A stretch of DNA of 64,000 nt. It comes from Eublepharis macularius. Its lineage: Eukaryota > Chordata > Lepidosauria > Squamata > Eublepharidae. The stretch's first letter is position 1. The number at the start of each line of letters is the position of its first letter. Below the pieces are notes generated by a model. The model was not told where the DNA came from. It ran no database searches and saw only the letters and a list, made by a program, of their open reading frames with translations. A program made the translations under genes and the position numbers. The stretch spans positions 12,410,001 to 12,474,000 of the forward strand of contig NC_072805.1 of the NCBI RefSeq assembly GCF_028583425.1, given 5' to 3'. Of this stretch, positions 1 to 64,000 are shown in pieces.

Positions 1-140
1 GTGTCAGACTAGGATCTAAGAGAGACAAGTTCGGATCACCACTCTGCCACAGAAGCTCGCTGGGTAACCTTGGGCCAGTCACATTCGCTCAACCTAACCT
101 ACCTCACAGGGTGAATTAATTACTATATTAATTGACTGAA
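1..140 (+). repeat. MIR-like tRNA-derived SINE, partial
   Basis: The tRNA-like body (GTGTCAGACTAGGATCT) and the conserved core CCTTGGGCCAGTCAC...CCTACCTCACAGGGT are present. The same family recurs through the window. The head is cut by the window edge. Confidence 0.7.
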
Positions 141-159
141 AATTTAAAAGTGTGGGCTG

Positions 160-803
160 AGAGCCAAGCTACAAGTGATGCATTACACGTGGCGGGGCTG
201 CGCAAGTTTACCTGGGAAGTGTAGTCAGAGAAGAGATGGTGGAGTAGCAGCTGCAGTGGTGGCGGCAGTCTCAGCAGCTGCATGCTCACTGCCTGCCAGC
301 TTCAGGCTCCTCTCACTGACTGAAGAGCCGGAGGAAGCTAGCAGCGTAAATCATTCTTCCAGGCACAAGCTCACCGGACACGAGGTCCCCCAAAGACTAT
401 CCAGGGGCAGGCAGCTGCTGCTCTCTCCCAGGGCGCCCTGTGTCCGGTGGGCTGCCTGCCCTCGGGGAGCTGCTCTGGAGAAAGCCACCACGTCAGCAAA
501 GCTCCAGCTGCAGCGACAGCAGAGGGATCTGCTGCTGCTGCTGCCCTAACATGCCCTTCCCCTGCCCCCAAGCTCCCGGAGGAAAACCGGAGCGAGGGCG
601 TGTCTTCAGCCGGTGAGGGAAGCCTGAAGTTGGCAGGTGGCAAGCAGGCAGAAGGAACTGCTGAGATTGCCGCCACCACAGCTGCTGCTCCACCATCCTT
701 TCTCCCAGAGAGGGGAAGGAGACTCCGACTACACTTCCCAGGTAAAGTTGCAGGGCCAACCAAGTGCTCTCCACGTGTAATACGTCACGTGTAGCTTGGC
801 TCT
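160..803. mobile_element. Non-autonomous DNA transposon with long inverted arms
   Basis: The left end AGAGCCAAGCTACAAGTG and the reverse complement of the right end AGAGCCAAGCTACACGTG match. Similarity continues inward for about 190 bp through CTTTACCTGGGAAGTGTAGTC-like and CTCAGCAG motifs. The arms flank a GC-rich core with CTG/CAG runs. No clear target duplication was found, so the superfamily is not assigned. The open frames on both strands here are by-products of the GC-rich palindrome. Confidence 0.65.
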
Positions 804-1313
804 GAGATGCCTGCCCAGTGGAGGTTGCCTTCATCTTTTGCCTCTTGTGTCTTGCAGATGGCCTTGCAGAGCTACCGCAGCGTTTGGCAAAAGGCAAAGT
901 TGGCCAGTCATGAGCTACAGGCTCTCCTCCCCGAACAAGTGGCCCGCTAAGAGGGTGGCTTTCCAGCATCCGAGGACAGCAAGAACTCCCAGGGCGCTGC
1001 TTCCGTCTCCCTCGCCTTTGTTGTGCTCGCTTCTGGCCAAGGCGCCGGCCCCTGAGCCTTGCGGGGATTCTTACCATTGTGACTGTCTTTCCTTTTCTGT
1101 TCTCTTGTGAGGAGTTATTTTCCAATTACAATGGCTTTCTACTCTGGGGGTCATTTCATAGCAAGCGGGTCAAAGGTTGTGAAGTTTAATAAGCTCAAAA
1201 GAACTTCCTGGTGAAAGAGACAGATTAGCACCACAGAGCATTACTCTTCATCTCAGCAGCGTAAGATGGGAGATTTCCCTGGTGCAAAATCTGCTGAACT
1301 CTACGCCACTCAC
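804..1313. other. Downstream flank of PRSS54, no gene recognised
   Basis: It holds the presumed PRSS54 3' UTR (about 1180-1313) with a possible ATTAAA signal on the minus strand. The open frames beside the transposon carry no recognisable domain. No CCDC113 exon, the expected next gene, was found. Confidence 0.4.
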
Positions 1314-1814
1314 TCAAGCAGTCATTGAGCAAGTCAGGAGATGAAGCAAGAAGCTGACAGTGAGCAGCCCATGGGGCTGACCTCTGTTTGCTGTGGAAAT
1401 GGGGAGCTGCTCACCACTGTAATAATCATAGTAGACTGGAAGAGATTTGCCCTGTGGCCTAGCTGGCCCATCTAAAAATTCTTCTGCACTCCCCTCCTGT
1501 GGCTCTGCATCAGAACTGAGAGGATGATCTTCTGAAGCCTTTGAGAAATTAAGAACTCTGCTGTCTAGAAAGGGTTCCAGTACTCCCCTGGGCTCCTCCG
1601 CTGGAGTCCGGACGGCAAAGTCTCTCCTGCCAAGGGTGGGATAGATGGGAGCTCCTCCTTTTGCTGTGGTGGTTACAATCCAGTCGCTGTAATGGGACAG
1701 CCTGGTGTAGAGGAATGGACCGTAGCATCTGGTGCCTCCCTCAGTCAGTACTCCTTTCAGCAGCCAGTGGCCTGTTTCCGTTGCTTGGCACATGAGAGGG
1801 TTGCCCGGGTCCCC
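1314..1814 (-). CDS. PRSS54: PRSS54 last coding exon
   Basis: It opens in phase 0 after a pyrimidine-rich acceptor ending TTTCAAAG and encodes 166 residues plus stop. It starts with [10 protein letters not shown], the counterpart of the GDSGGP motif with Ser replaced by Pro. [26 protein letters not shown], a long linker, [10 protein letters not shown] and a hydrophobic C-terminus follow. A possible ATTAAA poly-A signal lies at about 1182-1187 on the minus strand. Confidence 0.93.
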   Translation of the reverse strand, partial: GDPGNPLMCQATETGHWLLKGVLTEGGTRCYGPFLYTRLSHYSDWIVTTTAKGGAPIYPTLGRRDFAVRTPAEEPRGVLEPFLDSRVLNFSKASEDHPLSSDAEPQEGSAEEFLDGPARPQGKSLPVYYDYYSGEQLPISTANRGQPHGLLTVSFLLHLLTCSMTA

Positions 1815-4800
1815 CTTTGAAAGAGAAAAGGCAGGTAATAAAGCTCTCCAAGGGGCCTTCCCCTGAAAGCAGATCATTTAACATTCACAAGTGGTTTGGC
1901 GTGGTCATTAAGAGCAGCGGGATTCTAGCCGGGTTGGATTCCCCACTCCTCCGCTCGAAGCCAGCTGGGTGACCTTGGGTCATTCACAGCTTCTCAGAGC
2001 TCTCTCAGCCTCACCCACCTCGCAAGGTGATTGTTGTGGGGGTAATAATGACATACTTTGTTAACTGCTCTGAGTGAGTGTTAAGTGGACCTGAAGGGCA
2101 GTATATAAACCAAATATTATTATTAATGGGATCCCTTGATCCAGACTTGTACTCTTCCCTGGTTTATTCCTCCATACAGCCAACTCAGGTACAAAGTTCC
2201 CAGGTGCATCTGAGGATACAATCCCGAGATCACCTTTGAACCTTCGACAGACCCTCGGTTCACACCCAGCACTGTCTTTTGCGGAATGCTCATGTCTTCC
2301 GTGTCTGACGAGCACCACTTGGGGATGGCTGGGCCCTCTCCTGCCTCCACTCGCAAAAGATAGGCCGCCCTATTAAAAGGACGGAACGTTTCAACGCAAT
2401 GGCCTGTTCTAGAGTTGCCAAAATAGAATGCGTTTGCAGCATAAAAACGTCATCTCTTGCTGCATTTTTACTGCTGGTTCTGTTACCAAATCGCCTTGGT
2501 TAAACTATACTGGGGGCTAAGGCTGCTCCGTCAGATGAGCCCCTGCCCGTGGCTTCCTCACCAGGCATCCCACTGCGTCGTCCCCTTCCCTGTGACTGGA
2601 ACACTCGGTAGTCATGGTTCTTTTCAGAGGACAGGGGTCAATATCTTCCACAGGGAGCTTCATCAGAGAGCCACGTCCTGTCTGGACAAAGAGATCAAGG
2701 AGTGAGGAGAACTGGGGATTCCAGGTTTTATTGATTTATGTTAATGTGTTTATGTCATTTCTAGACTGCCTTTCTCACTGAGACTCAAGGCAGATTACAA
2801 GAGATACCTGATCTCTGACGGCAACCCTTTGAGTTGAGTCCATTCCAAGATAAATTATTTAAACCAGTCCAGGGCACTTCCTTTGATGCCCACTTCTGTT
2901 TCTAAACGCCTCAACGGGATGTCATGGTCTACTGTGTCAAAGGCTGCAGGCAGATCCAGGAGGAGCAGTAAGGAGGCACGGCCTTTGTCTATATTCAGAT
3001 GGTGATCATCTACTGATGCTACTAGTGCCGTCTCAGTCCCATGCCCTGGTCTGAATCCAGACTGGAAAGGGTCCAGAGCTATCCAGGGTTATCCAAGAAG
3101 ACTTGGAGTGGTCAGCTGCTGCTCTCTCAATCGCTTTGCCCAGAAAGGGCAGATTAGAGAAAGGGCAGACTACAGATCCGTTTTGTCTAGGGATTTTTAA
3201 AAAATTAGTGGATGGATAACTGCCTGTTTGAGTGGTCGGGAGAAGGTGCCCTGAGTTAGCAGTTGATTTACAATAGACCTCAGTGGTTCACTAATGTAGT
3301 CCTTACTTGATTTTAACAGTCAAGATGGGCAAGGATTGAGCGCACAAGTAGTGGCTTACATAGGTGTCAGGATCCTATTAAGATCTGTCATTGTGAACAA
3401 TTGTGAACAATTGTCAAGTGAACAAAGTGCACCTTTCAAGTTGCAGCTGAGACCTGGTTCTGGGGCACCAATTACGCCAAAAGCTGCCCTGTCTGTCAGA
3501 GGCTCAGAGAGGGGAGTAGCTCATGCCAGTTACCTGTGAGGAGACTGGTAAAATGCATGGTCTCACTAGCCTGCTGGTCTTATTTCTAAGAGAAAGTGTT
3601 CCACACCACCCATGAGCTTAAATTAGATTAATGGTCATCTAGTTTGGTAAGAGGTCAAATGGGGCACCTGCTGTTCAGAGGGAGCATTTTTACATAGAAA
3701 TACACATCGTGTTGGCATGAGGGCCTTTATTGACTATAAAGGTAAAAACGGGCATAATGGGCTCTTCATAAGAAAGAAAGGATAAAAATGTTTTAAAAGG
3801 ATGTGTCCAATGGCCATCTGCTTGGACTCCTGAGTGGCACCTGCCAAGAGAAAGTTGCTTACCCGCACGAGGATTCCGCCAGCCTGCAACCACACAGCTC
3901 TTCAGAGCGTTGGTGGGAAAGTCTTCGTGGGGGAAACAGATGGGCTGCACGGTCTCACTGAATTCGAGGGGGTCAGCCACCTTCAAAAGGCCAATGTTGT
4001 GGGCAAGAGTGAGTTCATCGAAGTCTTCAGGGAGGAAGATGGCGCTGATAGGGAAGGGAGTGCTTCTGCTGCTCTTCTGACCTGTGACTTCCGGCACAGC
4101 AAAAATCTGGCTCCTGGAACCAAAGAGAGTATGAGCAAAAGAGCGCAGAGTTAGCCAAAGACATTGCTCCGGGGCCCACGACCCCAGAGTGTTGCTTCCA
4201 ACCTACTCTGCCTTGGATTTCTAGCAGAGTGCTTGTGCCTTGCACGAATACTGCATGAGGGACACGTTCCACTTCCCTCAGCACAGAGGAACAGTGATGG
4301 GTGAAGCATCGCCTACTGAACATTTGTCCTCAGAACAGAAATTATAAAAAAGAAAAAACTGTAATGGGAAATAAAATTCCAAATTGAGGATGCAATCAAG
4401 TGGCTCTCCTAAGTCAAGTTTGGCAAGGGCAGCAAACTCGCTCCTTCCCCTTTGCATACAAGAAATTCTAGAATTCTGGGCTTGCGAAAATTGCCACCTT
4501 TTCCACTGGCCCTTGAACAGCAGGCCATAGTCGGTGACGCTGATGCTTTCCATGCCATAAAAAGTTTCAGCTGCTGTTTTCTGCATCAAAGCAACCGTGC
4601 CAGTTTTGTTCTGGTCCTCTACTGCTTGCAGTACAGAATAGGACCTCAGCCACACAGAAGGCAAGAATCAAGTTGCTGAGGAGTTGTCAGAGTAGAAATA
4701 CATGGTGTTTATGCAAGTATCTCCTCACTTGTGTAACCTGACCTTAAGTAAAAATAATGGGGGGGGGGGCACGGAATAGACAAGATGCTGGATGATCTCT

Positions 4801-6460
4801 TAATCTTAATTTTTTAAAAAAATTAATGGTAAATAGCCATAACCTGGATGGCCCAGGCTAGCCTGATCTTTATTTGTTTGTTTGTTTCAATTTCTATTCC
4901 ACCCTCCCCACATTGGCAGGCTCAGGGTGGATTACATTTATGCATAAAATGTACAGTTAAAACACAATAAATACAATATAAATATTTAAAAATACAAATA
5001 CAGCACAGCACTAAAATAATTCAACCAAACCATTTCCACCGTCACGAAAGATAATTAAGCATTTAAAAGTTTGGAGGTGGATGTTCTGATAGGGAGGGCT
5101 CCATTCTACCCTATTCGGCCGGCCCGACCCAGCATCAACCATACACCTGGCAGAACAGCTCCGTCTTACAGATCTCCGTCTTGTCAGATCTCAGAAGTTA
5201 AACAAAGTTGGTCCTGCTTTGTTCTTGGATGGGAGACAGTCAAGGATGTCCAGGGTTGCTATGCAGAGGCAGGCAATAGCAAACTACCTCTGATCATCTC
5301 TTGCCTTGAAAAGCCTCGGGGTCGCCATAAGTCTGCAGTGACTTGACGGCAGTTTAAATGGACAAATAGCCATGATCTTTCCCTGCACTGTTTCTCAGTT
5401 TCCAGGAAACTGTTTGCCCTCCTGGAGGAAATGTATGAAGAGCTTGAATGTTTTCCCCAGAGGAAAAAAGAAGTAGGGGGGGGGGGTTGCATTAGAAACA
5501 AAAATTTAACATAACACTGTCAACTGTTCCATTACCAACTGCACATATGTTGGTTACTCATGATCTTAACCTTGGATATTAAAGGTACCAATCAATATCT
5601 AGCAACTGCTGAAATGCTAGGATGAAATTGTAGAGCCTTCTCCCACTCACAATGCACAAGTATGCTGCTTAGAGCACCCTTCCAAGGGTCATATATACAA
5701 AGGGCCTACTGTGGGTGCAAGGAGTCCTTCAGGCCATGAAAATCATTTATCGTACATGACACATTCATATTAGAGACTCTGGGAGAAAAACAAGCTGCAA
5801 GGAACAGGGATGGTTATCTTTTCTTATGGTTATCCTTCCCATAAGAAAAAATGCACAGCAGCTAACCTCATGAGAGATGAGAGAAAGGCTAGACCACATG
5901 TCTAGGAGACATAAATGCAGCTGCAAAGCAAAGCCCGTTTTGTACAAGTCTGGATAGCAACCATAAATTTGGACTGAAAAGTACTAAACCCCAGAATGTG
6001 TGTGGTGCACCTGCCATCCATGCTAGCCCCAGAATGTGTGTGTGTGGGTGCTGCTTTCACAAGTAATGTCTCTTTGAGTTCCACCAGCAAAACAGTCCTA
6101 AAATGTCAGTATAACGCTTCATGCTGGTGGCAAAGGAGATTCAGCAGTGATTTTCCTATCGATGTTCAGCTTAGGATAACATCATACTGTAAGAACTATT
6201 GTTAATTACTTAAGGCAACTGGACCCCATTGGCCACCATGAGTCAGCTGAGTGTGTGTGTTGTTTGCACAGAATCCTTCACCTACCTGTTCTGAAAACTG
6301 GCAGCCACACTGATTATCCAGTACTGGCTCAGGATACATCCCATGGCAATGTGATTGTTATAGAAATCACGCAGGGACACCACCCAAGGGAATTCACCTG
6401 CAGAGGTAACATCTTGCTTGGAACCTAGGAGGGCTGCAACCCGTGGTCCACAGTCTGCAT
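1314..6460 (-). CDS. PRSS54: Inactive serine protease 54 (clear coding exons 2-5)
   Basis: A trypsin-fold pseudo-protease on the minus strand. I read four exons: 6286-6460, 3863-4113, 2562-2677 and 1314-1814. All have GT/AG borders and their phases agree (1, 2, 1, 0), giving about 347 codons before the signal-peptide exon; human PRSS54 is about 395 residues from memory. Diagnostic matches are [41 protein letters not shown], the cysteine pattern of exon 4, [10 protein letters not shown] and the tyrosine-rich [10 protein letters not shown] near the C-terminus. The triad is lost: the His-57 position reads Ala (SVAAS), Asp-102 is Asn (AHNIG) and Ser-195 is Pro (GDPGN). The protein ends in a hydrophobic stretch, as in the human protein, which could be a membrane or GPI-type tail. 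A role in testis or sperm is known for the family and is not visible here. The neighbouring GINS3 on the opposite strand matches the human order. Confidence 0.93.
1892..2130 (+). repeat. MIR-like SINE (ATT-tailed subfamily)
   Basis: TTGGATTCCCCACTCCTCC, AGCCAGCTGGGTGACCTTGG, CTCTCTCAGCC, GTAAACTGCTCTGAG-like and CCTGAAGGGCAGTATATAAA, then an ATTATTATTA tail. It lies in the last PRSS54 intron. The same subfamily recurs at 22370-22620, 25240-25490 and 55025-55245. Confidence 0.8.
2562..2677 (-). CDS. PRSS54: PRSS54 coding exon 4
   Basis: Too short for ordinary ORF calling and found by exon logic. The acceptor is CAGACAG and the donor CTG|GTGAGG. With one base from the previous exon it makes 39 codons including [22 protein letters not shown] and a final GCL that joins directly to GDPG. 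The spacing of the three cysteines matches the human exon (DMCPLYKLQKTECGSH ... ACL), which makes the assignment firm. Confidence 0.92.
2720..3250 (-). mobile_element. L2/CR1-type LINE, internally shortened 3' part
   Basis: Read on the minus strand it has reverse-transcriptase motifs [16 protein letters not shown] and [15 protein letters not shown]. It then jumps quickly to the 3' end (ATCTGCCTTGAGTCTCAG...), so much of ORF2 is missing. It lies in the PRSS54 intron between exons 4 and 3. Confidence 0.75.
3863..4113 (-). CDS. PRSS54: PRSS54 coding exon 3
   Basis: Acceptor TTCCAG|G and donor GCGG|GTAAGC. The first base completes an Arg codon split with exon 2. It encodes [49 protein letters not shown] and [12 protein letters not shown]. 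The Asn in AHNIG sits where active trypsins carry the catalytic Asp. Confidence 0.93.
4833..5355 (+). repeat. 5S-Sauria SINE split by a LINE fragment
   Basis: The 5S-rRNA-like head starts GGATGGCCCAGGCTAGCCTG (about 4847-4870). The copy resumes near 5170 with GTCAGATCTCAGAAGTTAAAC and TTGGATGGGAGAC, followed by GCAGAGGCAGGCAATAGC, GGGTCGCCATAAGTC and TGACTTGACGGC. The stretch 4871-5165 is inserted LINE sequence. Confidence 0.75.
4871..5165 (-). mobile_element. CR1/L2-type LINE 3' end nested in the 5S SINE
   Basis: Antisense 3' tail of the family (TTTCTATTCCACCCTCCC, CAGGCTCAGGGTGGATTAC), with an A-rich, TAAATACAA-type region. It interrupts the 5S-derived head of the surrounding SINE. Confidence 0.55.
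5356..6285. other. PRSS54 intron, mostly unique sequence
   Basis: No gene or confident repeat was recognised. It holds a G homopolymer at 5476-5486 and a duplicated CCCCAGAATGTGTGTG (about 5990 and 6028). Confidence 0.4.
6286..6460 (-). CDS. PRSS54: PRSS54 coding exon 2
   Basis: Acceptor CTCTTCGTAG and donor AACAG|GTAGGT, entering in phase 1 and leaving in phase 2. It encodes [43 protein letters not shown] and FQN. The segment after WIIS, which holds the AAHC motif in active proteases, reads VAAS, so the catalytic His and the partner Cys are both absent. Confidence 0.92.
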
Positions 6461-6689
6461 CTACGAAGAGGAAGAAGCAGCACATGAATTCTCGTGAACC
6501 AACTGAGTCTGCCTTAATCTCCACAGGTCCTTCACCCTTTTCCCTTCTTTATATTGAAGAAATCCTCCAACACAGGAGCAACCACACCTCATGTTGAAAG
6601 AAAGCTCTTGAAAAGAAAGGAATCTCCAATCATGGCTACAGAAGTCTATGGTAGATATGGGACTTGTAATAGCCTATGGGGAGAATGGC

Positions 6690-6905
6690 TTTACCATTGT
6701 GGCATAGTGGTTGAACTAGAACAAGGAGGATCTGAATTCAAATTCCATCTCAGCCATAGAACTCGCTGAGTGACCTTGGGCCAGGCACCCTTATTCAGTC
6801 TAATCTAACTTGCAGGGTTGTTGTTTGGATAAAATGGAGGCAGTGAGAGTCATATGCAAAGCTGCTCCTTGGAGGAGAAGTGGAATAAAAATTGAAAAGA
6901 TACTA
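6690..6905 (+). repeat. MIR-like SINE
   Basis: GTGGCATAGTGGTT head, TGAGTGACCTTGGGCCAG core and GCAGGGTTGTTG...GATAAAATGGAGG. Diverged copy upstream of PRSS54 exon 2. Confidence 0.65.
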
Positions 6906-7247
6906 GCCCAACATGGGACTAGCTGCCGTATATTTGGTCCCCGTTGATGTGATATAAGAATATCCACCACCACCCCAAAATTGGCATGTGAATACATCAT
7001 TTGGTTTAGCCTTGGACGCTCATGTCCCTGCTTTTTCACAAAGTTCAGTGAGTTGTCTTGGCAGACTGACTACAGCTGAGTTGAGATTAAAGTTATCTGG
7101 AGCAATTAAGGAATTGTGGCAAGGGAAAATAATTTGGAAATCCCACTCCATCCCCACATCTGCCCCTGCAAGATTCTCCAAGATCTCGGGGTTTTGAGCA
7201 GGCTGGTATTTCTATCACTACCACCAACACCCCATGACACTTGGTTA

Positions 7248-7566
7248 CAGGGCTTTTTTTCAGCTGGAACGCGGTGGAACGGAGTTCCGGCACCTCTTGA
7301 AAATGGTCACATGGCCGGTGGCCCTGCCCCCTGATCTCCAGGCAGAGGGGAGTTTAGATTGCCCTACGCGCCGCTGGAGTGGCACGGAGGGCAATCTAAA
7401 CTCCCCTCTGCCTGGAGATCAGGGGGCAGGGCCACCGGCCATGTGACCATTTTCACCGAGGGTGATTTAAACTTTAAAAAACTCCCCCCTTGTTCCAGCT
7501 GACCCAAAGTGACATCATTGTGTGGTCCTGAGTTCCACCACCTCTTTTCCCAGAAAAAAAGCCCTG
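7248..7566. mobile_element. hAT-type MITE with perfect 8-bp target duplication
   Basis: The termini are CAGGGCTTTTTTTC and GAAAAAAAGCCCTG, and CTTGGTTA lies on both sides (7240-7247 and 7567-7574). The inner arms, including CCCCTGATCTCCAGGCAGAG and its complement, form a near-perfect palindrome around 7365. An 8-bp duplication and CAG...CTG ends are hAT hallmarks. A relative lies at 55787-56037. No transposase frame. Confidence 0.9.
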
Positions 7567-7739
7567 CTTGGTTATATTCAGAACTATTCCCTTCTGGAGC
7601 CTTTTCAATCCTTATCAAGCAGCTTGACTTTTTTCCCTTTTGGTCAATTATAAAAGTAATTTGTTCCTGCATATCCAGAGAGTTCCCCATCTTGTCTTTG
7701 GGAGGCCCCACTGTTCTACTTCATCATCCACATGGGGGA

Positions 7740-7955
7740 CCGTGTTTGTTTATTTCATGTATACCCCATGTTTCTCCTCAACTGGGACCCAAAGTAGCTT
7801 TTCCCCAATTTATCCTCACAACCGTCCTGTGAGGGACGGTTAGTTTAAGAATGTGTGACTGGCCCAAAGTCACCCAGAAAGCTTTCGTGGCAGAGTGAAG
7901 ATTTGAACCTGGGTTTCTCAGATGCTAGTCTAACACTCTAACCACTGTAAAGCAC
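7740..7955 (-). repeat. MIR-like SINE, antisense
   Basis: ATACCCCATGTTTCTCC, ACTGGGACCCAAAGTAGC, TATCCTCACAACC, GACTGGCCCAAAGTCACC and CTCTAACCACTGTA read as the reverse complement of the family. Confidence 0.75.
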
Positions 7956-8259
7956 TTTCACATCTAATTTCTGGGAAATACTACTGCATCTGTCATTGAG
8001 ATCAGTGCTAAGTGGACACGTTTATCTGATTTGCTCCATGCCTTGAAACTGCATTGTTTGAATGTTTGGTTTATAAATTCTGGCATAATTATTACGGATT
8101 TCCACATGTGCCCACATCTCTGCTTGGGTCCTCATCTCGGCTACCTTCTCCCCAGTTCCTTCCCGAGGGCTTTGTCTCCACCTCTCCATCTATCCCCAGA
8201 GTTCAGAAAGATGTCTTTTGGATGAACAAAAATACTAAAACGCCAGTCATTTCACTCAC

Positions 8260-8313
8260 CAGCTTGAGCATAGTGTAGGATAGAAAGGCACAGAAGAAAC
8301 AGGCCTCCCACAT
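8260..8313 (-). CDS. PRSS54: Possible PRSS54 signal-peptide exon
   Basis: An ATG with an acceptor-like TTTGACAG just upstream and a strong donor CTG|GTGAGT encodes MWEACFFCAFLSYTMLKL, which looks like a signal peptide in the right place upstream of exon 2. It ends in phase 0 while exon 2 needs phase 1, so a missing small exon, another donor or a different first exon must be assumed. An in-frame ATG just before exon 2 ([13 protein letters not shown], about 6484) is the other possible start. Confidence 0.35.
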
Positions 8314-8319
8314 GGCATC

Positions 8320-9640
8320 CCTGTCAAAGAGAGGCAGGATTCAGAGTTGACCCAGGTACGCCCTAATCCTTTTGCCTATTCTTCTGTCAACCGGGGCGAA
8401 CTATCCTCCCAGGACTGGTGCAGCAGGAAGGGAATAATCCAAAAAGGCGCTGCCCTTTTTCTAGGGGACATTTCTCCTCCCCACTACCCTGAAATCCTTT
8501 ATTTACCCATTACACAGCCAAACAGCAACACACAAAGTGTGTGCTCCTTTATAGAACTTTTCAAAATGAGTTCTTTGACTCCCTGGACTTTCTTGAGATT
8601 TTGAGGTTCCTCAAAGAGAAGTAATCGCAGACCAATTCCTGCAGAAGACAGCTGACCACTCATTGCCAATCCTCCTCAGTAAGCCACAGGGAAACTTTGG
8701 GGGTGTGATAGGTCATGCTTTCAGTTCCAATGGATGAAGAACTAGGCGTTCTGACAAGAGCCAAACATTGCTCAGCCTGCGTGCCAGAATGTGCCCCAGA
8801 ATTCTCTGCAGCGCACAGGCTTCCCAGATAAATGTGCAGGGGTAACTTGGGGGGCCAGCCAATTGTGGGTGGGGTGGGTGAGTGTGAAGGCAGAACATTT
8901 AGATGCTACGTTCACTGTGGTCTGCTCTAATTGTAATGGTGTGGCTTAATCGGAAGAAGTGTCTCTCCTCCCCTACTAGGTTGAAGGATAAATTGCTCGT
9001 GGCAACCAGTATAAACAGGAGGAAGTGAAGAGAGGTTCTGTTGTTCTGAAGTGCTGTTCTGGATTACTTAGCCTTCCTAGAAATTCCATTCTATTATTCT
9101 TGCTTTATCCCTTCCTGCCAGCTCCCCCAGCTCCATCTCCAAGGTGTTCTGCTCACAGCAACCCCAGATTTGTATGCCTTCTTATACCACAGGATTCTCT
9201 GCCTGGCCTTGTGATGCCTGCCTTCCTGCCATTATTGGGTGTGCCATGCCGTGTGTGTCCTGCCAAGCCTGGCACTACATCACAAGTCAATATTAGGTCA
9301 TGGTTGCCACGGTGCTTGCAATTCCTTCAGATTGTCCTTCATCGCTTCACCACCACGTCCTTTCCCATTTGTCAAGAAGACGTTCACTTGGTGTCTCTTT
9401 CTATACTAATTCAGCTCTATGGACAGGCTCATACAAGTCAAAGGACATATGTAGAAAGGCCCTTTCCCAGGAGTTGTGAGAAGAAAGCAGGAGTATGGGA
9501 GGGATTTGATCCCCTTCCCAACATCAAACTTCCCTATAACCTATTTCTCCATTTTTTGTGTGTGCCAGGGATGGGTCTTCTTAGCCGTCTCGCCTCTCTA
9601 GCTAGCTCATGCTGTGATCTTTAGCAGAGCCTGCCAACAC
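8320..9640. other. Spacer between PRSS54 and GINS3, no gene recognised
   Basis: Mostly unique-looking sequence. A 199-codon frame at 9025-9624 is proline- and leucine-rich with no recognisable domain, so I do not call it a gene. The PRSS54 promoter should lie here if the 8260-8313 exon is real. Confidence 0.35.
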
Positions 9641-9644
9641 TTTG

Positions 9645-10390
9645 TTTTTTGGTTTTTTTAAAAAAAGTCTTTATTTATACAACTACCCCTCCAACTTTAC
9701 AAATTAACAATTTAAAAAAAACATTACAAACTATCTACAGTACAAAGAGAATGAACATGTCATGAAAAAGTATATATTACCTGAAGACTAACATTAACGT
9801 CACCACTCATAATATAGCATATCAAGTTAAGCTAACAAAACTGTAGACATATGGATCAGAGATATATGATTGTTCTGTGGTGTTTGTGTAGCTTAAAAAA
9901 GATAGCCATTGCCCAAAAAACATAAACTGGTAGTATGGGTTTTCTATAGATTGAAAACGGTCTGAGGTTTTGTCCGTAACAAAGACATCCCATAGTTTCT
10001 TGTACCAGTTTGATATAGATGGTATGTTCTCTTTTTCCCCAGGATGGTGCTAACAGTTTTGCAGCAGAGAGCATAGTAAAAATCAGTTTTTTTCTGATAG
10101 GAATCATTCATGAGATCTTCCCAAAGACTCAAGAGGATTGTTTCAGGATGTTTATGTATCTAGTTACCTTTTAAAATTTGTACAATAATTGAGTCCCAAT
10201 AAAGTTGGACTTTGGGACACTTCCACCAAGAGAGGAAATAGTCTCCAACCATCTCACATGGTCCCCAAGAGAGTGGATGAATGTCCGGATCAATGTGGTG
10301 AAGATGGAAACACCTTGTTGTTGGTTGGGAGAGGGAAGTTTACTTTAGATAGCTGGGTCTTTGAGGAGGGTATCAGCTGATGCTTCCCCT
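9645..10390 (-). mobile_element. L1 LINE, 3' end of ORF2 and 3' UTR
   Basis: On the minus strand the frames carry the C-terminal ORF2 pattern (KVQLYWDSIIVQI, LLSLWEDLMNDSYQKK, LSAAKLLAPSWGKREHT, FFKLHKHHRTI). An AT-rich 3' UTR and a poly-A (T run near 9650) follow. It is frameshifted. L1-like codons appear to continue beyond the palindrome at 10425-10692, up to about 10770. Confidence 0.7.
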
Positions 10391-10424
10391 TAGGATGATA
10401 CAACGCAGCATGTGTTATATGTAT

Positions 10425-10692
10425 TGTCGAAGGCTTTCACGGCCGGAGAACGATGGTTGTTGTGGGTTTTCCGGGCTGTATTGCCGTGGTCTTGGCATTG
10501 TAGTTCCTGACGTTTCGCCAGCAGCTGTGGCTGGCATCTTCAGAGGTGTAGCACCAAAAGACAGAGTCAGTGAGAGATCTCTGTCTTTTGGTGCTACACC
10601 TCTGAAGATGCCAGCCACAGCTGCTGGCGAAACGTCAGGAACTACAATGCCAAGACCACGGCAATACAGCCCGGAAAACCCACAACAACCAT
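10425..10692. mobile_element. Palindromic Penelope-like terminal element
   Basis: Two inverted arms: one has TTTTCCGGGCTGTATTGCCG, CCTGACGTTTCGCCAGCAG and GGCATCTTCAGAGGTG, the other is its complement, and they meet near 10575. Each arm carries CTGAAGA, a GCCAGC/GCTGGC stem and GAAAC (10602-10636 plus; 10509-10543 minus), the core known from Penelope-like pLTR hammerhead motifs. AGCATG(T/C)GTTAT occurs on both sides (about 10410 and 10693), a probable target duplication. It sits inside an older L1 fragment. Confidence 0.65.
10602..10636 (+). ncRNA. Hammerhead-ribozyme-like core in the palindrome
   Basis: CTGAAGA, then stem II T-GCCAGC/GCTGGC with a CACAGCT loop, then GAAA-CGTC. CCT before and AGG after could pair as a short stem I. 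Stem III would be only ACGT, so a dimer would be needed, as described for some Penelope-like elements. A mirror copy lies at 10509-10543 on the minus strand. Confidence 0.5.
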
Positions 10693-10785
10693 AGCATGCG
10701 TTATCTTGATCACCCCTCCTTCTGGCTTCTCACTTTTGTAGTGGTACGTAGCAGCACTAAACCATCAAAATTTGTTCTCTTCTTT

Positions 10786-11405
10786 GTGAATTAATAAGCA
10801 GTCAGATTAATAGATTGACATATATATAGATATATATAGGTTAACAAACAGAACATAGAGAAAATAATTAATTATAAGGACTAAATATAAGGATTGATTA
10901 ACTAACAATATTTTCTTTCTTTCTGATAAGTTTTGTACCAAACTGAATGTCTGAAGATACAGATGGGTCAAATTGATTGACTACGTGAGGAGAGATATAT
11001 AGAACTATTATAAAAAGATAGAATGAGTAATATATAGAGAATAAGTCAAATTGTTTGATATAAATGAATGTATGATCTATATGGTTTATGATATATAGAA
11101 ATATCTGAAATTGAAAAATTGGGATAAATTGTTTAAGATGGAAACAAAGACTTACAGTTTGGGCATACAATGTTAAAAATAGTTAAGGATGTACTGCTTA
11201 GAATAACGGAGAATATATATTTGTTTTAGAGAGAGGAAGCTAATAAAATTAAGGGAAAGGGGACAAAGGGTTAGAAAGCTGTTGGAAGTCAACAAAAAGG
11301 GGGGGAAAGGGAGGGGGTTAGAGATGAAAAAATTGGGGAAAATTGAATGTAAATGTGGAAATAATGGATTCTAACCCAATAAAAATTTTTCAAAAAAAAA
11401 AAAAA
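10786..11405 (+). mobile_element. 5'-truncated L1 insertion with 14-bp target duplication
   Basis: An AT-rich 3' UTR-type sequence ends in CCCAATAAAAATTTTTC and a run of A. TTGTTCTCTTCTTT lies at 10772-10785 and again at 11406-11419, an exact 14-bp duplication typical of L1 insertion. No ORF is retained. Confidence 0.85.
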
Positions 11406-11704
11406 TTGTTCTCTTCTTTAAAACCAAGAGCAGGTGCCAGCCACTTCTGTGCTGATTTAGTCTCTGCTGATGGCTGGGAAGGAGCCAAGCCTCCTACCTG
11501 CATCAATTAGAATTGAAATCATCCGACTTTGACAGTTCATTAGTGGTTAGGAGGAAGTCCTCTGTTCACCCACTCTTAGTAGATTTCTTACTTTGTACTT
11601 GGATTTTATCTCCTGTTCTTTTGCGGGACTTTTGAAATCTTATTACAACAATATTAGTTTCAGTAACTTAATTTTTATTATTTTAATTAAAACAGTACCA
11701 TACA

Positions 11705-12090
11705 GCTAGCTGCCTTATACCAAGTCAGATCATTGGTCTATTAGGGTCAGTCTTCTTGTCTACTCTGATCTTTTATATCAACTCCTACCGGATCATTTTT
11801 CTGAAAAACTGGAGATGCTATGGATTGATCCTGGCACCTCCAGTATGTGAAGCAAATGCTCTACTACGGCGCTACAGCCCCTTATTTAATCTGCTTTATA
11901 TGAAGTTGGACCATTGGTCTATTAAGGCCAAGTACACCTGCCTGCTGTACTTGGCAGAATCTTCACAGAATCTCAGGATGAGGGGTCTTTTATATCACTC
12001 TGCGTTTGATTCTTTTAATTGGTGAGGCTGGAGACTCAACCTGGGGCTTCTGTATACAAACTAGATGCTCTGCCACAGAACCACAGACAG
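11705..12090 (-). repeat. Two adjacent tRNA-derived Sauria-type SINEs, antisense
   Basis: CTGCCTTATACCAAGTCAGA, CATTGGTCTATTAGG and GGCACCTCCAG mark one copy. ATGAAGTTGGACCATTGG...AACCTGGGGCTTCTG...AGATGCTCTGCCACAG marks a second. Both read as the complement of the GTAGCTCAGTGG-headed family. Confidence 0.6.
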
Positions 12091-12639
12091 GGGGTCTTGT
12101 TAGATGATATGTTTCTACATGTGTATGCACTGAGCTCAGAACAGTGCCGCAGGGGGAGGCTCCTGCCCTCCCCCTAATGCCATTTTCTTGCATGAAAACT
12201 ACATGAGAGGGGAGTTATTTCACTGATTTTGCAGTTCCATGTGGCCCAGCAAAGTCACATCAGAACGAGTGACAATGGGATTCACAGCAAATCTCCCCCC
12301 CCCGCCCCTTTCTGTTTGTAATTCTGACTGCATTTTTCTGCCAATATTGCATGCATCTGATACAGTGGGCTCCAGTCTATGAAAGTTTGTGCCATAATAA
12401 AATCTTGTTAGCCACTAGACTGATGTTTATTAGGATCCAATGAAAGCCACTGCCTGGAATAGGGTCCATTTCTGTGGGATGCGTGTAGTGGGTTCTCACT
12501 CATCAGACATGCATTTGACAATGTGGGCTCTAGCCCATGAACGTTTGTGCCAGAATAAAATATTAGTCATTAAGGTGCCACAAGGTTCCCAAAAGACTGA
12601 GATCCATATCCAGTTTTGTATTCCTACTTCCATTGCATT

Positions 12640-12790
12640 GTTCATTGTATATCTTATACTGTACATTCACGTTGCTGGCACTGTCATTCAGTTTTTTATA
12701 CTTAGCCCTATTGCATTTTCTCTTTCTGTACTTAGTAATCCAGGGGTGTCTCAGGGAGAAACATGGGTTATAAACAAGTAAATAAATCAT
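12640..12790 (+). repeat. LINE 3' tail
   Basis: Ends GGGTTATAAACAAGTAAATAAATC, resembling the L2/CR1 type 3' end. Short and diverged. Confidence 0.4.
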
Positions 12791-12849
12791 AGATCTTTCT
12801 GGATTCCTAAATGCACTGGGAATTTTGGAATCCCAAACTCAGACTCTAT

Positions 12850-13730
12850 TGAGGCTGCAGTGGAAACATGGAATCTGAAGGTCCTTGAAGCTCTTCACAA
12901 GATCGCTCCTTGCTGAGCCCTTCCTCCTTTGCAGAGGAAACCAGACCCATGGTTCACCACAGAGCTGGGGGATCTAAAGAGAACTGGATAGAGCATGCTA
13001 CAGAGCCTATTGGAACTTATGAAGTAGTAGTGATAGAAGCAAAGAAACGTTACTTTTCTGCAACCCTAGCACTGGCAAATTCACGTCCATCCCAGCGGTT
13101 TAAAGTATCTCGATGTCTTTGGACTCCCAAATCTGAACCTTCACTGGTTCAAGAGCAGACAATTAGCTGTGACACTTTTGCAAAGTTTTTTTACTGATAA
13201 AATAGCTTGAATACGCTCTAATCTAGATGCCACCTGTAATATAGGTGAGCCAGAAGTAATGCTTAATGCACCTCCCAGTCCATTTCTGAATCATTTTGAC
13301 TTAGTCACAGTGACAGATATTGACAGAATTCTAAAATCTGTGAAGGCCACTACATGTACTCAGGATCCTGGCCCATCCTAGCTACTAAAATCTTTGAAAA
13401 GACAACATAAAGGAGTCCTTGATATCTATCGTAAATCAGTCACTAACTCAAGGTACCTTCCCTTATCCTCTCAAGGAGGTGGTAATCAACCCACTACTTT
13501 AAAAAACCTCCTTAGACAAAAATGATGTAGCCAAATATCGCCCAGTTGCTACCCTTTCTGGGCAAAGTGGTTGAGAGAACAATGGCTGACTAACTCCTGG
13601 CCTTCCTGGACAATTCTGGAGTTTTAGACCCTTTCAGTCTGGTTTTAGGCCAGGCTATGTGATGGAGACGGCTCTGATGGCTCTAGTGGATGACCTCTGC
13701 CTGAAAGTAGACAAAGATTAAGTGAATAAT
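12850..13730 (+). mobile_element. L2/CR1-type LINE ORF2 fragment, decayed
   Basis: Frames show PMVHHRAGGSKENW (a PWFTxEL-like start), TQDPGPS-like, KNLLRQK..VAKYRPVATL, LGKVVERTMAD and [24 protein letters not shown]. These are reverse-transcriptase landmarks with several frame breaks. It ends abruptly after DDLCLKVDK. Confidence 0.75.
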
Positions 13731-13829
13731 ATTTCTTAAATGCACTTAATGCAAATGTTTCTCGATTGCTATACTTGATACAAAAATAATGATCAACTCT
13801 CATACAATATGTTCAAGACTTATCATAAT

Positions 13830-14140
13830 ACACCCGTCAAGGTGATATTCAGTGACCCAGTGTCCAGAGGGGTGCACTTTGTAAGCCCTCCAGAGTCTTT
13901 AACGATGATTCTCCGTGTTGCAGACAGAAATCCGTCTGGTGTAGCAGACAGAAATCCATCTGGGTCTCCAATGCAATTAGATTGATATCTTTTTTGTAGT
14001 TGTAGTTTCTTCTTTTTCAGGTTGGTGGAGCAGTGAAGCAGGAAGGAGCCCCAAAGGGATCCCCCCCCCCCCGCCCTACAAGCTGCCAGCAAAATTAGCT
14101 TGTTTCGTGTGAGGTCCACTTCCTCAGGGGCCAATCAAAC
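13830..14140 (-). mobile_element. Penelope-like terminal fragment (third family)
   Basis: On the minus strand CCTGAGGAAGTGG, CTCACACGAAAC at 14102-14127 gives CTGAGGA-stem-GAAAC, the same arrangement as in the palindromic elements. The far end reads GGGTCACTGAATATCACC. A C homopolymer interrupts it near 14065. Single arm, decayed. Confidence 0.45.
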
Positions 14141-14469
14141 GACCACCACACAAGCAATATTCTATAAATAAACACAAAATTTAAATAAACTGAAAATTTA
14201 CCAGGAAATTTATCAGGAAAGCTCCCTTTCTCCTGGTTTTCCGCAAACTATGCAAAACTGAATTATTCAGGAAGGCTTTCTACCCAGATTATAGGACTGT
14301 ATCTTAAGAAGTAGCTGAGAGAGATGCATTGGTAGGGACAGGGACTATACACTATCTGTTGCATACTGTCTCTGTTTGCTGACAGAGACATGTGCTTACT
14401 AGGGAGTTTCTGCCTAACTAAACATGCCACGTAAATTAGTTGTGCTTTTCATCTTCATGCTTGTTTTTC

Positions 14470-14620
14470 AAATTTTCTACCTCCTATGGTATCTCTTTCA
14501 CTGAATGTCTTGTTCATTACTGTACTTTGCTCAGTTAATATCCTATGTGTTGATTATATGTAATCTGCCTTGGATCTCAGTGAGCAGGGTGGATTATAAC
14601 ATGATGATAATGATGTAGGT
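14470..14620 (+). repeat. L2-type LINE 3' end
   Basis: TGTAATCTGCCTTGGATCTC and GTGAGCAGGGTGGATTATAA match the 3' end also seen antisense at 2740-2800. Confidence 0.5.
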
Positions 14621-14804
14621 TAACTATGTTATGTTAGCTTGCTATGATTGGACGGACCTATTGAAATTCTTAAGCTCGTGCTGCAACAGTGACATTAACA
14701 AGAGTTTCCTCCTCTTTTAAGTCCACTTAAGTCAGTGGCTTAAGGCTATAACTCTGTTTAGGATTGTAAAGGACGCCACTCTTTTCTCGATATTGCAACA
14801 TTAA

Positions 14805-14925
14805 AACAGTCTAGTGGCGCCTAAGGGACTAGCAAAATTTATTCTGGCCTCTGAGGAAGCGAGTTTACGGTGGAATAATAAATTCTGTCCGTAAGTCTTT
14901 GAGGCGTCACTAGACTTCTATGAAT
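14805..14925. repeat. Diverged palindromic terminal element next to the GINS3 promoter
   Basis: AAAACAGTCTAGTGGCGCCT at one side and GAGGCGTCACTAGACTTC at the other are inverted copies, with CTGAGGAAGCGAG in the middle. It looks like an old relative of the element at 15720-15925. Confidence 0.45.
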
Positions 14926-14949
14926 CTGACTGAAGAACGCAGGAGAACA

Positions 14950-15178
14950 TTTTAAAAATCATTTTTGTTGCTTCTCGCGGCAACAGACCAAAGGGGCGGC
15001 CCGCCCTCTCGCGGCCGAGCGCGGGCTGACTGAGGCGACCTCTTCGGTCCGGCCACGAGCATCGAGGCGCTCCCCTCGGCGGACCTCGTTCTCTCTGCGC
15101 ATGCGCCATCCCCAAGCGGGCCTCGCTCAGACCTCTACGTCACGGGCCTCAGCTTCGCGCTCTAGCTGAGGGAGCGCG
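14950..15178 (+). promoter_or_regulatory. GINS3: GINS3 CpG-rich promoter with NRF1 and CRE-like sites
   Basis: GC- and CpG-rich stretch just upstream of the ATG with no TATA box. It contains the NRF1 palindrome GCGCATGCGC at 15097-15106 and a CRE-like TACGTCA at 15136-15142. This is the usual layout for a housekeeping replication gene. CpG richness continues to about 15550. Confidence 0.75.
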
Positions 15179-15355
15179 ATGAGTGAGGCCTACGTGCCGG
15201 TGGAAGCGGGCTTCGGCCTCGAGGAGGGTTACCTCTCTTTAGAGGACATTCTCATGTCCCAAGAGAGGCTGCCATGCCGCGCCGAGACCGCCTTGCCGCG
15301 ACTAGCCGCCGTTCTGGGAAAAGCCGGGGCCGAGCCCCTCGGTTCTGTCCCTGAG
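15179..15355 (+). CDS. GINS3: GINS3 coding exon 1
   Basis: 59 codons from MSEAYVPVEA to GSVPE, donor GAG|GTAACG. The residues just before the donor (KAGAEPLGSVPE) are the variable linker also seen between species at this junction. Confidence 0.95.
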
Positions 15356-18300
15356 GTAACGGGGGTGGGGGCATGGAAGGAACTACATTTCCCGGCTGCC
15401 CTGCTGGATTCTCGTCGCTTTGTGGCGGGTGGGTGTGGCCTAAGTGTTAAGTCACCGCCGTTGCGGTTGAGCTCGGCGTGCTGAATGGCTCTTCTCAGCA
15501 CGGTCCGCCTCCTGGAATGGGGGGGGGGGTTAGAGGGAGGAAGGGGCGGGGCTGCAGAATTTTTTCGTAGCCTGGACGGTAGTTAAAAGACGTGGATGTG
15601 GGTTTAAACTGGAGACACTAAATGGGAATAGTAGTTTGAAGAAAATGAAGTTGAGTTTACGGCGGTTTATTCCAGTTTTGTTTACAATGAATGAATGAAA
15701 GTCACATAGTAAAGACTAGATAAGAGTCCAGTAGCACCTTTAACCAACTTTACTGTAGCATAAGCTTTCGATAATCACGGTTTTCTTCTTCAGATGCATC
15801 TGAAGAAGAGAACCGTGATTCTCGAAAGCTTATGCTACAGTAAAGTTGGTTAGTCTTAAAGGTGCTACTGGACGCTTTTCTATTTTTACTACTACAGACT
15901 AACACGGCTAACTTCTCTGGATCTATAGTAAAGACTGACTGTGTTCCCTTTGTTCCTTTAAATTTCTTGTGGTTGTGTCTCCTACTCAAGATATGGTATC
16001 AGGCGTTGTTGGGGCTTACAAAGTCTGTTTTTGCTGTTTACTTCTTTGTGATGTGTTTCATGCAGGGGTTTCTTAGAATCATAGGGTTGGAAGGAACCTC
16101 CAGGGTCATCTAGTCCAACCCCCTGCACAATGCAGGAAGTTCACAACTACCTCCCCTCCCCCCATTTGGGGGAGGAGGGAGGGTGTCTTGAGATTTCTCC
16201 CACAAAAACATCACAGAAGCAGACAAAAAGCTAGTTTTCAAGCCTGTCGTATTGATATCACAGCTGTTGCACTGGAGTTACTACTCCTGGATGTGAGAAT
16301 TAAACCTTGATTTCAGGACTGTGGATTTCTATGTAAATGTGCTCCTGAAAACATAGCCAAATCTTAGTGAGTACTGTGTAGCAGTGTGAAAATTACTTGG
16401 AGTGTATTTGGTTGTGAATCTACTGCCAGTCGTCTGATCTCTGTATAAACTTAGAGGGATAGCTTTTAGAGCAACTTAGGGAGAAGCTGTGACTCAGTGA
16501 TAGGGCATCTGGCTTGCATGCCAAGGGTCCCAGGTTGTCTTCCATCTCCTAAAGGATCCGATCATGATGTAAAAGTTGTCTGCCTGTGACCCTGAAGAAC
16601 CGTTGCCCATCAGAGTAGATAGAACTGACACTGATTAAACTAGTCTAATTGAGGATGAAGCAGTGTTCGTATGGCTCTTGTAATATTAAGAATAGTTAAG
16701 AGTTGTGTTGTTTGTTCTTTTTTCTTTCTTACTTACTCTGGGATATGCAGGGTACAAAGCTGGAAATTCCCCTCTGGCTGGCAAAAGGTTTGTATGACAA
16801 TAAGCGGAGGGTTATTTCTGTGGAACTGCCGAAGATTTACAAGGAGAGCTGGCGGACGGTGTTCACTGCAGATGCCAATGTGGTTGACCTGCATAAACTG
16901 GGGCCCTTTTACTATGGATTTGGTTCCCAGTTGTTGAATTTCGACAGTCCTGAAAATGCTGAAATAGCTCAGACCATATTGCAGGTAAAACTCTGAACTT
17001 GGCAGAAGATGGCTCACCCTGCTTTTTGTCTTCTCTCTGCCTATTTTGTTTTGTGCAGTTGGCCTCTCTACATTCTACCTGATCCTGCCGTTTGAAGGCT
17101 GATGTTCTGTACCCAAACTGCATACTCAAGCTGTCTGTGCTGTTATGATGGAAATTGTGTAGTTTGGGATTTTGTGGAGCCCAGAAAAAGATTGTGTGAA
17201 CTATCAGCATGCTTTTCCTAGTGCAGTGTTTCTTTTTCTCTAACAACTCCTTAAAATGGCAAAGTGAAGTGGATTGAAGTCTGTGTAAATCTGAAAGTAT
17301 GTTCCTTTGATCTCAGACATTCAGTCCTGGTTATAAATGTTAGGTTTGGCTGCTTGTGTGTGTAGAATGGTGAGATACAAATTTCAGCCCGCTCTCTCTC
17401 CTCCAGTTCCTTTGCTCTACTGAAGAAGGGGAGGTGTTGCTCTCCCCCCCCCCCCCAAGTAGCCTTTGGAAGGATTGAGAAGTAACTAGAGAGTTGGAGC
17501 AGCCGGCATGGGCTATGCTCATCCCAAATAGACTCGGTGGAGGCTCATTGGCTGCTTCTTTCATGATCACAGCAGGACTCTCTCCCTACATATCAGCCTT
17601 CCAGGGAAACCCCGTCTCTTGCATTTCATCAGGCCAGATGTTTAGATAGGTTCAAGGACTCTCCTGACTTTAATTTAATTATTTATATCCTGCTTTTCTC
17701 CAGTGGGGACCCAAAGCAGCTTGCAACGTAAAAATGCAGTAGAAACAAATGGGGGGGGGGGAAGCAGGATTCTGAATGCATAACAGGTCTTGCTTGCTCC
17801 CTCCCTCTATTTGTGTGCTAGCAGATCTTCCTTCCGCTTCTAGGCTACAGTCCTCAGGCTAAGAGCACTTCAGCTTGTGCCGGTAGACACAGCCAGAGAG
17901 CTGAAGCAAATGGTTAAGTTCTCTAGGAGAAGGCGGGGCTGAAAAAGAAATCTGAAGATGTTTCTGCCAAGGTGGACCCTTCTCAGTTCTTTTGCTCTGC
18001 TTTTGCTGTTCCTGAACCCCTACTTAGGAGTAACTTTTTTTTCTCCCTACTCCTAGAAGCTTTTTCTTCTCTCCCTCGTAACATTTCTCACCTGTGGGAT
18101 TGTTAGGATGGAGTGCGTTTTGCTGATCCTCTTGGGAATGAAGCAAGGTAATCTTCTCCCAGGACTGTTTGCAGACTTTGGGGTACTTCCCCCTCCTTCC
18201 TTCTCAGTGGGTAATGAGACACTCTGACAGAAGCCTAAATCAGCAATCCTTATTTCTCTGCACCTGCTTGACCTTGGCCTGTGAAAGGAATGCCTGCATC

Positions 18301-19429
18301 TCTTTCCCTGTGGAAAAAATGCCCCTCCGTTCCCTTGGCAGTTTGCTGCAGGGAAAGGAAGTGAACAAGGGGTATGGTATCACTCAACAATGAGGAAGTC
18401 CACAAATTGGGGGTGGATGGACTTTATTTTTCAACCATAAATAATGCCCATTCTGGGGAGCAACAGCACCAGCCACATGGTGACTGGTTCCCCAGTTAAC
18501 TTCCCATCCATCTCTCTTTTTTTCCTTCTTCTCTCCTCCCCAGTCAAGGGTGAATCTTTACTGCTGAAGTTCATGAACAGGATTAACAAGATTGTGGTGA
18601 GGGATGCCTCTGGAATGCTGGGTACAAAGCAGAGTTGCAAGGCACACAAACACAGAAGGAAGAAGAACACCTTATGATAAGAATGCAGTTCTTTCTCGAA
18701 GTCTCTTGGTCCTGTTTTTGCTATCATGGGGAAAGCATGAACTAATGCACCTAAAGCCACATGCTTTGCTCTTCACCAGTTGGGCTGGCAAGATTGCCTG
18801 CACCAAAAGGAGCAGAATACAATCCCCTCCATGGCTCTAGGCTGAATTACTCTGCTGCCATCACCCCTTCAAAAGGAGGCCTCATGCTCTCCCTTCATAC
18901 TCTAATGTCCTCTGATTCTATCTTAGTAGTTAGTTGTCCTTTCATCCTTAGAGTATTTTTCTTCACTTTTGTATGTTAGTTGTGTGAAGTTTTGTTTTTT
19001 AAATTTTCAGTGCTGAAATCAAGTCCAAAAACTGATAGAGTCCTCCCCTCTGGAAGTAGCTTCCATGGTTTTCTTGGGTTTTGGCCCTGCCTTCTTTACT
19101 TTTGCTGTCTACTTTACTCTTTGCTGTCTAGAAAGAAAGATTATAGTAAAATCCCCTTTCTGTTCTTCCATTCTAAGTCATTTTGTTTCTCTTGTTAGAC
19201 GTTTATCGGCCGTTTCCGTCGTATTATGGACTCATCCCAGAATGCTTACAATGAAGACACGTCTGCATTGGTAGCCCGGCTGGATGAGTTGGAAAGAGTT
19301 TTATTTCGAGTTGGCCAGAAAGGTCTGAATGACTTCCAGTCCTGGGAAATGGGTCAGGCCTCTCAGATCACGGCATCCAGCCTGGTCCAGAATTATCGGA
19401 AGAGAAAATTTACTGACTTGGACAGTTAA
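15179..19429 (+). CDS. GINS3: GINS complex subunit 3 (Psf3), complete
   Basis: Subunit of the GINS tetramer, which joins CDC45 and MCM2-7 to form the CMG replicative helicase in the nucleus. There are three coding exons: 15179-15355, 16751-16984 and 19199-19429. All junctions are phase 0 with GT/AG borders, giving 59+78+76 = 213 codons against 216 in human (from memory). Strong matches include MSEAYVPVE, LSLEDILMSQERLP, LWLAKGLYDNKRR, SVELPKIYKESWRTVF, VVDLHKLGP, FYYGFGSQLL, RFRRIMDSSQNAYNED, TSALVARLDELER, GQASQITASSLVQNY and KRKFTDLDS. Psf3 has the small B-domain first and the helical A-domain after it; exon 1 and early exon 2 correspond to the B-domain. The start ATG lies at the end of a CpG-rich promoter. 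An AATAAA at 19503-19508 is an early poly-A candidate. Confidence 0.97.
15720..15928. mobile_element. Palindromic Penelope-like terminal element in GINS3 intron 1
   Basis: The arms AGAGTCCAGTAGCACCTTTA... and TCTTAAAGGTGCTACTGGAC mirror each other around ATGCAT (15793-15799). An extra right end reads CAGACTAACACGGCTAAC. Both arms carry a hammerhead-like core (see 15800-15847). Related copies are at 46660-46830, 48800-49140 and 62635-62875. Confidence 0.7.
15800..15847 (+). ncRNA. Best-preserved hammerhead-like core
   Basis: CTGAAGA, stem II (GAGAA/TTCTC with a CCGTGA loop), GAAA, then GC-TTAT-GC as a two-pair stem III with a loop, then TA in the UH cleavage position. A mirrored copy lies at 15747-15793 on the minus strand. 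Stem I is weak or missing, so activity is uncertain. Confidence 0.45.
16072..16165 (-). repeat. CR1-type LINE end, antisense
   Basis: AGAATCATAGGGTTGGAAGG, CTCCAGGGTCATCTAGTCC and CCCCCTGCACAATGCAGG form the widely shared sauropsid CR1 end. In GINS3 intron 1; a diverged copy is at 32725-32815. Confidence 0.75.
16480..16640 (+). repeat. tRNA-derived Sauria-type SINE, diverged
   Basis: GCTGTGACTCAGTGATAGGG, TTGCATGCCAAGGGTCCCAG and CCTGTGACCCTGAAGAACC follow the order of the family. Confidence 0.6.
16751..16984 (+). CDS. GINS3: GINS3 coding exon 2
   Basis: 78 codons, acceptor ATATGCAG|GGT and donor TTGCAG|GTAAAA. It begins GTKLEIPLWLAKG and ends SPENAEIAQTILQ. This is the most conserved part of Psf3. 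Confidence 0.96.
16985..19198 (+). other. GINS3: GINS3 intron 2, largely unique
   Basis: Only a C run at 17444-17457, a partial antisense MIR-like SINE tail (17670-17740, TATATCCTGCTTTTCTCC) and a G run at 17751-17761 were recognised. Open frames here show no domain. Confidence 0.5.
19199..19429 (+). CDS. GINS3: GINS3 coding exon 3
   Basis: Acceptor CTTGTTAG|ACG. It runs from TFIGRFRRIMDSSQNAY to the stop after KRKFTDLDS. The 3' UTR follows with AATAAA at 19503-19508. Confidence 0.96.
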   Translation, partial: TFIGRFRRIMDSSQNAYNEDTSALVARLDELERVLFRVGQKGLNDFQSWEMGQASQITASSLVQNYRKRKFTDLDS

Positions 19430-19502
19430 AGAGTATGAAAAACATGAAACTTTCATCCAGGATAGTTCGCCAAGGTTTATGGTCAGTGTTAAAGGACATG
19501 CA

Positions 19503-19508
19503 AATAAA
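19503..19508 (+). terminator. GINS3: Candidate poly-A signal of GINS3
   Basis: AATAAA 74 nt after the GINS3 stop codon, in mostly unique sequence. A longer 3' UTR using later signals is equally possible. Confidence 0.45.
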
Positions 19509-20293
19509 CTCATGATTATGCTATGAATTAAAATTCATTCTGGTAACATCCTTGAGATTAGCTCAGAGTATATTTCTGAGAATTCTGCGATGCATGTTTG
19601 TGTATGTCTCCTGAGGATCTATGGGACCACTTCTGCTTCATGGTTGTCTGCCTACAAGCAGCACATAGACCTCCTTGTAGAATCATCAGCATTTTAATTA
19701 TTCTAATCCAGTTGTGTTTTAATCTTTAGGGAAGGGAGGTCTAGAAATGCAAAGGAAAACAACTGAGTTTGATGTCTCTGGAAATCATTTGTGTAAATTA
19801 ATGGGGAATTCATTAAACATCTCTTTTGTTTTAATCGTCATTAAAATTGTATTATGTTATGAAGGGAGTTAGTACCTAGACGTTTTGTTGTGTCTCTTAG
19901 TGTTTCTGGATGATGCCTTTGACAGCGTCTGTGCTTAGAAACTTAACTGTCCTGACTTTAAAGAAGGATCACCCTGAAATGTAGTTTTGTGAATGGAGTA
20001 GGCATCTATAACCAAAACTTCTCAGCGCTGCGCAGAAGTGACTTCTGCTAGTGCTGCTTCCGCTAGTGCTTCATTCTCTCTAGCTTCTCTAAAATGATTC
20101 CTGAACCAAATTCTTTATAGGAGTATATGCCAGTAAGATGCTCTGCAGGCTGCTGGGTGTTGATCCTATCAGTTAAGTCCTGCATGTAACGTACTGTGAT
20201 GTAAAGCTCAAAACTTTGGAGTATGTGGTTCTCCCAGCTTAGCACTGGGGCTTGATCATGTTTTCCAGCAGTCTAACTGTGCCACCTGACTCA

Positions 20294-20382
20294 CAGTGCA
20301 ATCCTACGTAAAGTTATTCCAGTTGAGCTTTGTTGAAATTAAGTAGTTTTAGAACGAAATAACTCTGCTTAAGATTGCACTG
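20294..20382. repeat. Small palindromic repeat (about 90 bp)
   Basis: It starts CAGTGCAATCCTACGTAAAG and ends AACTCTGCTTAAGATTGCACTG, an imperfect inverted pair. Relatives lie at 30043-30131, 32330-32400 and 55700-55786. Confidence 0.65.
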
Positions 20383-21371
20383 TTATTGTCTCAGTGGAGG
20401 AGATGCATTGCCATGGAAACCTGGAGAGAGAATTGTCTGCAAAATCTGTGCCTGGGTACAGAGGACTAGAGCTGAATTTTGAAAAGCAATTGGAATTGGA
20501 ACTTGCAAGCCTGAATGCAAACATCTCCCAAGTTGTGTTCGGTTGAGAAATATTAAAGTTGATATGCATCTTAAGTTTTGTCAGGAAGACATTTCAGAAT
20601 ATTCAAGCTTCATTTTGTATGTATGCGATGTTTTATAAAACACCCAACCATAAATTCTGTGGGAATTTATAAGGTGCATTCAAAACCAACATTTCTGAAA
20701 TGTCAGTTTGTGCAACTAATTACTTGGACCGTGTGGGCTATAGGAAGAAGAGAGGCAAGCGCCTTTGTTGGGCATACAGAATTTCAGGTAGACTTATGTT
20801 TAGAGACCAAAAAGTCCAGGGCAGCTTTAGTTGATGCTCAGGAGCCAGTAGAAAGATTGTAAGTATCTCTCAAAGATGAGGAGAGCATTTTAAAGAACGT
20901 TGGCTATATGTAAATGATAATGCAGTTTGAATCTGAACTAAATGTGTTCATTGCTTTTAAGCAAAGTTCACAGCTGGTATCGTCACAATAGTATCATAAC
21001 AGTGGCTATATTGGTATCACTCTAAGAAGGCCAAGTATACTTCAGCCTCTGTTTAAAATGAAAAAGTCAAGGGATTGCTCGTCGTGTAGCAGAAATGAAA
21101 GAAAGAGGAAATGCAAAGAGTGGATCAGTGAATTGTTTTGCTAGCAGCATCATTAGCAGAACAGATGAGTCAACTCAATTAAATGTTCTAGTTTTATTCA
21201 TTAAGAAACGTTGCACTGCAAACTTACCAGAAGCCAGTTTATCGTAGCATCCCTCCAAGAATTCTAAGAGTGCTCATTATTTGTATAGGATGTTTTCGTG
21301 TACAGAGTGATTTACAGTCATTCATTCCCACAGTCACCTTTGAGGGAAGTTGAATCTCTGATTTAAATTTC

Positions 21372-21480
21372 TTAAGGTAAACTGTGCTGTCAAGTTGCAA
21401 CCAACTCATGAAGACCCTATGAAGTTTCATCTCATGAGGGTTTCAAGGCAAAAGCTGAACAGAAGGAGGTTTTCCTAGTT
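21372..21480 (-). repeat. Diverged SINE or BovB-type 3' end, antisense
   Basis: GTGCTGTCAAGTTGCAACC and GAGGGTTTCAAGGCAAAAG are the complement of the GTCGCCATAAGT / TTGACGGC end shared by 5S SINEs and BovB. Confidence 0.5.
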
Positions 21481-21904
21481 ACTCTCATGTACATTGACTG
21501 TGGCATAAAAATATATTAGGACAGTCATTTGATAAAGAATTTTGAGTTGATTAATTATCTGCCCTCATAAGTAAATTCAAACAACTGTATGCATTTCTAA
21601 AACTTTGCTAAATGTGTATTTTTGAGGTAGCGTAAGGTAACATTCGGTATTAGAAGGAAAGGATATTTTCATATTTTTATTCACATTTTCAGTAATATGC
21701 TGAAATCTCTCTCACTGTTAGTGGGCAGAACTGTAACACTTTATGCTTCTAATGGAGTGGGCTGCGGCCCGTGGAAACCTCTGCCACAGCTTCCAAGGTG
21801 CCACAAAACGCTGCAGTAGCTGCAGTAGCCCAACAGCTATCCCATTAGAATTTAACACCAATATACTTGGCCTTGACTCACATTCACACCAATTTACCTT
21901 TGCC

Positions 21905-22125
21905 TGTTGTTGAGGTTAGAGTGCTGGACTACGATTTGGGAGACCCAGGTGTGAACCCCCACTCGGCCCACGGAAGCTCACTGGGTGGCCTTGGGCCAGC
22001 CAGACACTCTCAGCCTAGTCAACTTCACAGGGTCATTGTTACGAGGATAAAATGGAGGTGAGAAGCTGTTTTGGGTCACCCACTGGAGAGTAAGGCAGAA
22101 TATAAATGAAATAAATAACACCAAT
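21905..22125 (+). repeat. MIR-like SINE
   Basis: TTAGAGTGCTGGACTACG, CAGGTGTGAACCCCCACTC, TGGCCTTGGGCCAGCCAG, GGATAAAATGGAGG and AGAATATAAATGAAATAAAT. Confidence 0.75.
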
Positions 22126-22367
22126 CCCTGCTTTAATTGATTAATATACTGCTTTTGTCTAAAATATTTATATCCTGCTTTTCTCCTGATCAACAGGACT
22201 TCGAATATCTTATATGAAATTTACAAACAGCTAACTTCTTCCTGCTTGGTGAAAGCTTTTACTCATGCTGAGAATCACCACTTGCTAATACCCCAGATCC
22301 TTTTTCCTTGAGAAGCTAAGAGCTGAACTGTAGGCCTTCTTTTTTCATTATAAGCGAGTTTGATGAG

Positions 22368-22620
22368 AGCCAGCTTGGTGTAGCGGTTAGGAGTCTAATC
22401 TAGAGAACTGGGTTTGATTCCCCACTCCTCCACTTGAAGCCAGCTGGGTGACCTTGGGTCAGTCACAGCTTCTAGCTCTCTCGGCCCCACCCACCTCACA
22501 GGGTGTTCTGTTGTTGTGGGGATAATTATAACATACTTTGTAAACCGCTCTGAGTGGGTGTTAAGTCATCCTGAAGGGCAGTATATAAATCAAATGTTAT
22601 TATTATCATCATCATTATTG
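22368..22620 (+). repeat. MIR-like SINE (ATT-tailed subfamily)
   Basis: GTGTAGCGGTTAGGAGTCTA, TTTGATTCCCCACTCCTCC, CAGCTGGGTGACCTTGGGTC, AACCGCTCTGAGTGGGTG and a tail of TTATTATTATCATC. Confidence 0.8.
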
Positions 22621-22671
22621 TTATTCAAATTATCTGAAATACAATCAACAATAAGCAGAGGTCACATGTTA

Positions 22672-22831
22672 TTATTGTTTGGCCTTGCTAAGCTGATACA
22701 AGTTTCCACCGGAGATCTGAGTATCAACCAGATATTGGTGTAATATGTACGCTGTTCCAAGTAGCGCCATCTTTTGCAGTTCTGTAGGTGTTATGTCAGA
22801 AAGCTGCAGTTTTTCCACATGAATTGCAAAG

Positions 22832-22885
<54 letters not shown>

Positions 22886-23196
22886 TTCCTCGGTGGCGAT
22901 CCTGGTTTATAGAGTGGGCTGTAGGCACTACTGACTGCTGCTCCTTCAAATTGATCAGCCTCAGCTTGGAGCTCTGGCTTTAGACTGTTTTTTCTGCTGC
23001 CTTGTAGGTAGCATCTAAAGCAGTTCCATAGGTCAGAGCTCCTTCTGGCTAGGCTTTGACTTTTGAGTGCCCTGGCTACTGGATGGAGGGTCTCCTGCCA
23101 CCAGCCATGCTCTCTTGGAGGTCCTGCTTTTCCCAGAATGCTTTCTTCTGGCTCCATTTGTCTCTTTGTTGTTTGACTTTGGTCTTTCTGTTCCAA
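22672..23196 (-). other. Unidentified 174-codon frame interrupted by an ATT microsatellite
   Basis: A minus-strand frame with mixed, protein-like composition (PPREHGWWQETLHPVARALK, DLWNCFRCYLQGSR, LQLSDITPTELQKMALLGTA). A run of about 15 Asn in the middle comes from the ATT repeat. I do not recognise the family. Similar LQK-ALLGTA strings occur, I believe, in mobile-element proteins, so a decayed element is likelier than a host gene. Confidence 0.25.
22836..22883. repeat. (ATT)n microsatellite
   Basis: About 16 uninterrupted ATT/TTA units. It falls inside the minus-strand frame 22672-23196, where it reads as poly-Asn. Confidence 0.95.
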
Positions 23197-23296
23197 GGAG
23201 AGCCAGAGGGCTGGTGCAAGGGAAGCGATCCCATTTGGAGCTGGCCTGGTACCTCATTCTGCACTGAAAGCCCCAGGTGCCGATTAAGCCTGGCGT

Positions 23297-24860
23297 GTTA
23301 ATTGGCAGTGACAGTTCATTTCATTATTTCACATGTCTTTATTGACGTTGGGCGGGTGACTCGATGCAAAGTGAAGGTCAAACCCAGTCCTAGGGAACTT
23401 CCAGCCCTGCCCAGCAAGGATGCGCTGCAGCCAAGCTAGATGCCCCTCAGCAGGGCCAAGATGAAACTTTTTGATGCTTGAGAGGGGCTTTGGCTGTTGC
23501 TGCCTAAGTCTCCACTTTCGTTTTTCACAGCCCCTCTCCCCTTTCAGGGTAGAACTGTGCCAATGCAGGATTTGGAGAATCCCCGCTTTTCTATCAACGT
23601 CTCTTGGTTACAAAGACGTTGTACAAAAACCTTATCTTAACAAAGACACAGCTGTTAAAAACATTAGGGGAAGGGGGCACACATGCCCAGTCCAGCTTCT
23701 GACCCCTGACCAGCCTATCCCCTTTAAACTCATAATATTTTTTAGAGAATCTATAAATCCCTTTGGTAGCCGAGTGCAGTTTGAGTGTGACTTTTTCTTG
23801 GTGGCAGAAGCAATGGGGAAAGGGCTGGGCTGCTTAAACACACTCTGGTTTGTTTATGTATTTCTTGTGGGCTGCTTTGAGTCTTTTTTTGGAGAAAAGC
23901 GTGCACAAACATGCCCACGTGTGTACACACACACACACACTTCTTAGTAGAGTTAATGCTCAAAGAGGAAAGCCACACTAGAGGAAGATGAGAGGGTTCG
24001 CCAGACCCAAGGAATGGATTGGAGCAGAAATGGAATTTTGTACAAAATGGACTTTCAGCAATAGTTTAGGAAAATTTTATTTTATTCAATTTTATTCTGC
24101 CTTTCCTTTGTTTAATTCAAAGTACGGCTTCTATGGCAATCTCTCTGCAAACACTGACGATCTACCATAACTTCATCAAAGTTGCTGCCTTTGAAATTCA
24201 GTCTTTGGGTAGCAATAATGTTGAGTACCATGACTTGGTAAATTCAAGTTTGTCTTTGCATCTTTTTTTAAACCACAAAGTTCAACAGTATTCATAAACT
24301 GCTTATGATGAAAACAATTCAGATTATGAAATTCATATCAAGTCAGCACTTTTTGCAAGCAGATCCAGAGGAGGAGGATTTGCTTGAGACTTCAGCTTTG
24401 TCATCGTTGTCCCAGTATAAATTCATTCCAGGCTTAATTGGATGTGATGCCTAGCAAAGGGCTGTATGGGCGTTTTCTATGCTGGGGAGTCAGTTGCCAG
24501 CGATTTTCTTTCCAGTGATTTTTTTTTGTCTTGCTGCAATAAGATCCAGGTGGTGTCTTAAGAAAAATCACCCAGAAGTAGGTTGAAAGTAGCCAGGTGA
24601 GTCAGCATGAACCAATTGGGCAGCCTTTATTAGAAAAACCATCACACCAGATTAGGTGCTGGAATGCCCAGATTGCAGATTAAATTTGGACAGAGTGATT
24701 TCGGCAAATGCCTTTTGTCCCTATGAACCTGATAACCTCTGTAAATCTTGGGGGAAAGTAGATGACATTTAACCCTATTAAGAATCTCACAAGATTTCTT
24801 CATAAGTATGGATTATTCAATTAAGACCATTTCCTCCAAAGGGAATTGAGAGAGTCAGAG
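23297..24860. other. Spacer, no gene recognised
   Basis: It holds an AC run (23920-23940) and otherwise unique-looking sequence. The 158-codon frame at 23471-23947 ends in poly-Thr/His from that run and has no recognisable domain. Confidence 0.35.
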
Positions 24861-24864
24861 TGGT

Positions 24865-25065
24865 GTGAGAGCCAGTGTGGCAGTGTCAAAGATCTGGGAG
24901 ACCCAAGGATGAATCTCCACTCTGCCACAGAAGCTCTCTGGGTGACCTTGAGCTTGTCACATGCTCTCAGCCCTAACCTACCTTACAAGGCCGTTGTGGG
25001 ATAAAACAGGCAAACAATGTAAGAATCTTTGGGAGAAAGGCAGGGTATAAATAAGGCAAGAAAAA
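24865..25065 (+). repeat. MIR-like SINE
   Basis: GAGAGCCAGTGTGGCAGTG, TCTCCACTCTGCCACAG, GGGTGACCTTGAGC and AGAAAGGCAGGGTATAAATAAG. Confidence 0.75.
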
Positions 25066-25239
25066 AAATTAAGACGTGTATTCTTTGCGAAGCATAGTTG
25101 TTCTGTTGCCAATTCTGTCTAATCCTGAGTAGGAAAGGAAGCACTTTTCTTATGCAATGCTCCTCACACCATGTATCTGGAATCCCTCTGTCCTGCAACA
25201 GTAATAGACTCTACCGGTTAATTACAGTTGCAAGTACTT

Positions 25240-25490
25240 GCTGAGAGCCAGTTTGGTGTCGTGGTTAGAGCTGCAGGACTCTAATCTGAAGAAACCAGGT
25301 TTGATTCCCCACTCCTCCACTTGAAGCCAGCTGGGTGGCCATGAGTCAGTCACAGCTTCTCGGCGCTCTCTTAGCACCACCCACCTCACAGGGTGATTGT
25401 TGTGGAGAAAGGAAAAGATGATTGTAAACCACTTTGAGAGGGTGTTAAATTGTCCTTAAGGGTGGTATATAAATTGAATGTTGTTGTTAT
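25240..25490 (+). repeat. MIR-like SINE (ATT-tailed subfamily)
   Basis: AGAGCCAGTTTGGTGTCGTG, TTTGATTCCCCACTCC, GAAGCCAGCTGGGTGGCC, AACCACTTTGAGAGGGTG and a TTGTTGTTATT tail. Confidence 0.8.
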
Positions 25491-27520
25491 TAAAGCCAAG
25501 GGCACATGATTAAGAGAGAGGGGCATAGAGTTTGGGAGAAATACATACAGGCATCAAGGCCAGCTTAGATGGGGAGATGGGGTATGGCCACCAACTGGCT
25601 GGGGGAAGGGGAATGCACACCATATTAGCTGATGTGCTGAGAGAATTCATACAAGTGAGACCGAGCCTGTTAGGTTTCCTGGAAACCTTGCTGATGAGCC
25701 AGGTGAGGGGCAGAGAAAGGACAGTAGGTCAGCTAGTACTAAAGCTTGGTACTTGGAACTATTTGCTGCCTAGTGGGTAGCCATGGGGACCTTACAGTGA
25801 TGGTTTCAGTCAGGTGGCCAAACCCACATAGGCTGCCTTTGATTCTCAGGTTGGTGCATAGGACCCTGCCCAACTTGTGGTTGTGTGTGCTATTTTGGGG
25901 GGGGGAGCTATTGGCCATGAGCTGGAAGCATAAAGGAAAATATTGTGTGCTCCATACAGGGTGGTTCTGTTTCTGTCTCCATGAGCTGTTTGGCTGGACT
26001 ACAGCAAGAGAACAAGTCCTATGGCTGGCAGGAGGGGCGTCAGGAACAGGTGTTGAGAAGTTAAGCTAGACATGGCCTGCTTGCTCCACAGTGCCCCAGA
26101 GGGGCCCATCTGAGGAGGTCTTGCAAGCATGACTGCCTGATTCCACCCACAAGAACACAGATCTGTGAGTCACCCAAGACAACAGTGGCCAAGAGCTTGC
26201 TTAAGCATGTGCCAGCAAGCAAAGCTATCACTTCAGAACCTTGGACAGATCCCCAGAGAGCGGAGCCAAATCTAGCATCTGTTGTGACCTGGACAGCCTC
26301 CAGCTTCCATGCTCAAGAGGTTGTGGAAGTTTCAGTTTGCATGAGCAGTGCCTGGTTTGGGAGAACAGGGGCCAAAAGGCAGAGCCATCCATTAGCACTG
26401 AAAGGGGGCTTGGTTCATGGATCTTGAATGATTCTCTTATCTGTGCAATCCTTCCTCAATAACTGTGCGATAGGCAGGTGCCTGTGGTGACTCAGGTTAG
26501 TGCTGCTGCCAGCACTGGGTTCACCTGGTCAAGAAACTTGCTGAGACCAAGCCCCTCGCGCCTTCTCAAAGGTCTGTTTCAGCCTGGAATGCCTTGTTTT
26601 AGCTTCTTCCAGTTCTGTTAGGTTCTCTCTGGGTGTTGGCTCCTCATTCCCTGAGCAGCAATGGCTCAGGTCAATGTGCTCTAAACCAGAACTCTCTCTG
26701 CCCAGGAGGCCTCCTCCCCCTTCAATCAGCTCTGTGCTGATGACTCAGCCGGAGAGCTGCTTTACCTTCTGTGCTCTATTCATTTGCTGGAGGGCACAAT
26801 GAGAAGGTGCTGCCCTTGGCTCTGGCGCCAAGTTAGGCAGCCCTTTAATAGTTCTCATATCTCCGACTCTCACTCCTGAAATGTTTCTTTATCCAGGGAA
26901 GGCAAACCACAGCTGAGATCATGGACAATTTCCTGAGGTCAGATACATCTTTAGGGAGTTTCATGCAGAGAACAGTTGAATTGCTGGTCAATTTTCAAAA
27001 GTAAGTGGCACTCCAATGCAATTTGGGGGAGGGGAGGAAAGGTCAGTGGCCACAGTTCAGCAGCACGGCATGTTTTTTGCAGGAAAAAAAACACTTGTCA
27101 AGGCCTAAGCATTTCTGGCAAAGGGAGAGGCCTGCATGGTTGTAAATAACAGGGGTGCACAGAGTACAACTGCACCCCCAGAAATGAGAGATTGGGAAGT
27201 AAAACCCATGATGTGAAAAACCCAGTCCAACTTTTAACACCACCCTAGTTTATTATTTCCATCCTTTGCAGCAAAATGGACCAGCTGCTCCATATGCTCC
27301 CTGCTCCTGCCCTGTTTGCCTGCGCAGTGGATCCAGGCAGAGTCTTTCGCTGAGCCCGACACTCCGCCACTTAACTTGCCGCCTTTTCTGGTGTCGCCAC
27401 TCAGAGCTTTCCTTTAAACTCTGACTGTGCAGCGTTTGCTTTACTTAAACTGTAAACTCTCTCAGTTTAGCGACATAGCACTTTCTACACAATTCCCTGG
27501 TATGTTGGCAAGCAGTGTGG
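25491..27520. other. Unique-looking spacer between GINS3 and NDRG4
   Basis: No repeat or exon could be assigned. GC content is moderately raised and the sequence has low repeat density compared with its surroundings, so a conserved non-coding or lncRNA segment is possible. Confidence 0.3.
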
Positions 27521-27529
27521 GAGGTTAAC

Positions 27530-28205
27530 AAGAAATGCTTAACCAGCTTCTTTTAAAAGAAACTATTATGAAAAAAAATAACCATTCAAACCTACATTTC
27601 TATTACAAACTGCTTTTAGCAGGCACGCCATTCCCTTATATGCTAGAATTATACTACTTGGGTATATTGAAGACGGACGAATATCTTCAGTTCAGAAAGA
27701 GCTTACAAATCTGCTATTAATTGCTGCTAAAATGCAAATAGCACAAAAATTGAAGAAAAAAGATTCAATGTATTCAAGCTTGGTACAACAGAGTATGTGA
27801 TATTATGGTAGTAGATAAAATTTCATCATACTTAAAAAGAATGGAAAACTCTGCCTATACCTCGAGGTGCCAGGAAAATTGGCTCCGTTTTGCTATACTC
27901 TGATTTAAACATTTTCAACCAAAAGCAAAGCCTAAGTAAGTCTTATATATACAATTTAAAAATATTGTAAGCAACACCATACAGTTTTCGCTGTTTGTAG
28001 TTAAACCTTTGTTGTGAAAGGTTTGTATCGTAACAATGCTTAGTAATTTTTACTAGTGTCACCAAGATCTATCTGTAGTTTTTACTGTATTTACATTGTG
28101 TGGCCAGAAGTTGTATCTTCTTTTTACAGACTTTGCATATTTATGTGATATAACTTGTGATTAATTTTTTGCAATAAGGATGATAAATAATAAAACTTTT
28201 TTGAG
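27530..28205 (+). mobile_element. L1 LINE, ORF2 C-terminus and 3' UTR
   Basis: Frames give LLIAAKMQIAQKLKKKDS, VQAWYNRVCDIMVVDKIS and KRMENSAYTSRCQENWL, the squamate L1 ORF2 end pattern. A long AT-rich 3' UTR follows, ending GATAAATAATAAAACTTTTTT. Frameshifted and 5'-truncated. Confidence 0.65.
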
Positions 28206-29530
28206 CAAGTGGATTGATTCAGAATTTAAGCTTATTTATATATCCTTCTCTGCTGTTTAATTATATTTCAATATCCTGCCATATCCTAAACTGTGGCATG
28301 TTTCTGTCCAGTAATATCTTTCAATAGTAAAAAAATCTAATTCTCTAGACTTAATTTTTTCACAATTCCCCTACTCCCCCTCCCAATGAACATGTTCTAG
28401 CTCTGAAAAACAGTCTATAAATACAATGAAAAAGTAAATCAATAAAAACCATATGTGGTATACATTCTGAGCTTCAGTTATGGTTCTAAGCCTCCTGATG
28501 AGATCTGGCCCTCTTTACTTTCCCTTTTAACCTCCTTTTCATTTATTGACTCATTTTTGAGGTTTCTCTTGGGGGATAAAAATGCAACTTTCCATTTACA
28601 TCTATGCCAAATTGAATAGCGCTTTGTCAGTGTTCCCAGTCTGTTCAACAATGCATCTTTCACCAGGGTTGCCTCTCTATTCAGTTTCATGACCAACTGT
28701 TCCAAGACCATCATTTTTGGCAGCAAAAATTATGTATCTTTATCACAACCTAAACATATTTTACTTATTTAATGTGTGGGTAGCCAAAAACACCCATAAT
28801 CACAATGTTTTCTTTTTTTTGACTGCCTCTGATTTCTTTTTCCATCAAGATCACTCTTCGGTTTGAGTTTACCTGTTTATTTTAGCACATGTAAATTGTG
28901 CCTCTCCAGAGAACCTGGAGTACTAGGATACTATCTGTACAGTTGTAGGCAAAGTTAAACACCTAAGCCCTTTGATTTAATGGGTTTAGAAGGCTGCGAC
29001 TTGGTTTATGATTACACTGTAAATTACTTTTCAGGCCTCATACTTGGATCTGTAGTTGTTCTGTGGAGTTTATTTCTCTTCATTTTCCTAGTTCATTCGA
29101 CTCCATGCCCTCTTTGATATACAGAGCATGCGTGCATGCACATGCACACACACACAAATCCAGGCCTTTCTATGGAATGTGTATCCCAGGATAACTCTGC
29201 CCCACTGAAACTTTCTAATCCACTATTCCTATTGTTCTGAAACGTCCCCCAAACCTGTGCACCTCTCTAATAATAAGCCCTCCGGCTCTCCCATCTTGGC
29301 TTAGTGGCTTCTAGTATCAAAATCATTTGTTTTAAGAGAGCTGGTCTTTAGTGTATAAACTTAGTTTAATCTTGTTCTGTCCCGAGTTATATGGAAGGAT
29401 CTTGTAAACCACTGAATAACCAAATGTCCTTGGGAGATGTATTTCCTAGCAGGAACCTTTGTAGGAAATAGAGAACACCAAAAGATCTTGGTTGGGAAGG
29501 AGAGACTGAAGACTTCGTTTAAACCAGGGA
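28206..29530. other. AT-rich spacer upstream of NDRG4
   Basis: A minus-strand frame of 82 codons (28478-28726; LEQLVMKLNREATLVKDALL) could be a LINE remnant but is not identifiable. An old palindrome remnant (CACCTAAGCCCTTTGATTTAA) lies near 28958. Otherwise nothing recognised. Confidence 0.3.
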
Positions 29531-29534
29531 GTGG

Positions 29535-29665
29535 TTGAGGGTGGGCTGCGGAGCGTTTGCTTTGCACGCAGAAAATCTCAGGTTCAATCCCTGGCCCCTA
29601 CTTGCTGTCCATCAGAGTTAACCAGACTGGCTTCTGATTCAGAGTAAGGAAGCTTTGTGTACTCA
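29535..29665 (+). repeat. tRNA-derived Sauria-type SINE
   Basis: GCGTTTGCTTTGCACGCAG, TCAGGTTCAATCCCTGGCC, GTCCATCAGAGTTAACCAG and TCAGAGTAAGGAAGCTTTGT. Confidence 0.65.
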
Positions 29666-30042
29666 TATAGTGTGACCAACATGCAACACAGTCCAGAGTG
29701 TGAGAAGGGGGCAACCCTTTCCATGGAACTGCAGCTACCCGGAACGGCAAAGACATTGCCCGTGATCCTCACATTCACCGGGTGTCATGGGACCTCATTG
29801 CTTGCTAGGAAAAGGCCCGGATGCATCTCTGATCCTGGCCGAGTCCTTAGCAGCCCCGCGGGGCGGTTTACAAGCTTTTGAACAATGGGACCCAGCAAGG
29901 GCAGCCTCCCTCCTCAGGAGAGCGACGCGCCAGCCTGGGCTCTGCCAGGGAGGCCCCGCAGACCCTCCCAAGAGCGGCCCTTTCCCTGTAGGGCGAAGCT
30001 CTAGCACACCGCGGGCTGCGCAAACGGAGGCCTTTCCGCCAA

Positions 30043-30131
30043 CAGTGCAATCCGAAGCAGAGTTACTCCGGTCATAAGCCCATTGATCTGAAAGGGCTTA
30101 GTCCGGAGTAACTTTGTTTAGGATTGCACTG
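30043..30131. repeat. Small palindromic repeat at the edge of the NDRG4 CpG island
   Basis: CAGTGCAATCCGAAGCAGAG, TTACTCCGG, then AAGCCCATTGATCTGAAAGG, CCGGAGTAACTTTGTT and GGATTGCACTG: a well-preserved hairpin of 89 bp. It is the cleanest copy of the family in the window. Confidence 0.75.
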
Positions 30132-30903
30132 CACGGAGGCCTCGTCCGGCCCGCAGAGCCGCGCTCGGCCGGAGCCGCCTGCCCTGCCCCTTCCCCGGGG
30201 ACTTCTCCGCCCGCATTCCCCGGCGTCTTCCACCTGCCCCCGGGGAGCGGGGTGGCCACGTGCGGTCCGGCAGGGCCCCCTCGGCTCCGGCGCGCCCTCC
30301 CGCCGCCTGACGCAGCGCCGCCTCCCCATTTAAGCCGGGCGGCTGCCGGCCCGACGACGCGGCGGGGCGAGCTGGACCCAGCCCAGCCGCGCGCCCTCGC
30401 TCCCTGCCTGCCGGCGCGCGGCGCCAAGCGCGACCCGGGCGGCGGGCGAGGAGACGCAGAGGGCGGCAGCGCGGCAGGCAGGCAGGCACCCAGGCACCCG
30501 CAGCCCGGCCCAGGCGGCGCCTCGCAGCCCCGGAGCCTCGCGGGCCCTTCCTCGGCGCGGCCAGGCGGTGAGCGGCTCCCCTCGGCGGCGGCGGCGGGGC
30601 CTGGGGGGGGGGCGCGGGGTCGGCGCCGCTCCTCTCGCCCTCGCCCTCTCGGGCGCGTCGGGCCCGGCCGACCTTGCCTTGGCTCGTCCCCAGCCCAGCC
30701 CCAGCCCCAGCCCGGCGGTGTTGCCAGGCCAACGGGCGGGCTTGTGGAGCGCCTGGCTCGCATTTGTCAGCCGCCTCCCTCTCCGCCCTCCGCTGGGCTG
30801 GAGCCATGCCCGCCCGCCCGCCTCCCCAGCCGCAGTGGAGAGGCAGCTCCGCCGCCAGCGCGCCTCTCGCTTCACTGCCGCGCTGCTGGCAGCCCCGAGC
30901 GCC

Positions 30904-30940
30904 ATGAAGGTGTGGCGGCATAAGATCGAGCTGCTGACAG
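30904..30940 (+). CDS. NDRG4: NDRG4 first coding exon (long form, exon 1A)
   Basis: ATG in the CpG island, 12 codons ([12 protein letters not shown]) plus one base, donor ACAG|GTAACG. The split Gly codon is completed by GA at the start of exon 2, restoring LLTGLLLQEV. Confidence 0.9.
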
Positions 30941-33900
30941 GTAACGGGCCGGGCCCGGCCCTCGCGCGCGCGGCGGGGAGCGCCCAACGGGGCCCCGCGA
31001 CGTCTCCAGCCGGGACGCGGCCCGGACCCGGGCGGGTTCACCGCGCCGGGGGTCGCGGGGGGATCGGGGGGCTTCCCCAGAGCGGCCCCCTCCGCCGTCT
31101 CGCTCCCCCTCCCGGCCCGGAAATGGCCCCAGAGGCGTGGGGCGCACAAGCGCCGCGCCGCGCCACGCACTTCTTTTCTCTGGGCTGTGGCGTGGCTGGC
31201 GCCCGGCGGTGACTGGGCTGCGCCGCCGAAGCCGAGCGCCGGGCGCCCGCGGGGGCCTCGGGCTTGAACAGGCGCCGCGGAGGGCGCCGTGGCTCGGATG
31301 GAGCCCTCCCGCTGGGCTGCCTTGGCTGGGCCGGGGCGGGGAGGCCGAGGGGGAGGGAGCGCGAGCCAGGCGGGCCCGGGGTTGGCTCTGGCGGCCTTGC
31401 CGGAGGGGCCCTGCGGCTCCCGGTGCGCGCGTGTCTAAAGGGCAGCCCACGGGGCGCAGCCTGGCCAGCCCTCGAGGGGTTTCCGGGGCGGGGGGGGGGG
31501 GGGCTCGCCATTGCCTGCCTCTGCAGAGCCGCCCTGGCCGCCTCGGTGGCCCTGCTCAGCTTCCCCAGCTGGTGAGATTGTGAGAGGGGGGGGGGAGAGG
31601 TTCTGCGCGCACCTGCACACACTTTCTTGGCGTTTCTGTGTGGCGGTTATAAGGGGCGAGACTGCCAAGTAACCAAGACTGTTGCACTGTACATTTCCCC
31701 CCTCGCTTTGGTATCTCTGCGGAGAACGAAAACAGCCTCCTTTCCAAGACCCTCACAACGGTCACTGCTGGCGGTGCTGGGCAGGGATGGGGGGAAGATT
31801 TGGAAGGAGAGGCTCCCTGGGGCTCCAAGATCACCTGCAGGGGCATAGTGTTGTGCTCGCCAAGGGAGACGGTTCCTTGCGAGATCAGTTTCAGATTCTG
31901 TAGCTAGTTTCGAGGCGGCAGGAGGAAACTGCTACTGTAGCCAAATATGGGACTCTGTCAGGAGCCCTTGCTTTCCAACTGGCAGTCTGTCTTGCAAAGG
32001 AGATACTGGGGACCTTTATTCCCCTGCTGACGCATCCTCTGCAGCCCACACAGTGAGGACACCTAAATGCTTGACAGACAATGAGACAGAAGAATAGACT
32101 GAGCTGATAGTTTTGCCTGAATAGCTTGTTTGGGGAAATGGAACGCCTGGCCTAAGACACCGTTATCTTCACGTCATATTTCTCCAAGTTCAGTGGAAGG
32201 GTCAGAGGATAGATGCGCCATTTCCAGAATGACAGCTCTTTCTTTTCTTTTCTTTTTTTTTGGAAGTACAAGGCAGGAGGCCAGAGAAAAGGATGTTAAT
32301 TTGTGATGCAGTGTAATTACAGTACAATCCTATGAAGTTACTCCTGTTAAAGTTCACTGAAATCAGTGGGCTTGGATTGGAATAACTTTGCATTGGATGG
32401 CAGGATGCGAGTCCAGTGGCAATTTAGAGACAAAAAGATTTTCAGGGTGTGAGCTTTTGAGAACTCAAGCCCCCTTCCTCAGATATAAGGAGGTGTGGTT
32501 GTCTGTGAGCCACTAGACCCAAATCCTGCTGTTCTACTGGAGGCCAGTGCAGCTACCCGTCTGAAACTATCTGCATAGGGCTGCACTTTTAGAGGCCACA
32601 ATTAACAGGGGTTTTTTTTTACTCTTGCCCTGCAGCTAGTCACCTGTGTTCTTGACAACGTTTATGACTTTGCAAAATCTCAATTTGATAGCCTGAAAAA
32701 TCAGATTTTGGGTTTTATTATTCACAATCAGAGTTGGAAGGGGCCATACAGACTTTCTAGTCCAACCCCCTGCCCAGTGCAGGAGATTCTAACCTTTACA
32801 ACATGTCTGGCATTGCGACATTAACATCTCTCTCCTTGGTTATAAGGAAGAGGGGGCACTTCCAGGAAGTGATAGGCTTGGCCTCTTAGCATGGTGAAGT
32901 CATCACCATCTACTTGGGCAGATTGCAGTGTAGTGGGGCTGTAGCTCAGTGGCAGAGCCTCTGCTTTGCATGTAGAAGGTCCTAGGTTCAATCCCCAGTT
33001 AAAAGGATCAGGTGGCAGGTGACGCAAAAGGCAGCTTTGTTCTTCCATAGGGACTACTCTTGTTTTCTTGTGGCATACTCTGTCTTCATGAAGTTTCTTC
33101 CAGAGCACTCACAGGGAAGAAAAAAAGTGTCTGAACCAGTTAAATGCAAACTCTGATGGACAGGCATCGGCTTCACAGAGATGTATGAAAGACAGAAGGT
33201 TTACTCAGTAAATCCTGTTATGCAGGAAAGCAGTGCTCAGTGCATAGCTGGAGGAACCTAGATGGGCTAACCCTTCACCCCCAGATTTAGCCTCTCCTGG
33301 GCTGCTTGCTGTGTGGTCAGTTGCCCACAGTATAAAAGAGGTGGCCAGATGGTAGTCTAGGCTTTGGGACTGAAGCTCATGGACTGTTCAGGAAAGCATC
33401 ACAGAGAATTCAAAGGTGCCTTCATGGTGGGGCAATATGTACATGGTGGTGGTGGAGAGAGCCCTCAAGTCATAGCTGACTTATTCCAACCCCGAGTGGG
33501 GTTTTCATGGCAAGAGACTAACAGAGGTGGTTTGCCATTGCCTGCCTCTGCAACCCTGGTCTCTGTTAGAGGTCTCCCATCCAATTACTAACCAAGGCCG
33601 ACCCTACTTAGCTTCTGAGGTTTGACAAGATCAGGTTCACTGAACAGGCTGAATTTTATTTACTTCATTTATACCCCACCTTTCTCTCCAGTGGCGACCC
33701 AAAGTGACTTACATCATTCTCCCCCATTTTATCCTCACAACAAACCTATGAGGTAGGTTAGGCTGAGAGTGCGTGACTCTCCCCAGTGAATTTCCATGGC
33801 AGAGTGGGGTTTTGAAACTGCCTCTCCCAGATCCTAGTCTGACACTCTAACCACTGGACCATACTCTCTAGCCGGTTCTTCTCTGTAACTCCCAGTCAGA

Positions 33901-36900
33901 TGTGCTGATGACCATTCAGATAGCCTCCATTTATAGATGATTTTGCATGTGTGTTCTAAAGCACTGATGTCTGACGTCTGTATGCAAAGGAAGCTGTGTT
34001 CCTAGGAGGTCTCTCTAGCCCAGTCGCAGTCTACTTTGACTGGAAGACGCTCTCCATCAGGAGTCTTTGCCTTGATAACAGAGATCCTTTGACTGGAGGT
34101 ATCAGGAAGTGAACTGGGAGACTTTTGTATGCAAGGCATATGCTCTGGCCTTTGATGCTGTCTGCAAGAATGCATGTTTTAGTTGGCGTATGCTTCCATT
34201 TGGTGGGCTCTGGGTCACAATTAGATGGAAGGAAAGACAAACTCGTAGGACTGTGTGCACTTTGAATGTAGATCTCTGGGTGTGGTGGTGTGCATTATGC
34301 AGGCAGAAAGCATGCAGATTGTGATAAATGGACTCTCTGCCCTTATGCTTGTTCAGTAGGCTCTTCTTTACCTAGGGTTATATTTTGTGTTGGTCTGCTC
34401 AGCTCTTCCATTTATTATGATGATTGCTTTGCATTCACAGCCTGTACCCTAGAGGGTTTTTGCATCTGCTTACATTCTTCCCTTGCTTCTCCCAGGTTTT
34501 TGGCATCCACAGCTTCAACAGCTTAGCACCCCCAAATGCTGAGTGTTGCTTTAAAAATATCCTGCTGTTCAATCCTTGTTTAACATTAGACAGGGGACTA
34601 TGGCAACATTGCCACTTGACAGAAAACTTAAAATATCGATAGACTTCCCAACAAGTGGTGGAGGCCAAGAGTCTGTACAGTACAGGATCCTCTGTTTTGA
34701 ATTGCGGAGGAGAGAATGTTGGTAGGTGCAGCTTCTCCTTGCAAAGTCAAAAGAGGCTGGTTGCAAACTAAAATTGGTAACCCTGACAAATCTCATAAAT
34801 GGCAGGTTGGCCTGGCTCCCCAAGAAAATGTGTCCTGTGGGACAAAGAACCAAGGGACATGGTTCTTTGCAGAAGAGGAGGTTTTGAGTTGGGCCGTGGA
34901 GGAATTTGGGAGGTAAACAGAAAGAGAAAGTGGACAGAGCCTTTTCTAAGAGCATTTAGCAGGTTTCTACTGGGACATGGGAATAGGAAGCTGAAGAAGG
35001 ATGTGCACATCTACCGGTATTTGGAGATGAGCGGGAATCTAATACGTTTTGACACTTACCACAAAGGTAAAAGGAAGCCCTTCAGAAACAGAGGACAATT
35101 CATCCTTACATTTATCATTTACCAGGAAAGAATGACATTGACTGAAGGATGGTCTGAGATTGTGATTGTCCAGTATATTTACGTAGCTCAGTCCTTTCAG
35201 ATATTTCCAGGTTCATCTCATGAACGACCGAGTGCTGTTGGTGAAGAATAATGTTTCACCCTTGTCGTAATAAATGTTTGTCATTTCCAGAAATTTTCTT
35301 GCATGCATTATGGTTTCTCTAAAGTAATTATAGATGTGCTACTAACAAGTCAATTCATCTCAACAAATCAATTTAGGTAGGCTATTTAGGGGGGCCAGAG
35401 TACTTACTCATGAGCAGATCTGCAGTTGGGTTGGGGCACTAATTTTCTTAGGGCTACCAGTCTGTATCTGAGTGCTGGGACATTTCCCTCTTGCTGTCCC
35501 CATTCCCTGCCTGGTCTTCTCCCACCCAGCACAAAATCCATCTGCGTTCTCCTCTGCCCTTATACTCTGACACTGCCTTCTCTGTGATTTTTGCTCTTCC
35601 AGCCTCAGCCACCTCCTTGGAATTAACTTTTTCCATCTTTCCCTGTAGCTTCCATGCTCCACCAGGAAGGTTTTTGCACATTCTGCCCAATCCCACTTTT
35701 TCTGTCAAGGTCTTGCTTTAAACCTTTTGTTCTGTTCCCAACCTTAACAAAGGTTGGGAATCTCTGGATCTACAACCTTAACACTGCAATGCAAGATAGC
35801 GTTACAGATGCTAATTTTCTGCACTTTGCACCCCTGCTATATCAAGCTAATTACTACATGTACTTCCTGAGACTCTAATTGACAATAACCTCCTACCCTC
35901 TTTCTGAATTATAAAGACATCTTCCTTTTTCCATTCCTCGTATCCGACAAAGGAAGCTCACACCTTGGAAATCTAGTTAATCTTTAAGGTGCTATTGGGT
36001 CTGGATCTTATTCTTCGTTTATAGACCAACACGGCTACTCACCCAAAACTATCTTATGGAGGTGTGTCCCTCTATCATCCGTCTCTTTTTCCACTGTCAA
36101 AATTTTTCACTCTTCTGTGCAAGGACCTGACCTCCTTTCTCCTCTCATTATCCTTGTTGAGCACAGGGTGTGTAAACATGAAAATGATAATTAGTAAATG
36201 TCAGCACTCTGAAATTTCTCCATCAGCCTGCTTGCTGAATTACTGACATTTTCTTTAAGGGACATTCAGGCTTGTTTTTATGGTGATGCCACAGCCCAGC
36301 AGTAGCTGTATGGGTCTCTGAACTGTGGCCTAGAGGTCCTTCGGGTTGAGCTGGGGAAGTCAGCCCTCCCCCCACCAAACTGAGGCACCCATAGGCCCGC
36401 TTGCTGGGCATCAGGTGTGAATTGGGTTTGGTGAAGACAAGGGTGAGACATCTTGGTGTCCCAAACAGCTGTATCATATGACTTCTGAGAAGTATCCCAG
36501 AATGCCTTGAGATGTCCCAGGACTCAGAGGTACCCTGTATTTTAGGATACCTGTTTTGGCACTTTTCTTTGTTGGTTTCCCAGGGTTCTACCCACAAGCC
36601 CTGTAGTTTAAGCCCATGCACCAGAGCTGCAAAGACATTTCAAGACAGGCCTGAATCCTTCACATCCAGGGAGTTGGGTAGTCTTATACCTTTACTAAAC
36701 CAAGTCTGAATAATTTCTTGTCTATTTCTTGCATCCAACAGGAATAGTATTGATCTTGATTTAGCTCATAGAGCTAAATTACCCCCTCAGTCTACAGAAC
36801 TGAGGATGTTCAATTACAAGTCTCTAAATTCCCATACCTGGGAGTGATCTTTGATTCCCACCTTAACTTTTAAATTTGTAACAAATAAAATTAAAATTTC

Positions 36901-39900
36901 AGTATCAGCGACTGAACGCTTTGTGGAGAAGACCTTTAGCCTATGTTTGAACACATGCAGCCATGCTTTGGTTTCAATAGAGTCCTGTTCTAGTTCTAAT
37001 CTTAAAGCTATCCCAGCTATACATTTTGGGGTTCCTCTGATGCATTGCAGAAAATGACAAAGTGAAAAATCTAAGTTTTCATGTACCTGGAGAATCCATA
37101 CTAAAATTCCATAAAGGAGTTGTGGAATGATTTTCATATTAAACACATGCAGACCTCCAGGGATATATATGCTTCCCTTGGAAAAAAAGAAGCGTTCAGT
37201 CGCTGATACTGAAATTTTAATTTTATTTGTTACAAATTTAAAAGTTAAGGTGGGAATCAAAGATCACTCCCAGGTATGGGAATTTAGAGACTTGTAATTG
37301 AACATCCTCAGTTCTGTAGACTGAGGGGGTAATTTTCTTGGCTTTGGAGAAGACCGTAACCTTTGATTTTGAATAGTTGATCTTGAGTTCTTATACCAGC
37401 CCTTCTTTACTAGTCATGGGAGGGGCTTTATAGGGTTTTGACAACTAAAAATCCCTCCCTGCTGTCCTGCTTGGCCTTTGAAATAACAAAGATATGTTGA
37501 AGCTCTATGTGTGTGTTATGTGCTGTCAAGCCGCCTCTAACCTATGGCGATCCTATGAATGAGAGACTTCCAAAATGTCCTGTCATTAGCAGACTTTCTC
37601 AGATGCTGTAAACTGGAGGGCACTGCTTCTTTTATTGAGTCAAGCCAGCTCGTTTTAGGTCTTCCTCTTTTCCTACTGCCTTCCGCTTTTCCTAGCATTA
37701 CTGACTTTTCCAGAGAATCTTGTCTTCTCATGATGTGACCAAAGTAGCCTCAGTTTCGTCCTTTTAGCTTCTGGGGAGAATTCAGGCTTGATTTGATCTA
37801 GAACCCACTTATTTGTCTTTTTGGCTGTCCGTGGTATCCGCAAAATTCTCCTCCACCACCACATTTCAAATGAATCAATTTTCTTCCTGTCAGAAAGCTG
37901 ATAGGTTGAAGCCCTAGAGGGCTAGAAACCTGTTTTTTGAAAATAGGAAAGTTGGGGTTCTTGGCCTGCTGAAACTGGAGACCCAGATGAATTTCTGCAT
38001 ACATAACCACTGAATCCAATGCTTTTTGTAGGTTATGAGTGACAGCTGGTAAAACTGTCAGTTCCTAATGGGAGGCCAATTTGCATGGCTTTGTATTTCA
38101 GCCTGCAGTCTGCTGGTCAGGAAAAATTCTTGGTCTCTCTCCTGGATATGTAAGGAGCCCATTCTTACTTGGCTGAGGCTTTCCAGTGCAGTAAAACTGA
38201 TGGCTTGATTAATTTTGTTTCCCCTTTGTGCAGCACCAGGGTTGCCTCAGGGCCCCCAGAGAGAGAGAGAGAGAGAGATGCAGCACTTTGGGGAATAGTG
38301 AAGTAGCTGGCTGCCGGGAATCTCTGCCACATGCTGCTGCTCTTGAGAGCAAGACCTCTGTCATCAGCCGGTGTGCCTCACTGTGTGACCTTGCAGTAGA
38401 CAGTCCCTGCGCTCAGACCTGCTCCTGTGGATGGTGGTTGCTTGGCAGGGTGATGCCCTGGAGGTGCCAACATTGTCTCGGGGGCTGATGGTGTGGCTTC
38501 TGCCAAAGGCCGCCAGAATGGGCTTTAGTATTTTGTGAAGGCACCTGATGAATCCTCCTGTGTTTTGGGTAGAGGAGCTTGAAGGCAGCTGGTGGAGGGT
38601 GTGGTGGAGGGGTTGTATGGAGTGTTTCCTGTTCTCCTAGCTATTTTTCAAAAAAACAGAAGCCTTGAGGCTGATGGTCTCTTCCGATCGCAGTGCGGGA
38701 AATCCTGTGGGATGCTGCCTTCTTGGGCAAGACCTTCTCCTTCATTCTAAGGCAGTTGGATTTCTTCCCAGTCCAACTGCAGAGAGGTATGAGAGGCTCC
38801 TTTCTTTCTGCCTGGAATTTGAAACCCATTTAAAGGAGAAGCTGTTTTCCCCTAGTCTTCTCATAGCCGCTGTGGCAAAAATACATCCAGATGGCAGGCT
38901 AGGTCATGTGACTGTCTTTCTCTGGCTGGCACTTTTTGCATTTGGCTTAGATGGCAGAGACAGTATGTTACCCGTTGTCCTTCATTAGCAGAGACACCTT
39001 CAAGATCTCCTGGGAGAGCCACAGAATGCAGAGTGGAAGGCCTCTGGGATTCCTAAATAAACTGGCATCCTTTCTCCCTGATGCACTTAGTGGTGATCGT
39101 TTTTGAGATTAGCTCAGCCCCGGGACAAGAAGGTGCTTCTCGTTAGAATGGCCTGTGCGAATGACACCCCCACTTGTGCATGGTGGGGAGATCCTTTTGA
39201 AGGCTCTTCTGGAGTCTCCGAGGAGTAGCAAGGGTCGGGCTGAACTGTGGCTCATGATGAAGTTGTTCCAGTCTGAACAATGTTGTCCTCCTCCATCTCA
39301 GTTGGTTTCAGTTTCTGTTTGATAACCAAGTGTTGATGTCTCCTCCATGGGCAGCCTAAAAACAGCAGACGGAAAGGTGCCTCGGCTCTTCCAGGGCCCA
39401 CAAAATTAAATGGTCTTATATATTTTTAATTCCCTGCCTGAAAAAGGTAGCATGTCTGGGAGGAGGGTAGGCTAGAGTCATTAACCCAAGCATCTTGTTT
39501 TTGATGTTTGGGGATTCTAGTTCTGAAGAAGCAAACAACCGTCGTTTCAGCCAAGGGCTTTTGTGCATGTATACGGCCTGTGTGTAAATGTGTGTATTTA
39601 GATATTTATACCCCATTTTTCTCCCCAATGAGGACCCAAAGAAGCTTACAACATCATTCTCTCCTCTATTTTATCCTCACAGCAACCCTGTGAGGTAGGT
39701 TAGGTTGAGAGTGTGTGACTGGCCCAAGGTCACCCAGAAGCTTCCATGTCCGAATGGGGATTCGAACTTGGCTCTCCCACATCCTAAAGAAAAAAGAGAG
39801 GCAGCTCTGCAAACTGAATAACATGGCTGTCTGGGAATAAAGTATGCTTGTGTAACTATATCCAGATGGAAAGGCTTAATACATTTGCCCTTGCTAAAGC

Positions 39901-42900
39901 CGCTAAGAGCGAAACGATAATTGTTGCTGGCAAGGAAGTCATTGTCGGGCGGGGCCATGGTGGGCATCTGTGTCTCCCGGTTGTGCCTGTTGGCAGAGAA
40001 GCACGTGTTACACATTTGGGCTAGCCATTTGGGTAAGGATACTTACTGTTGATGTATACAGTCTTGCGAAGATTCATTTTACAGTGTGCCTTGCTACTGC
40101 TTAAGGGAGTCCGGACATAATACTCTCAGTCCTGAGCACGGAGAGGTGAGGCTGTGCTTGGGGTGACGGGGAGGAAACACATGAGGGGCAGCCCCGTCTT
40201 AGGAAACATGTTTCTTCACTTCGTGTGAACCGCAGCCCCAGGCAGCCTTTGAAAACTACATGTAAATAGACTCCTCACTTAGTTTCTGCCTGGTCACGAT
40301 CCTGTTCTAAGACTGCAGGTTTCTTCCCAGGTTTGTCTGGACTGCTCGCTTGCCTCCTCTGTTTGGGCAATGCACTTGGATTCTTTCTGAAGTGATCGAC
40401 GTAGAATGCCAGGTGTCATTCATGCTTTTAAAAATGAGTGCCCTTTGCTGAAAGATCTGCACTGGATGCCTGTGTATTTCTAGGCACAGTTCAGAGTGAT
40501 AGTTCTTCCCTTTAAGGCCATAAATGGCTTGGGTCCAGGATCCTCGAAGGACCACCTCCTCCCATACTGTCTCACCTGCCAGTTTTTGATCTGCCTCTCA
40601 AGCTCTCCTCTCTGTAAACCCGCTGTCAGAGGTGTGGCAGATGGTGGCAAAGGACAGGGCTTTTTCAGAGGTGGCACCTCACCTGTGGTATGCTCTTCCT
40701 CGTGAGCCTCAACTGATGCATACCCTAGTCTCCCTTAGGCACTAGGTCAAAACATTTCCTTTACACCCAAGCCATTCTGTGGTGTTTTGAACTTTTAAAT
40801 TTGTCTTCATAGTTAGCTTCTAGCCTGAGGACTATTATAGGAGGTACATTTTAGGCAGGGAACCATACAACCCTAAGAACATTGTCCTTGGAGTAAGCCC
40901 AATGGTGTAGGATTCTGAGTAGATATTCGTGGGAGGGCATTGTTAATATTTTGAGTGGGTTTTTAATGACTGTGTTTTTAATAATTTAATTATTTATGAC
41001 TAGCTTGTTACCTCTGCTTTGCTGCAGTCTTTAACTACTTTAAATCCAGTTATAATACTTATGGGTACGTAACAATATTTTTGGTTTGTGTTTGGGGGGG
41101 GCGTTGGCAACCCTAGTGAACTTTTTGGGGAAGACTAGGAGGTGTATTTTACACATTCAGTGACTCCCAGTAGCAACTGCATACTGCTTAGAATGTGGGG
41201 ATGTAAGGACCAATCAGGCCGCATACACAAATGACCTGGGGGTGGGGGAAATGAGGTGTGGAATGTTGCGAGCCCTAATCAGACCACATATGCAAATAAC
41301 CTTGAAAGCCTGGCCCAATCAGGGAAGAGTGGCCAAGCTGGCAGTGGGCGGGGGAGCAAGCAGGCAGCAGCCTGCCAGCCACACAGGGAAGCTGTATCCC
41401 TTTGAGCAAACACATTTTGCCCCCTTAGGGGGCGAATGTCTTAAAATCCCTTCTTAGTGGGTGTTTACATTATGAAAGGAATGTTCTCCCCAAATTTAAT
41501 GTTTCTAGGTCCAGGGGTTTGGGGTGGGTGTTGATGAGTCAGTCAGGACACTTGTCTTTATATATATACTAGCTTGATGCCCGTGCTTCGCTACAGTATT
41601 TAACTATTTTAAATCCAGTTATAATATTTAAGTGTATGTAACATTTTTTGATTGGGGGGGTTGAGTTGGTTTTTTAGTATAGTAGCATAGTACCCGAGCT
41701 TCACAAAGGTGTTTGAAAAAAGCGAAGCGTGTTGAGGCTGAAAACTGATGGAGTGAATTTTGAAATGTAACGTTTATTGAAGAGATTTTAAAAGGAAAAG
41801 ATTGTAGTGCAATAAATAAAGTGAAAAATGCATACAGCTTTTTCCCCCTTAAGGACCTCTTTGTACACCTTGTGGGTGGTTTCCCTCTCAGTTGCTAAGC
41901 AGGGGCGGCGCCAGGGTTTTTGTTGCCCGCGGCTGCCCCTAAGTGCACGCGCACATAGTGTGCGCACCTCCCTCCCCGAACTGCGTGATGACATCAACTG
42001 CATGATGATGTTATCATGCAGCAAGCTGGCCCCATTGACTGGTGGGTGGCTGGGACTGCACACAGAGGCTGCCCGCACTCCCAGTCGGGCGCGGTGGGTG
42101 GCTGGGGAAGTTCCGCACTCCGCCCCAGATGTGGAGGGGAGGGGTGGTGTGGTAGGCACTTCGACAGGTTCATGTGAGAGGGTCGCATTGAAATGGCCCC
42201 TAGAAAGGTCGTGCACCATCTCCCCATGAACATTTAAGAAATCAGTTGCCATACTGACTTTCATATAAAATCCCTTTTCAGGAGTCTTGTACTGCCTTTC
42301 TTCAGCTGTCTCCAGTTTCCTTGACCTGATTTTTACCTCAGAACCCACAGTTCCACAGTTGACCCATCAGCCTGCCAGCCGCACAGGAAAGCCAGGCCCC
42401 ACAGGGAGATTGGCAACCCTAGAGGGGAGGCGTATTTTTACCTCAAGGCACTTTCAATGACTGGGAGTCATTGAATGTGTCCTGAGGTTCTGCATGTGTC
42501 CTGCATAGAGTTAAGAATGTTGGGACGATGACCAATCAAGGCCGCATATGCAAATGACCTCAGGGAAGAGTGGCAGTTGGCGAGAGGGTAGAGGAGGACC
42601 CTGCCAGCCACACAGGGATCTGTATCCCTATGGGGAAACACATTTTACCCCTTTTACCCCATTAGGGGGCAAATTTCTTAAAATCCCTTCTTAGTGAGCC
42701 CCTGCATCGCAAAAGGAACGTCTTGCCCAAATTTCACGTTTCTAGGTCCAGGGGTTTGGGCTGGGCATTGATCAGTCAGGATACTTGTCTTTATATATAT
42801 ATATTTCATTGTGTGGCACTTTGTAAGCCGCCTCCGGCAAGTCCTTGTAGAGGTGGCATATCCGTTCTTTAAATAAATAAATAACTCTTGATACCTCCTG

Positions 42901-45900
42901 GGTGCACACAGTCTTAGCATCTCCTAAGGGCACCTTGTTTGTCCCTGCATAGAGCACTCGCCTGCCGCAGAGCTGTGCTGACATGTGTCCCTGGTTCCCT
43001 TTTTGGTGCAGGACTTCTTCTTCAGGAAGTGACCATGGCTGGCCTGCATGAGCTACGATTCACGGAAGAGAAGCCGCTGCTTCGGGGGCAGGATGCTGAG
43101 ATGGTGAGTCCTTTTCACTTTTTGTGGAGGATCCAAATCCTCGGGTCCAGGAATGTGGTCCCTTTTCCTCTTTGGAAAAGATGTGCATTGAGCAGCATGG
43201 TCAAAGATGTGTGTCAGGCTATGGTTGACAGGCTGTGGCAGATAAACCCCTGCACCCTCACAGCAAGAAATCCATGGTCTTGGTTGAAAGGCTTTATTCA
43301 GGAATCATGTCAAATCCACAGATATGTCCATGGGATTGCTCAGAAGAAAAGCTAGCAAACAAGCAATTTGGCAAGAATACTCAAGACGTGTGAAAATCAT
43401 TCTATTATAGAGCACAATTACACTTCCCCCGCTCCCAACTGTAAACATAACTTTTGGCGCGAGATTGCCCTGGGAGCTCCTCGCATAGTTTACATATCAA
43501 GTCTAGACACTAGGAAAGTACAAAAGTTGAAACAGAGTAAGTCATGAGAATGAATGGTTACACGGCCAGAAGCCCTGGGAGCTTCAAAGGAATGAGATAA
43601 GGCACCTGCAGCTTCATTAGGCCTGTGAAAGCGAAGCAGTTATGACATTGGCAATGTGACATCAAGGTACAGCATTAACAATTGTTCTTAGTGACAGCTC
43701 AGCTGGGAATAATGGCATGGATGGGGTACAGACATGACAATGTGACTGCAAACTGGATTGTAAACCTGGCACCTGAGAAGCATTTGGGGCTGAGGGGGAG
43801 AAGCAACCCTAGGCTCTGTCCAGAATCATTTGAAAGCAAACGCTTGTCAGATCCCTTTGAGACTACTGTGGTGTAGTGGTTAGTGTGTCAGACTAGCATC
43901 ATGAAGGCCCAAGTTCGAATCCCTACACTGCCACAGAAACTCATTGGGTGACCTTGGGCCAGTCACACACACTCAGTCTTACTTAAATTGAAGGATTGTT
44001 ATGAGGATAAAAAAGAGAAGAGATTGGTGTAAGCTGCTTTGAGTTCCTGCTGGGGGGGGGAAAGCAGGTGTAAATAAAAATTTGGAACCGTGTTCAAATT
44101 CAGGAAATATGCAAGAGACAAAATTTCCAGAAAGTTCAATGCAATTGCATTTAATTTCAAAATGAAACATCTCTTGAAAAAAAAGAGTGTGTGAAAGAGG
44201 TAGGACTAGTTAAAAGGGGGAAGACGGTTTCAGTTAGGTTAGTCATATCCCTTCTCTCAAATGTGGATGTTCTTTTAAATCCCTGTAATGGAGGGCCAGA
44301 TAAAATATATGTCACACATTACAAAGGGATCAAGGTGGCAGATTCAAGGTGGGTGGGAAATACAAGAGGGTGTCCAAGTGGACATCTTTCCCAACTAAGA
44401 AACCAATCACTGCCCCCTGCCCAAGTGAACAATAATGCACGCAAAGAAGGAGTTTGAAGAGCAAATAGCCAGAATGTTAGAAACTAGAACAAGAAACTGG
44501 TTTAAGTTGGCCAGCTGTGCGCTGCTGTTTGTTCAAGAAGAAAGAACATCAAGTGAGACATCGTGTGGCCACGGGGAAGAGCCGCCCTTCATCCTCTTCC
44601 ATCCCCTCGGAGGTTCATGTTGTTTAGGGGCTAAAGGGTAGAGACAGATTTTGTCCCCCTCCTCCAAATAAAACAGACTTCAGAGAGCCATCATTTCTCA
44701 TTGGGTATGCACCTTCTTTTGTCTCACTTTCACCTTTGGTTAATCAAATGTTGCAAATTCTTTATTTTAAAAATACAGATTTGTACATCAGGGAAAAAGT
44801 AAGATAAATCAGCCATCTGTATAGCAGAATATCTCCTTTCCCACAGTGGCCAGGTAGATGCCCTGGAAGGTCTCAGGTGGGAGGCACAGAGACCAAAGCT
44901 TTTCCCTGGCAACTGGCTATCTAAGGTCTACTGCCTCTGAACATGGAAGTTCCGTTCATCCATCATGGCGAACTGCCATGAATTTTCCCGGTCCCCCTTT
45001 AAAACCATCAGAGCTAGTGGCCATCATCACATCACATGGTCGTGAGTTCCACAAGTTTACTATATGTTTCGTGAAGTGATGCTGCCTTTTGTCTGTCCGG
45101 AATCTACTGCCCGTCCGTTTTCACTGAATGACCCCAGAACTGCATTTCCTCTCCTGCTCTAATCAAGCTGATTGCATTTTGCCTTGTACTTTTATATCCT
45201 GACCCCCTTCTTTGCAACACCCCTCCCACCTTCTGACTGGATATAAAGCCTCAGGAATCTCCCATTTCTACTAGTATTGATAAAAGGGCTTGACTCTCAA
45301 AAGATTCCCTGGAAAATTTTGTTAGTCTTTAAGGTGCTACTGGAATCTTGCTGTACTAAAGGAAGCTCTATTATTTTGGGATAAAGAGAGAAAAAAATAT
45401 CTCTATCCATGCTATGCAGACCACACATAATTTTATAAACCTCAAAAGCCTCAGTTTCTCTAGCCTTTTTCATGGCAAAGGCGTTGCAGTCCCTTGATCA
45501 TTTGGGTTGCCTCTTTCAGCATCTTTTCCAGTTCTACAATCTCTCTTTGAATACGGGCAGCCAGAACTGTACACAGTTTATCAGTTTTTCAAATGCAGCC
45601 ATGCCGCAAGAGCATTTGCAATAAAGCCTGCTTTGTTGTAAATCTCTTGCTTAGTAATCTCTAGAATAGAATCTGACATTTTCCCAAAATCTCTTTTCTG
45701 GTTAGTCACTGCTGATTGATACCCGATCAGGCATATGTAACATTAGGTCTTTCCCCTGCAACATATATCACTTTACTTTTCATCTGCATTGAAGCTCATT
45801 TGACTCTTGTCTAATTAGCAGAGAACTCCTCACAGTCTGCTTGAATTATATAGTGTGGTTGTAAATTTGTAGTATAGTTGTAAACATGGCAAGGACAGTT

Positions 45901-48900
45901 GTAATTGGGGAAATGCAGGCTCAGAGGTCCATATATGATACTCAGTGAAGGATGTTGGCTGTTTTATCCCTTATCCTATATGTATCATTTGACCCCTTCT
46001 GAATTAGGTACGAAAAGACTCACTTCCATATTAGCTATTAGTATCGACACTTTTATTAGCAAGTATATAAATCTAGTCGTTGAATGGGAGACTACTGAGG
46101 AAAACTGCAGAGGAAGGCACTGGCAAACCACCCCTGCTCCTCACTTGCCTTGAAAGCCCGTTTTTGGGGTTGTCATAAGTCGTTTGTGATTTGACAGCGC
46201 ACACGTACATATATAAATCCAGGCTCAGTGGGATTTATACCATTGGGGTGACAATCAGAAAACATGACTCTAATGCACAAAGCTAAGAGAAAATAAGAGT
46301 TGATCTCTTTCCGTCTTTATTCAGAGAGAACTCCCATGGAACATATGAAAGCTATGTAGGACTGCAGCCTTCAAGATTGTGTAATGAGTGGCTAGTGGTC
46401 GGTCTTTCAGATTATTTTTTGAACAAGCATGGCCATTCATGTAGAAGCTGAGAAAAATTTTGGTCTTTGGTGAGTCTGGGTTTGCTTGGTACTCTGCAAA
46501 GGAAAAAAAGTCTTAACAACAATTCATTGATGGTTTCTTTCTCTTCCCCCACCTATTTGTGGGGCTTAGGTTAGAACCATGCCTTTATTTTGTTTCTCCT
46601 GTCTAAAACACAACCATTGGGCTTGCAGTTAAAAACAAAAGATTGATAAGGAATGGGAAATATTAAAGAGTCCAGTAGCTCCTTTAAGACTAACTAACTT
46701 TATTGTAGCAGAAGCTTTCGAGAACCACAGCCCTCTTCGTCAGAGCTGTGGTTCTCGAAAGCTTAAAGGCGCTACTGGACTCTTTAATATTTTGCAACTA
46801 CAAACTAACACAGCTAACTCTTCTAGATCCATGAGGAATGGGAGGCATTTTCACTTGCTGGAGAAAACTTATGATTACCTCTCTGTTTTCCCTTCCTGGG
46901 CTAAAAACAGCTGGGGCTGCTGTTTTTCCTCAGAGGGAAAGGGTTAAAGAGCCTCAGCCACTGTACATTGTGATGTTTAAAAAGGGTCTTACAGAATTAC
47001 AAATTCAGACCTTTTTACAAAGGACATAGGGTGACCCTGGACAGACATTGGCCTGGATCCAGATGAAATTTTCCTGTTGGCAGAACAAAACGGACCCTCC
47101 CCCCTTGCTGCAGGCCAGCGATTTCCCAGAAATGCTGCTCTGGGGAGACAGAGGACCCTCAGGAAAGAAATGAGGGGCAAATTGAGGGTCGGCAGCAGGA
47201 TAGGGGAAATGGATGAAAGTGATACCTCCCCTCGTCTGAATCCATCCCAGTATCTGCTAGCCTGACGTACCTCACAGGCTTGTTGTTAGGGCAAAAAAGG
47301 AGGCTTCTGTACCATCTCGAGCTCTTTGGAGAAAGCATGGGATAAAAATCCCTTCAAAAATGATAGTTTCGTAAATAGAAAAAATGATAGACATGATCAT
47401 AGAGCAGGGTTAGGAGGGGTATTAGGGCCTGCTTGGGAACTAATCATTTTCTTTAATGTTGTTTTATTTTCCTCCAGGAGAATTCAGATACTTTCCTGTC
47501 TGCAGTGGACACGGACTGGAAGGTAGGTCGTCTCTTGGCGTTTGTGCCCCAGGCGCTCTCACATAGATTTTATGTATTCTGTATTTATGCACTTTATATA
47601 TCCCCCCTTCTTCTCCGCAGTGGGGACCCAAAGCCACTTACATCCTTCTCCTGCATTTTATCCTCACAACAACCCTGTGAGGTAGGTTAGGCTGAGAGCG
47701 TGTGACTGGCTGACGGTCACCGTACAAGCTTCTGCAGAGCTAGGAATCAAAGCTGGGTCTCCAAGATCTTAGTCCAGTACTCTAACCACTACACACCACC
47801 ACTACACCACTTGGCAGGGACTGTTGTGGTTGGGGAATTGCAGGTTCAGAAGTCCATATATGATATTCAGTGAAGGATGTTTATATGCCAATAAAGGCGA
47901 ACTTGACTTGACTTGAAGGATGTTGGTGACATTTAGAGGAGAAGTCTTTAAAAGAAGCAGCAGCCTCCTTTTATTTTTACTCTGGCAACCATAGCAGGGG
48001 TGTAGCATCTCATGCTGAGCATTCGGAGCACCCACTGCTCATCTGCAGGTGGTGCTATTTCTGGCTTCTGCACTTGAGTCTGCCAGAGATCTCGTTCAGG
48101 CATTTTGGAGGGGGGCCGCCCTGTACAAGCCACACAAGGAACCTCTTAGCTGGTCTCTTGGTTTCTGTCCCCTTTTGCAGAGGTGTACGTCTTGCCGCCC
48201 AAAGGCTGCAGGAGGCCCACAAATACATGTGCCAGTGGCCTCCTGCCAAACACCAGTTCATGGACTCAGCAGACATTGCTGGACTCCATGCCCTGAGAGG
48301 CTGTAGTGCTGTGGAGGAGGGGCCAGCTCAGCCTCATCGGGGGTTGTTGGGTGTCAGTGGGACCGTGCCACGAGAGATGGGCAGCAGTTTGTAGGCAGGC
48401 TGCCAGGTGGTGTGGATGTCTGGGAGATTTCTTTCATTTTAACTAGCTGAGACCTGAGGATGCACATATGCACACCCATTAGGCGTATCCAGGCACTCAT
48501 CCTTTCCTCAGAAGCTCCATCCCCATAGGTTGGTGGAGCCCTCTCTTGAGGAAGTACCACCTCCTCTCTCAACATCAGGTCCATCTGAATAGGTCTGGGG
48601 GAGGCAGATTGCCCCCCTGCCCAGTGATAGAATAAATTGTTCTCCACAACGGCAGGCTCCTTGTTTTAAAGCTCTGAATAGCCTCAGGGAATGCTTCCCT
48701 TTTTTCTATCTCAGGCACAAAATGAGAGCAAGCTCAAGTAATCAAGCTGTTCTTTAAATGGGAAGGATCCAGAAGAGTTAGACTGTAGTTTGAAAATAGT
48801 AAAGAGTCCAGTCGCACCTTTAAGACTAACCAACTTTATTGTAGCATAAGCTTTCGAGAACCACAGCTCTCTTTGTCAGATGAATCGATGCATCTGACAA

Positions 48901-51900
48901 AGAGAGCTGTGGTCATTGAAAGCTTATGCTACAATAAAGTTGCATCTGACGAAGAGAGCTGTGGTTCTTGAAAGCTTATGCCTCAATAAAGTTGCATCTG
49001 ACGAAGAGAGCTGTGGCTCTCGAAAGCTTATGCTACAATAAAGTTGCATCTGATGAAGAGAGCTGTGGTTCTTGAAAACTTATGCTACAATAAAGTTGGT
49101 TAGTCTTAAAGGTGCAACTGGACTCTTTACTATTTTTAAACGGGAAAGCAATCCATTATACAGAATGTCAGAACGCCTGTCTGAAAAGACAGAGAACTTA
49201 GAGGATTAGGGGCACGGCCCTTTGGGGAATTCTCCCACCCGTCGTGGATTCTCCATCTTGTTCTCATGGCCAGAGCTAAGCAGAAGGATTTCTCAGGGCA
49301 CTGGTGCTTCCACACTGGGATTTCCTGTACACTTTCCTGAGTCAGCCACCATTTTTCCCCTGTTGCACCACTTGAAGGCTTTTAAAATTTTATAATTTTA
49401 TAATTTTAAAAATTATAATGTTATTGCGATGACCAAGTTTTTAAAAATTCTTTAAAAAGCCCTCCAGTGACATAATGAGGAAAAGGGCAGTTGCAAAGGG
49501 CTAATGGAAGGAAAATGGGGCTGAATGTTGCACAACTTCCTGTCCAGATGGCACAATAAGGCGCCTACGCTCTTCCCAGGAAGGTTTTAGAAAACAGGTT
49601 TGGGGAAGGAGAATGCTAAAGTTGGGCAAAGGATGGTTGGAACACAATGTTGTATGGATGCTCTTTCCCCCAAAAGCGCTCCAGTTTGGATGCCAGAGAG
49701 GAACAAAGCTTCCCGTGAAAGCCAACCAGGGTTGAGACGGAAGAGTGCAAATGTTTTAAATAAAATACATTTTAAATGGGACTGATACTACTTCTTTGCT
49801 TGCTCTTGTAAAGTGAAAAATAGTGACTGATCTCTGGGGATGGGGTTAGGGTTAGACTTTTGTCTGAGGCCCGCTGGCCTTGCCTTGCAGGAACCTAAGA
49901 ACAACACACAATCTTTGGCTTTTCTTGCATTACCCATGTGGGCAACTTCTGTTCCACAAGGATAACATGAGGGAAAACGCGATACGCACTTCCTTCAAGA
50001 AGGCTGTGAGAGGTGCCTAATCATCTCCCTAACCCTTAAACCCTTCCTATCCCCTTCAAGCAGCCCGTAACAAAATGTAACTCTTGATCAAGGGTTTACA
50101 GATGGCTGATTCCGTCTAACAATACCCAAAGACTCAGCCTGCTTATGTCTTGCATAGCCCTGTTCTCCTCACATGCAAGACTGTACATCTTCTCTAGTAA
50201 AACATGTTAATCTTCTGGGCAGAGCAAGACTAGAATCCATAATGTGTGGCATTAGGCATGATTTAGACTTCTTTGTGTAACTTATTTGGGATTTTTTTTT
50301 AAGTTTTTTATTTTTCAATATCTAACATACAAAACTACAATAACAGTAACTACAAAAGACTACAATAGCACAAGGGAAGGAAAAGAAGGGAGAAAAAAGA
50401 GAAGGGGAAGGGGGGGTGGGAAAAAAGGGAAGGTAGCCTACAAACACTAAATGCTACACTTCAATGCTTTCCCTTCATACTACCATAATAAGAAAATAGC
50501 TTAATAAAGTAGTGGAGGAGTGGTTGATCATACAAATTACAAAGTACAGTTCAAGTTAAATCTTTTTCCCTCCCCTGGGCCTCGGACGCAATTCTCTCTG
50601 AGCAGCTACCGCCGCAGCGCTCGTTGCCTCCCCCCTCCCTTCAGGCTTCGGATCTTCTTCTTTTTGCTTGGTATCTGGTCCAAATTCTGGATTTTTTTCC
50701 ACAAAATCCCTTAGCTGATCTTCCGAATTAATCTTGTAAGCTTGATCTTTATAACTAAACCCGATTCCTTCCGGGAGTAGCCATTTGTACTTTATGTCAC
50801 ATTCCCTCAAAAGAGCTGCCAACTTCTTGTACTTAAATCTTCTCTTCTGAACTAAGAATGGAACGTCCTTCAATATCTTGACTTTATTTCCCAGAAAGTC
50901 CAACTCCACATTGTAAGAATTATATAGGATACTGTCCCGGACCCTCCTAGATGAAAACTCAATAACAATCTCACGAGGCAGCTGCCGCTTCAGTGCATAT
51001 TTTGAAGATGCCCGACGGACTCCCAAAATGGCGCTTTTCACTTCTTCTTTAGTTGCCCTCGCGGGTGTCGCTAAAAGTTCCGAGGCGAGATCCCACAAAT
51101 CCTCGTTTTCCTCCTCTTTAACGTTCTGGAGACGCAAAATGGTCTGTGTTCGCTCCACTTGCAGTCTGATCAGCTGGTTTTCCACCAGCTTCAGCTCCCT
51201 GTTCGTTGCTCTCATAAGTGACGCACTTTCCCGGGCAGACTTCTCTGCCCCCCCCCGCTGCTTCTTTAATGGCTTTCACATCGCTTTCAATTAAGCCCAC
51301 CCTTTGATCTGTTTCATTCAGCTTGTCAACAAAGGGTTTTATGGCTTCCATAACCGCTCTTTTAACCAGTTCCTCAAGCGTCTCGCCCCTCTGCAAGGCC
51401 GCCGTAACTGACTTGCCAAGAGCAGGGCTCTGCTTTTTCGCTGCCATTTTAGGGGGGGGGGGAACCGCCAGTCTTCCGAGCCTCTACGAGGGGGGAAAAA
51501 TCCGAGTCTTCTAGCCTTCAGACCCCGCCACTCCTCACATCGCTTGTAGTAACAGAAGGGATTCGCTTACCTGCAGGCTTTCGCCTAATCCTGTTCCTTG
51601 CCGTTTTCCATGGCCCAGCAGCACACTGGGTGCCGCGCTCGTCTGCCGGCCTCCATAGGGACTTACGGGCAATTTACCCCCTGCCTCGATCTGTCAGAGG
51701 GCTCTTCCCGCCGCGCCCCGGACTCAGACTCCCTGCCTGAGAGTCTGGGGGCTAACCTTTGCAGATCAGCCGCCCGGCCAGGCGGCTCGGCCGCTTCTTC
51801 CTGGACCTGCCAAGAAGAGCGTCCGACATGGCCGCGAAAATGAAACCGACCCCTTATTTGGGTTTTAATAGTCATGGGAATGGCAAAGCTACTAGAAATA

Positions 51901-54900
51901 TTATTCTGTCACCTTTCTGGTTTCCTGGTTGAGTCTCAGAATTGACTTCATATTATGGTTTTCATTGTACACATAAGGTGATTTACGTAAATACCTTAAA
52001 TTGTGAACACAGCACAAACATTTGCAAGTGTGTACCATATTTATATCTTTGTTATTTATAGGCCACCTTTCTTATTGTGACTCAAGGCAAATTACACAGT
52101 GTAATTCGATGCAATCAATATGATGAGACATCTAATAAGTAATGTAATCGGACTAGGATTACAGAAAACTGAAATCAAGACAGAATATAACATGATTCAG
52201 AAAGCAGGTGCAAATGCCTGTCAGCCTGTCCAGGGGCACAGGCAGTGGATTGATTCTGCATAGACTATTAAATGGGCCCAAGTCCCATTTGTAATTCTCA
52301 GCACTGGTTTGAACTGAATTTACAATTTTTTTTCCAAACTCAGAGGTAATGCAGTGTTAGTTGTTAACAGGCTTTTGTTAGAACGGAGTTTGACAGCAAT
52401 AAGGTATGCCGTGTTTTGTTTAGTGACGGGCTTGTGTAGTTTCAGCCGCTCTGCAAATTACAGGCCCATTGGAAGCAGTATTATTGAATCTTTCAGTTTT
52501 ACCCCACTGTTTCCTCCAAGAAGCCCGGGATAATGAACAAGGCGTGCTGTTGTCAAGCGGCTGTTCCTATTTCAGCACCATGGACAGAGGGGCTTTTTCA
52601 GGACGCAGAGCAAAGTCTACAAAGATGTCATTGCTTTTCCCCCACCCGGAATTACTTCTGCATCTGCAGGCCTCTACCAGGAGCTTTAGCTTCTTGCATG
52701 GCTGCTGTCCTGCCATAAAATACACAACTTGGTTTCAAGGCCAGAAACAGATAGATCCATGGGATTCTTGAGATTTAATTGTCAGAGCACTGGCTTCTTG
52801 CAGGAAAGTGACGGTATTAATTAAACCTGCGCTTCAGAAGTCACAGTTCTGACAATCTGAAGCCATGGGTAGTCCTTCTGCAATTAATTGCCATGGGGGT
52901 CTAATAAACCTCCCATCACTTTCAGACCGTATCATTCTTTCATCATATATTACTGTTGGTATTGGCCTTAGTAAAGAATTCTAGTTAAGAATTCTATTTT
53001 TGAGGAAGTACAAGCTTCTTGGTCTCATTTGCAGTGTAAGGAATCTAACACTAATGTCTTTTACTAGTAGAATTAAGATCAGACATGTCATGTGTGAGAA
53101 CCAAGGTGCTGGTATTGACCTTTAAAGCTCAATGTAGCTTGAAGCCAGCATAGTTTAAGGACCGCCTTTCCCCATATTTGTCTACTCTGGTCATCTTTGG
53201 AGGCCTGCTTTGGGTGCCCCCACCATCTGAGGCTAAATGGAGGGCAACCCAAGAAAGGGCCTTCTTAGCCATGATGTCGTAACTTTGGAACAATTTGTCT
53301 CCCTCTATTGTTGTCTTTTGCCAGCGGGTGAAAACTTTTTTGTTTTGTTAGGCATTCCCTCTCTACCTCTTATTAGCCCTCCTCTCTGTTTGAGTGTGTG
53401 TTTAATTGTTTTAAGTAGTTTGTGTAATGTTCCCTTCGGCTGTGGGTTCCTAGGTTAGAGTACTCACTCAGGCACCCGTTCTCAGGTCCATTCAGCAGAG
53501 ACAAGATGGATCAAAACAACAGCTGTTTATTTGCAAGGAAACAGCCCCAACAACTAACAACTTCAGCTAACATACAAAACTGGAAACTGAAAACGAGCTT
53601 CATCCAATAGGACCAAACTAAATCACATAGATGTTAGGGGAGGAGCAGACTGTTCCATTACATACTTGAATGTTATAATGAACATGAATGATATTTATTG
53701 AGTGTTATTTATGGTATGCAATTTATTGAGATATAATTATTGATAACCCCTTATGGATTGAGGATTGCATTATCCAGAGGATATTAGAACTGCCTCTATG
53801 TTGTTTACCGAAGCAGATGAACTGAGCATTTTGAGCACACTTGCACTTTATATAAAAGTCTTATTGATTGGATAGTAATTTGGGGGTAATTTCCCTTTTT
53901 ACCCTCAGGTGGTTTGTTCCTTTTGAATAGTAGGTGGGCTGTACCCAGTGGTGCCCTTTTGTTTTCTGTTCACTCATATTTTAATACTTGCCAACTTGAG
54001 GACCCCAAGTTGGGCCAAAAGGTGGCATAGAAATGTTTTAAAAATAAATAAAATAAAACAACCCATTTAGTGTAGTTGTTAAGAGTCCTGGGTTCAAATC
54101 CTCATTTGACTTGGAAGCTCATTGGGAGACTTTGGGCCTGTTGTTCTTTTTCAGCCTAACCTACATTGTAAGGTGGTTGTTTTAAAAGAGGAGAAGTAAA
54201 TTTTGATTGCTATTATAGACTTCTTGGAGGAAAGGCAGGATTAAAATGTAATAATAATGCCACTTTCAATATCATGTTGGGCGTGGCCGAGATTTTACTA
54301 GCCTGTGGCCAAATAAAATGTAACAAGCTTTATAGCTGTTGAATTCTGTTTCAAAAAAGGCAGCAGTATCTGTGGATTATGTCTAAGATAAAAATCCATT
54401 TTTAATTGTGATAGAGAAATTTGTGTCGAATTCAGGCTCTGGATTCTGTCAAGAAGATGCCTTTAGAGGACAGCTTGGCATAATTGGATGTTGTACAGCT
54501 GTAGTGTTTGGGGCATTACATAAAGCATCAACAATTGATGGCAACAAATCAGCTTGATTTAAATTTAAAATGCTGAATATTGCCTTTATAAAAGCCCAGG
54601 ATACCTGAAAGATTGCATGCTCTTGTACGTACCTTCCTGTCAATGAAGATGATTTTTGGAAGTCCTGTTCAGTTTTCACTTATTGGGATCAGGGCCTTCC
54701 CAGCTCTTAGGCCCTAGGTGTAGAATGCTCTCCCCGCTGCTAATTTGCCCAAGTATTTAGGCTCCCCCTTTCTCTGTTTGAATGTAGTCTAGGGAATGTT
54801 GACCCCTCTCTCCCTGGTTTTATTGTAACGCTGCCCTTAACTTTTATCCCTTCTCGTGTATGTGTGCGCGTCTGCACGTGTTTTATTCGAACTGCTGGTT

Positions 54901-57900
54901 TTCTAATTTTCAATCATCTTTGCTGTTTTTGTAGAATTTTCTCTCCTCAATGCTAATTTTTTATTCTCCTGATATTATTAATTTATTTTTGATGTTTTTA
55001 GTGTGATTTGGGTTTTATTTTAATGGTTCAACAGTTTGGTGTAGTGGTTAAGAGTGGCAGGGTTTGATTCCCCACTCCTCCGCTTGAAGCCAGCTGGGTG
55101 ATCTTGGGTGAGTCACAGCCCTCTCAGAGCTCTCTTAGCCCCACCCACCTCACAGAGGATAGTAATAACACACTTTGTAAACTGCTCTGAGTGAGCGTTA
55201 AGTTGTCCTGAAGGGCTGTGTATAAATCGAATGTTGTTGTTGTTGTTGGGTGACCTTGAGCCAATCATATACTCTCAGCCTAACCTACCTCACAGGGTGG
55301 TTGTGAGGACAAAATGAAGGAGAGGAGAATGAGGTAAGCTGCTTTGGATCTCCATTGTGGAGAAAGGTGGTGTATAAATGAAGTAAATAAATGCCCTGGA
55401 TTTCTTACCCCATAAGGGACTGGGGAGCACTTAGCACAATGAAAGAAAAAATTGTTTATATCTATCTTTTCAGAATGGAAGCTTCAATTTTGCTGGTACA
55501 GTTTGTGGCTTGCCTTATCAATAGGCTATTTAATGATTTACTGTCTATCAGTTAAAATTGATAGTGAGAAAATTTAAGTCTTCTCCAGTATAATCACTAA
55601 CGTAAATACTGAAAGTATCTAGAGTACTACTTCACTCTGTAATTGAACTGTGAAAGATGTACTAGTCCTGGATTATTTGTTCACTCAACGAGTAATTAAC
55701 AGTGCCATGATCAGCAAAGTTACATCCCTCTAAGCAGGCTGACTTCAGTTGACTTAGAAAGGTGTATCTCTGCTTAGGATTGTACTCAGGGTTTTTTTTC
55801 AGCAGGAGTGCGGTGGAACGGAGTTCTGGAACCTCTTGAAAATGGTCACATGACTGGTGGCCCCACCCCCTGATCTCCAGACAGAGGGGAGTTGAGGTTG
55901 CCCTCCACACTGCTCCAGTGGCGCGGAGGACAATCTCAACTCCCCTCTGTCTGGAGATCAGGGGGCGGGGCCACCAGCCATGTGACCATTTTCTCCAAGG
56001 GCAACCCACCACCTCTTTTCCCAGAAAAAAAGTCCTGATTGTACTGTATATTTTAGGCTTCACTGACAATGGATATAATGATGGTCGTTATGGGATTAGA
56101 TGGGTTCACAAATAAATCCACCAACGGTTATTAGCCAGAATGGCTAAAGAGACCTTCTATGTTCCGAGGCAGTCAGCCTCTGAACCCCAGTGCTAGAAGG
56201 CAACAGCAGGAGAAGGTCTTGGTTGAATACTTTGTAACTGGGCCCACTTAGAGTAAATAAACTCTGAGGGTGAGATTCTTGCTTACTTTCCTCAGAAAGT
56301 TTACCTCAGGTTAGGAAATTTACCTGATTACCAAAACACAAGCTCCCTCAGAGATGTAGGTTTCTCTTTTTGCCTCCCAGTCCCTGGCTCTTAGAAACTC
56401 CTGAGGTAAATTTGGTGCTTCTGGCTTTTACCAGGATGCTTATTTATCACCTAAACATCAGCTTTCTCCCCTACGCCTATTCACCCTACCTAAACAAACA
56501 AACAAACCCCCCAGATAGATACAGTTTTCCCTCCCGCCTCCCAATCAGCGGAGTTCCATGAGCTCTTCTGCTGCATTTTCCTCTTCTCCCTTCACCTCTT
56601 TTCAGCTTGTTTTCTGAGATGTCCCTCATTTCTCTGTGTATCAGTCTTCCTCTCTCTCCTGCTTTTCCTTCTTCTTTTGGCTCTCTCTTCTGGTCCATTT
56701 CCTTTCTCTTCCTCCCTGCTATTTGCTGGGCCTTTTTTCATAGTCACCCATTAGGCAAGGGGATTGGGGAGCATGCTGCCAAAAGGCTGGGTGTCCGAGG
56801 CCAATTTTAAAATGCAAGAGAAGCATCTTATTGCCAGTTAGTTGGCAGCCAGCGCTCAGGCAACTCAACAAGGCCCAGTGATGCTCTGCAGTTACGCGGG
56901 TGGGGGCTGATCCAGCCAATTCCTTATGATCTTGAGGAGGTCACTTGGCTTTCTTCCTAACCGCCAAAAGAGCTCTCGAGCTCACCTGACATTGGCCTGC
57001 CCTTTGGTGCAGTGTTGCTTTTGGATGGGCAACGCCTATGTTTGGACCCCTTCTCAGCCCTGAAACTTACCCAGTTGCCTGAAGAACGTGGCTGTTGTTC
57101 AGTCTAAGTGGTTTGAAAGTTAAACGAGGTGCTGTAATCTCTTCTGAATGGAGACATAATGCTGAAGCAGAAGAATGTAAATGGATTTGTTCTAAGGAAG
57201 GAAATGGAGAGTGATATTAAGGCGATGGACTGATGCATGCATTACCGTCTTTACCTGGAGTCCCCGGTTGGCTTGACTCTGAACAGTCTTGGAATTTTGC
57301 AAAGAGGAAGTGGGCAACACTACAAAATGGTGGCAATGGGGGGCAGTTACAAAATGGCTGCCTTGATGATGCTTCCTGGCTTCTTCTGAAGCATCTCCTG
57401 CCACAGTGAGGTGGAAGAAAACTAGGGCTGGCTATTTGCTGTGTCAAAGAAGCAGTGGCCACCTGGAGAGTCATGGGCAGGCAGGATCATACCTGCGGGC
57501 ACCATGTTGGGGATCACTGCCCTATACCAACAAACTCCAGGCTGAATACCTCTGGTGTAAGCGCACCACACCTTAGCAGGGATGACTTCAGCAGGGTAGC
57601 TAATGAAGTGACAGATAGGGTGCCATGATCTCTTGGGCCTGAAAAGGGTTTGTGAAATAACCCGTCCACAGTTTTCACATGACCTGGATTATTTCCCTCT
57701 CTTTCCCTGCCTCCTGTCACTATTGTCTGTCTCGCTCCCGCCCTGTCACACAAACGTGTCCACCGCCTGCTTCCAGCTAGCTTTCTGCCTCACCGTAAAC
57801 GTCCCCATTTCAGTCTCTCTTGTCAGAGACAAACCTTTGGTTTTCCCGCTGTTTTCCATTTGCTTGCACTGGCACTTCCTCACAAAAGCTCCTGCTTCTC

Positions 57901-60900
57901 ATTGCGTTTGCACCACATAAAATACTGTAGAACAAAAGCAAAGAAGCTCTTATGACGGTTGCAAAAGTGAGGCGAACTGAATCTGATAGAAGGTTTTGGG
58001 TTCAATCCCTATAATCTCCAGTTTAAGAGAAGGCCAAGACAGTAGGTGACGTGAAAGACCCTTTTCTGGCTGAGACGCTGCTCGTCTGAGAAGACAAAAC
58101 TGACCTTGATGGACCAAGAGTCTGACTGAGTATAAGGCAGCTTCATTTGCGTTCAGTAGTTTTGACAAACCCTGAGTATCTCCCCAAAGTACACTGTTTA
58201 TTATTATTTTAAAGAACATACACCGCCTTTCCTCCAAGGAGTTCAGGACAGCATATCTTAGTCACCTCATTGCCCATGTGGGAAGGTAGGTGGAGAGAGT
58301 GATTAATGCCAAGGGCCAATCCCGGAGAGCTACAGTGATTTGACCCCAAGGTCAGCGAGTGAGTTTCAAGGCAGAGCGGGTAGTTGAGTCTGGGTCTCCA
58401 AGGTCCTAATCCAAGGGCAGGCAATTCTTTTTTGAGTGGGGGTCCAAATGCTAAAAGAAACAGTCTCTACCTCTGCAGATGTTGGTATGGCAGCCAGCAG
58501 AATGGTAGAAGAGAGATGTGGATTGTGCTCAGCCAGGTACATCTGAAGCAAGCTAAGCCTCCAGCGGCTCTACCAAGATCTCTGGGATTAACTTTGGACT
58601 CAGCTGGGAGCTGTGAAGGGTTAGGGAAACAGCAATGGGCAGAAGCTGTGCCAGTGGCCCTCCTTTGTGCCCACCAGCCCCAGCTGTGCTGCCAGTGCCT
58701 CAGTTGTTAGGATGCAGATCTGGCCCTGGGTGCCAAGCAAAATGATTGGATGCCACTGTTGGCTCATGTGCTGAAGGCTGCCAGCTGCTGTCCTAGACCC
58801 AAACTAACCACTGTACCCCATTGGCTCTGTGTATGTCCAGTGTGTATCCAAGGTTGCCTCTGGGACTCGCGCCTTACAGAATGGTGACTAAAGAGGCCCC
58901 CTCATCAGCAACTTGGAGCTGAGGGAGATAGGCCCCAGTCCTCATAATGGCAAATCTCAGACCCCCCCCCCTGGAATGCGTGTTTTTAGGGTCCCCCTCT
59001 TTTGTGGAGAAGACTGTGGAGAAGGGAGAGGATGAGTGCTCAGCAGCATGTCTTGCCAATGCTCCTGTGCTCTTTGCCTTCCTCCCCTTTCTGCTGGAAG
59101 GGGGATGCCCCACTTAGCTGAATAGTGATTTGAAGGAATCATTGTGTTTTTGTTGATGTGTGCACGATTGGGCACTAGCGTGTTTCCTCTTTCTACCTGG
59201 CACGAGAATAAAAATGGAGACTGAGTGGGTTCCTTTTTGATTTTCTGTTCTGCCGTAAAGCCTGTGGAATCATGACTAATCCCCCTGCAGCCTACCGCTG
59301 CTGGCCTCCTTCCTTTCCTGGAAGTGGGGAGGCAGTGGCGAGGGAGGGGTTAAGCCAGGGGCTGGGCTCCTTTATAAAGGCCAGCGGAGAAAAGCCAGCC
59401 CATTGCAGAGCTGTGCACCTCCCAGTCCAGCTCCAGGAAAAAGCTGCTGCTGCTGCTGCTGTTTCTGCCAGGAGGAACCTGCTTGGGGACAGAGAGGCAT
59501 CCCAAAATGCCCGAGTCCTGGGACGGGGTAGGTACAGGAGGCTGGCAGGTACCGTTGCTTGTTGGGATGGGCCTGTGGCAAGCCGGCACACAGATGCAAA
59601 GGGATCCTTTTCGCTGTCTTAGTGTCTGAGGAATGGATGCCTCTGCTTTCATTGCCCTTGGGCATCTGTTCTCAAGGGAAGTCACGAAGATTGCCCCAGG
59701 CTCTGGGTAGGGTGAGGGCAGGCATGAAAGAAATGGCGGGAGGAAAGGGGCATGCGAGTCCAATGTCTCATTTCTGTCGCCTGTGCCCCTGCCAGCCTGG
59801 GAGCCCTGCTCTTGCCTCTAGCAGCTGAGAGAGGTGGGAAGCAGCTGGAGTCATTCAGTGGTGGTGCACCAGAGGCACTCTGCACATGCTCCAAGATTCT
59901 CAGTGATTCCTTTGCACGTTTTTCAGGGCTATGCCCTAGCCTTCAAAGGCTCTGGTGCTGTGCTTGACTTGGACAAGCCACCACTGTATGTCTTTCCCAG
60001 TAAATTCTGGATTTGGAGGAAGGGCCGGCAAGGGTAGAGGGGGAGATGGGGGAAACATGTCCGCCTTCATTCCTCTAGAGGCACAGCCACTGGAAGGAAG
60101 CAGCAGCAATTTTGTTCTGCGTTGGCAGCAGAAGCTAGGAGTCTGGCTTCTGCAGTGAGCTCAGGAGTGGAAATTGCTGCATGTCTGAGGAGCTCCCGGC
60201 CTTGCTTCTGCATTTGCAGGGGATTCCTCTCTGCCATGTCAAGGACATGTGCCTGTTTGGCATCCCAGGGGGAGCCTGTACGTGCCCTCTGCTCTGGGTG
60301 GACAGCCTTGCGTACAGGACACATTTGCAGCTGCTTTCCCAGTCCTACTGCTGGGGCCCTTGCTTTCTGCAGCAACGGGAATCCAAAGCTGCTCAGCCAG
60401 CCCGGATTGCAAAGGAGATGACAGGGATTCTCACAGCTGCAGAGAAGGCTGTCTATTCTGTCTGTGCTAAGCGTGTGCCTGAAACGCAGGCACTGACAGA
60501 CAGCTTTGCTTTCAGCTTGCAGGAGGAATACCGCTAAGCTGAGTGTGTGTGCATGACTGTTGCCAGGGCTGGCTGGCTTGCTCCTGAGCTTTGCTCTGCT
60601 CCCGCGCAGCTGTTTGACCTTGGGCAAAGCCTGCCCTTAGCTATGTCCACATTGCTGCTGCTCCTTCCTATGGGTATGTGTGTGTGTTTCACACTCCAAA
60701 TCCGCCTCTTGGAAATGTGATGGGTGCTACATCATGCCTCTCCCCAGATTCAAGGCCAAGGTTGGGGCAGGTGGGGGTGGATGGGTGCTCTCTTTACAGA
60801 GCAGGCCTTGAGGGTGATGAGCATGCAGGACTTATCCGTGCCATTGCTGTCTTTGGCAGGTGAGGGTGGAGGGAAGAGTGTTGCAAAAGGCAGGTGAATT

Positions 60901-63054
60901 GATACCAAAGACACTTTACCTCCTCTGCCTTCGGAACAGCCTTCTGTCCCAGGGTAGTTTTATCATGCTGTATTTTTGTATGGAGGGGTGATGCAGGTCT
61001 CCATTAGCAGTTTTGAAGGAGCATGGAGGCTGTTCCTCTGATGTCCGAAAGAAGGTACTTGGCAACGCTTCCAAGAGGAAACTGCTTCACCTGCCTGGGT
61101 TTTGGGCCCGGCTGGTAGAAATCTGTTTAGTCCGTGTAGTTCTTCTCCCCTCCTCTTCTCTGGGCTTATTCCCATGTTGTACGCAGACTGTTTCTCTGCT
61201 GTATGCCATTGGATGGGCAATAATTGTGTCTGCTGCACTGGTCTGTGACAGCATCTCATTTGAACCCTGGGGGCTGTTTATTCTTCCTTTTTGTGGGAGG
61301 CAAAAAGAAATGGTAGGATTCTTGGTGAATGACATAGCTATATGTGTGAAAAGCACCATAGACAGGTAGGTAGTGACTGATATTTAACCGTCCATTTTTA
61401 TTTCTTTATTTTTTGTTGTTGTTCTGCAGATGGCTTTACCACTCAGCCAATAATTGGGCAACACCAATTCTACTTTGCAAACAGAACATGCAAAACTGTT
61501 TTCTGTTGAGTCAGCCCATTAGCTCCCTGACCATCAGCAATGGACAGGGGGAAAGGGAGACTGGGGGGGGGGGTTAAGTGGAGATGTCCTGCATTCAGAA
61601 CATGAATTCTGTGCCCCCCCCCCTTGAAGGTCCAAGAAAGGGAGTCTGAACTTATGCTAGGCAGAAGAGGTTTATGTGGACCTCTCCCTCATAGTTGCTA
61701 TTTGCCAGATCACTTATCCCCCAAATTCTGTATCGGAAGCCTTGCTTCCAAAATGATTCAGGTTGAGGGATGCAGTCGGGCTTGAAGTTGCACATTTTGA
61801 CCTGAAGGTCTGGGTGAGTCTGGCTAGTTGTGGCTACAAGAGGCAGTTTACTGTAAAGGTAGCAGCTTTCATCCTTTCCAGACCTGAGACCCACTGAGCG
61901 GCAGACATGGGGCAGGAGTCATATGTCATAGTCATGTGACAGAAGGAGGGCAAAGTCATGCCTTCCTTGGTGTCAAGGCCAGCAGACCCAAGAGTGCTGA
62001 GGACAGAAGATGCAAGCCAAAGATTGTTGTGGAGAACAAGACAGAGCCCTGGATGGATCCTCTCCAGTCACCTCTCCTTGCTGCTCTGCTGTTTCTCTAA
62101 GCATGTATGTGTTGGTAATCAGATGGGCACCTGCAGGCAACCCCCTCCCCCCCAAAAGGATAGGCATTCCCAAAAATTAGATGCTGTTCTCAGGAGAGTG
62201 GAAAAATATTAGCAATGTACCGGTGTGTGTCTGTATGTGTGTTCTGGTTCCATTAAATATAAAAATACAAAAGAAACGCAGTCTGAATTGATTATCCTAG
62301 TTCATTGTTATTTGAATATCTCTTACACTTAAATGTGACCACTTGTATATTTTGCATTACTTTGTTTTGCCTTGTAAAGAGGAGGGTGTTTTACAGCATT
62401 TCCTGTGTCTTCTTCTCTCACAACCACCCTGTGAGGCAGACGGATGTTACTCATTTTGCCAAAAAGAAACGGACTGGGAGAAAGGGCGTTGTCCAAGGTC
62501 CTGAATGACTTTGGGTCAGAGGTGTGTGTGGGGGTGGGTGGGAAACTTTCATGGAGAAGAGGAGAATGTTGTAAACCACTTTGGGTCCTCCATTGGAGAG
62601 AAAGGCAGGATATAAATGAATTAAAATAAATAAAGAGCAAGAGTCCAGTAGCACCTATAAAACTAACAAAATTTGTGATAGGGGATAAGCTTTTGTGAGT
62701 CACAGCTCGCTTCTTCAGATACTTCTGGATTCTGAAGAAGTGAGCTGTGACTCAAGAAAGCTCATCCTCTACCCCAAATGTTGTTAGTTTTATAGGTGCT
62801 ACTGGACTCTTTCTCTTTCCTACTGCTACAGACATACTGCTACAGACAGACTAACGTGGCTACCCGTCTTGATCTATCTTGTAAAAGAAATAAATGAAGC
62901 TTTTGCGGCCAAACTCACAGCTTTGCATTTCATTTGTCTCTCTTCCAGGAGCACGATATCGAGACCCCTTACGGGCTGCTGCATGTGGTCATTCGGGGCT
63001 CTCCAAAGGGGAATCGCCCGGCTCTCCTAACTTACCATGATGTGGGACTCAACC
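30904..63054 (+). CDS. NDRG4: NDRG family member 4, 5' part (3' exons outside the window)
   Basis: NDRG proteins have an alpha/beta-hydrolase fold without catalytic activity; NDRG4 is known as a brain and heart protein. The long form uses exons 30904-30940, 43012-43103, 47478-47522 and 62949-63054. Splice borders are canonical and the phases agree. The product reads [13 protein letters not shown], then [45 protein letters not shown] and [17 protein letters not shown] to YHDVGLN. A second form starts in exon 1B (MPESWDG, 59507-59527) and joins the last exon in phase 0. A third start is possible at the internal Met of exon 2 (MAGLHELRF), which has a good Kozak context (GACCATGG). The last donor (C|GTGAGT) leaves phase 1, so the gene continues past 64 kb. 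Introns 1 to 3 are about 12, 4.4 and 15 kb and full of repeats. Confidence 0.95.
32330..32400. repeat. Small palindromic repeat, diverged
   Basis: CAGTACAATCCTATGAAG and TTACTCCTG, then AATCAGTGGGCTTGGATTGG and AATAACTTTGC follow the order of the 30043 copy. Confidence 0.55.
32405..32575 (-). repeat. Half of a Penelope-like terminal element
   Basis: GTCCAGTGGCAATTTAGAG, GTGTGAGCTTTTGAGAACTC and CTTCCTCAGAT form one arm. A diverged second half ends CAGCTACCCGTCTGAAACT. Confidence 0.45.
32725..32815 (-). repeat. CR1-type LINE end, antisense
   Basis: AATCAGAGTTGGAAGGGGCC, TTTCTAGTCCAACCCCCTG and CCCAGTGCAGGAGATTC. Confidence 0.7.
32930..33110 (+). repeat. tRNA-derived Sauria-type SINE with clear A and B boxes
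   Basis: GGGGCTGTAGCTCAGTGGCA, TCTGCTTTGCATGTAGAAGG, TAGGTTCAATCCCCAGTTA and AAAAGGATCAGGTGGCAGG. The tRNA-like head is well kept. Confidence 0.85.
33455..33650 (-). repeat. 5S-Sauria SINE, antisense
   Basis: GGGGTTTTCATGGCAAGAG, GTGGTTTGCCATTGCCTGCC, GGTCTCCCATCCAATTACTA, CCGACCCTACTTAGCTTCTG and ACAAGATCAGG are the complement of the 5S-headed SINE. Confidence 0.85.
33655..33870 (-). repeat. MIR-like SINE, antisense
   Basis: TTATACCCCACCTTTCTCTC, GGCGACCCAAAGTGAC, TTATCCTCACAACAAACC and CACTCTAACCACTGGACC. Confidence 0.85.
33871..35935. other. NDRG4 intron 1, unique-looking stretch
   Basis: No gene or confident repeat. The 150-codon frame at 34799-35251 and others have no recognisable domains. 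Confidence 0.35.
35970..36040 (+). repeat. Fragment of the palindromic terminal element
   Basis: TAATCTTTAAGGTGCTATTG and ATAGACCAACACGGCTACTC match the right end of the elements at 15720 and 62635. Confidence 0.6.
36776..37335. repeat. Perfect 146-bp inverted repeat with a 268-bp loop
   Basis: The sequence 36776-36921 (starting AAATTACCCCCTCAGTCTAC) is the exact reverse complement of 37190-37335 as far as I can compare. The right arm and loop are LINE coding sequence on the minus strand; the left arm is an inverted copy of part of it. Confidence 0.85.
36922..37430 (-). mobile_element. Non-LTR retrotransposon ORF2, C-terminal part
   Basis: Minus-strand frame reads [14 protein letters not shown]-like (here split by variants: VWEFRDL, VGIKDHS), [56 protein letters not shown] and [16 protein letters not shown]. 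This is the typical post-RT region of a LINE. The clade is not assigned with certainty. Confidence 0.7.
37499..37870 (-). mobile_element. BovB (RTE clade) LINE, ORF C-terminus and 3' end
   Basis: Minus-strand frames read [79 protein letters not shown] and [18 protein letters not shown]. They match the BovB C-terminal block known from ruminants and squamates. At least one frameshift (near 37735). It ends in a GTGT-rich 3' tail. Confidence 0.85.
38036..39590. other. NDRG4 intron 1, unique-looking with a GA microsatellite
   Basis: A GAGAGA run lies at about 38259-38277. No exon could be supported. Sequence around 38280-38990 is moderately GC-rich and repeat-poor. Confidence 0.35.
39590..39785 (-). 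repeat. MIR-like SINE, antisense
   Basis: TTTATACCCCATTTTTCTCC, GAGGACCCAAAGAAGC, TTATCCTCACAGCAACCC, TGACTGGCCCAAGGTCACCC and GATTCGAACTTGGC. Confidence 0.85.
40375..40998 (+). mobile_element. L2-type LINE ORF2 C-terminus and 3' UTR (first piece)
   Basis: Frames read [39 protein letters not shown] and FSEVAPHLW, the L2 C-terminal landmarks. The 3' UTR breaks at about 40998 and appears to resume near 42806, so a 1.8-kb insertion splits it. Confidence 0.75.
40999..41571 (+). mobile_element. Unidentified interspersed element, copy A
   Basis: It begins CTAGCTTGTTACCTCTGCTT, with TTTAAATCCAGTTATAATAC soon after. It runs through GACCAATCAGGCCGCATAC, CCTGCCAGCCACACAGGGA, TTAGGGGGCGAATGTC and TCTAGGTCCAGGGGTTTGGG, and ends CTTTATATATATA. 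Copy B follows directly. I do not recognise the class; the ends resemble widespread elements starting with TGATGCCCGTGCTTCGCTAC. Confidence 0.6.
41572..42805 (+). mobile_element. Unidentified interspersed element, copy B with inserted sequence
   Basis: The start CTAGCTTGATGCCCGTGCTT and CCAGTTATAATATTT match copy A. From about 41690 to 42360 the sequence is foreign: it contains GGGGCGGCGCCAGGG, a hAT-like end motif, at about 41905. After that the copy A body returns (GACCAATCAAGGCCGCATATG, CTAGGTCCAGGGGTTTGGG) and ends TTTATATATATA. Confidence 0.55.
42806..42885 (+). mobile_element. L2-type LINE 3' end (second piece)
   Basis: CATTGTGTGGCACTTTGTAA, GCCGCCTCC and AAATAAATAAATAA form the normal L2-type tail, continuing the LINE interrupted at 40998. 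Confidence 0.6.
43012..43103 (+). CDS. NDRG4: NDRG4 coding exon 2 (contains alternative start MAGLHELRF)
   Basis: 92 nt, acceptor TTTGGTGCAG|GA and donor GAGATG|GTGAGT. It encodes [20 protein letters not shown] and [10 protein letters not shown]. The internal ATG at 43034-43036 has GACC before it and G after it, matching the start of known NDRG4 isoforms beginning MAGLQELRF. Confidence 0.95.
43104..43855. other. NDRG4 intron 2, unidentified
   Basis: No exon beyond exon 2. An antisense AATAAAG (43289-43296) within repeat-like sequence could belong to an old LTR fossil, but no partner was found. Confidence 0.3.
43862..44085 (+). repeat. MIR-like SINE
   Basis: TGTGGTGTAGTGGTTAGTGT, CCCAAGTTCGAATCCC, TGGGTGACCTTGGGCCAGTC and TTGTTATGAGGATAAAA. 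Confidence 0.85.
44880..45870 (-). mobile_element. CR1 LINE 3' region, antisense
   Basis: AAACCATCAGAGCTAGTGGC, GTCGTGAGTTCCACAAG, GCCTTTTGTCTGTCCGG, TTTTCCAGTTCTACAATCTC, CAGCCAGAACTGTACACAG and GTCACTGCTGATTGATACCC keep the order of a well-known sauropsid CR1 segment. Interrupted near 45250-45360 by a terminal-element fragment. Confidence 0.7.
45275..45358 (+). repeat. Terminal-element fragment inside CR1
   Basis: CTCAAAAGATTCCCTGG and TTGTTAGTCTTTAAGGTGCT match the right arm of the palindromic elements. Confidence 0.55.
46075..46215 (+). repeat. 5S-Sauria SINE, 3' part
   Basis: GAATGGGAGACTACTGAGG, GGAAGGCACTGGCAAACCAC, CTTGCCTTGAAAGCCCG and TTGTCATAAGTCG with an ACACG tail. Confidence 0.75.
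46662..46832. mobile_element. Palindromic Penelope-like terminal element in NDRG4 intron 2
   Basis: The arms AAAGAGTCCAGTAGCTCC and GGCGCTACTGGACTCTTTAA mirror each other. A hammerhead-like core lies on the minus strand at 46706-46743 (CTGACGA, GAAAGC, then TA). The right end is CAACTACAAACTAACACAGC. Confidence 0.7.
47478..47522 (+). CDS. NDRG4: NDRG4 15-codon exon
   Basis: Acceptor TTTTCCTCCAG, donor AAG|GTAGGT, exactly 45 nt: [15 protein letters not shown]. It is phase 0 on both sides, so it could be skipped without changing the frame. It corresponds to the ESSDAFLLAADTDWK segment of mammalian NDRG4. Confidence 0.94.
47570..47800 (-). repeat. MIR-like SINE, antisense
   Basis: ATATATCCCCCCTTCTTCTC, GTGGGGACCCAAAGCCAC, TTATCCTCACAACAACCC and TACTCTAACCACTACAC. 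It starts 50 bp after the 15-codon NDRG4 exon. Confidence 0.85.
48800..49140. mobile_element. Palindromic terminal element with an internal 4 x 52 bp tandem array
   Basis: The left arm (AAAGAGTCCAGTCGCACC...) is antisense and the right end reads TCTTAAAGGTGCAACTGGAC. Between them lie four consecutive units of exactly 52 bp starting CATCTGA(C/T)(A/G)AAGAG. It lies in NDRG4 intron 3. Confidence 0.85.
48891..49098 (+). repeat. Four 52-bp units each with a hammerhead-like core
   Basis: The units are 48891-48942, 48943-48994, 48995-49046 and 49047-49098. Each has CTGANNA, AGAGAGCTGTGG, a pairing TTCTT/CTCTC segment, GAAA, (G/A)CTTATGC and AATAAAGTTG. They differ from each other at only a few positions. 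The whole unit is repeated, not just the stem. Confidence 0.85.
49141..50280. other. NDRG4 intron 3 stretch, no gene recognised
   Basis: It contains an AT-rich palindromic patch (49383-49425, TTTTATAATTTTATAATTTT) and otherwise unique-looking sequence. Confidence 0.35.
50291..51852 (-). mobile_element. Half-LINE: L1 5' UTR, ORF1, 3' UTR and poly-A without ORF2
   Basis: CTTATTTGGG flanks both sides (50281-50290 and 51853-51862). On the minus strand the element starts GGGGTCGGTTTC, has a GC-rich 5' part of about 400 bp, ORF1, then only about 265 bp of 3' UTR ending AATAAAAAACTTAAAAAAAA. ORF2 is absent, so it resembles the HAL1 type known in mammals. Confidence 0.85.
50556..51447 (-). pseudogene. 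L1 ORF1 protein, one frameshift
   Basis: The N-terminal frame has [20 protein letters not shown] and [20 protein letters not shown], a coiled-coil-like part. The C-terminal frame has [38 protein letters not shown], an RRM-like block with [19 protein letters not shown] and a CTD-like block with [20 protein letters not shown]. The two frames shift by one base at a G run (about 51249-51257). A length of about 297 codons is normal for ORF1p, whose job is RNA binding and chaperoning of L1 RNA. It could be one base from intact, which suggests a young copy. Confidence 0.85.
51863..53085. other. NDRG4 intron 3, no gene recognised
   Basis: Short LINE-tail-like motif (TTATAGGCCACCTTTCTTATTG, about 52059) antisense; otherwise unique-looking. 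Frames near 52469-52771 show no domain. Confidence 0.35.
53085..53480 (+). mobile_element. L2-type LINE ORF2 C-terminus
   Basis: Frames read [53 protein letters not shown] and [17 protein letters not shown], the L2 C-terminal pattern, decayed. Confidence 0.6.
54060..54260 (+). repeat. MIR-like SINE
   Basis: TTTAGTGTAGTTGTTAAGAG, GGGTTCAAATCCTCATTTG and GAGACTTTGGGCCTG, then AAAGGCAGGATTAAAATG. Confidence 0.7.
54670..55010 (+). repeat. Possible L2-type LINE tail
   Basis: CAGGGCCTTCCCAGCTCTTA, TAGAATGCTCTCCCCGCTGC and the following pyrimidine-rich 3' UTR resemble the L2 C-terminus and tail. Weak. Confidence 0.35.
55025..55395 (+). repeat. Two MIR-like SINEs in tandem
   Basis: First copy 55025-55245 (GGTTTGATTCCCCACTCCTC, CTGAAGGGCTGTGTATAAAT, GTTGTTGTTGTT). 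The second starts at 55247 (GGGTGACCTTGAGCCAATC) and ends GGTGTATAAATGAAGTAAAT. Confidence 0.8.
55700..55786. repeat. Small palindromic repeat interrupted by a MITE
   Basis: CAGTGCCATGATCAGCAAAG at the left and CTCTGCTTAGGATTGTACT at the right. The terminal bases recur after the MITE (56038-56046, ATTGTACTG). Confidence 0.6.
55787..56037. mobile_element. hAT-type MITE with perfect 8-bp target duplication
   Basis: Termini CAGGGTTTTTTTTC and CAGAAAAAAAGTCCTG. ATTGTACT lies on both sides (55779-55786 and 56038-56045). The inner palindrome (CCCCTGATCTCCAGACAGAG) matches the copy at 7248-7566 but is about 70 bp shorter, lacking its right inner segment. Confidence 0.9.
57290..57523 (-). repeat. 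Possible hAT-type element fragment
   Basis: GGGCACCATGTTGGGGATCACTGCC is the complement of a common hAT start (CAGTGATCCCCAACATG). Only one end was found. Confidence 0.4.
57960..58150 (+). repeat. tRNA-derived Sauria-type SINE
   Basis: GAAGGTTTTGGGTTCAATCC, AGACAGTAGGTGACGTGAAA, CTGACCTTGATGGACCAAG and GAGTATAAGGCAGCTTCA. Confidence 0.75.
58195..58420 (-). repeat. MIR-like SINE, antisense, diverged
   Basis: CACCGCCTTTCCTCCAAGG, CAGTGATTTGACCCCAAGGT and GAGTCTGGGTCTCCAAGGT. Confidence 0.55.
59373..59378 (+). promoter_or_regulatory. NDRG4: TATA box of the internal NDRG4-B promoter
   Basis: TATAAA in the context CTCCTTTATAAAGGCC, 129 bp upstream of the MPESWDG start codon. A start site near 59403 would give a 5' UTR of about 100 nt carrying a short CTG run (59449-59462). 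This contrasts with the CpG-island promoter 28 kb upstream and suggests tissue-restricted use. Confidence 0.72.
59507..59527 (+). CDS. NDRG4: NDRG4 alternative first coding exon (exon 1B, NDRG4-B type)
   Basis: ATG CCC GAG TCC TGG GAC GGG followed by GTAGGT encodes MPESWDG; human NDRG4-B starts MPECWDG. It ends in phase 0 and joins EHDIETPYG, which also starts in phase 0. A TATAAA lies about 130 bp upstream. Too short for ORF calling. Confidence 0.92.
59528..62390. other. NDRG4: NDRG4 intron downstream of exon 1B, repeat-poor
   Basis: About 2.9 kb with no confident repeat, unlike the rest of the locus. Several open frames (for example 60067-60627 minus, 186 codons) have no recognisable domain. 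The low repeat load next to an internal promoter suggests regulatory sequence. Confidence 0.4.
62395..62635 (+). repeat. MIR-like SINE, diverged
   Basis: CACAACCACCCTGTGAGGCA antisense-like start and CACTTTGGGTCCTCCATTGG, AGAAAGGCAGGATATAAATG at the 3' end; possibly two overlapping copies. Confidence 0.5.
62636..62875. mobile_element. Palindromic Penelope-like terminal element 70 bp before an NDRG4 exon
   Basis: AGAGTCCAGTAGCACCTATA and TTTTATAGGTGCTACTGGAC mirror each other around TCTGGATTCTG. CTGAAGAAGTGAG, CTGTGACTCA and GAAAGC mark the core in both arms. The right end ends CAGACTAACGTGGCTACC. Confidence 0.7.
62949..63054 (+). CDS. NDRG4: NDRG4 first shared exon (start of NDR domain)
   Basis: Acceptor CTCTCTTCCAG. 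It encodes [35 protein letters not shown] plus one base, donor AACC|GTGAGT. Both the long and the NDRG4-B forms join here. Confidence 0.97.
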
Positions 63055-63351
63055 GTGAGTGTATTGTGTGATTCTAGTCTGGGAGGCGGGTGCTTGCTTA
63101 CCACTGGCCTAAGGGGATGTTTTCTGTTGGCACCACCTGTGCTCTGTCTGACAGCCAGGCCAGTGGAAGGCTACTGATGCTTATGTGCCTATGGAACTGC
63201 CCACTGCAGTGGCCAAATGAGGGCAGGAAGCTGTGCAGGCAGCACGAGCTCTTTTGAGGCATGGAGTGGGCCCATTTGAGAGACCAAATGGTGGCGACGT
63301 AGAATGGGCAAATTGGAACTATTCACTGGTCTAATAAAAAGATTTTTCCTC

Positions 63352-63585
63352 ATCTGGATGGCCCAGGCTAGTCTAATCCTATCAGATCTCGGTGGCTAAG
63401 CAGGGTTGGCGCTGATTAGTGCTTGGATGGGAGACGACCCCCCCCCGCCGCCCAGGAAGACCAGAGTCCCTATTCAGAGGCAAGCTGTGGCAGAGACTCT
63501 GTTGGGTTCTTGCCTTGAAAACCCCAGTAGGGGGTCGCCATACGTTGACTGCAACTTAACGGCACTTTTGACAGACAGACACACA
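63352..63585 (+). repeat. 5S-Sauria SINE
   Basis: GGATGGCCCAGGCTAGTC, TATCAGATCTCGGTGGCTAA, GCAGGGTTGG and TGCTTGGATGGGAGAC form the 5S-like head. GGGGTCGCCATACGTTG and AACTTAACGGCACTTT form the tail, which is followed by an ACAC run. Confidence 0.9.
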
Positions 63586-63640
63586 CACACAGACACACAC
63601 ACACAGAGACACACACACACAGACACACACACACACACCA
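63583..63640. repeat. (ACAC/ACAG)n microsatellite
   Basis: An ACACAC run broken by AGAC units, directly at the end of the SINE from whose ACA-type tail it probably grew. Confidence 0.9.
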
Positions 63641-63649
63641 GAAGAGGTT

Positions 63650-64000
63650 TCTTTTTTATATATATTTTATTTTAAAAAGAAGAATAAATAGTAAACAATA
63701 AACCATGCATAAAGAAACAAAAATAATCTATATCAGAATACTTAAACTACATATTATTTCTCCTTTCCATCTCCATATTTACTTAAAATACTTTATATTC
63801 AACATTATATTCACCCTTATTATGCTCAGCATTTTAGATTACCAATTTAACTTTTTTACTTAACAGTCTAATAATTATTCATAGTTTTCCTTAGTTTACA
63901 GCTACATAATAAAAAAAACCTTTCAGTTTTTTCTGAAATTCTTGGATTGGTCTATTATGAATATAAGAAAAGAGGTTTCCCCATTGTACAAAATTCTTCA
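63650..64000 (-). mobile_element. Probable L1 3' UTR, antisense, cut by the window end
   Basis: A T-rich start (TTTATATATATTTTATTTTA) and a long AT-rich tract ending in AAGAGGTTTCCCCATTG look like a L1 tail on the minus strand. Not confirmed by coding sequence. Confidence 0.4.

What the first reader, a model, noticed from the sequence alone, without database searches (positions are those of the whole stretch)
48891..49098. Tandem array of four hammerhead-like units inside NDRG4
Four exact 52-bp units each carry CTGANNA, a short stem with a CTGTGG-type loop, GAAA and a GC-TTAT-GC hairpin followed by T and A/C. They lie inside a palindromic element whose relatives carry the core once per arm. 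Tandem units of this kind are known from ribozyme-bearing satellites and retrozymes, where self-cleavage gives unit-length RNA. The array would be transcribed with the NDRG4 pre-mRNA. The units and the motif are seen directly; ribozyme activity is inference. In units 1 and 4 the pairing is weaker and in unit 2 TA reads CT, so not all could be active.
Basis: partly seen in the sequence, partly recalled or inferred. Interest (0 to 1): 0.75.

Follow-up and report, generated by a model that had tools for sequence, protein, structure and literature searches.

The report
Tandem mini-hammerheads in a jumping element
An intron of a vertebrate NDRG4 gene holds four 52-letter repeats that each look like a tiny self-cutting RNA of the kind carried by Penelope-type jumping genes; the same repeats form arrays at many other places in this genome, and whether they cut has not been tested.

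Summary
The array is real: four 52-bp units (91% alike, not exact) in a palindromic insertion, 48765-49134, in a sense intron of NDRG4. Stem I is GCAU/AUGC, the core CUGACGA plus one extra A, stem II GAGAGC/GYUCUY, and stem III a loopless AGCU palindrome that only a dimer can form. The predicted cut is GCUU^AUGC. A strict descriptor finds 5 hits in the window (2 in the array), none in 60 shuffles. Stems I and II covary between families. Rfam models do not detect it. Units 2 and 3 are intact and adjacent; 1 and 4 are damaged. The element has marks of a short non-autonomous Penelope-like (PLE) insertion: head-to-head arms, target duplications, a ~38-nt tail on one arm. Thirty-eight other fetched loci hold 4-20 units, spaced 52 bp with few exceptions; exact unit junctions occur 2,444 times genome-wide. 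Array loci sampled lie nearer contig ends than sampled single copies. Most copied arms run through the cut site, so cleavage was not needed for insertion. Best reading: a known kind of ribozyme (minimal, dimeric, PLE-type) that became a dispersed minisatellite. Cleavage is untested; no helper element was identified.

The parts
48753..48764 (.). left target-site duplication TTTAAATGGGAA
   Evidence: read; 11 of 12 bases equal to 49135-49146
48765..49134 (+). whole palindromic insertion: long-tail inverted arm, four units, short-tail arm
   Evidence: ends set by eye by comparison with 38 other loci
48765..48888 (-). inverted arm with the long tail (about 10 bases deleted within the tail) and one unit
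48844..48883 (-). hammerhead core of the inverted arm, G8 changed to A (CUGACAA), probably inactive
   Evidence: model R1 56.2 bits; sequence
48890..48941 (+). unit 1: core CUGACAA (G8 to A), stem II broken, probably inactive
   Evidence: 44.8 bits
48942..48993 (+). unit 2: intact hammerhead 48942-48981, predicted cut 48977^48978
   Evidence: 66.9 bits, where it is a seed of the model
48994..49045 (+). unit 3: intact hammerhead 48994-49033, predicted cut 49029^49030; with unit 2 a candidate double hammerhead in cis
   Evidence: 70.8 bits, where it is a seed of the model
49046..49097 (+). unit 4: core intact, stem III AGCU changed to AACU
   Evidence: 59.9 bits
49098..49134 (+). short tail GGTTAGTC...CTATT, ending at the inner reverse-transcription start
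   Evidence: a 32-base tail consensus occurs 6,822 times in the genome
49135..49146 (.). right target-site duplication TTTAAACGGGAA
47478..47522 (+). NDRG4-like exon 5' of the array ([15 protein letters not shown])
   Evidence: recalled query
62946..63059 (+). NDRG4-like exon 3' of the array ([17 protein letters not shown]...)
   Evidence: recalled queries

Best explanation
The 52-bp unit is a minimal type I hammerhead ribozyme of the Penelope-like element (PLE) kind: no closed stem III, an AGCU palindrome that must pair with a second copy, and one extra A after the core residue A9. It sits at the 5' end of a short non-autonomous PLE-type RNA whose 3' part holds the two reverse-transcription start sites. 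The RNA was copied from both cut target strands, giving two head-to-head arms; one copy starts at the inner site and one about 38 nt further out (the PLE 'tail'). In some copies the ribozyme unit was duplicated, probably by a template jump at the shared GTTG. The resulting arrays then spread and changed length, partly before or at insertion and partly by minisatellite-like change near chromosome ends. Adjacent intact units (2 and 3 here) could fold as a nested double hammerhead and cut in cis at GCUU^AUGC, but cutting is not needed for insertion, and more than half of the units sampled are decayed. Shown: sequence, covariation, element anatomy, array spread, most arms reading through the cut site. 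Inferred: mobilisation by a PLE enzyme, the template jump, any cleavage.
For: Strict descriptor: 5 window hits, 0 in 60 shuffles, all 5 with the extra base; 9 hits in 264 kb including those 5, in several families, 8 of 9 with the extra base. Model R1 finds 25 matches in 264 kb at E up to 1, 6 of them its own seeds; on these 15 cells have changes on both sides against 4.9 in shuffles, covariation 0.310 against 0.209, and all six slid structures are far lower on cells paired and covariation. Stem III changes from AGCU to ACGU in the second family. Ends: 24 of 29 loci with both arms measured have one long and one short tail, medians 98 and 60.5 on a 100-base scale; shared flanking words of 7 or more bases in 19 of 29, against a mean of 2.15 (largest 6) in 300 mismatched pairings. 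Papers: a 30-40 bp tail between two start sites, and cleavage and extension of both strands (PMC11167929, main-text section read); a tail on one of the inverted pseudo-LTRs, 8-10 bp duplications, head-to-head palindromes (PMC3846280, passages); thousands of dispersed minimal type I hammerheads lacking helix III, in tandem in PLEs, which may cleave as dimers (PMC7761336, passages). GIY-YIG matches are many in this genome (78 matches, 150 candidates scored). Spacing is exactly 52 in 307 of 313.
Against: No Rfam hammerhead hit to E = 10. The plain energy model prefers a longer duplex: for units 2-3 MFE -30.0 against -16.8 for the double hammerhead. Only 150 of 351 units keep every feature. Two of five covariation measures do not exceed the shuffles clearly, and the alignment was fitted to the model. 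The one presumed PLE copy looked at (a frame with a GIY-YIG match; its short end pieces matched no Pfam family) gave no convincing R1 match at either end (best E 1.2 and 0.17), so no helper element with this unit was found. The published anole PLE ribozyme cut only with its protein present (PMC11167929). An extra base in the core of a viroid hammerhead is described as causing weak activity, with more cleavage when it is deleted (PMC11014351, passage); further details of that ribozyme are recalled, not read.
Confidence: 0.7

Rival explanations
1. Retrozyme-like route: units cut the transcript into 52-nt pieces that circularise and are copied by rolling-circle reverse transcription, which makes the arrays.
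For: Tandem units with hammerheads, spacing 52 bp in 307 of 313; 26 of 39 loci have at least one adjacent intact pair; animal retrozymes exist (PMC7229834, passages).
Against: The tail is not part of the repeated unit. Of 31 inverted arms found at 38 loci, 24 run through to the RNA 5' end and 1 ends at the cut site; of 38 array arms none starts there. Of the 32 palindromes with readable letters among 120, none joins cut site to cut site. The unit is 52 bp against about 170-400 nt for published animal retrozymes.
Confidence: 0.08
2. Ordinary minisatellite: the hammerhead is only an inherited fossil, and arrays grow by unequal exchange or replication slippage in recombining chromosome ends. This overlaps with the best explanation, which takes it for part of the array growth.
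For: Array loci 23 of 29 in the outer 10% of contigs against 33 of 78 tail copies; exact unit junctions clustered at ends of C1-C3; shared derived changes within loci 399 against 37 expected; a few very uniform arrays such as L017 and L010.
Against: Units in most loci differ almost as independent copies (median within/(2 x to consensus) 0.87 over 38 loci), so most arrays probably existed at or near insertion. It explains array growth, not what the unit is.
Confidence: 0.3
3. The motif is conserved because the mobilising enzyme binds it or because it shapes the RNA 5' end; self-cleavage is irrelevant and the hammerhead core is coincidental.
For: Most arms read through the cut site; in the anole PLE, ribozyme mutants insert normally in vitro (PMC11167929).
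Against: In intact copies the catalytic residues, H17 and a self-complementary stem III are kept while the letters of stems I, II and III change between families; coincidence would not be expected to keep A15.1-U16.1 and H17.
Confidence: 0.15

Closest known systems
Minimal PLE-type hammerheads (Cervera and de la Pena 2014; Lunse, Weinberg and Breaker 2017; both seen only as references, content partly recalled; PMC7761336 passages read)
   Same: CUGANGA and GAAA core, no closed stem III, proposed to act as dimers, dispersed in the thousands in animal genomes, associated with Penelope-like elements
   Different: one extra base after A9 in 8 of the 9 descriptor hits found here; a 52-bp unit in arrays of 4-20, not whole pseudo-LTR repeats. 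Whether those papers describe either feature I could not check
Poseidon PLE of Anolis carolinensis, PAc (PMC11167929, main-text section read)
   Same: main reverse-transcription start 85-92 nt 3' of the ribozyme cut (my subtraction from the printed positions), a 30-40 bp tail between two starts, copying from both target strands, insertion without ribozyme cleavage in vitro; here the two starts lie about 53 and 91 nt 3' of the predicted cut
   Different: PAc encodes a protein; the element here is about 130 nt per arm without a long reading frame, and no helper with the same unit was identified
Newt and axolotl hammerhead repeats, amphibian retrozymes (PMC7229834 and PMC6155905, passages)
   Same: tandem type I hammerheads with weak stem III, better as dimers
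   Different: axolotl RNAs of about 330-350 nt that circularise; here a 52-bp unit with a separate tail
Chrysanthemum chlorotic mottle viroid plus-strand hammerhead (PMC3705267, legend)
   Same: an extra A in the hammerhead, recalled as lying between A9 and stem II
   Different: plant viroid with a circular RNA genome, otherwise unrelated

Membership tests
Hammerhead ribozyme | core CUGANGA ... GAA, A15.1-U16.1, H17 | tested here: met
   units 2 and 3; 150 of 351 array units keep core, stems, AGCU and H17 together
Hammerhead ribozyme | stems I and II, supported by covariation | tested here: met
   15 cells changed on both sides against 4.9 shuffled; slid structures far lower on cells paired and covariation, though slide -3 ties on pairs with a change on both sides (4) and two of five measures are not clearly above the shuffles. 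The alignment was fitted to the model, which favours the structure
Hammerhead ribozyme | closed stem III in one molecule | tested here: not met
   AGCU palindrome with no loop; only a dimer can form it. This agrees with the known minimal PLE form
Hammerhead ribozyme | match to an Rfam hammerhead model | tested here: not met
   none at E up to 10
Hammerhead ribozyme | self-cleavage at the predicted site | not testable with these tools
   needs in-vitro transcription
Penelope-like element, non-autonomous pseudo-LTR type | head-to-head inverted arms and target-site duplications | tested here: met
   31 of 38 loci with an inverted arm; shared flanking words of 7 or more bases in 19 of 29, mismatched pairings mean 2.15, largest 6
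Penelope-like element, non-autonomous pseudo-LTR type | optional tail of 30-40 bp on one arm | tested here: met
   24 of 29 loci one long, one short; medians differ by 37.5
Penelope-like element, non-autonomous pseudo-LTR type | same unit and tail on an autonomous PLE with RT and GIY-YIG | tested here: inconclusive
   78 GIY-YIG matches, 150 scored of 3,593 candidates; one copy examined at both ends, no convincing match
Retrozyme | unit of about 170-400 nt with circular RNA | tested here: not met
   52-bp unit; circular RNA not testable here

The most novel reading that the evidence does not exclude
The arrays are working ribozyme arrays: adjacent 52-nt units in introns fold in cis as nested double hammerheads with an extra core base and cut nuclear transcripts of host genes such as NDRG4, releasing 52-nt RNAs, at many loci concentrated near chromosome ends.
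Probability: 0.12. Interest if true: 0.82.

Novelty: new variant of a known kind. Interest (0 to 1): 0.55.

Why it matters
Minimal, dimer-dependent hammerheads of Penelope-like elements are known, but their use is not. This genome holds natural arrays in which two units lie 52 nt apart on one RNA, the arrangement such ribozymes would need to work in cis. There are probably hundreds of such loci (the 100 listed junctions of 2,444 fall in about 49 places, counted by hand), with many mutant units (for example 66 of 351 with G8 changed to A) as built-in controls. RNA data from the species would show directly whether they cut. The one-long, one-short arms and the read-through of the cut site also bear on how these elements copy both target strands. 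The Rfam models tried here do not detect these units.

Tried and rejected
Rejected as the main route: 52-nt circles (most arms pass the cut site). Rejected as evidence: Rfam microRNA-family scores on the region, all below their gathering scores and explained by the long palindrome. Led nowhere: searching the library for the element's letters (10 papers, each with only the shortest term; I opened none); one presumed PLE copy, whose 3' side (L067) and 5' side (L068) gave no convincing R1 match and no Pfam match for two short end pieces. One search folded the window units with a one-base offset; one search repeats them correctly and only that is used. One search failed and was repeated. In one search the C2 comparison used 0.11 as limit for junction loci and 0.10 for controls; recounted by hand at 0.10 it is 26 of 29 against 4 of 12. 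Pattern CTTCGTCAGATN{0,30}ATCTGACGAAG (for the RNA 5' end) did not complete, nor was CTACAATAAAGTTYCATCTGA, so there is no genome-wide count of palindromes joined at the RNA 5' end to set beside.
Full report
What is there. Tandem Repeats Finder gives four copies of a 52-bp unit at 48889-49098 with 91% matches, so the units are similar, not exact. They form one arm of a palindromic insertion that I place at 48765-49134. It is flanked by TTTAAATGGGAA (48753-48764) and TTTAAACGGGAA (49135-49146), a target-site duplication with one difference, read. NDRG4-like exons on the + strand lie on both sides: MKVW... at 30904-30942, 43011-43124 and 47478-47522 before the array, and EHDIETPYG... at 62946-63059 after it, with an alternative first exon near 59507. 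The query peptides were recalled human NDRG4, so the gene name rests on recall plus these matches. The array is in the sense strand of an intron of the long form.

The motif. Another assignment fits: GCAU | CUGACGA | A | GAGAGC-UGUG-GYUCUY | GAA | AGCU | U^AUGC. Here GCAU pairs with AUGC (stem I), the core is CUGANGA, one extra A follows A9, stem II has 6 pairs, and A15.1 G15.2 C16.2 U16.1 is a palindrome without a loop. A single molecule cannot close stem III, but two copies can. A strict descriptor of this layout (0 or 1 extra base, stems I and II of at least 3 pairs) finds 5 places in the window: 48946 and 48998 in the array (units 2 and 3), 15800, and both arms of a second family at 10543 and 10602. 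It finds none in 60 dinucleotide shuffles. In the window plus 20 evenly placed 10-kb pieces (264 kb) it finds 9, those 5 included, of which 8 carry the extra base. The second family has other letters in all three stems (CCU/AGG, GCCAGC/GCUGGC, ACGU) and the same core.

Statistical support. A covariance model from 6 seeds finds 25 matches at E up to 1 in the same 264 kb, the 6 seeds among them. On that alignment 85.7% of cells are paired against 80.2% in shuffles, with 15 cells changed on both sides against 4.9, covariation 0.310 against 0.209, and every slid structure far lower on cells paired and covariation. Two of the five measures (pairs with a change on both sides, further pair types) did not exceed the shuffles clearly (98 and 133 of 500 shuffles as high), and slide -3 ties on the first. 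The alignment is fitted to the model, so it leans towards the structure. Rfam finds no hammerhead at E up to 10 in 48700-49200, 48985-49060 or 10480-10680.

State of the four units. Unit 1 has CUGACAA (G8 to A) and a broken stem II. Units 2 and 3 are intact and adjacent. Unit 4 has AACU in place of AGCU. The inverted arm has G8 to A. In two tandem units the double hammerhead is a nested secondary structure: GCAU of the first with AUGC of the second, AGCU with AGCU, AUGC of the first with GCAU of the second. The energy model does not favour it (units 2-3: -16.8, two single hammerheads -21.2, MFE -30.0). It ignores the core's own contacts, but a competing duplex between the two stem II strands is a real concern.

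Other loci. The window's own genome (unnamed, 2.24 Gb, 72 contigs) gave 120 matches to the array from 40 scored of 1,418 candidates. I fetched 38 other loci. With the window, 39 loci hold 352 units, 4 to 20 per array; one array runs off its fetched piece, and 351 units could be read whole. This sample is biased towards long, well-matching arrays. Spacing is 52 in 307 of 313 cases; the exceptions are two of 56, two of 51 and two of 50. Genome-wide the exact unit junction occurs 2,444 times and an exact 32-base piece of the tail 6,822 times, with none for either pattern read backwards. All features are intact in 150 of 351 units; 66 have G8A and 41 have G12A, both readable as CpG decay. An adjacent intact pair exists in 26 of 39 loci.

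Element anatomy. In 29 loci where both arms could be measured, 24 have one tail ending at position 50-68 and the other at 89-100 of the reference (medians 60.5 and 98). The other five are L012, L029, L041, L044 and the window, where a deletion inside the long tail stops the alignment. The two flanks share a word of 7 or more bases in 19 of 29, against a mean of 2.15 and at most 6 when flanks of different loci are paired in 300 trials; 9 or more in 10 of 29 against 0.05. PMC11167929 (main-text section read) reports for the anole Poseidon element a 30-40 bp tail between two reverse-transcription start sites, cleavage and extension of both target strands, a preferred start 111-118 bases into the reading frame with the ribozyme cut 26 bases in, and normal insertion in vitro when the ribozyme is mutated. 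By subtraction that start lies 85-92 bases 3' of the cut; here the two starts lie about 53 and 91 bases 3' of the predicted cut. PMC3846280 (passages) reports inverted head-to-head pseudo-LTRs with palindromic junctions, 8-10 bp duplications and a tail optionally on one inverted pseudo-LTR. These features together make a PLE-type non-autonomous element the best reading. GIY-YIG matches are many in this genome (78 at E up to 0.001, 150 scored of 3,593 candidates). I looked at the two ends of one such copy and found no convincing model match and no Pfam match for two short end pieces, so the helper is not identified.

Does cleavage shape the insertions? At 38 loci (one, L023, dropped because its array starts at the edge of the fetched piece) an inverted arm was found in 31. 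Of these, 24 reach the RNA 5' end, 4 stop inside the core region, 1 stops at the cut site, 1 just 3' of it and 1 in the tail; of 38 array arms, 35 start at the 5' end, 3 inside, and none at the cut. A genome-wide pattern for palindromes joined near the cut site gives 120 places, with 4 for the pattern read backwards. In the 32 places whose letters were shown, none joins cut site to cut site, 3 of 64 arm ends lie exactly there by a strict first-mismatch rule, and the largest pile (16 of 64) is at the self-complementary AAGCTT. So the sampled templates were mostly uncut. The matching count for joints at the RNA 5' end did not complete.

How the arrays grew. Units within a locus differ on average at 3.0 of 52 positions against 3.9 between loci (345 units). 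Outside CpG sites the median ratio of within-locus difference to twice the distance from consensus is 0.87 over 38 loci, close to independent copies, yet shared derived changes are 399 against 37 expected. So most arrays probably existed at or near insertion, with some later duplication. Array loci lie closer to contig ends than tail copies picked by a rare substitution: 23 of 29 in the outer 10% against 33 of 78 (one-sided Fisher P = 0.0006; medians 0.036 and 0.121). Used were 29 of 39 array loci (10 on C15-C18 dropped, which the control list did not reach) and 78 of the 100 listed control copies of 121 (21 on contigs whose length I lacked and one second arm dropped). The controls themselves are enriched at ends (33 against 15.6 expected). 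On contig C1, 23 junction places lie at 10.5-18.1 and 223-253 Mb and none between, while 8 of 11 control copies on C1 lie between. This fits minisatellite-like growth in end regions. The first duplication may be a template jump at the GTTG shared by the unit end (AAAGTTG) and the RNA 5' end (GGTTGCATC, seen at several palindrome centres); this is inference.

Known or new. Minimal hammerheads lacking helix III, dispersed and in PLEs, and thought to act as dimers, are known (PMC7761336 passages; PMC6155905 passages). The two primary papers were not held and are cited from reference lists and recall. An extra A in a natural hammerhead is known from a viroid (PMC3705267 legend); a later paper says such an extra base makes that ribozyme weak (PMC11014351 passage); its exact place is recalled. 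I found no description of 52-bp ribozyme arrays or of this element in searches of an open-licence library, which is far from complete; most listed papers I did not open. I therefore call it a new variant of a known kind.

Noticed in passing
window 10421-10692 (approximate): A second palindromic element family with a hammerhead in each arm (CCU/AGG stem I, extra U, ACGU stem III, predicted cut CGUC^AGG); also unequal outer tails. Same kind of element, different letters in all stems.
   Followed up: partly
window 15722-15925, 46658-46829, 62639-62833: Three more palindromic copies of the tail and core family; 15722-15925 appears flanked by ATAGTAAAGACT.
   Followed up: partly
window 12353-12392 (+) and 32447-32486 (-): Weak, decayed relatives of the hammerhead unit (17.2 and 20.7 bits with model R1).
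   Followed up: no
L020, units from 776 to 1044 of the oriented locus: Two adjacent unit spacings of 56 with the junction AAAGTTGGATGCATCTG, and a variant (ACAGTT) shared by four neighbouring units: traces of local unit duplication.
   Followed up: partly
G000:C3:173204269-173204300 (-) and 173204405-173204436 (+): Two facing tail copies 136 bases apart, probably the arms of one palindrome, carry the same rare substitution, which suggests that both arms were copied from one template.
   Followed up: no
L044: The truncated tail of an array is followed at once by the second hammerhead family (GGTTGTTGTGGGTTTTCCGGGC...), as if one element inserted into the other.
   Followed up: no
L068 (G000:C3:101995300-101995900): 5' of a frame with a GIY-YIG match lies a stretch whose minus-strand frame looks like a tyrosine recombinase of DIRS type (motif recalled, not tested).
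   Followed up: no
window 32942-32998 (+): tRNA-like sequence (34.9 bits to Rfam tRNA), probably the head of a tRNA-derived SINE.
   Followed up: no
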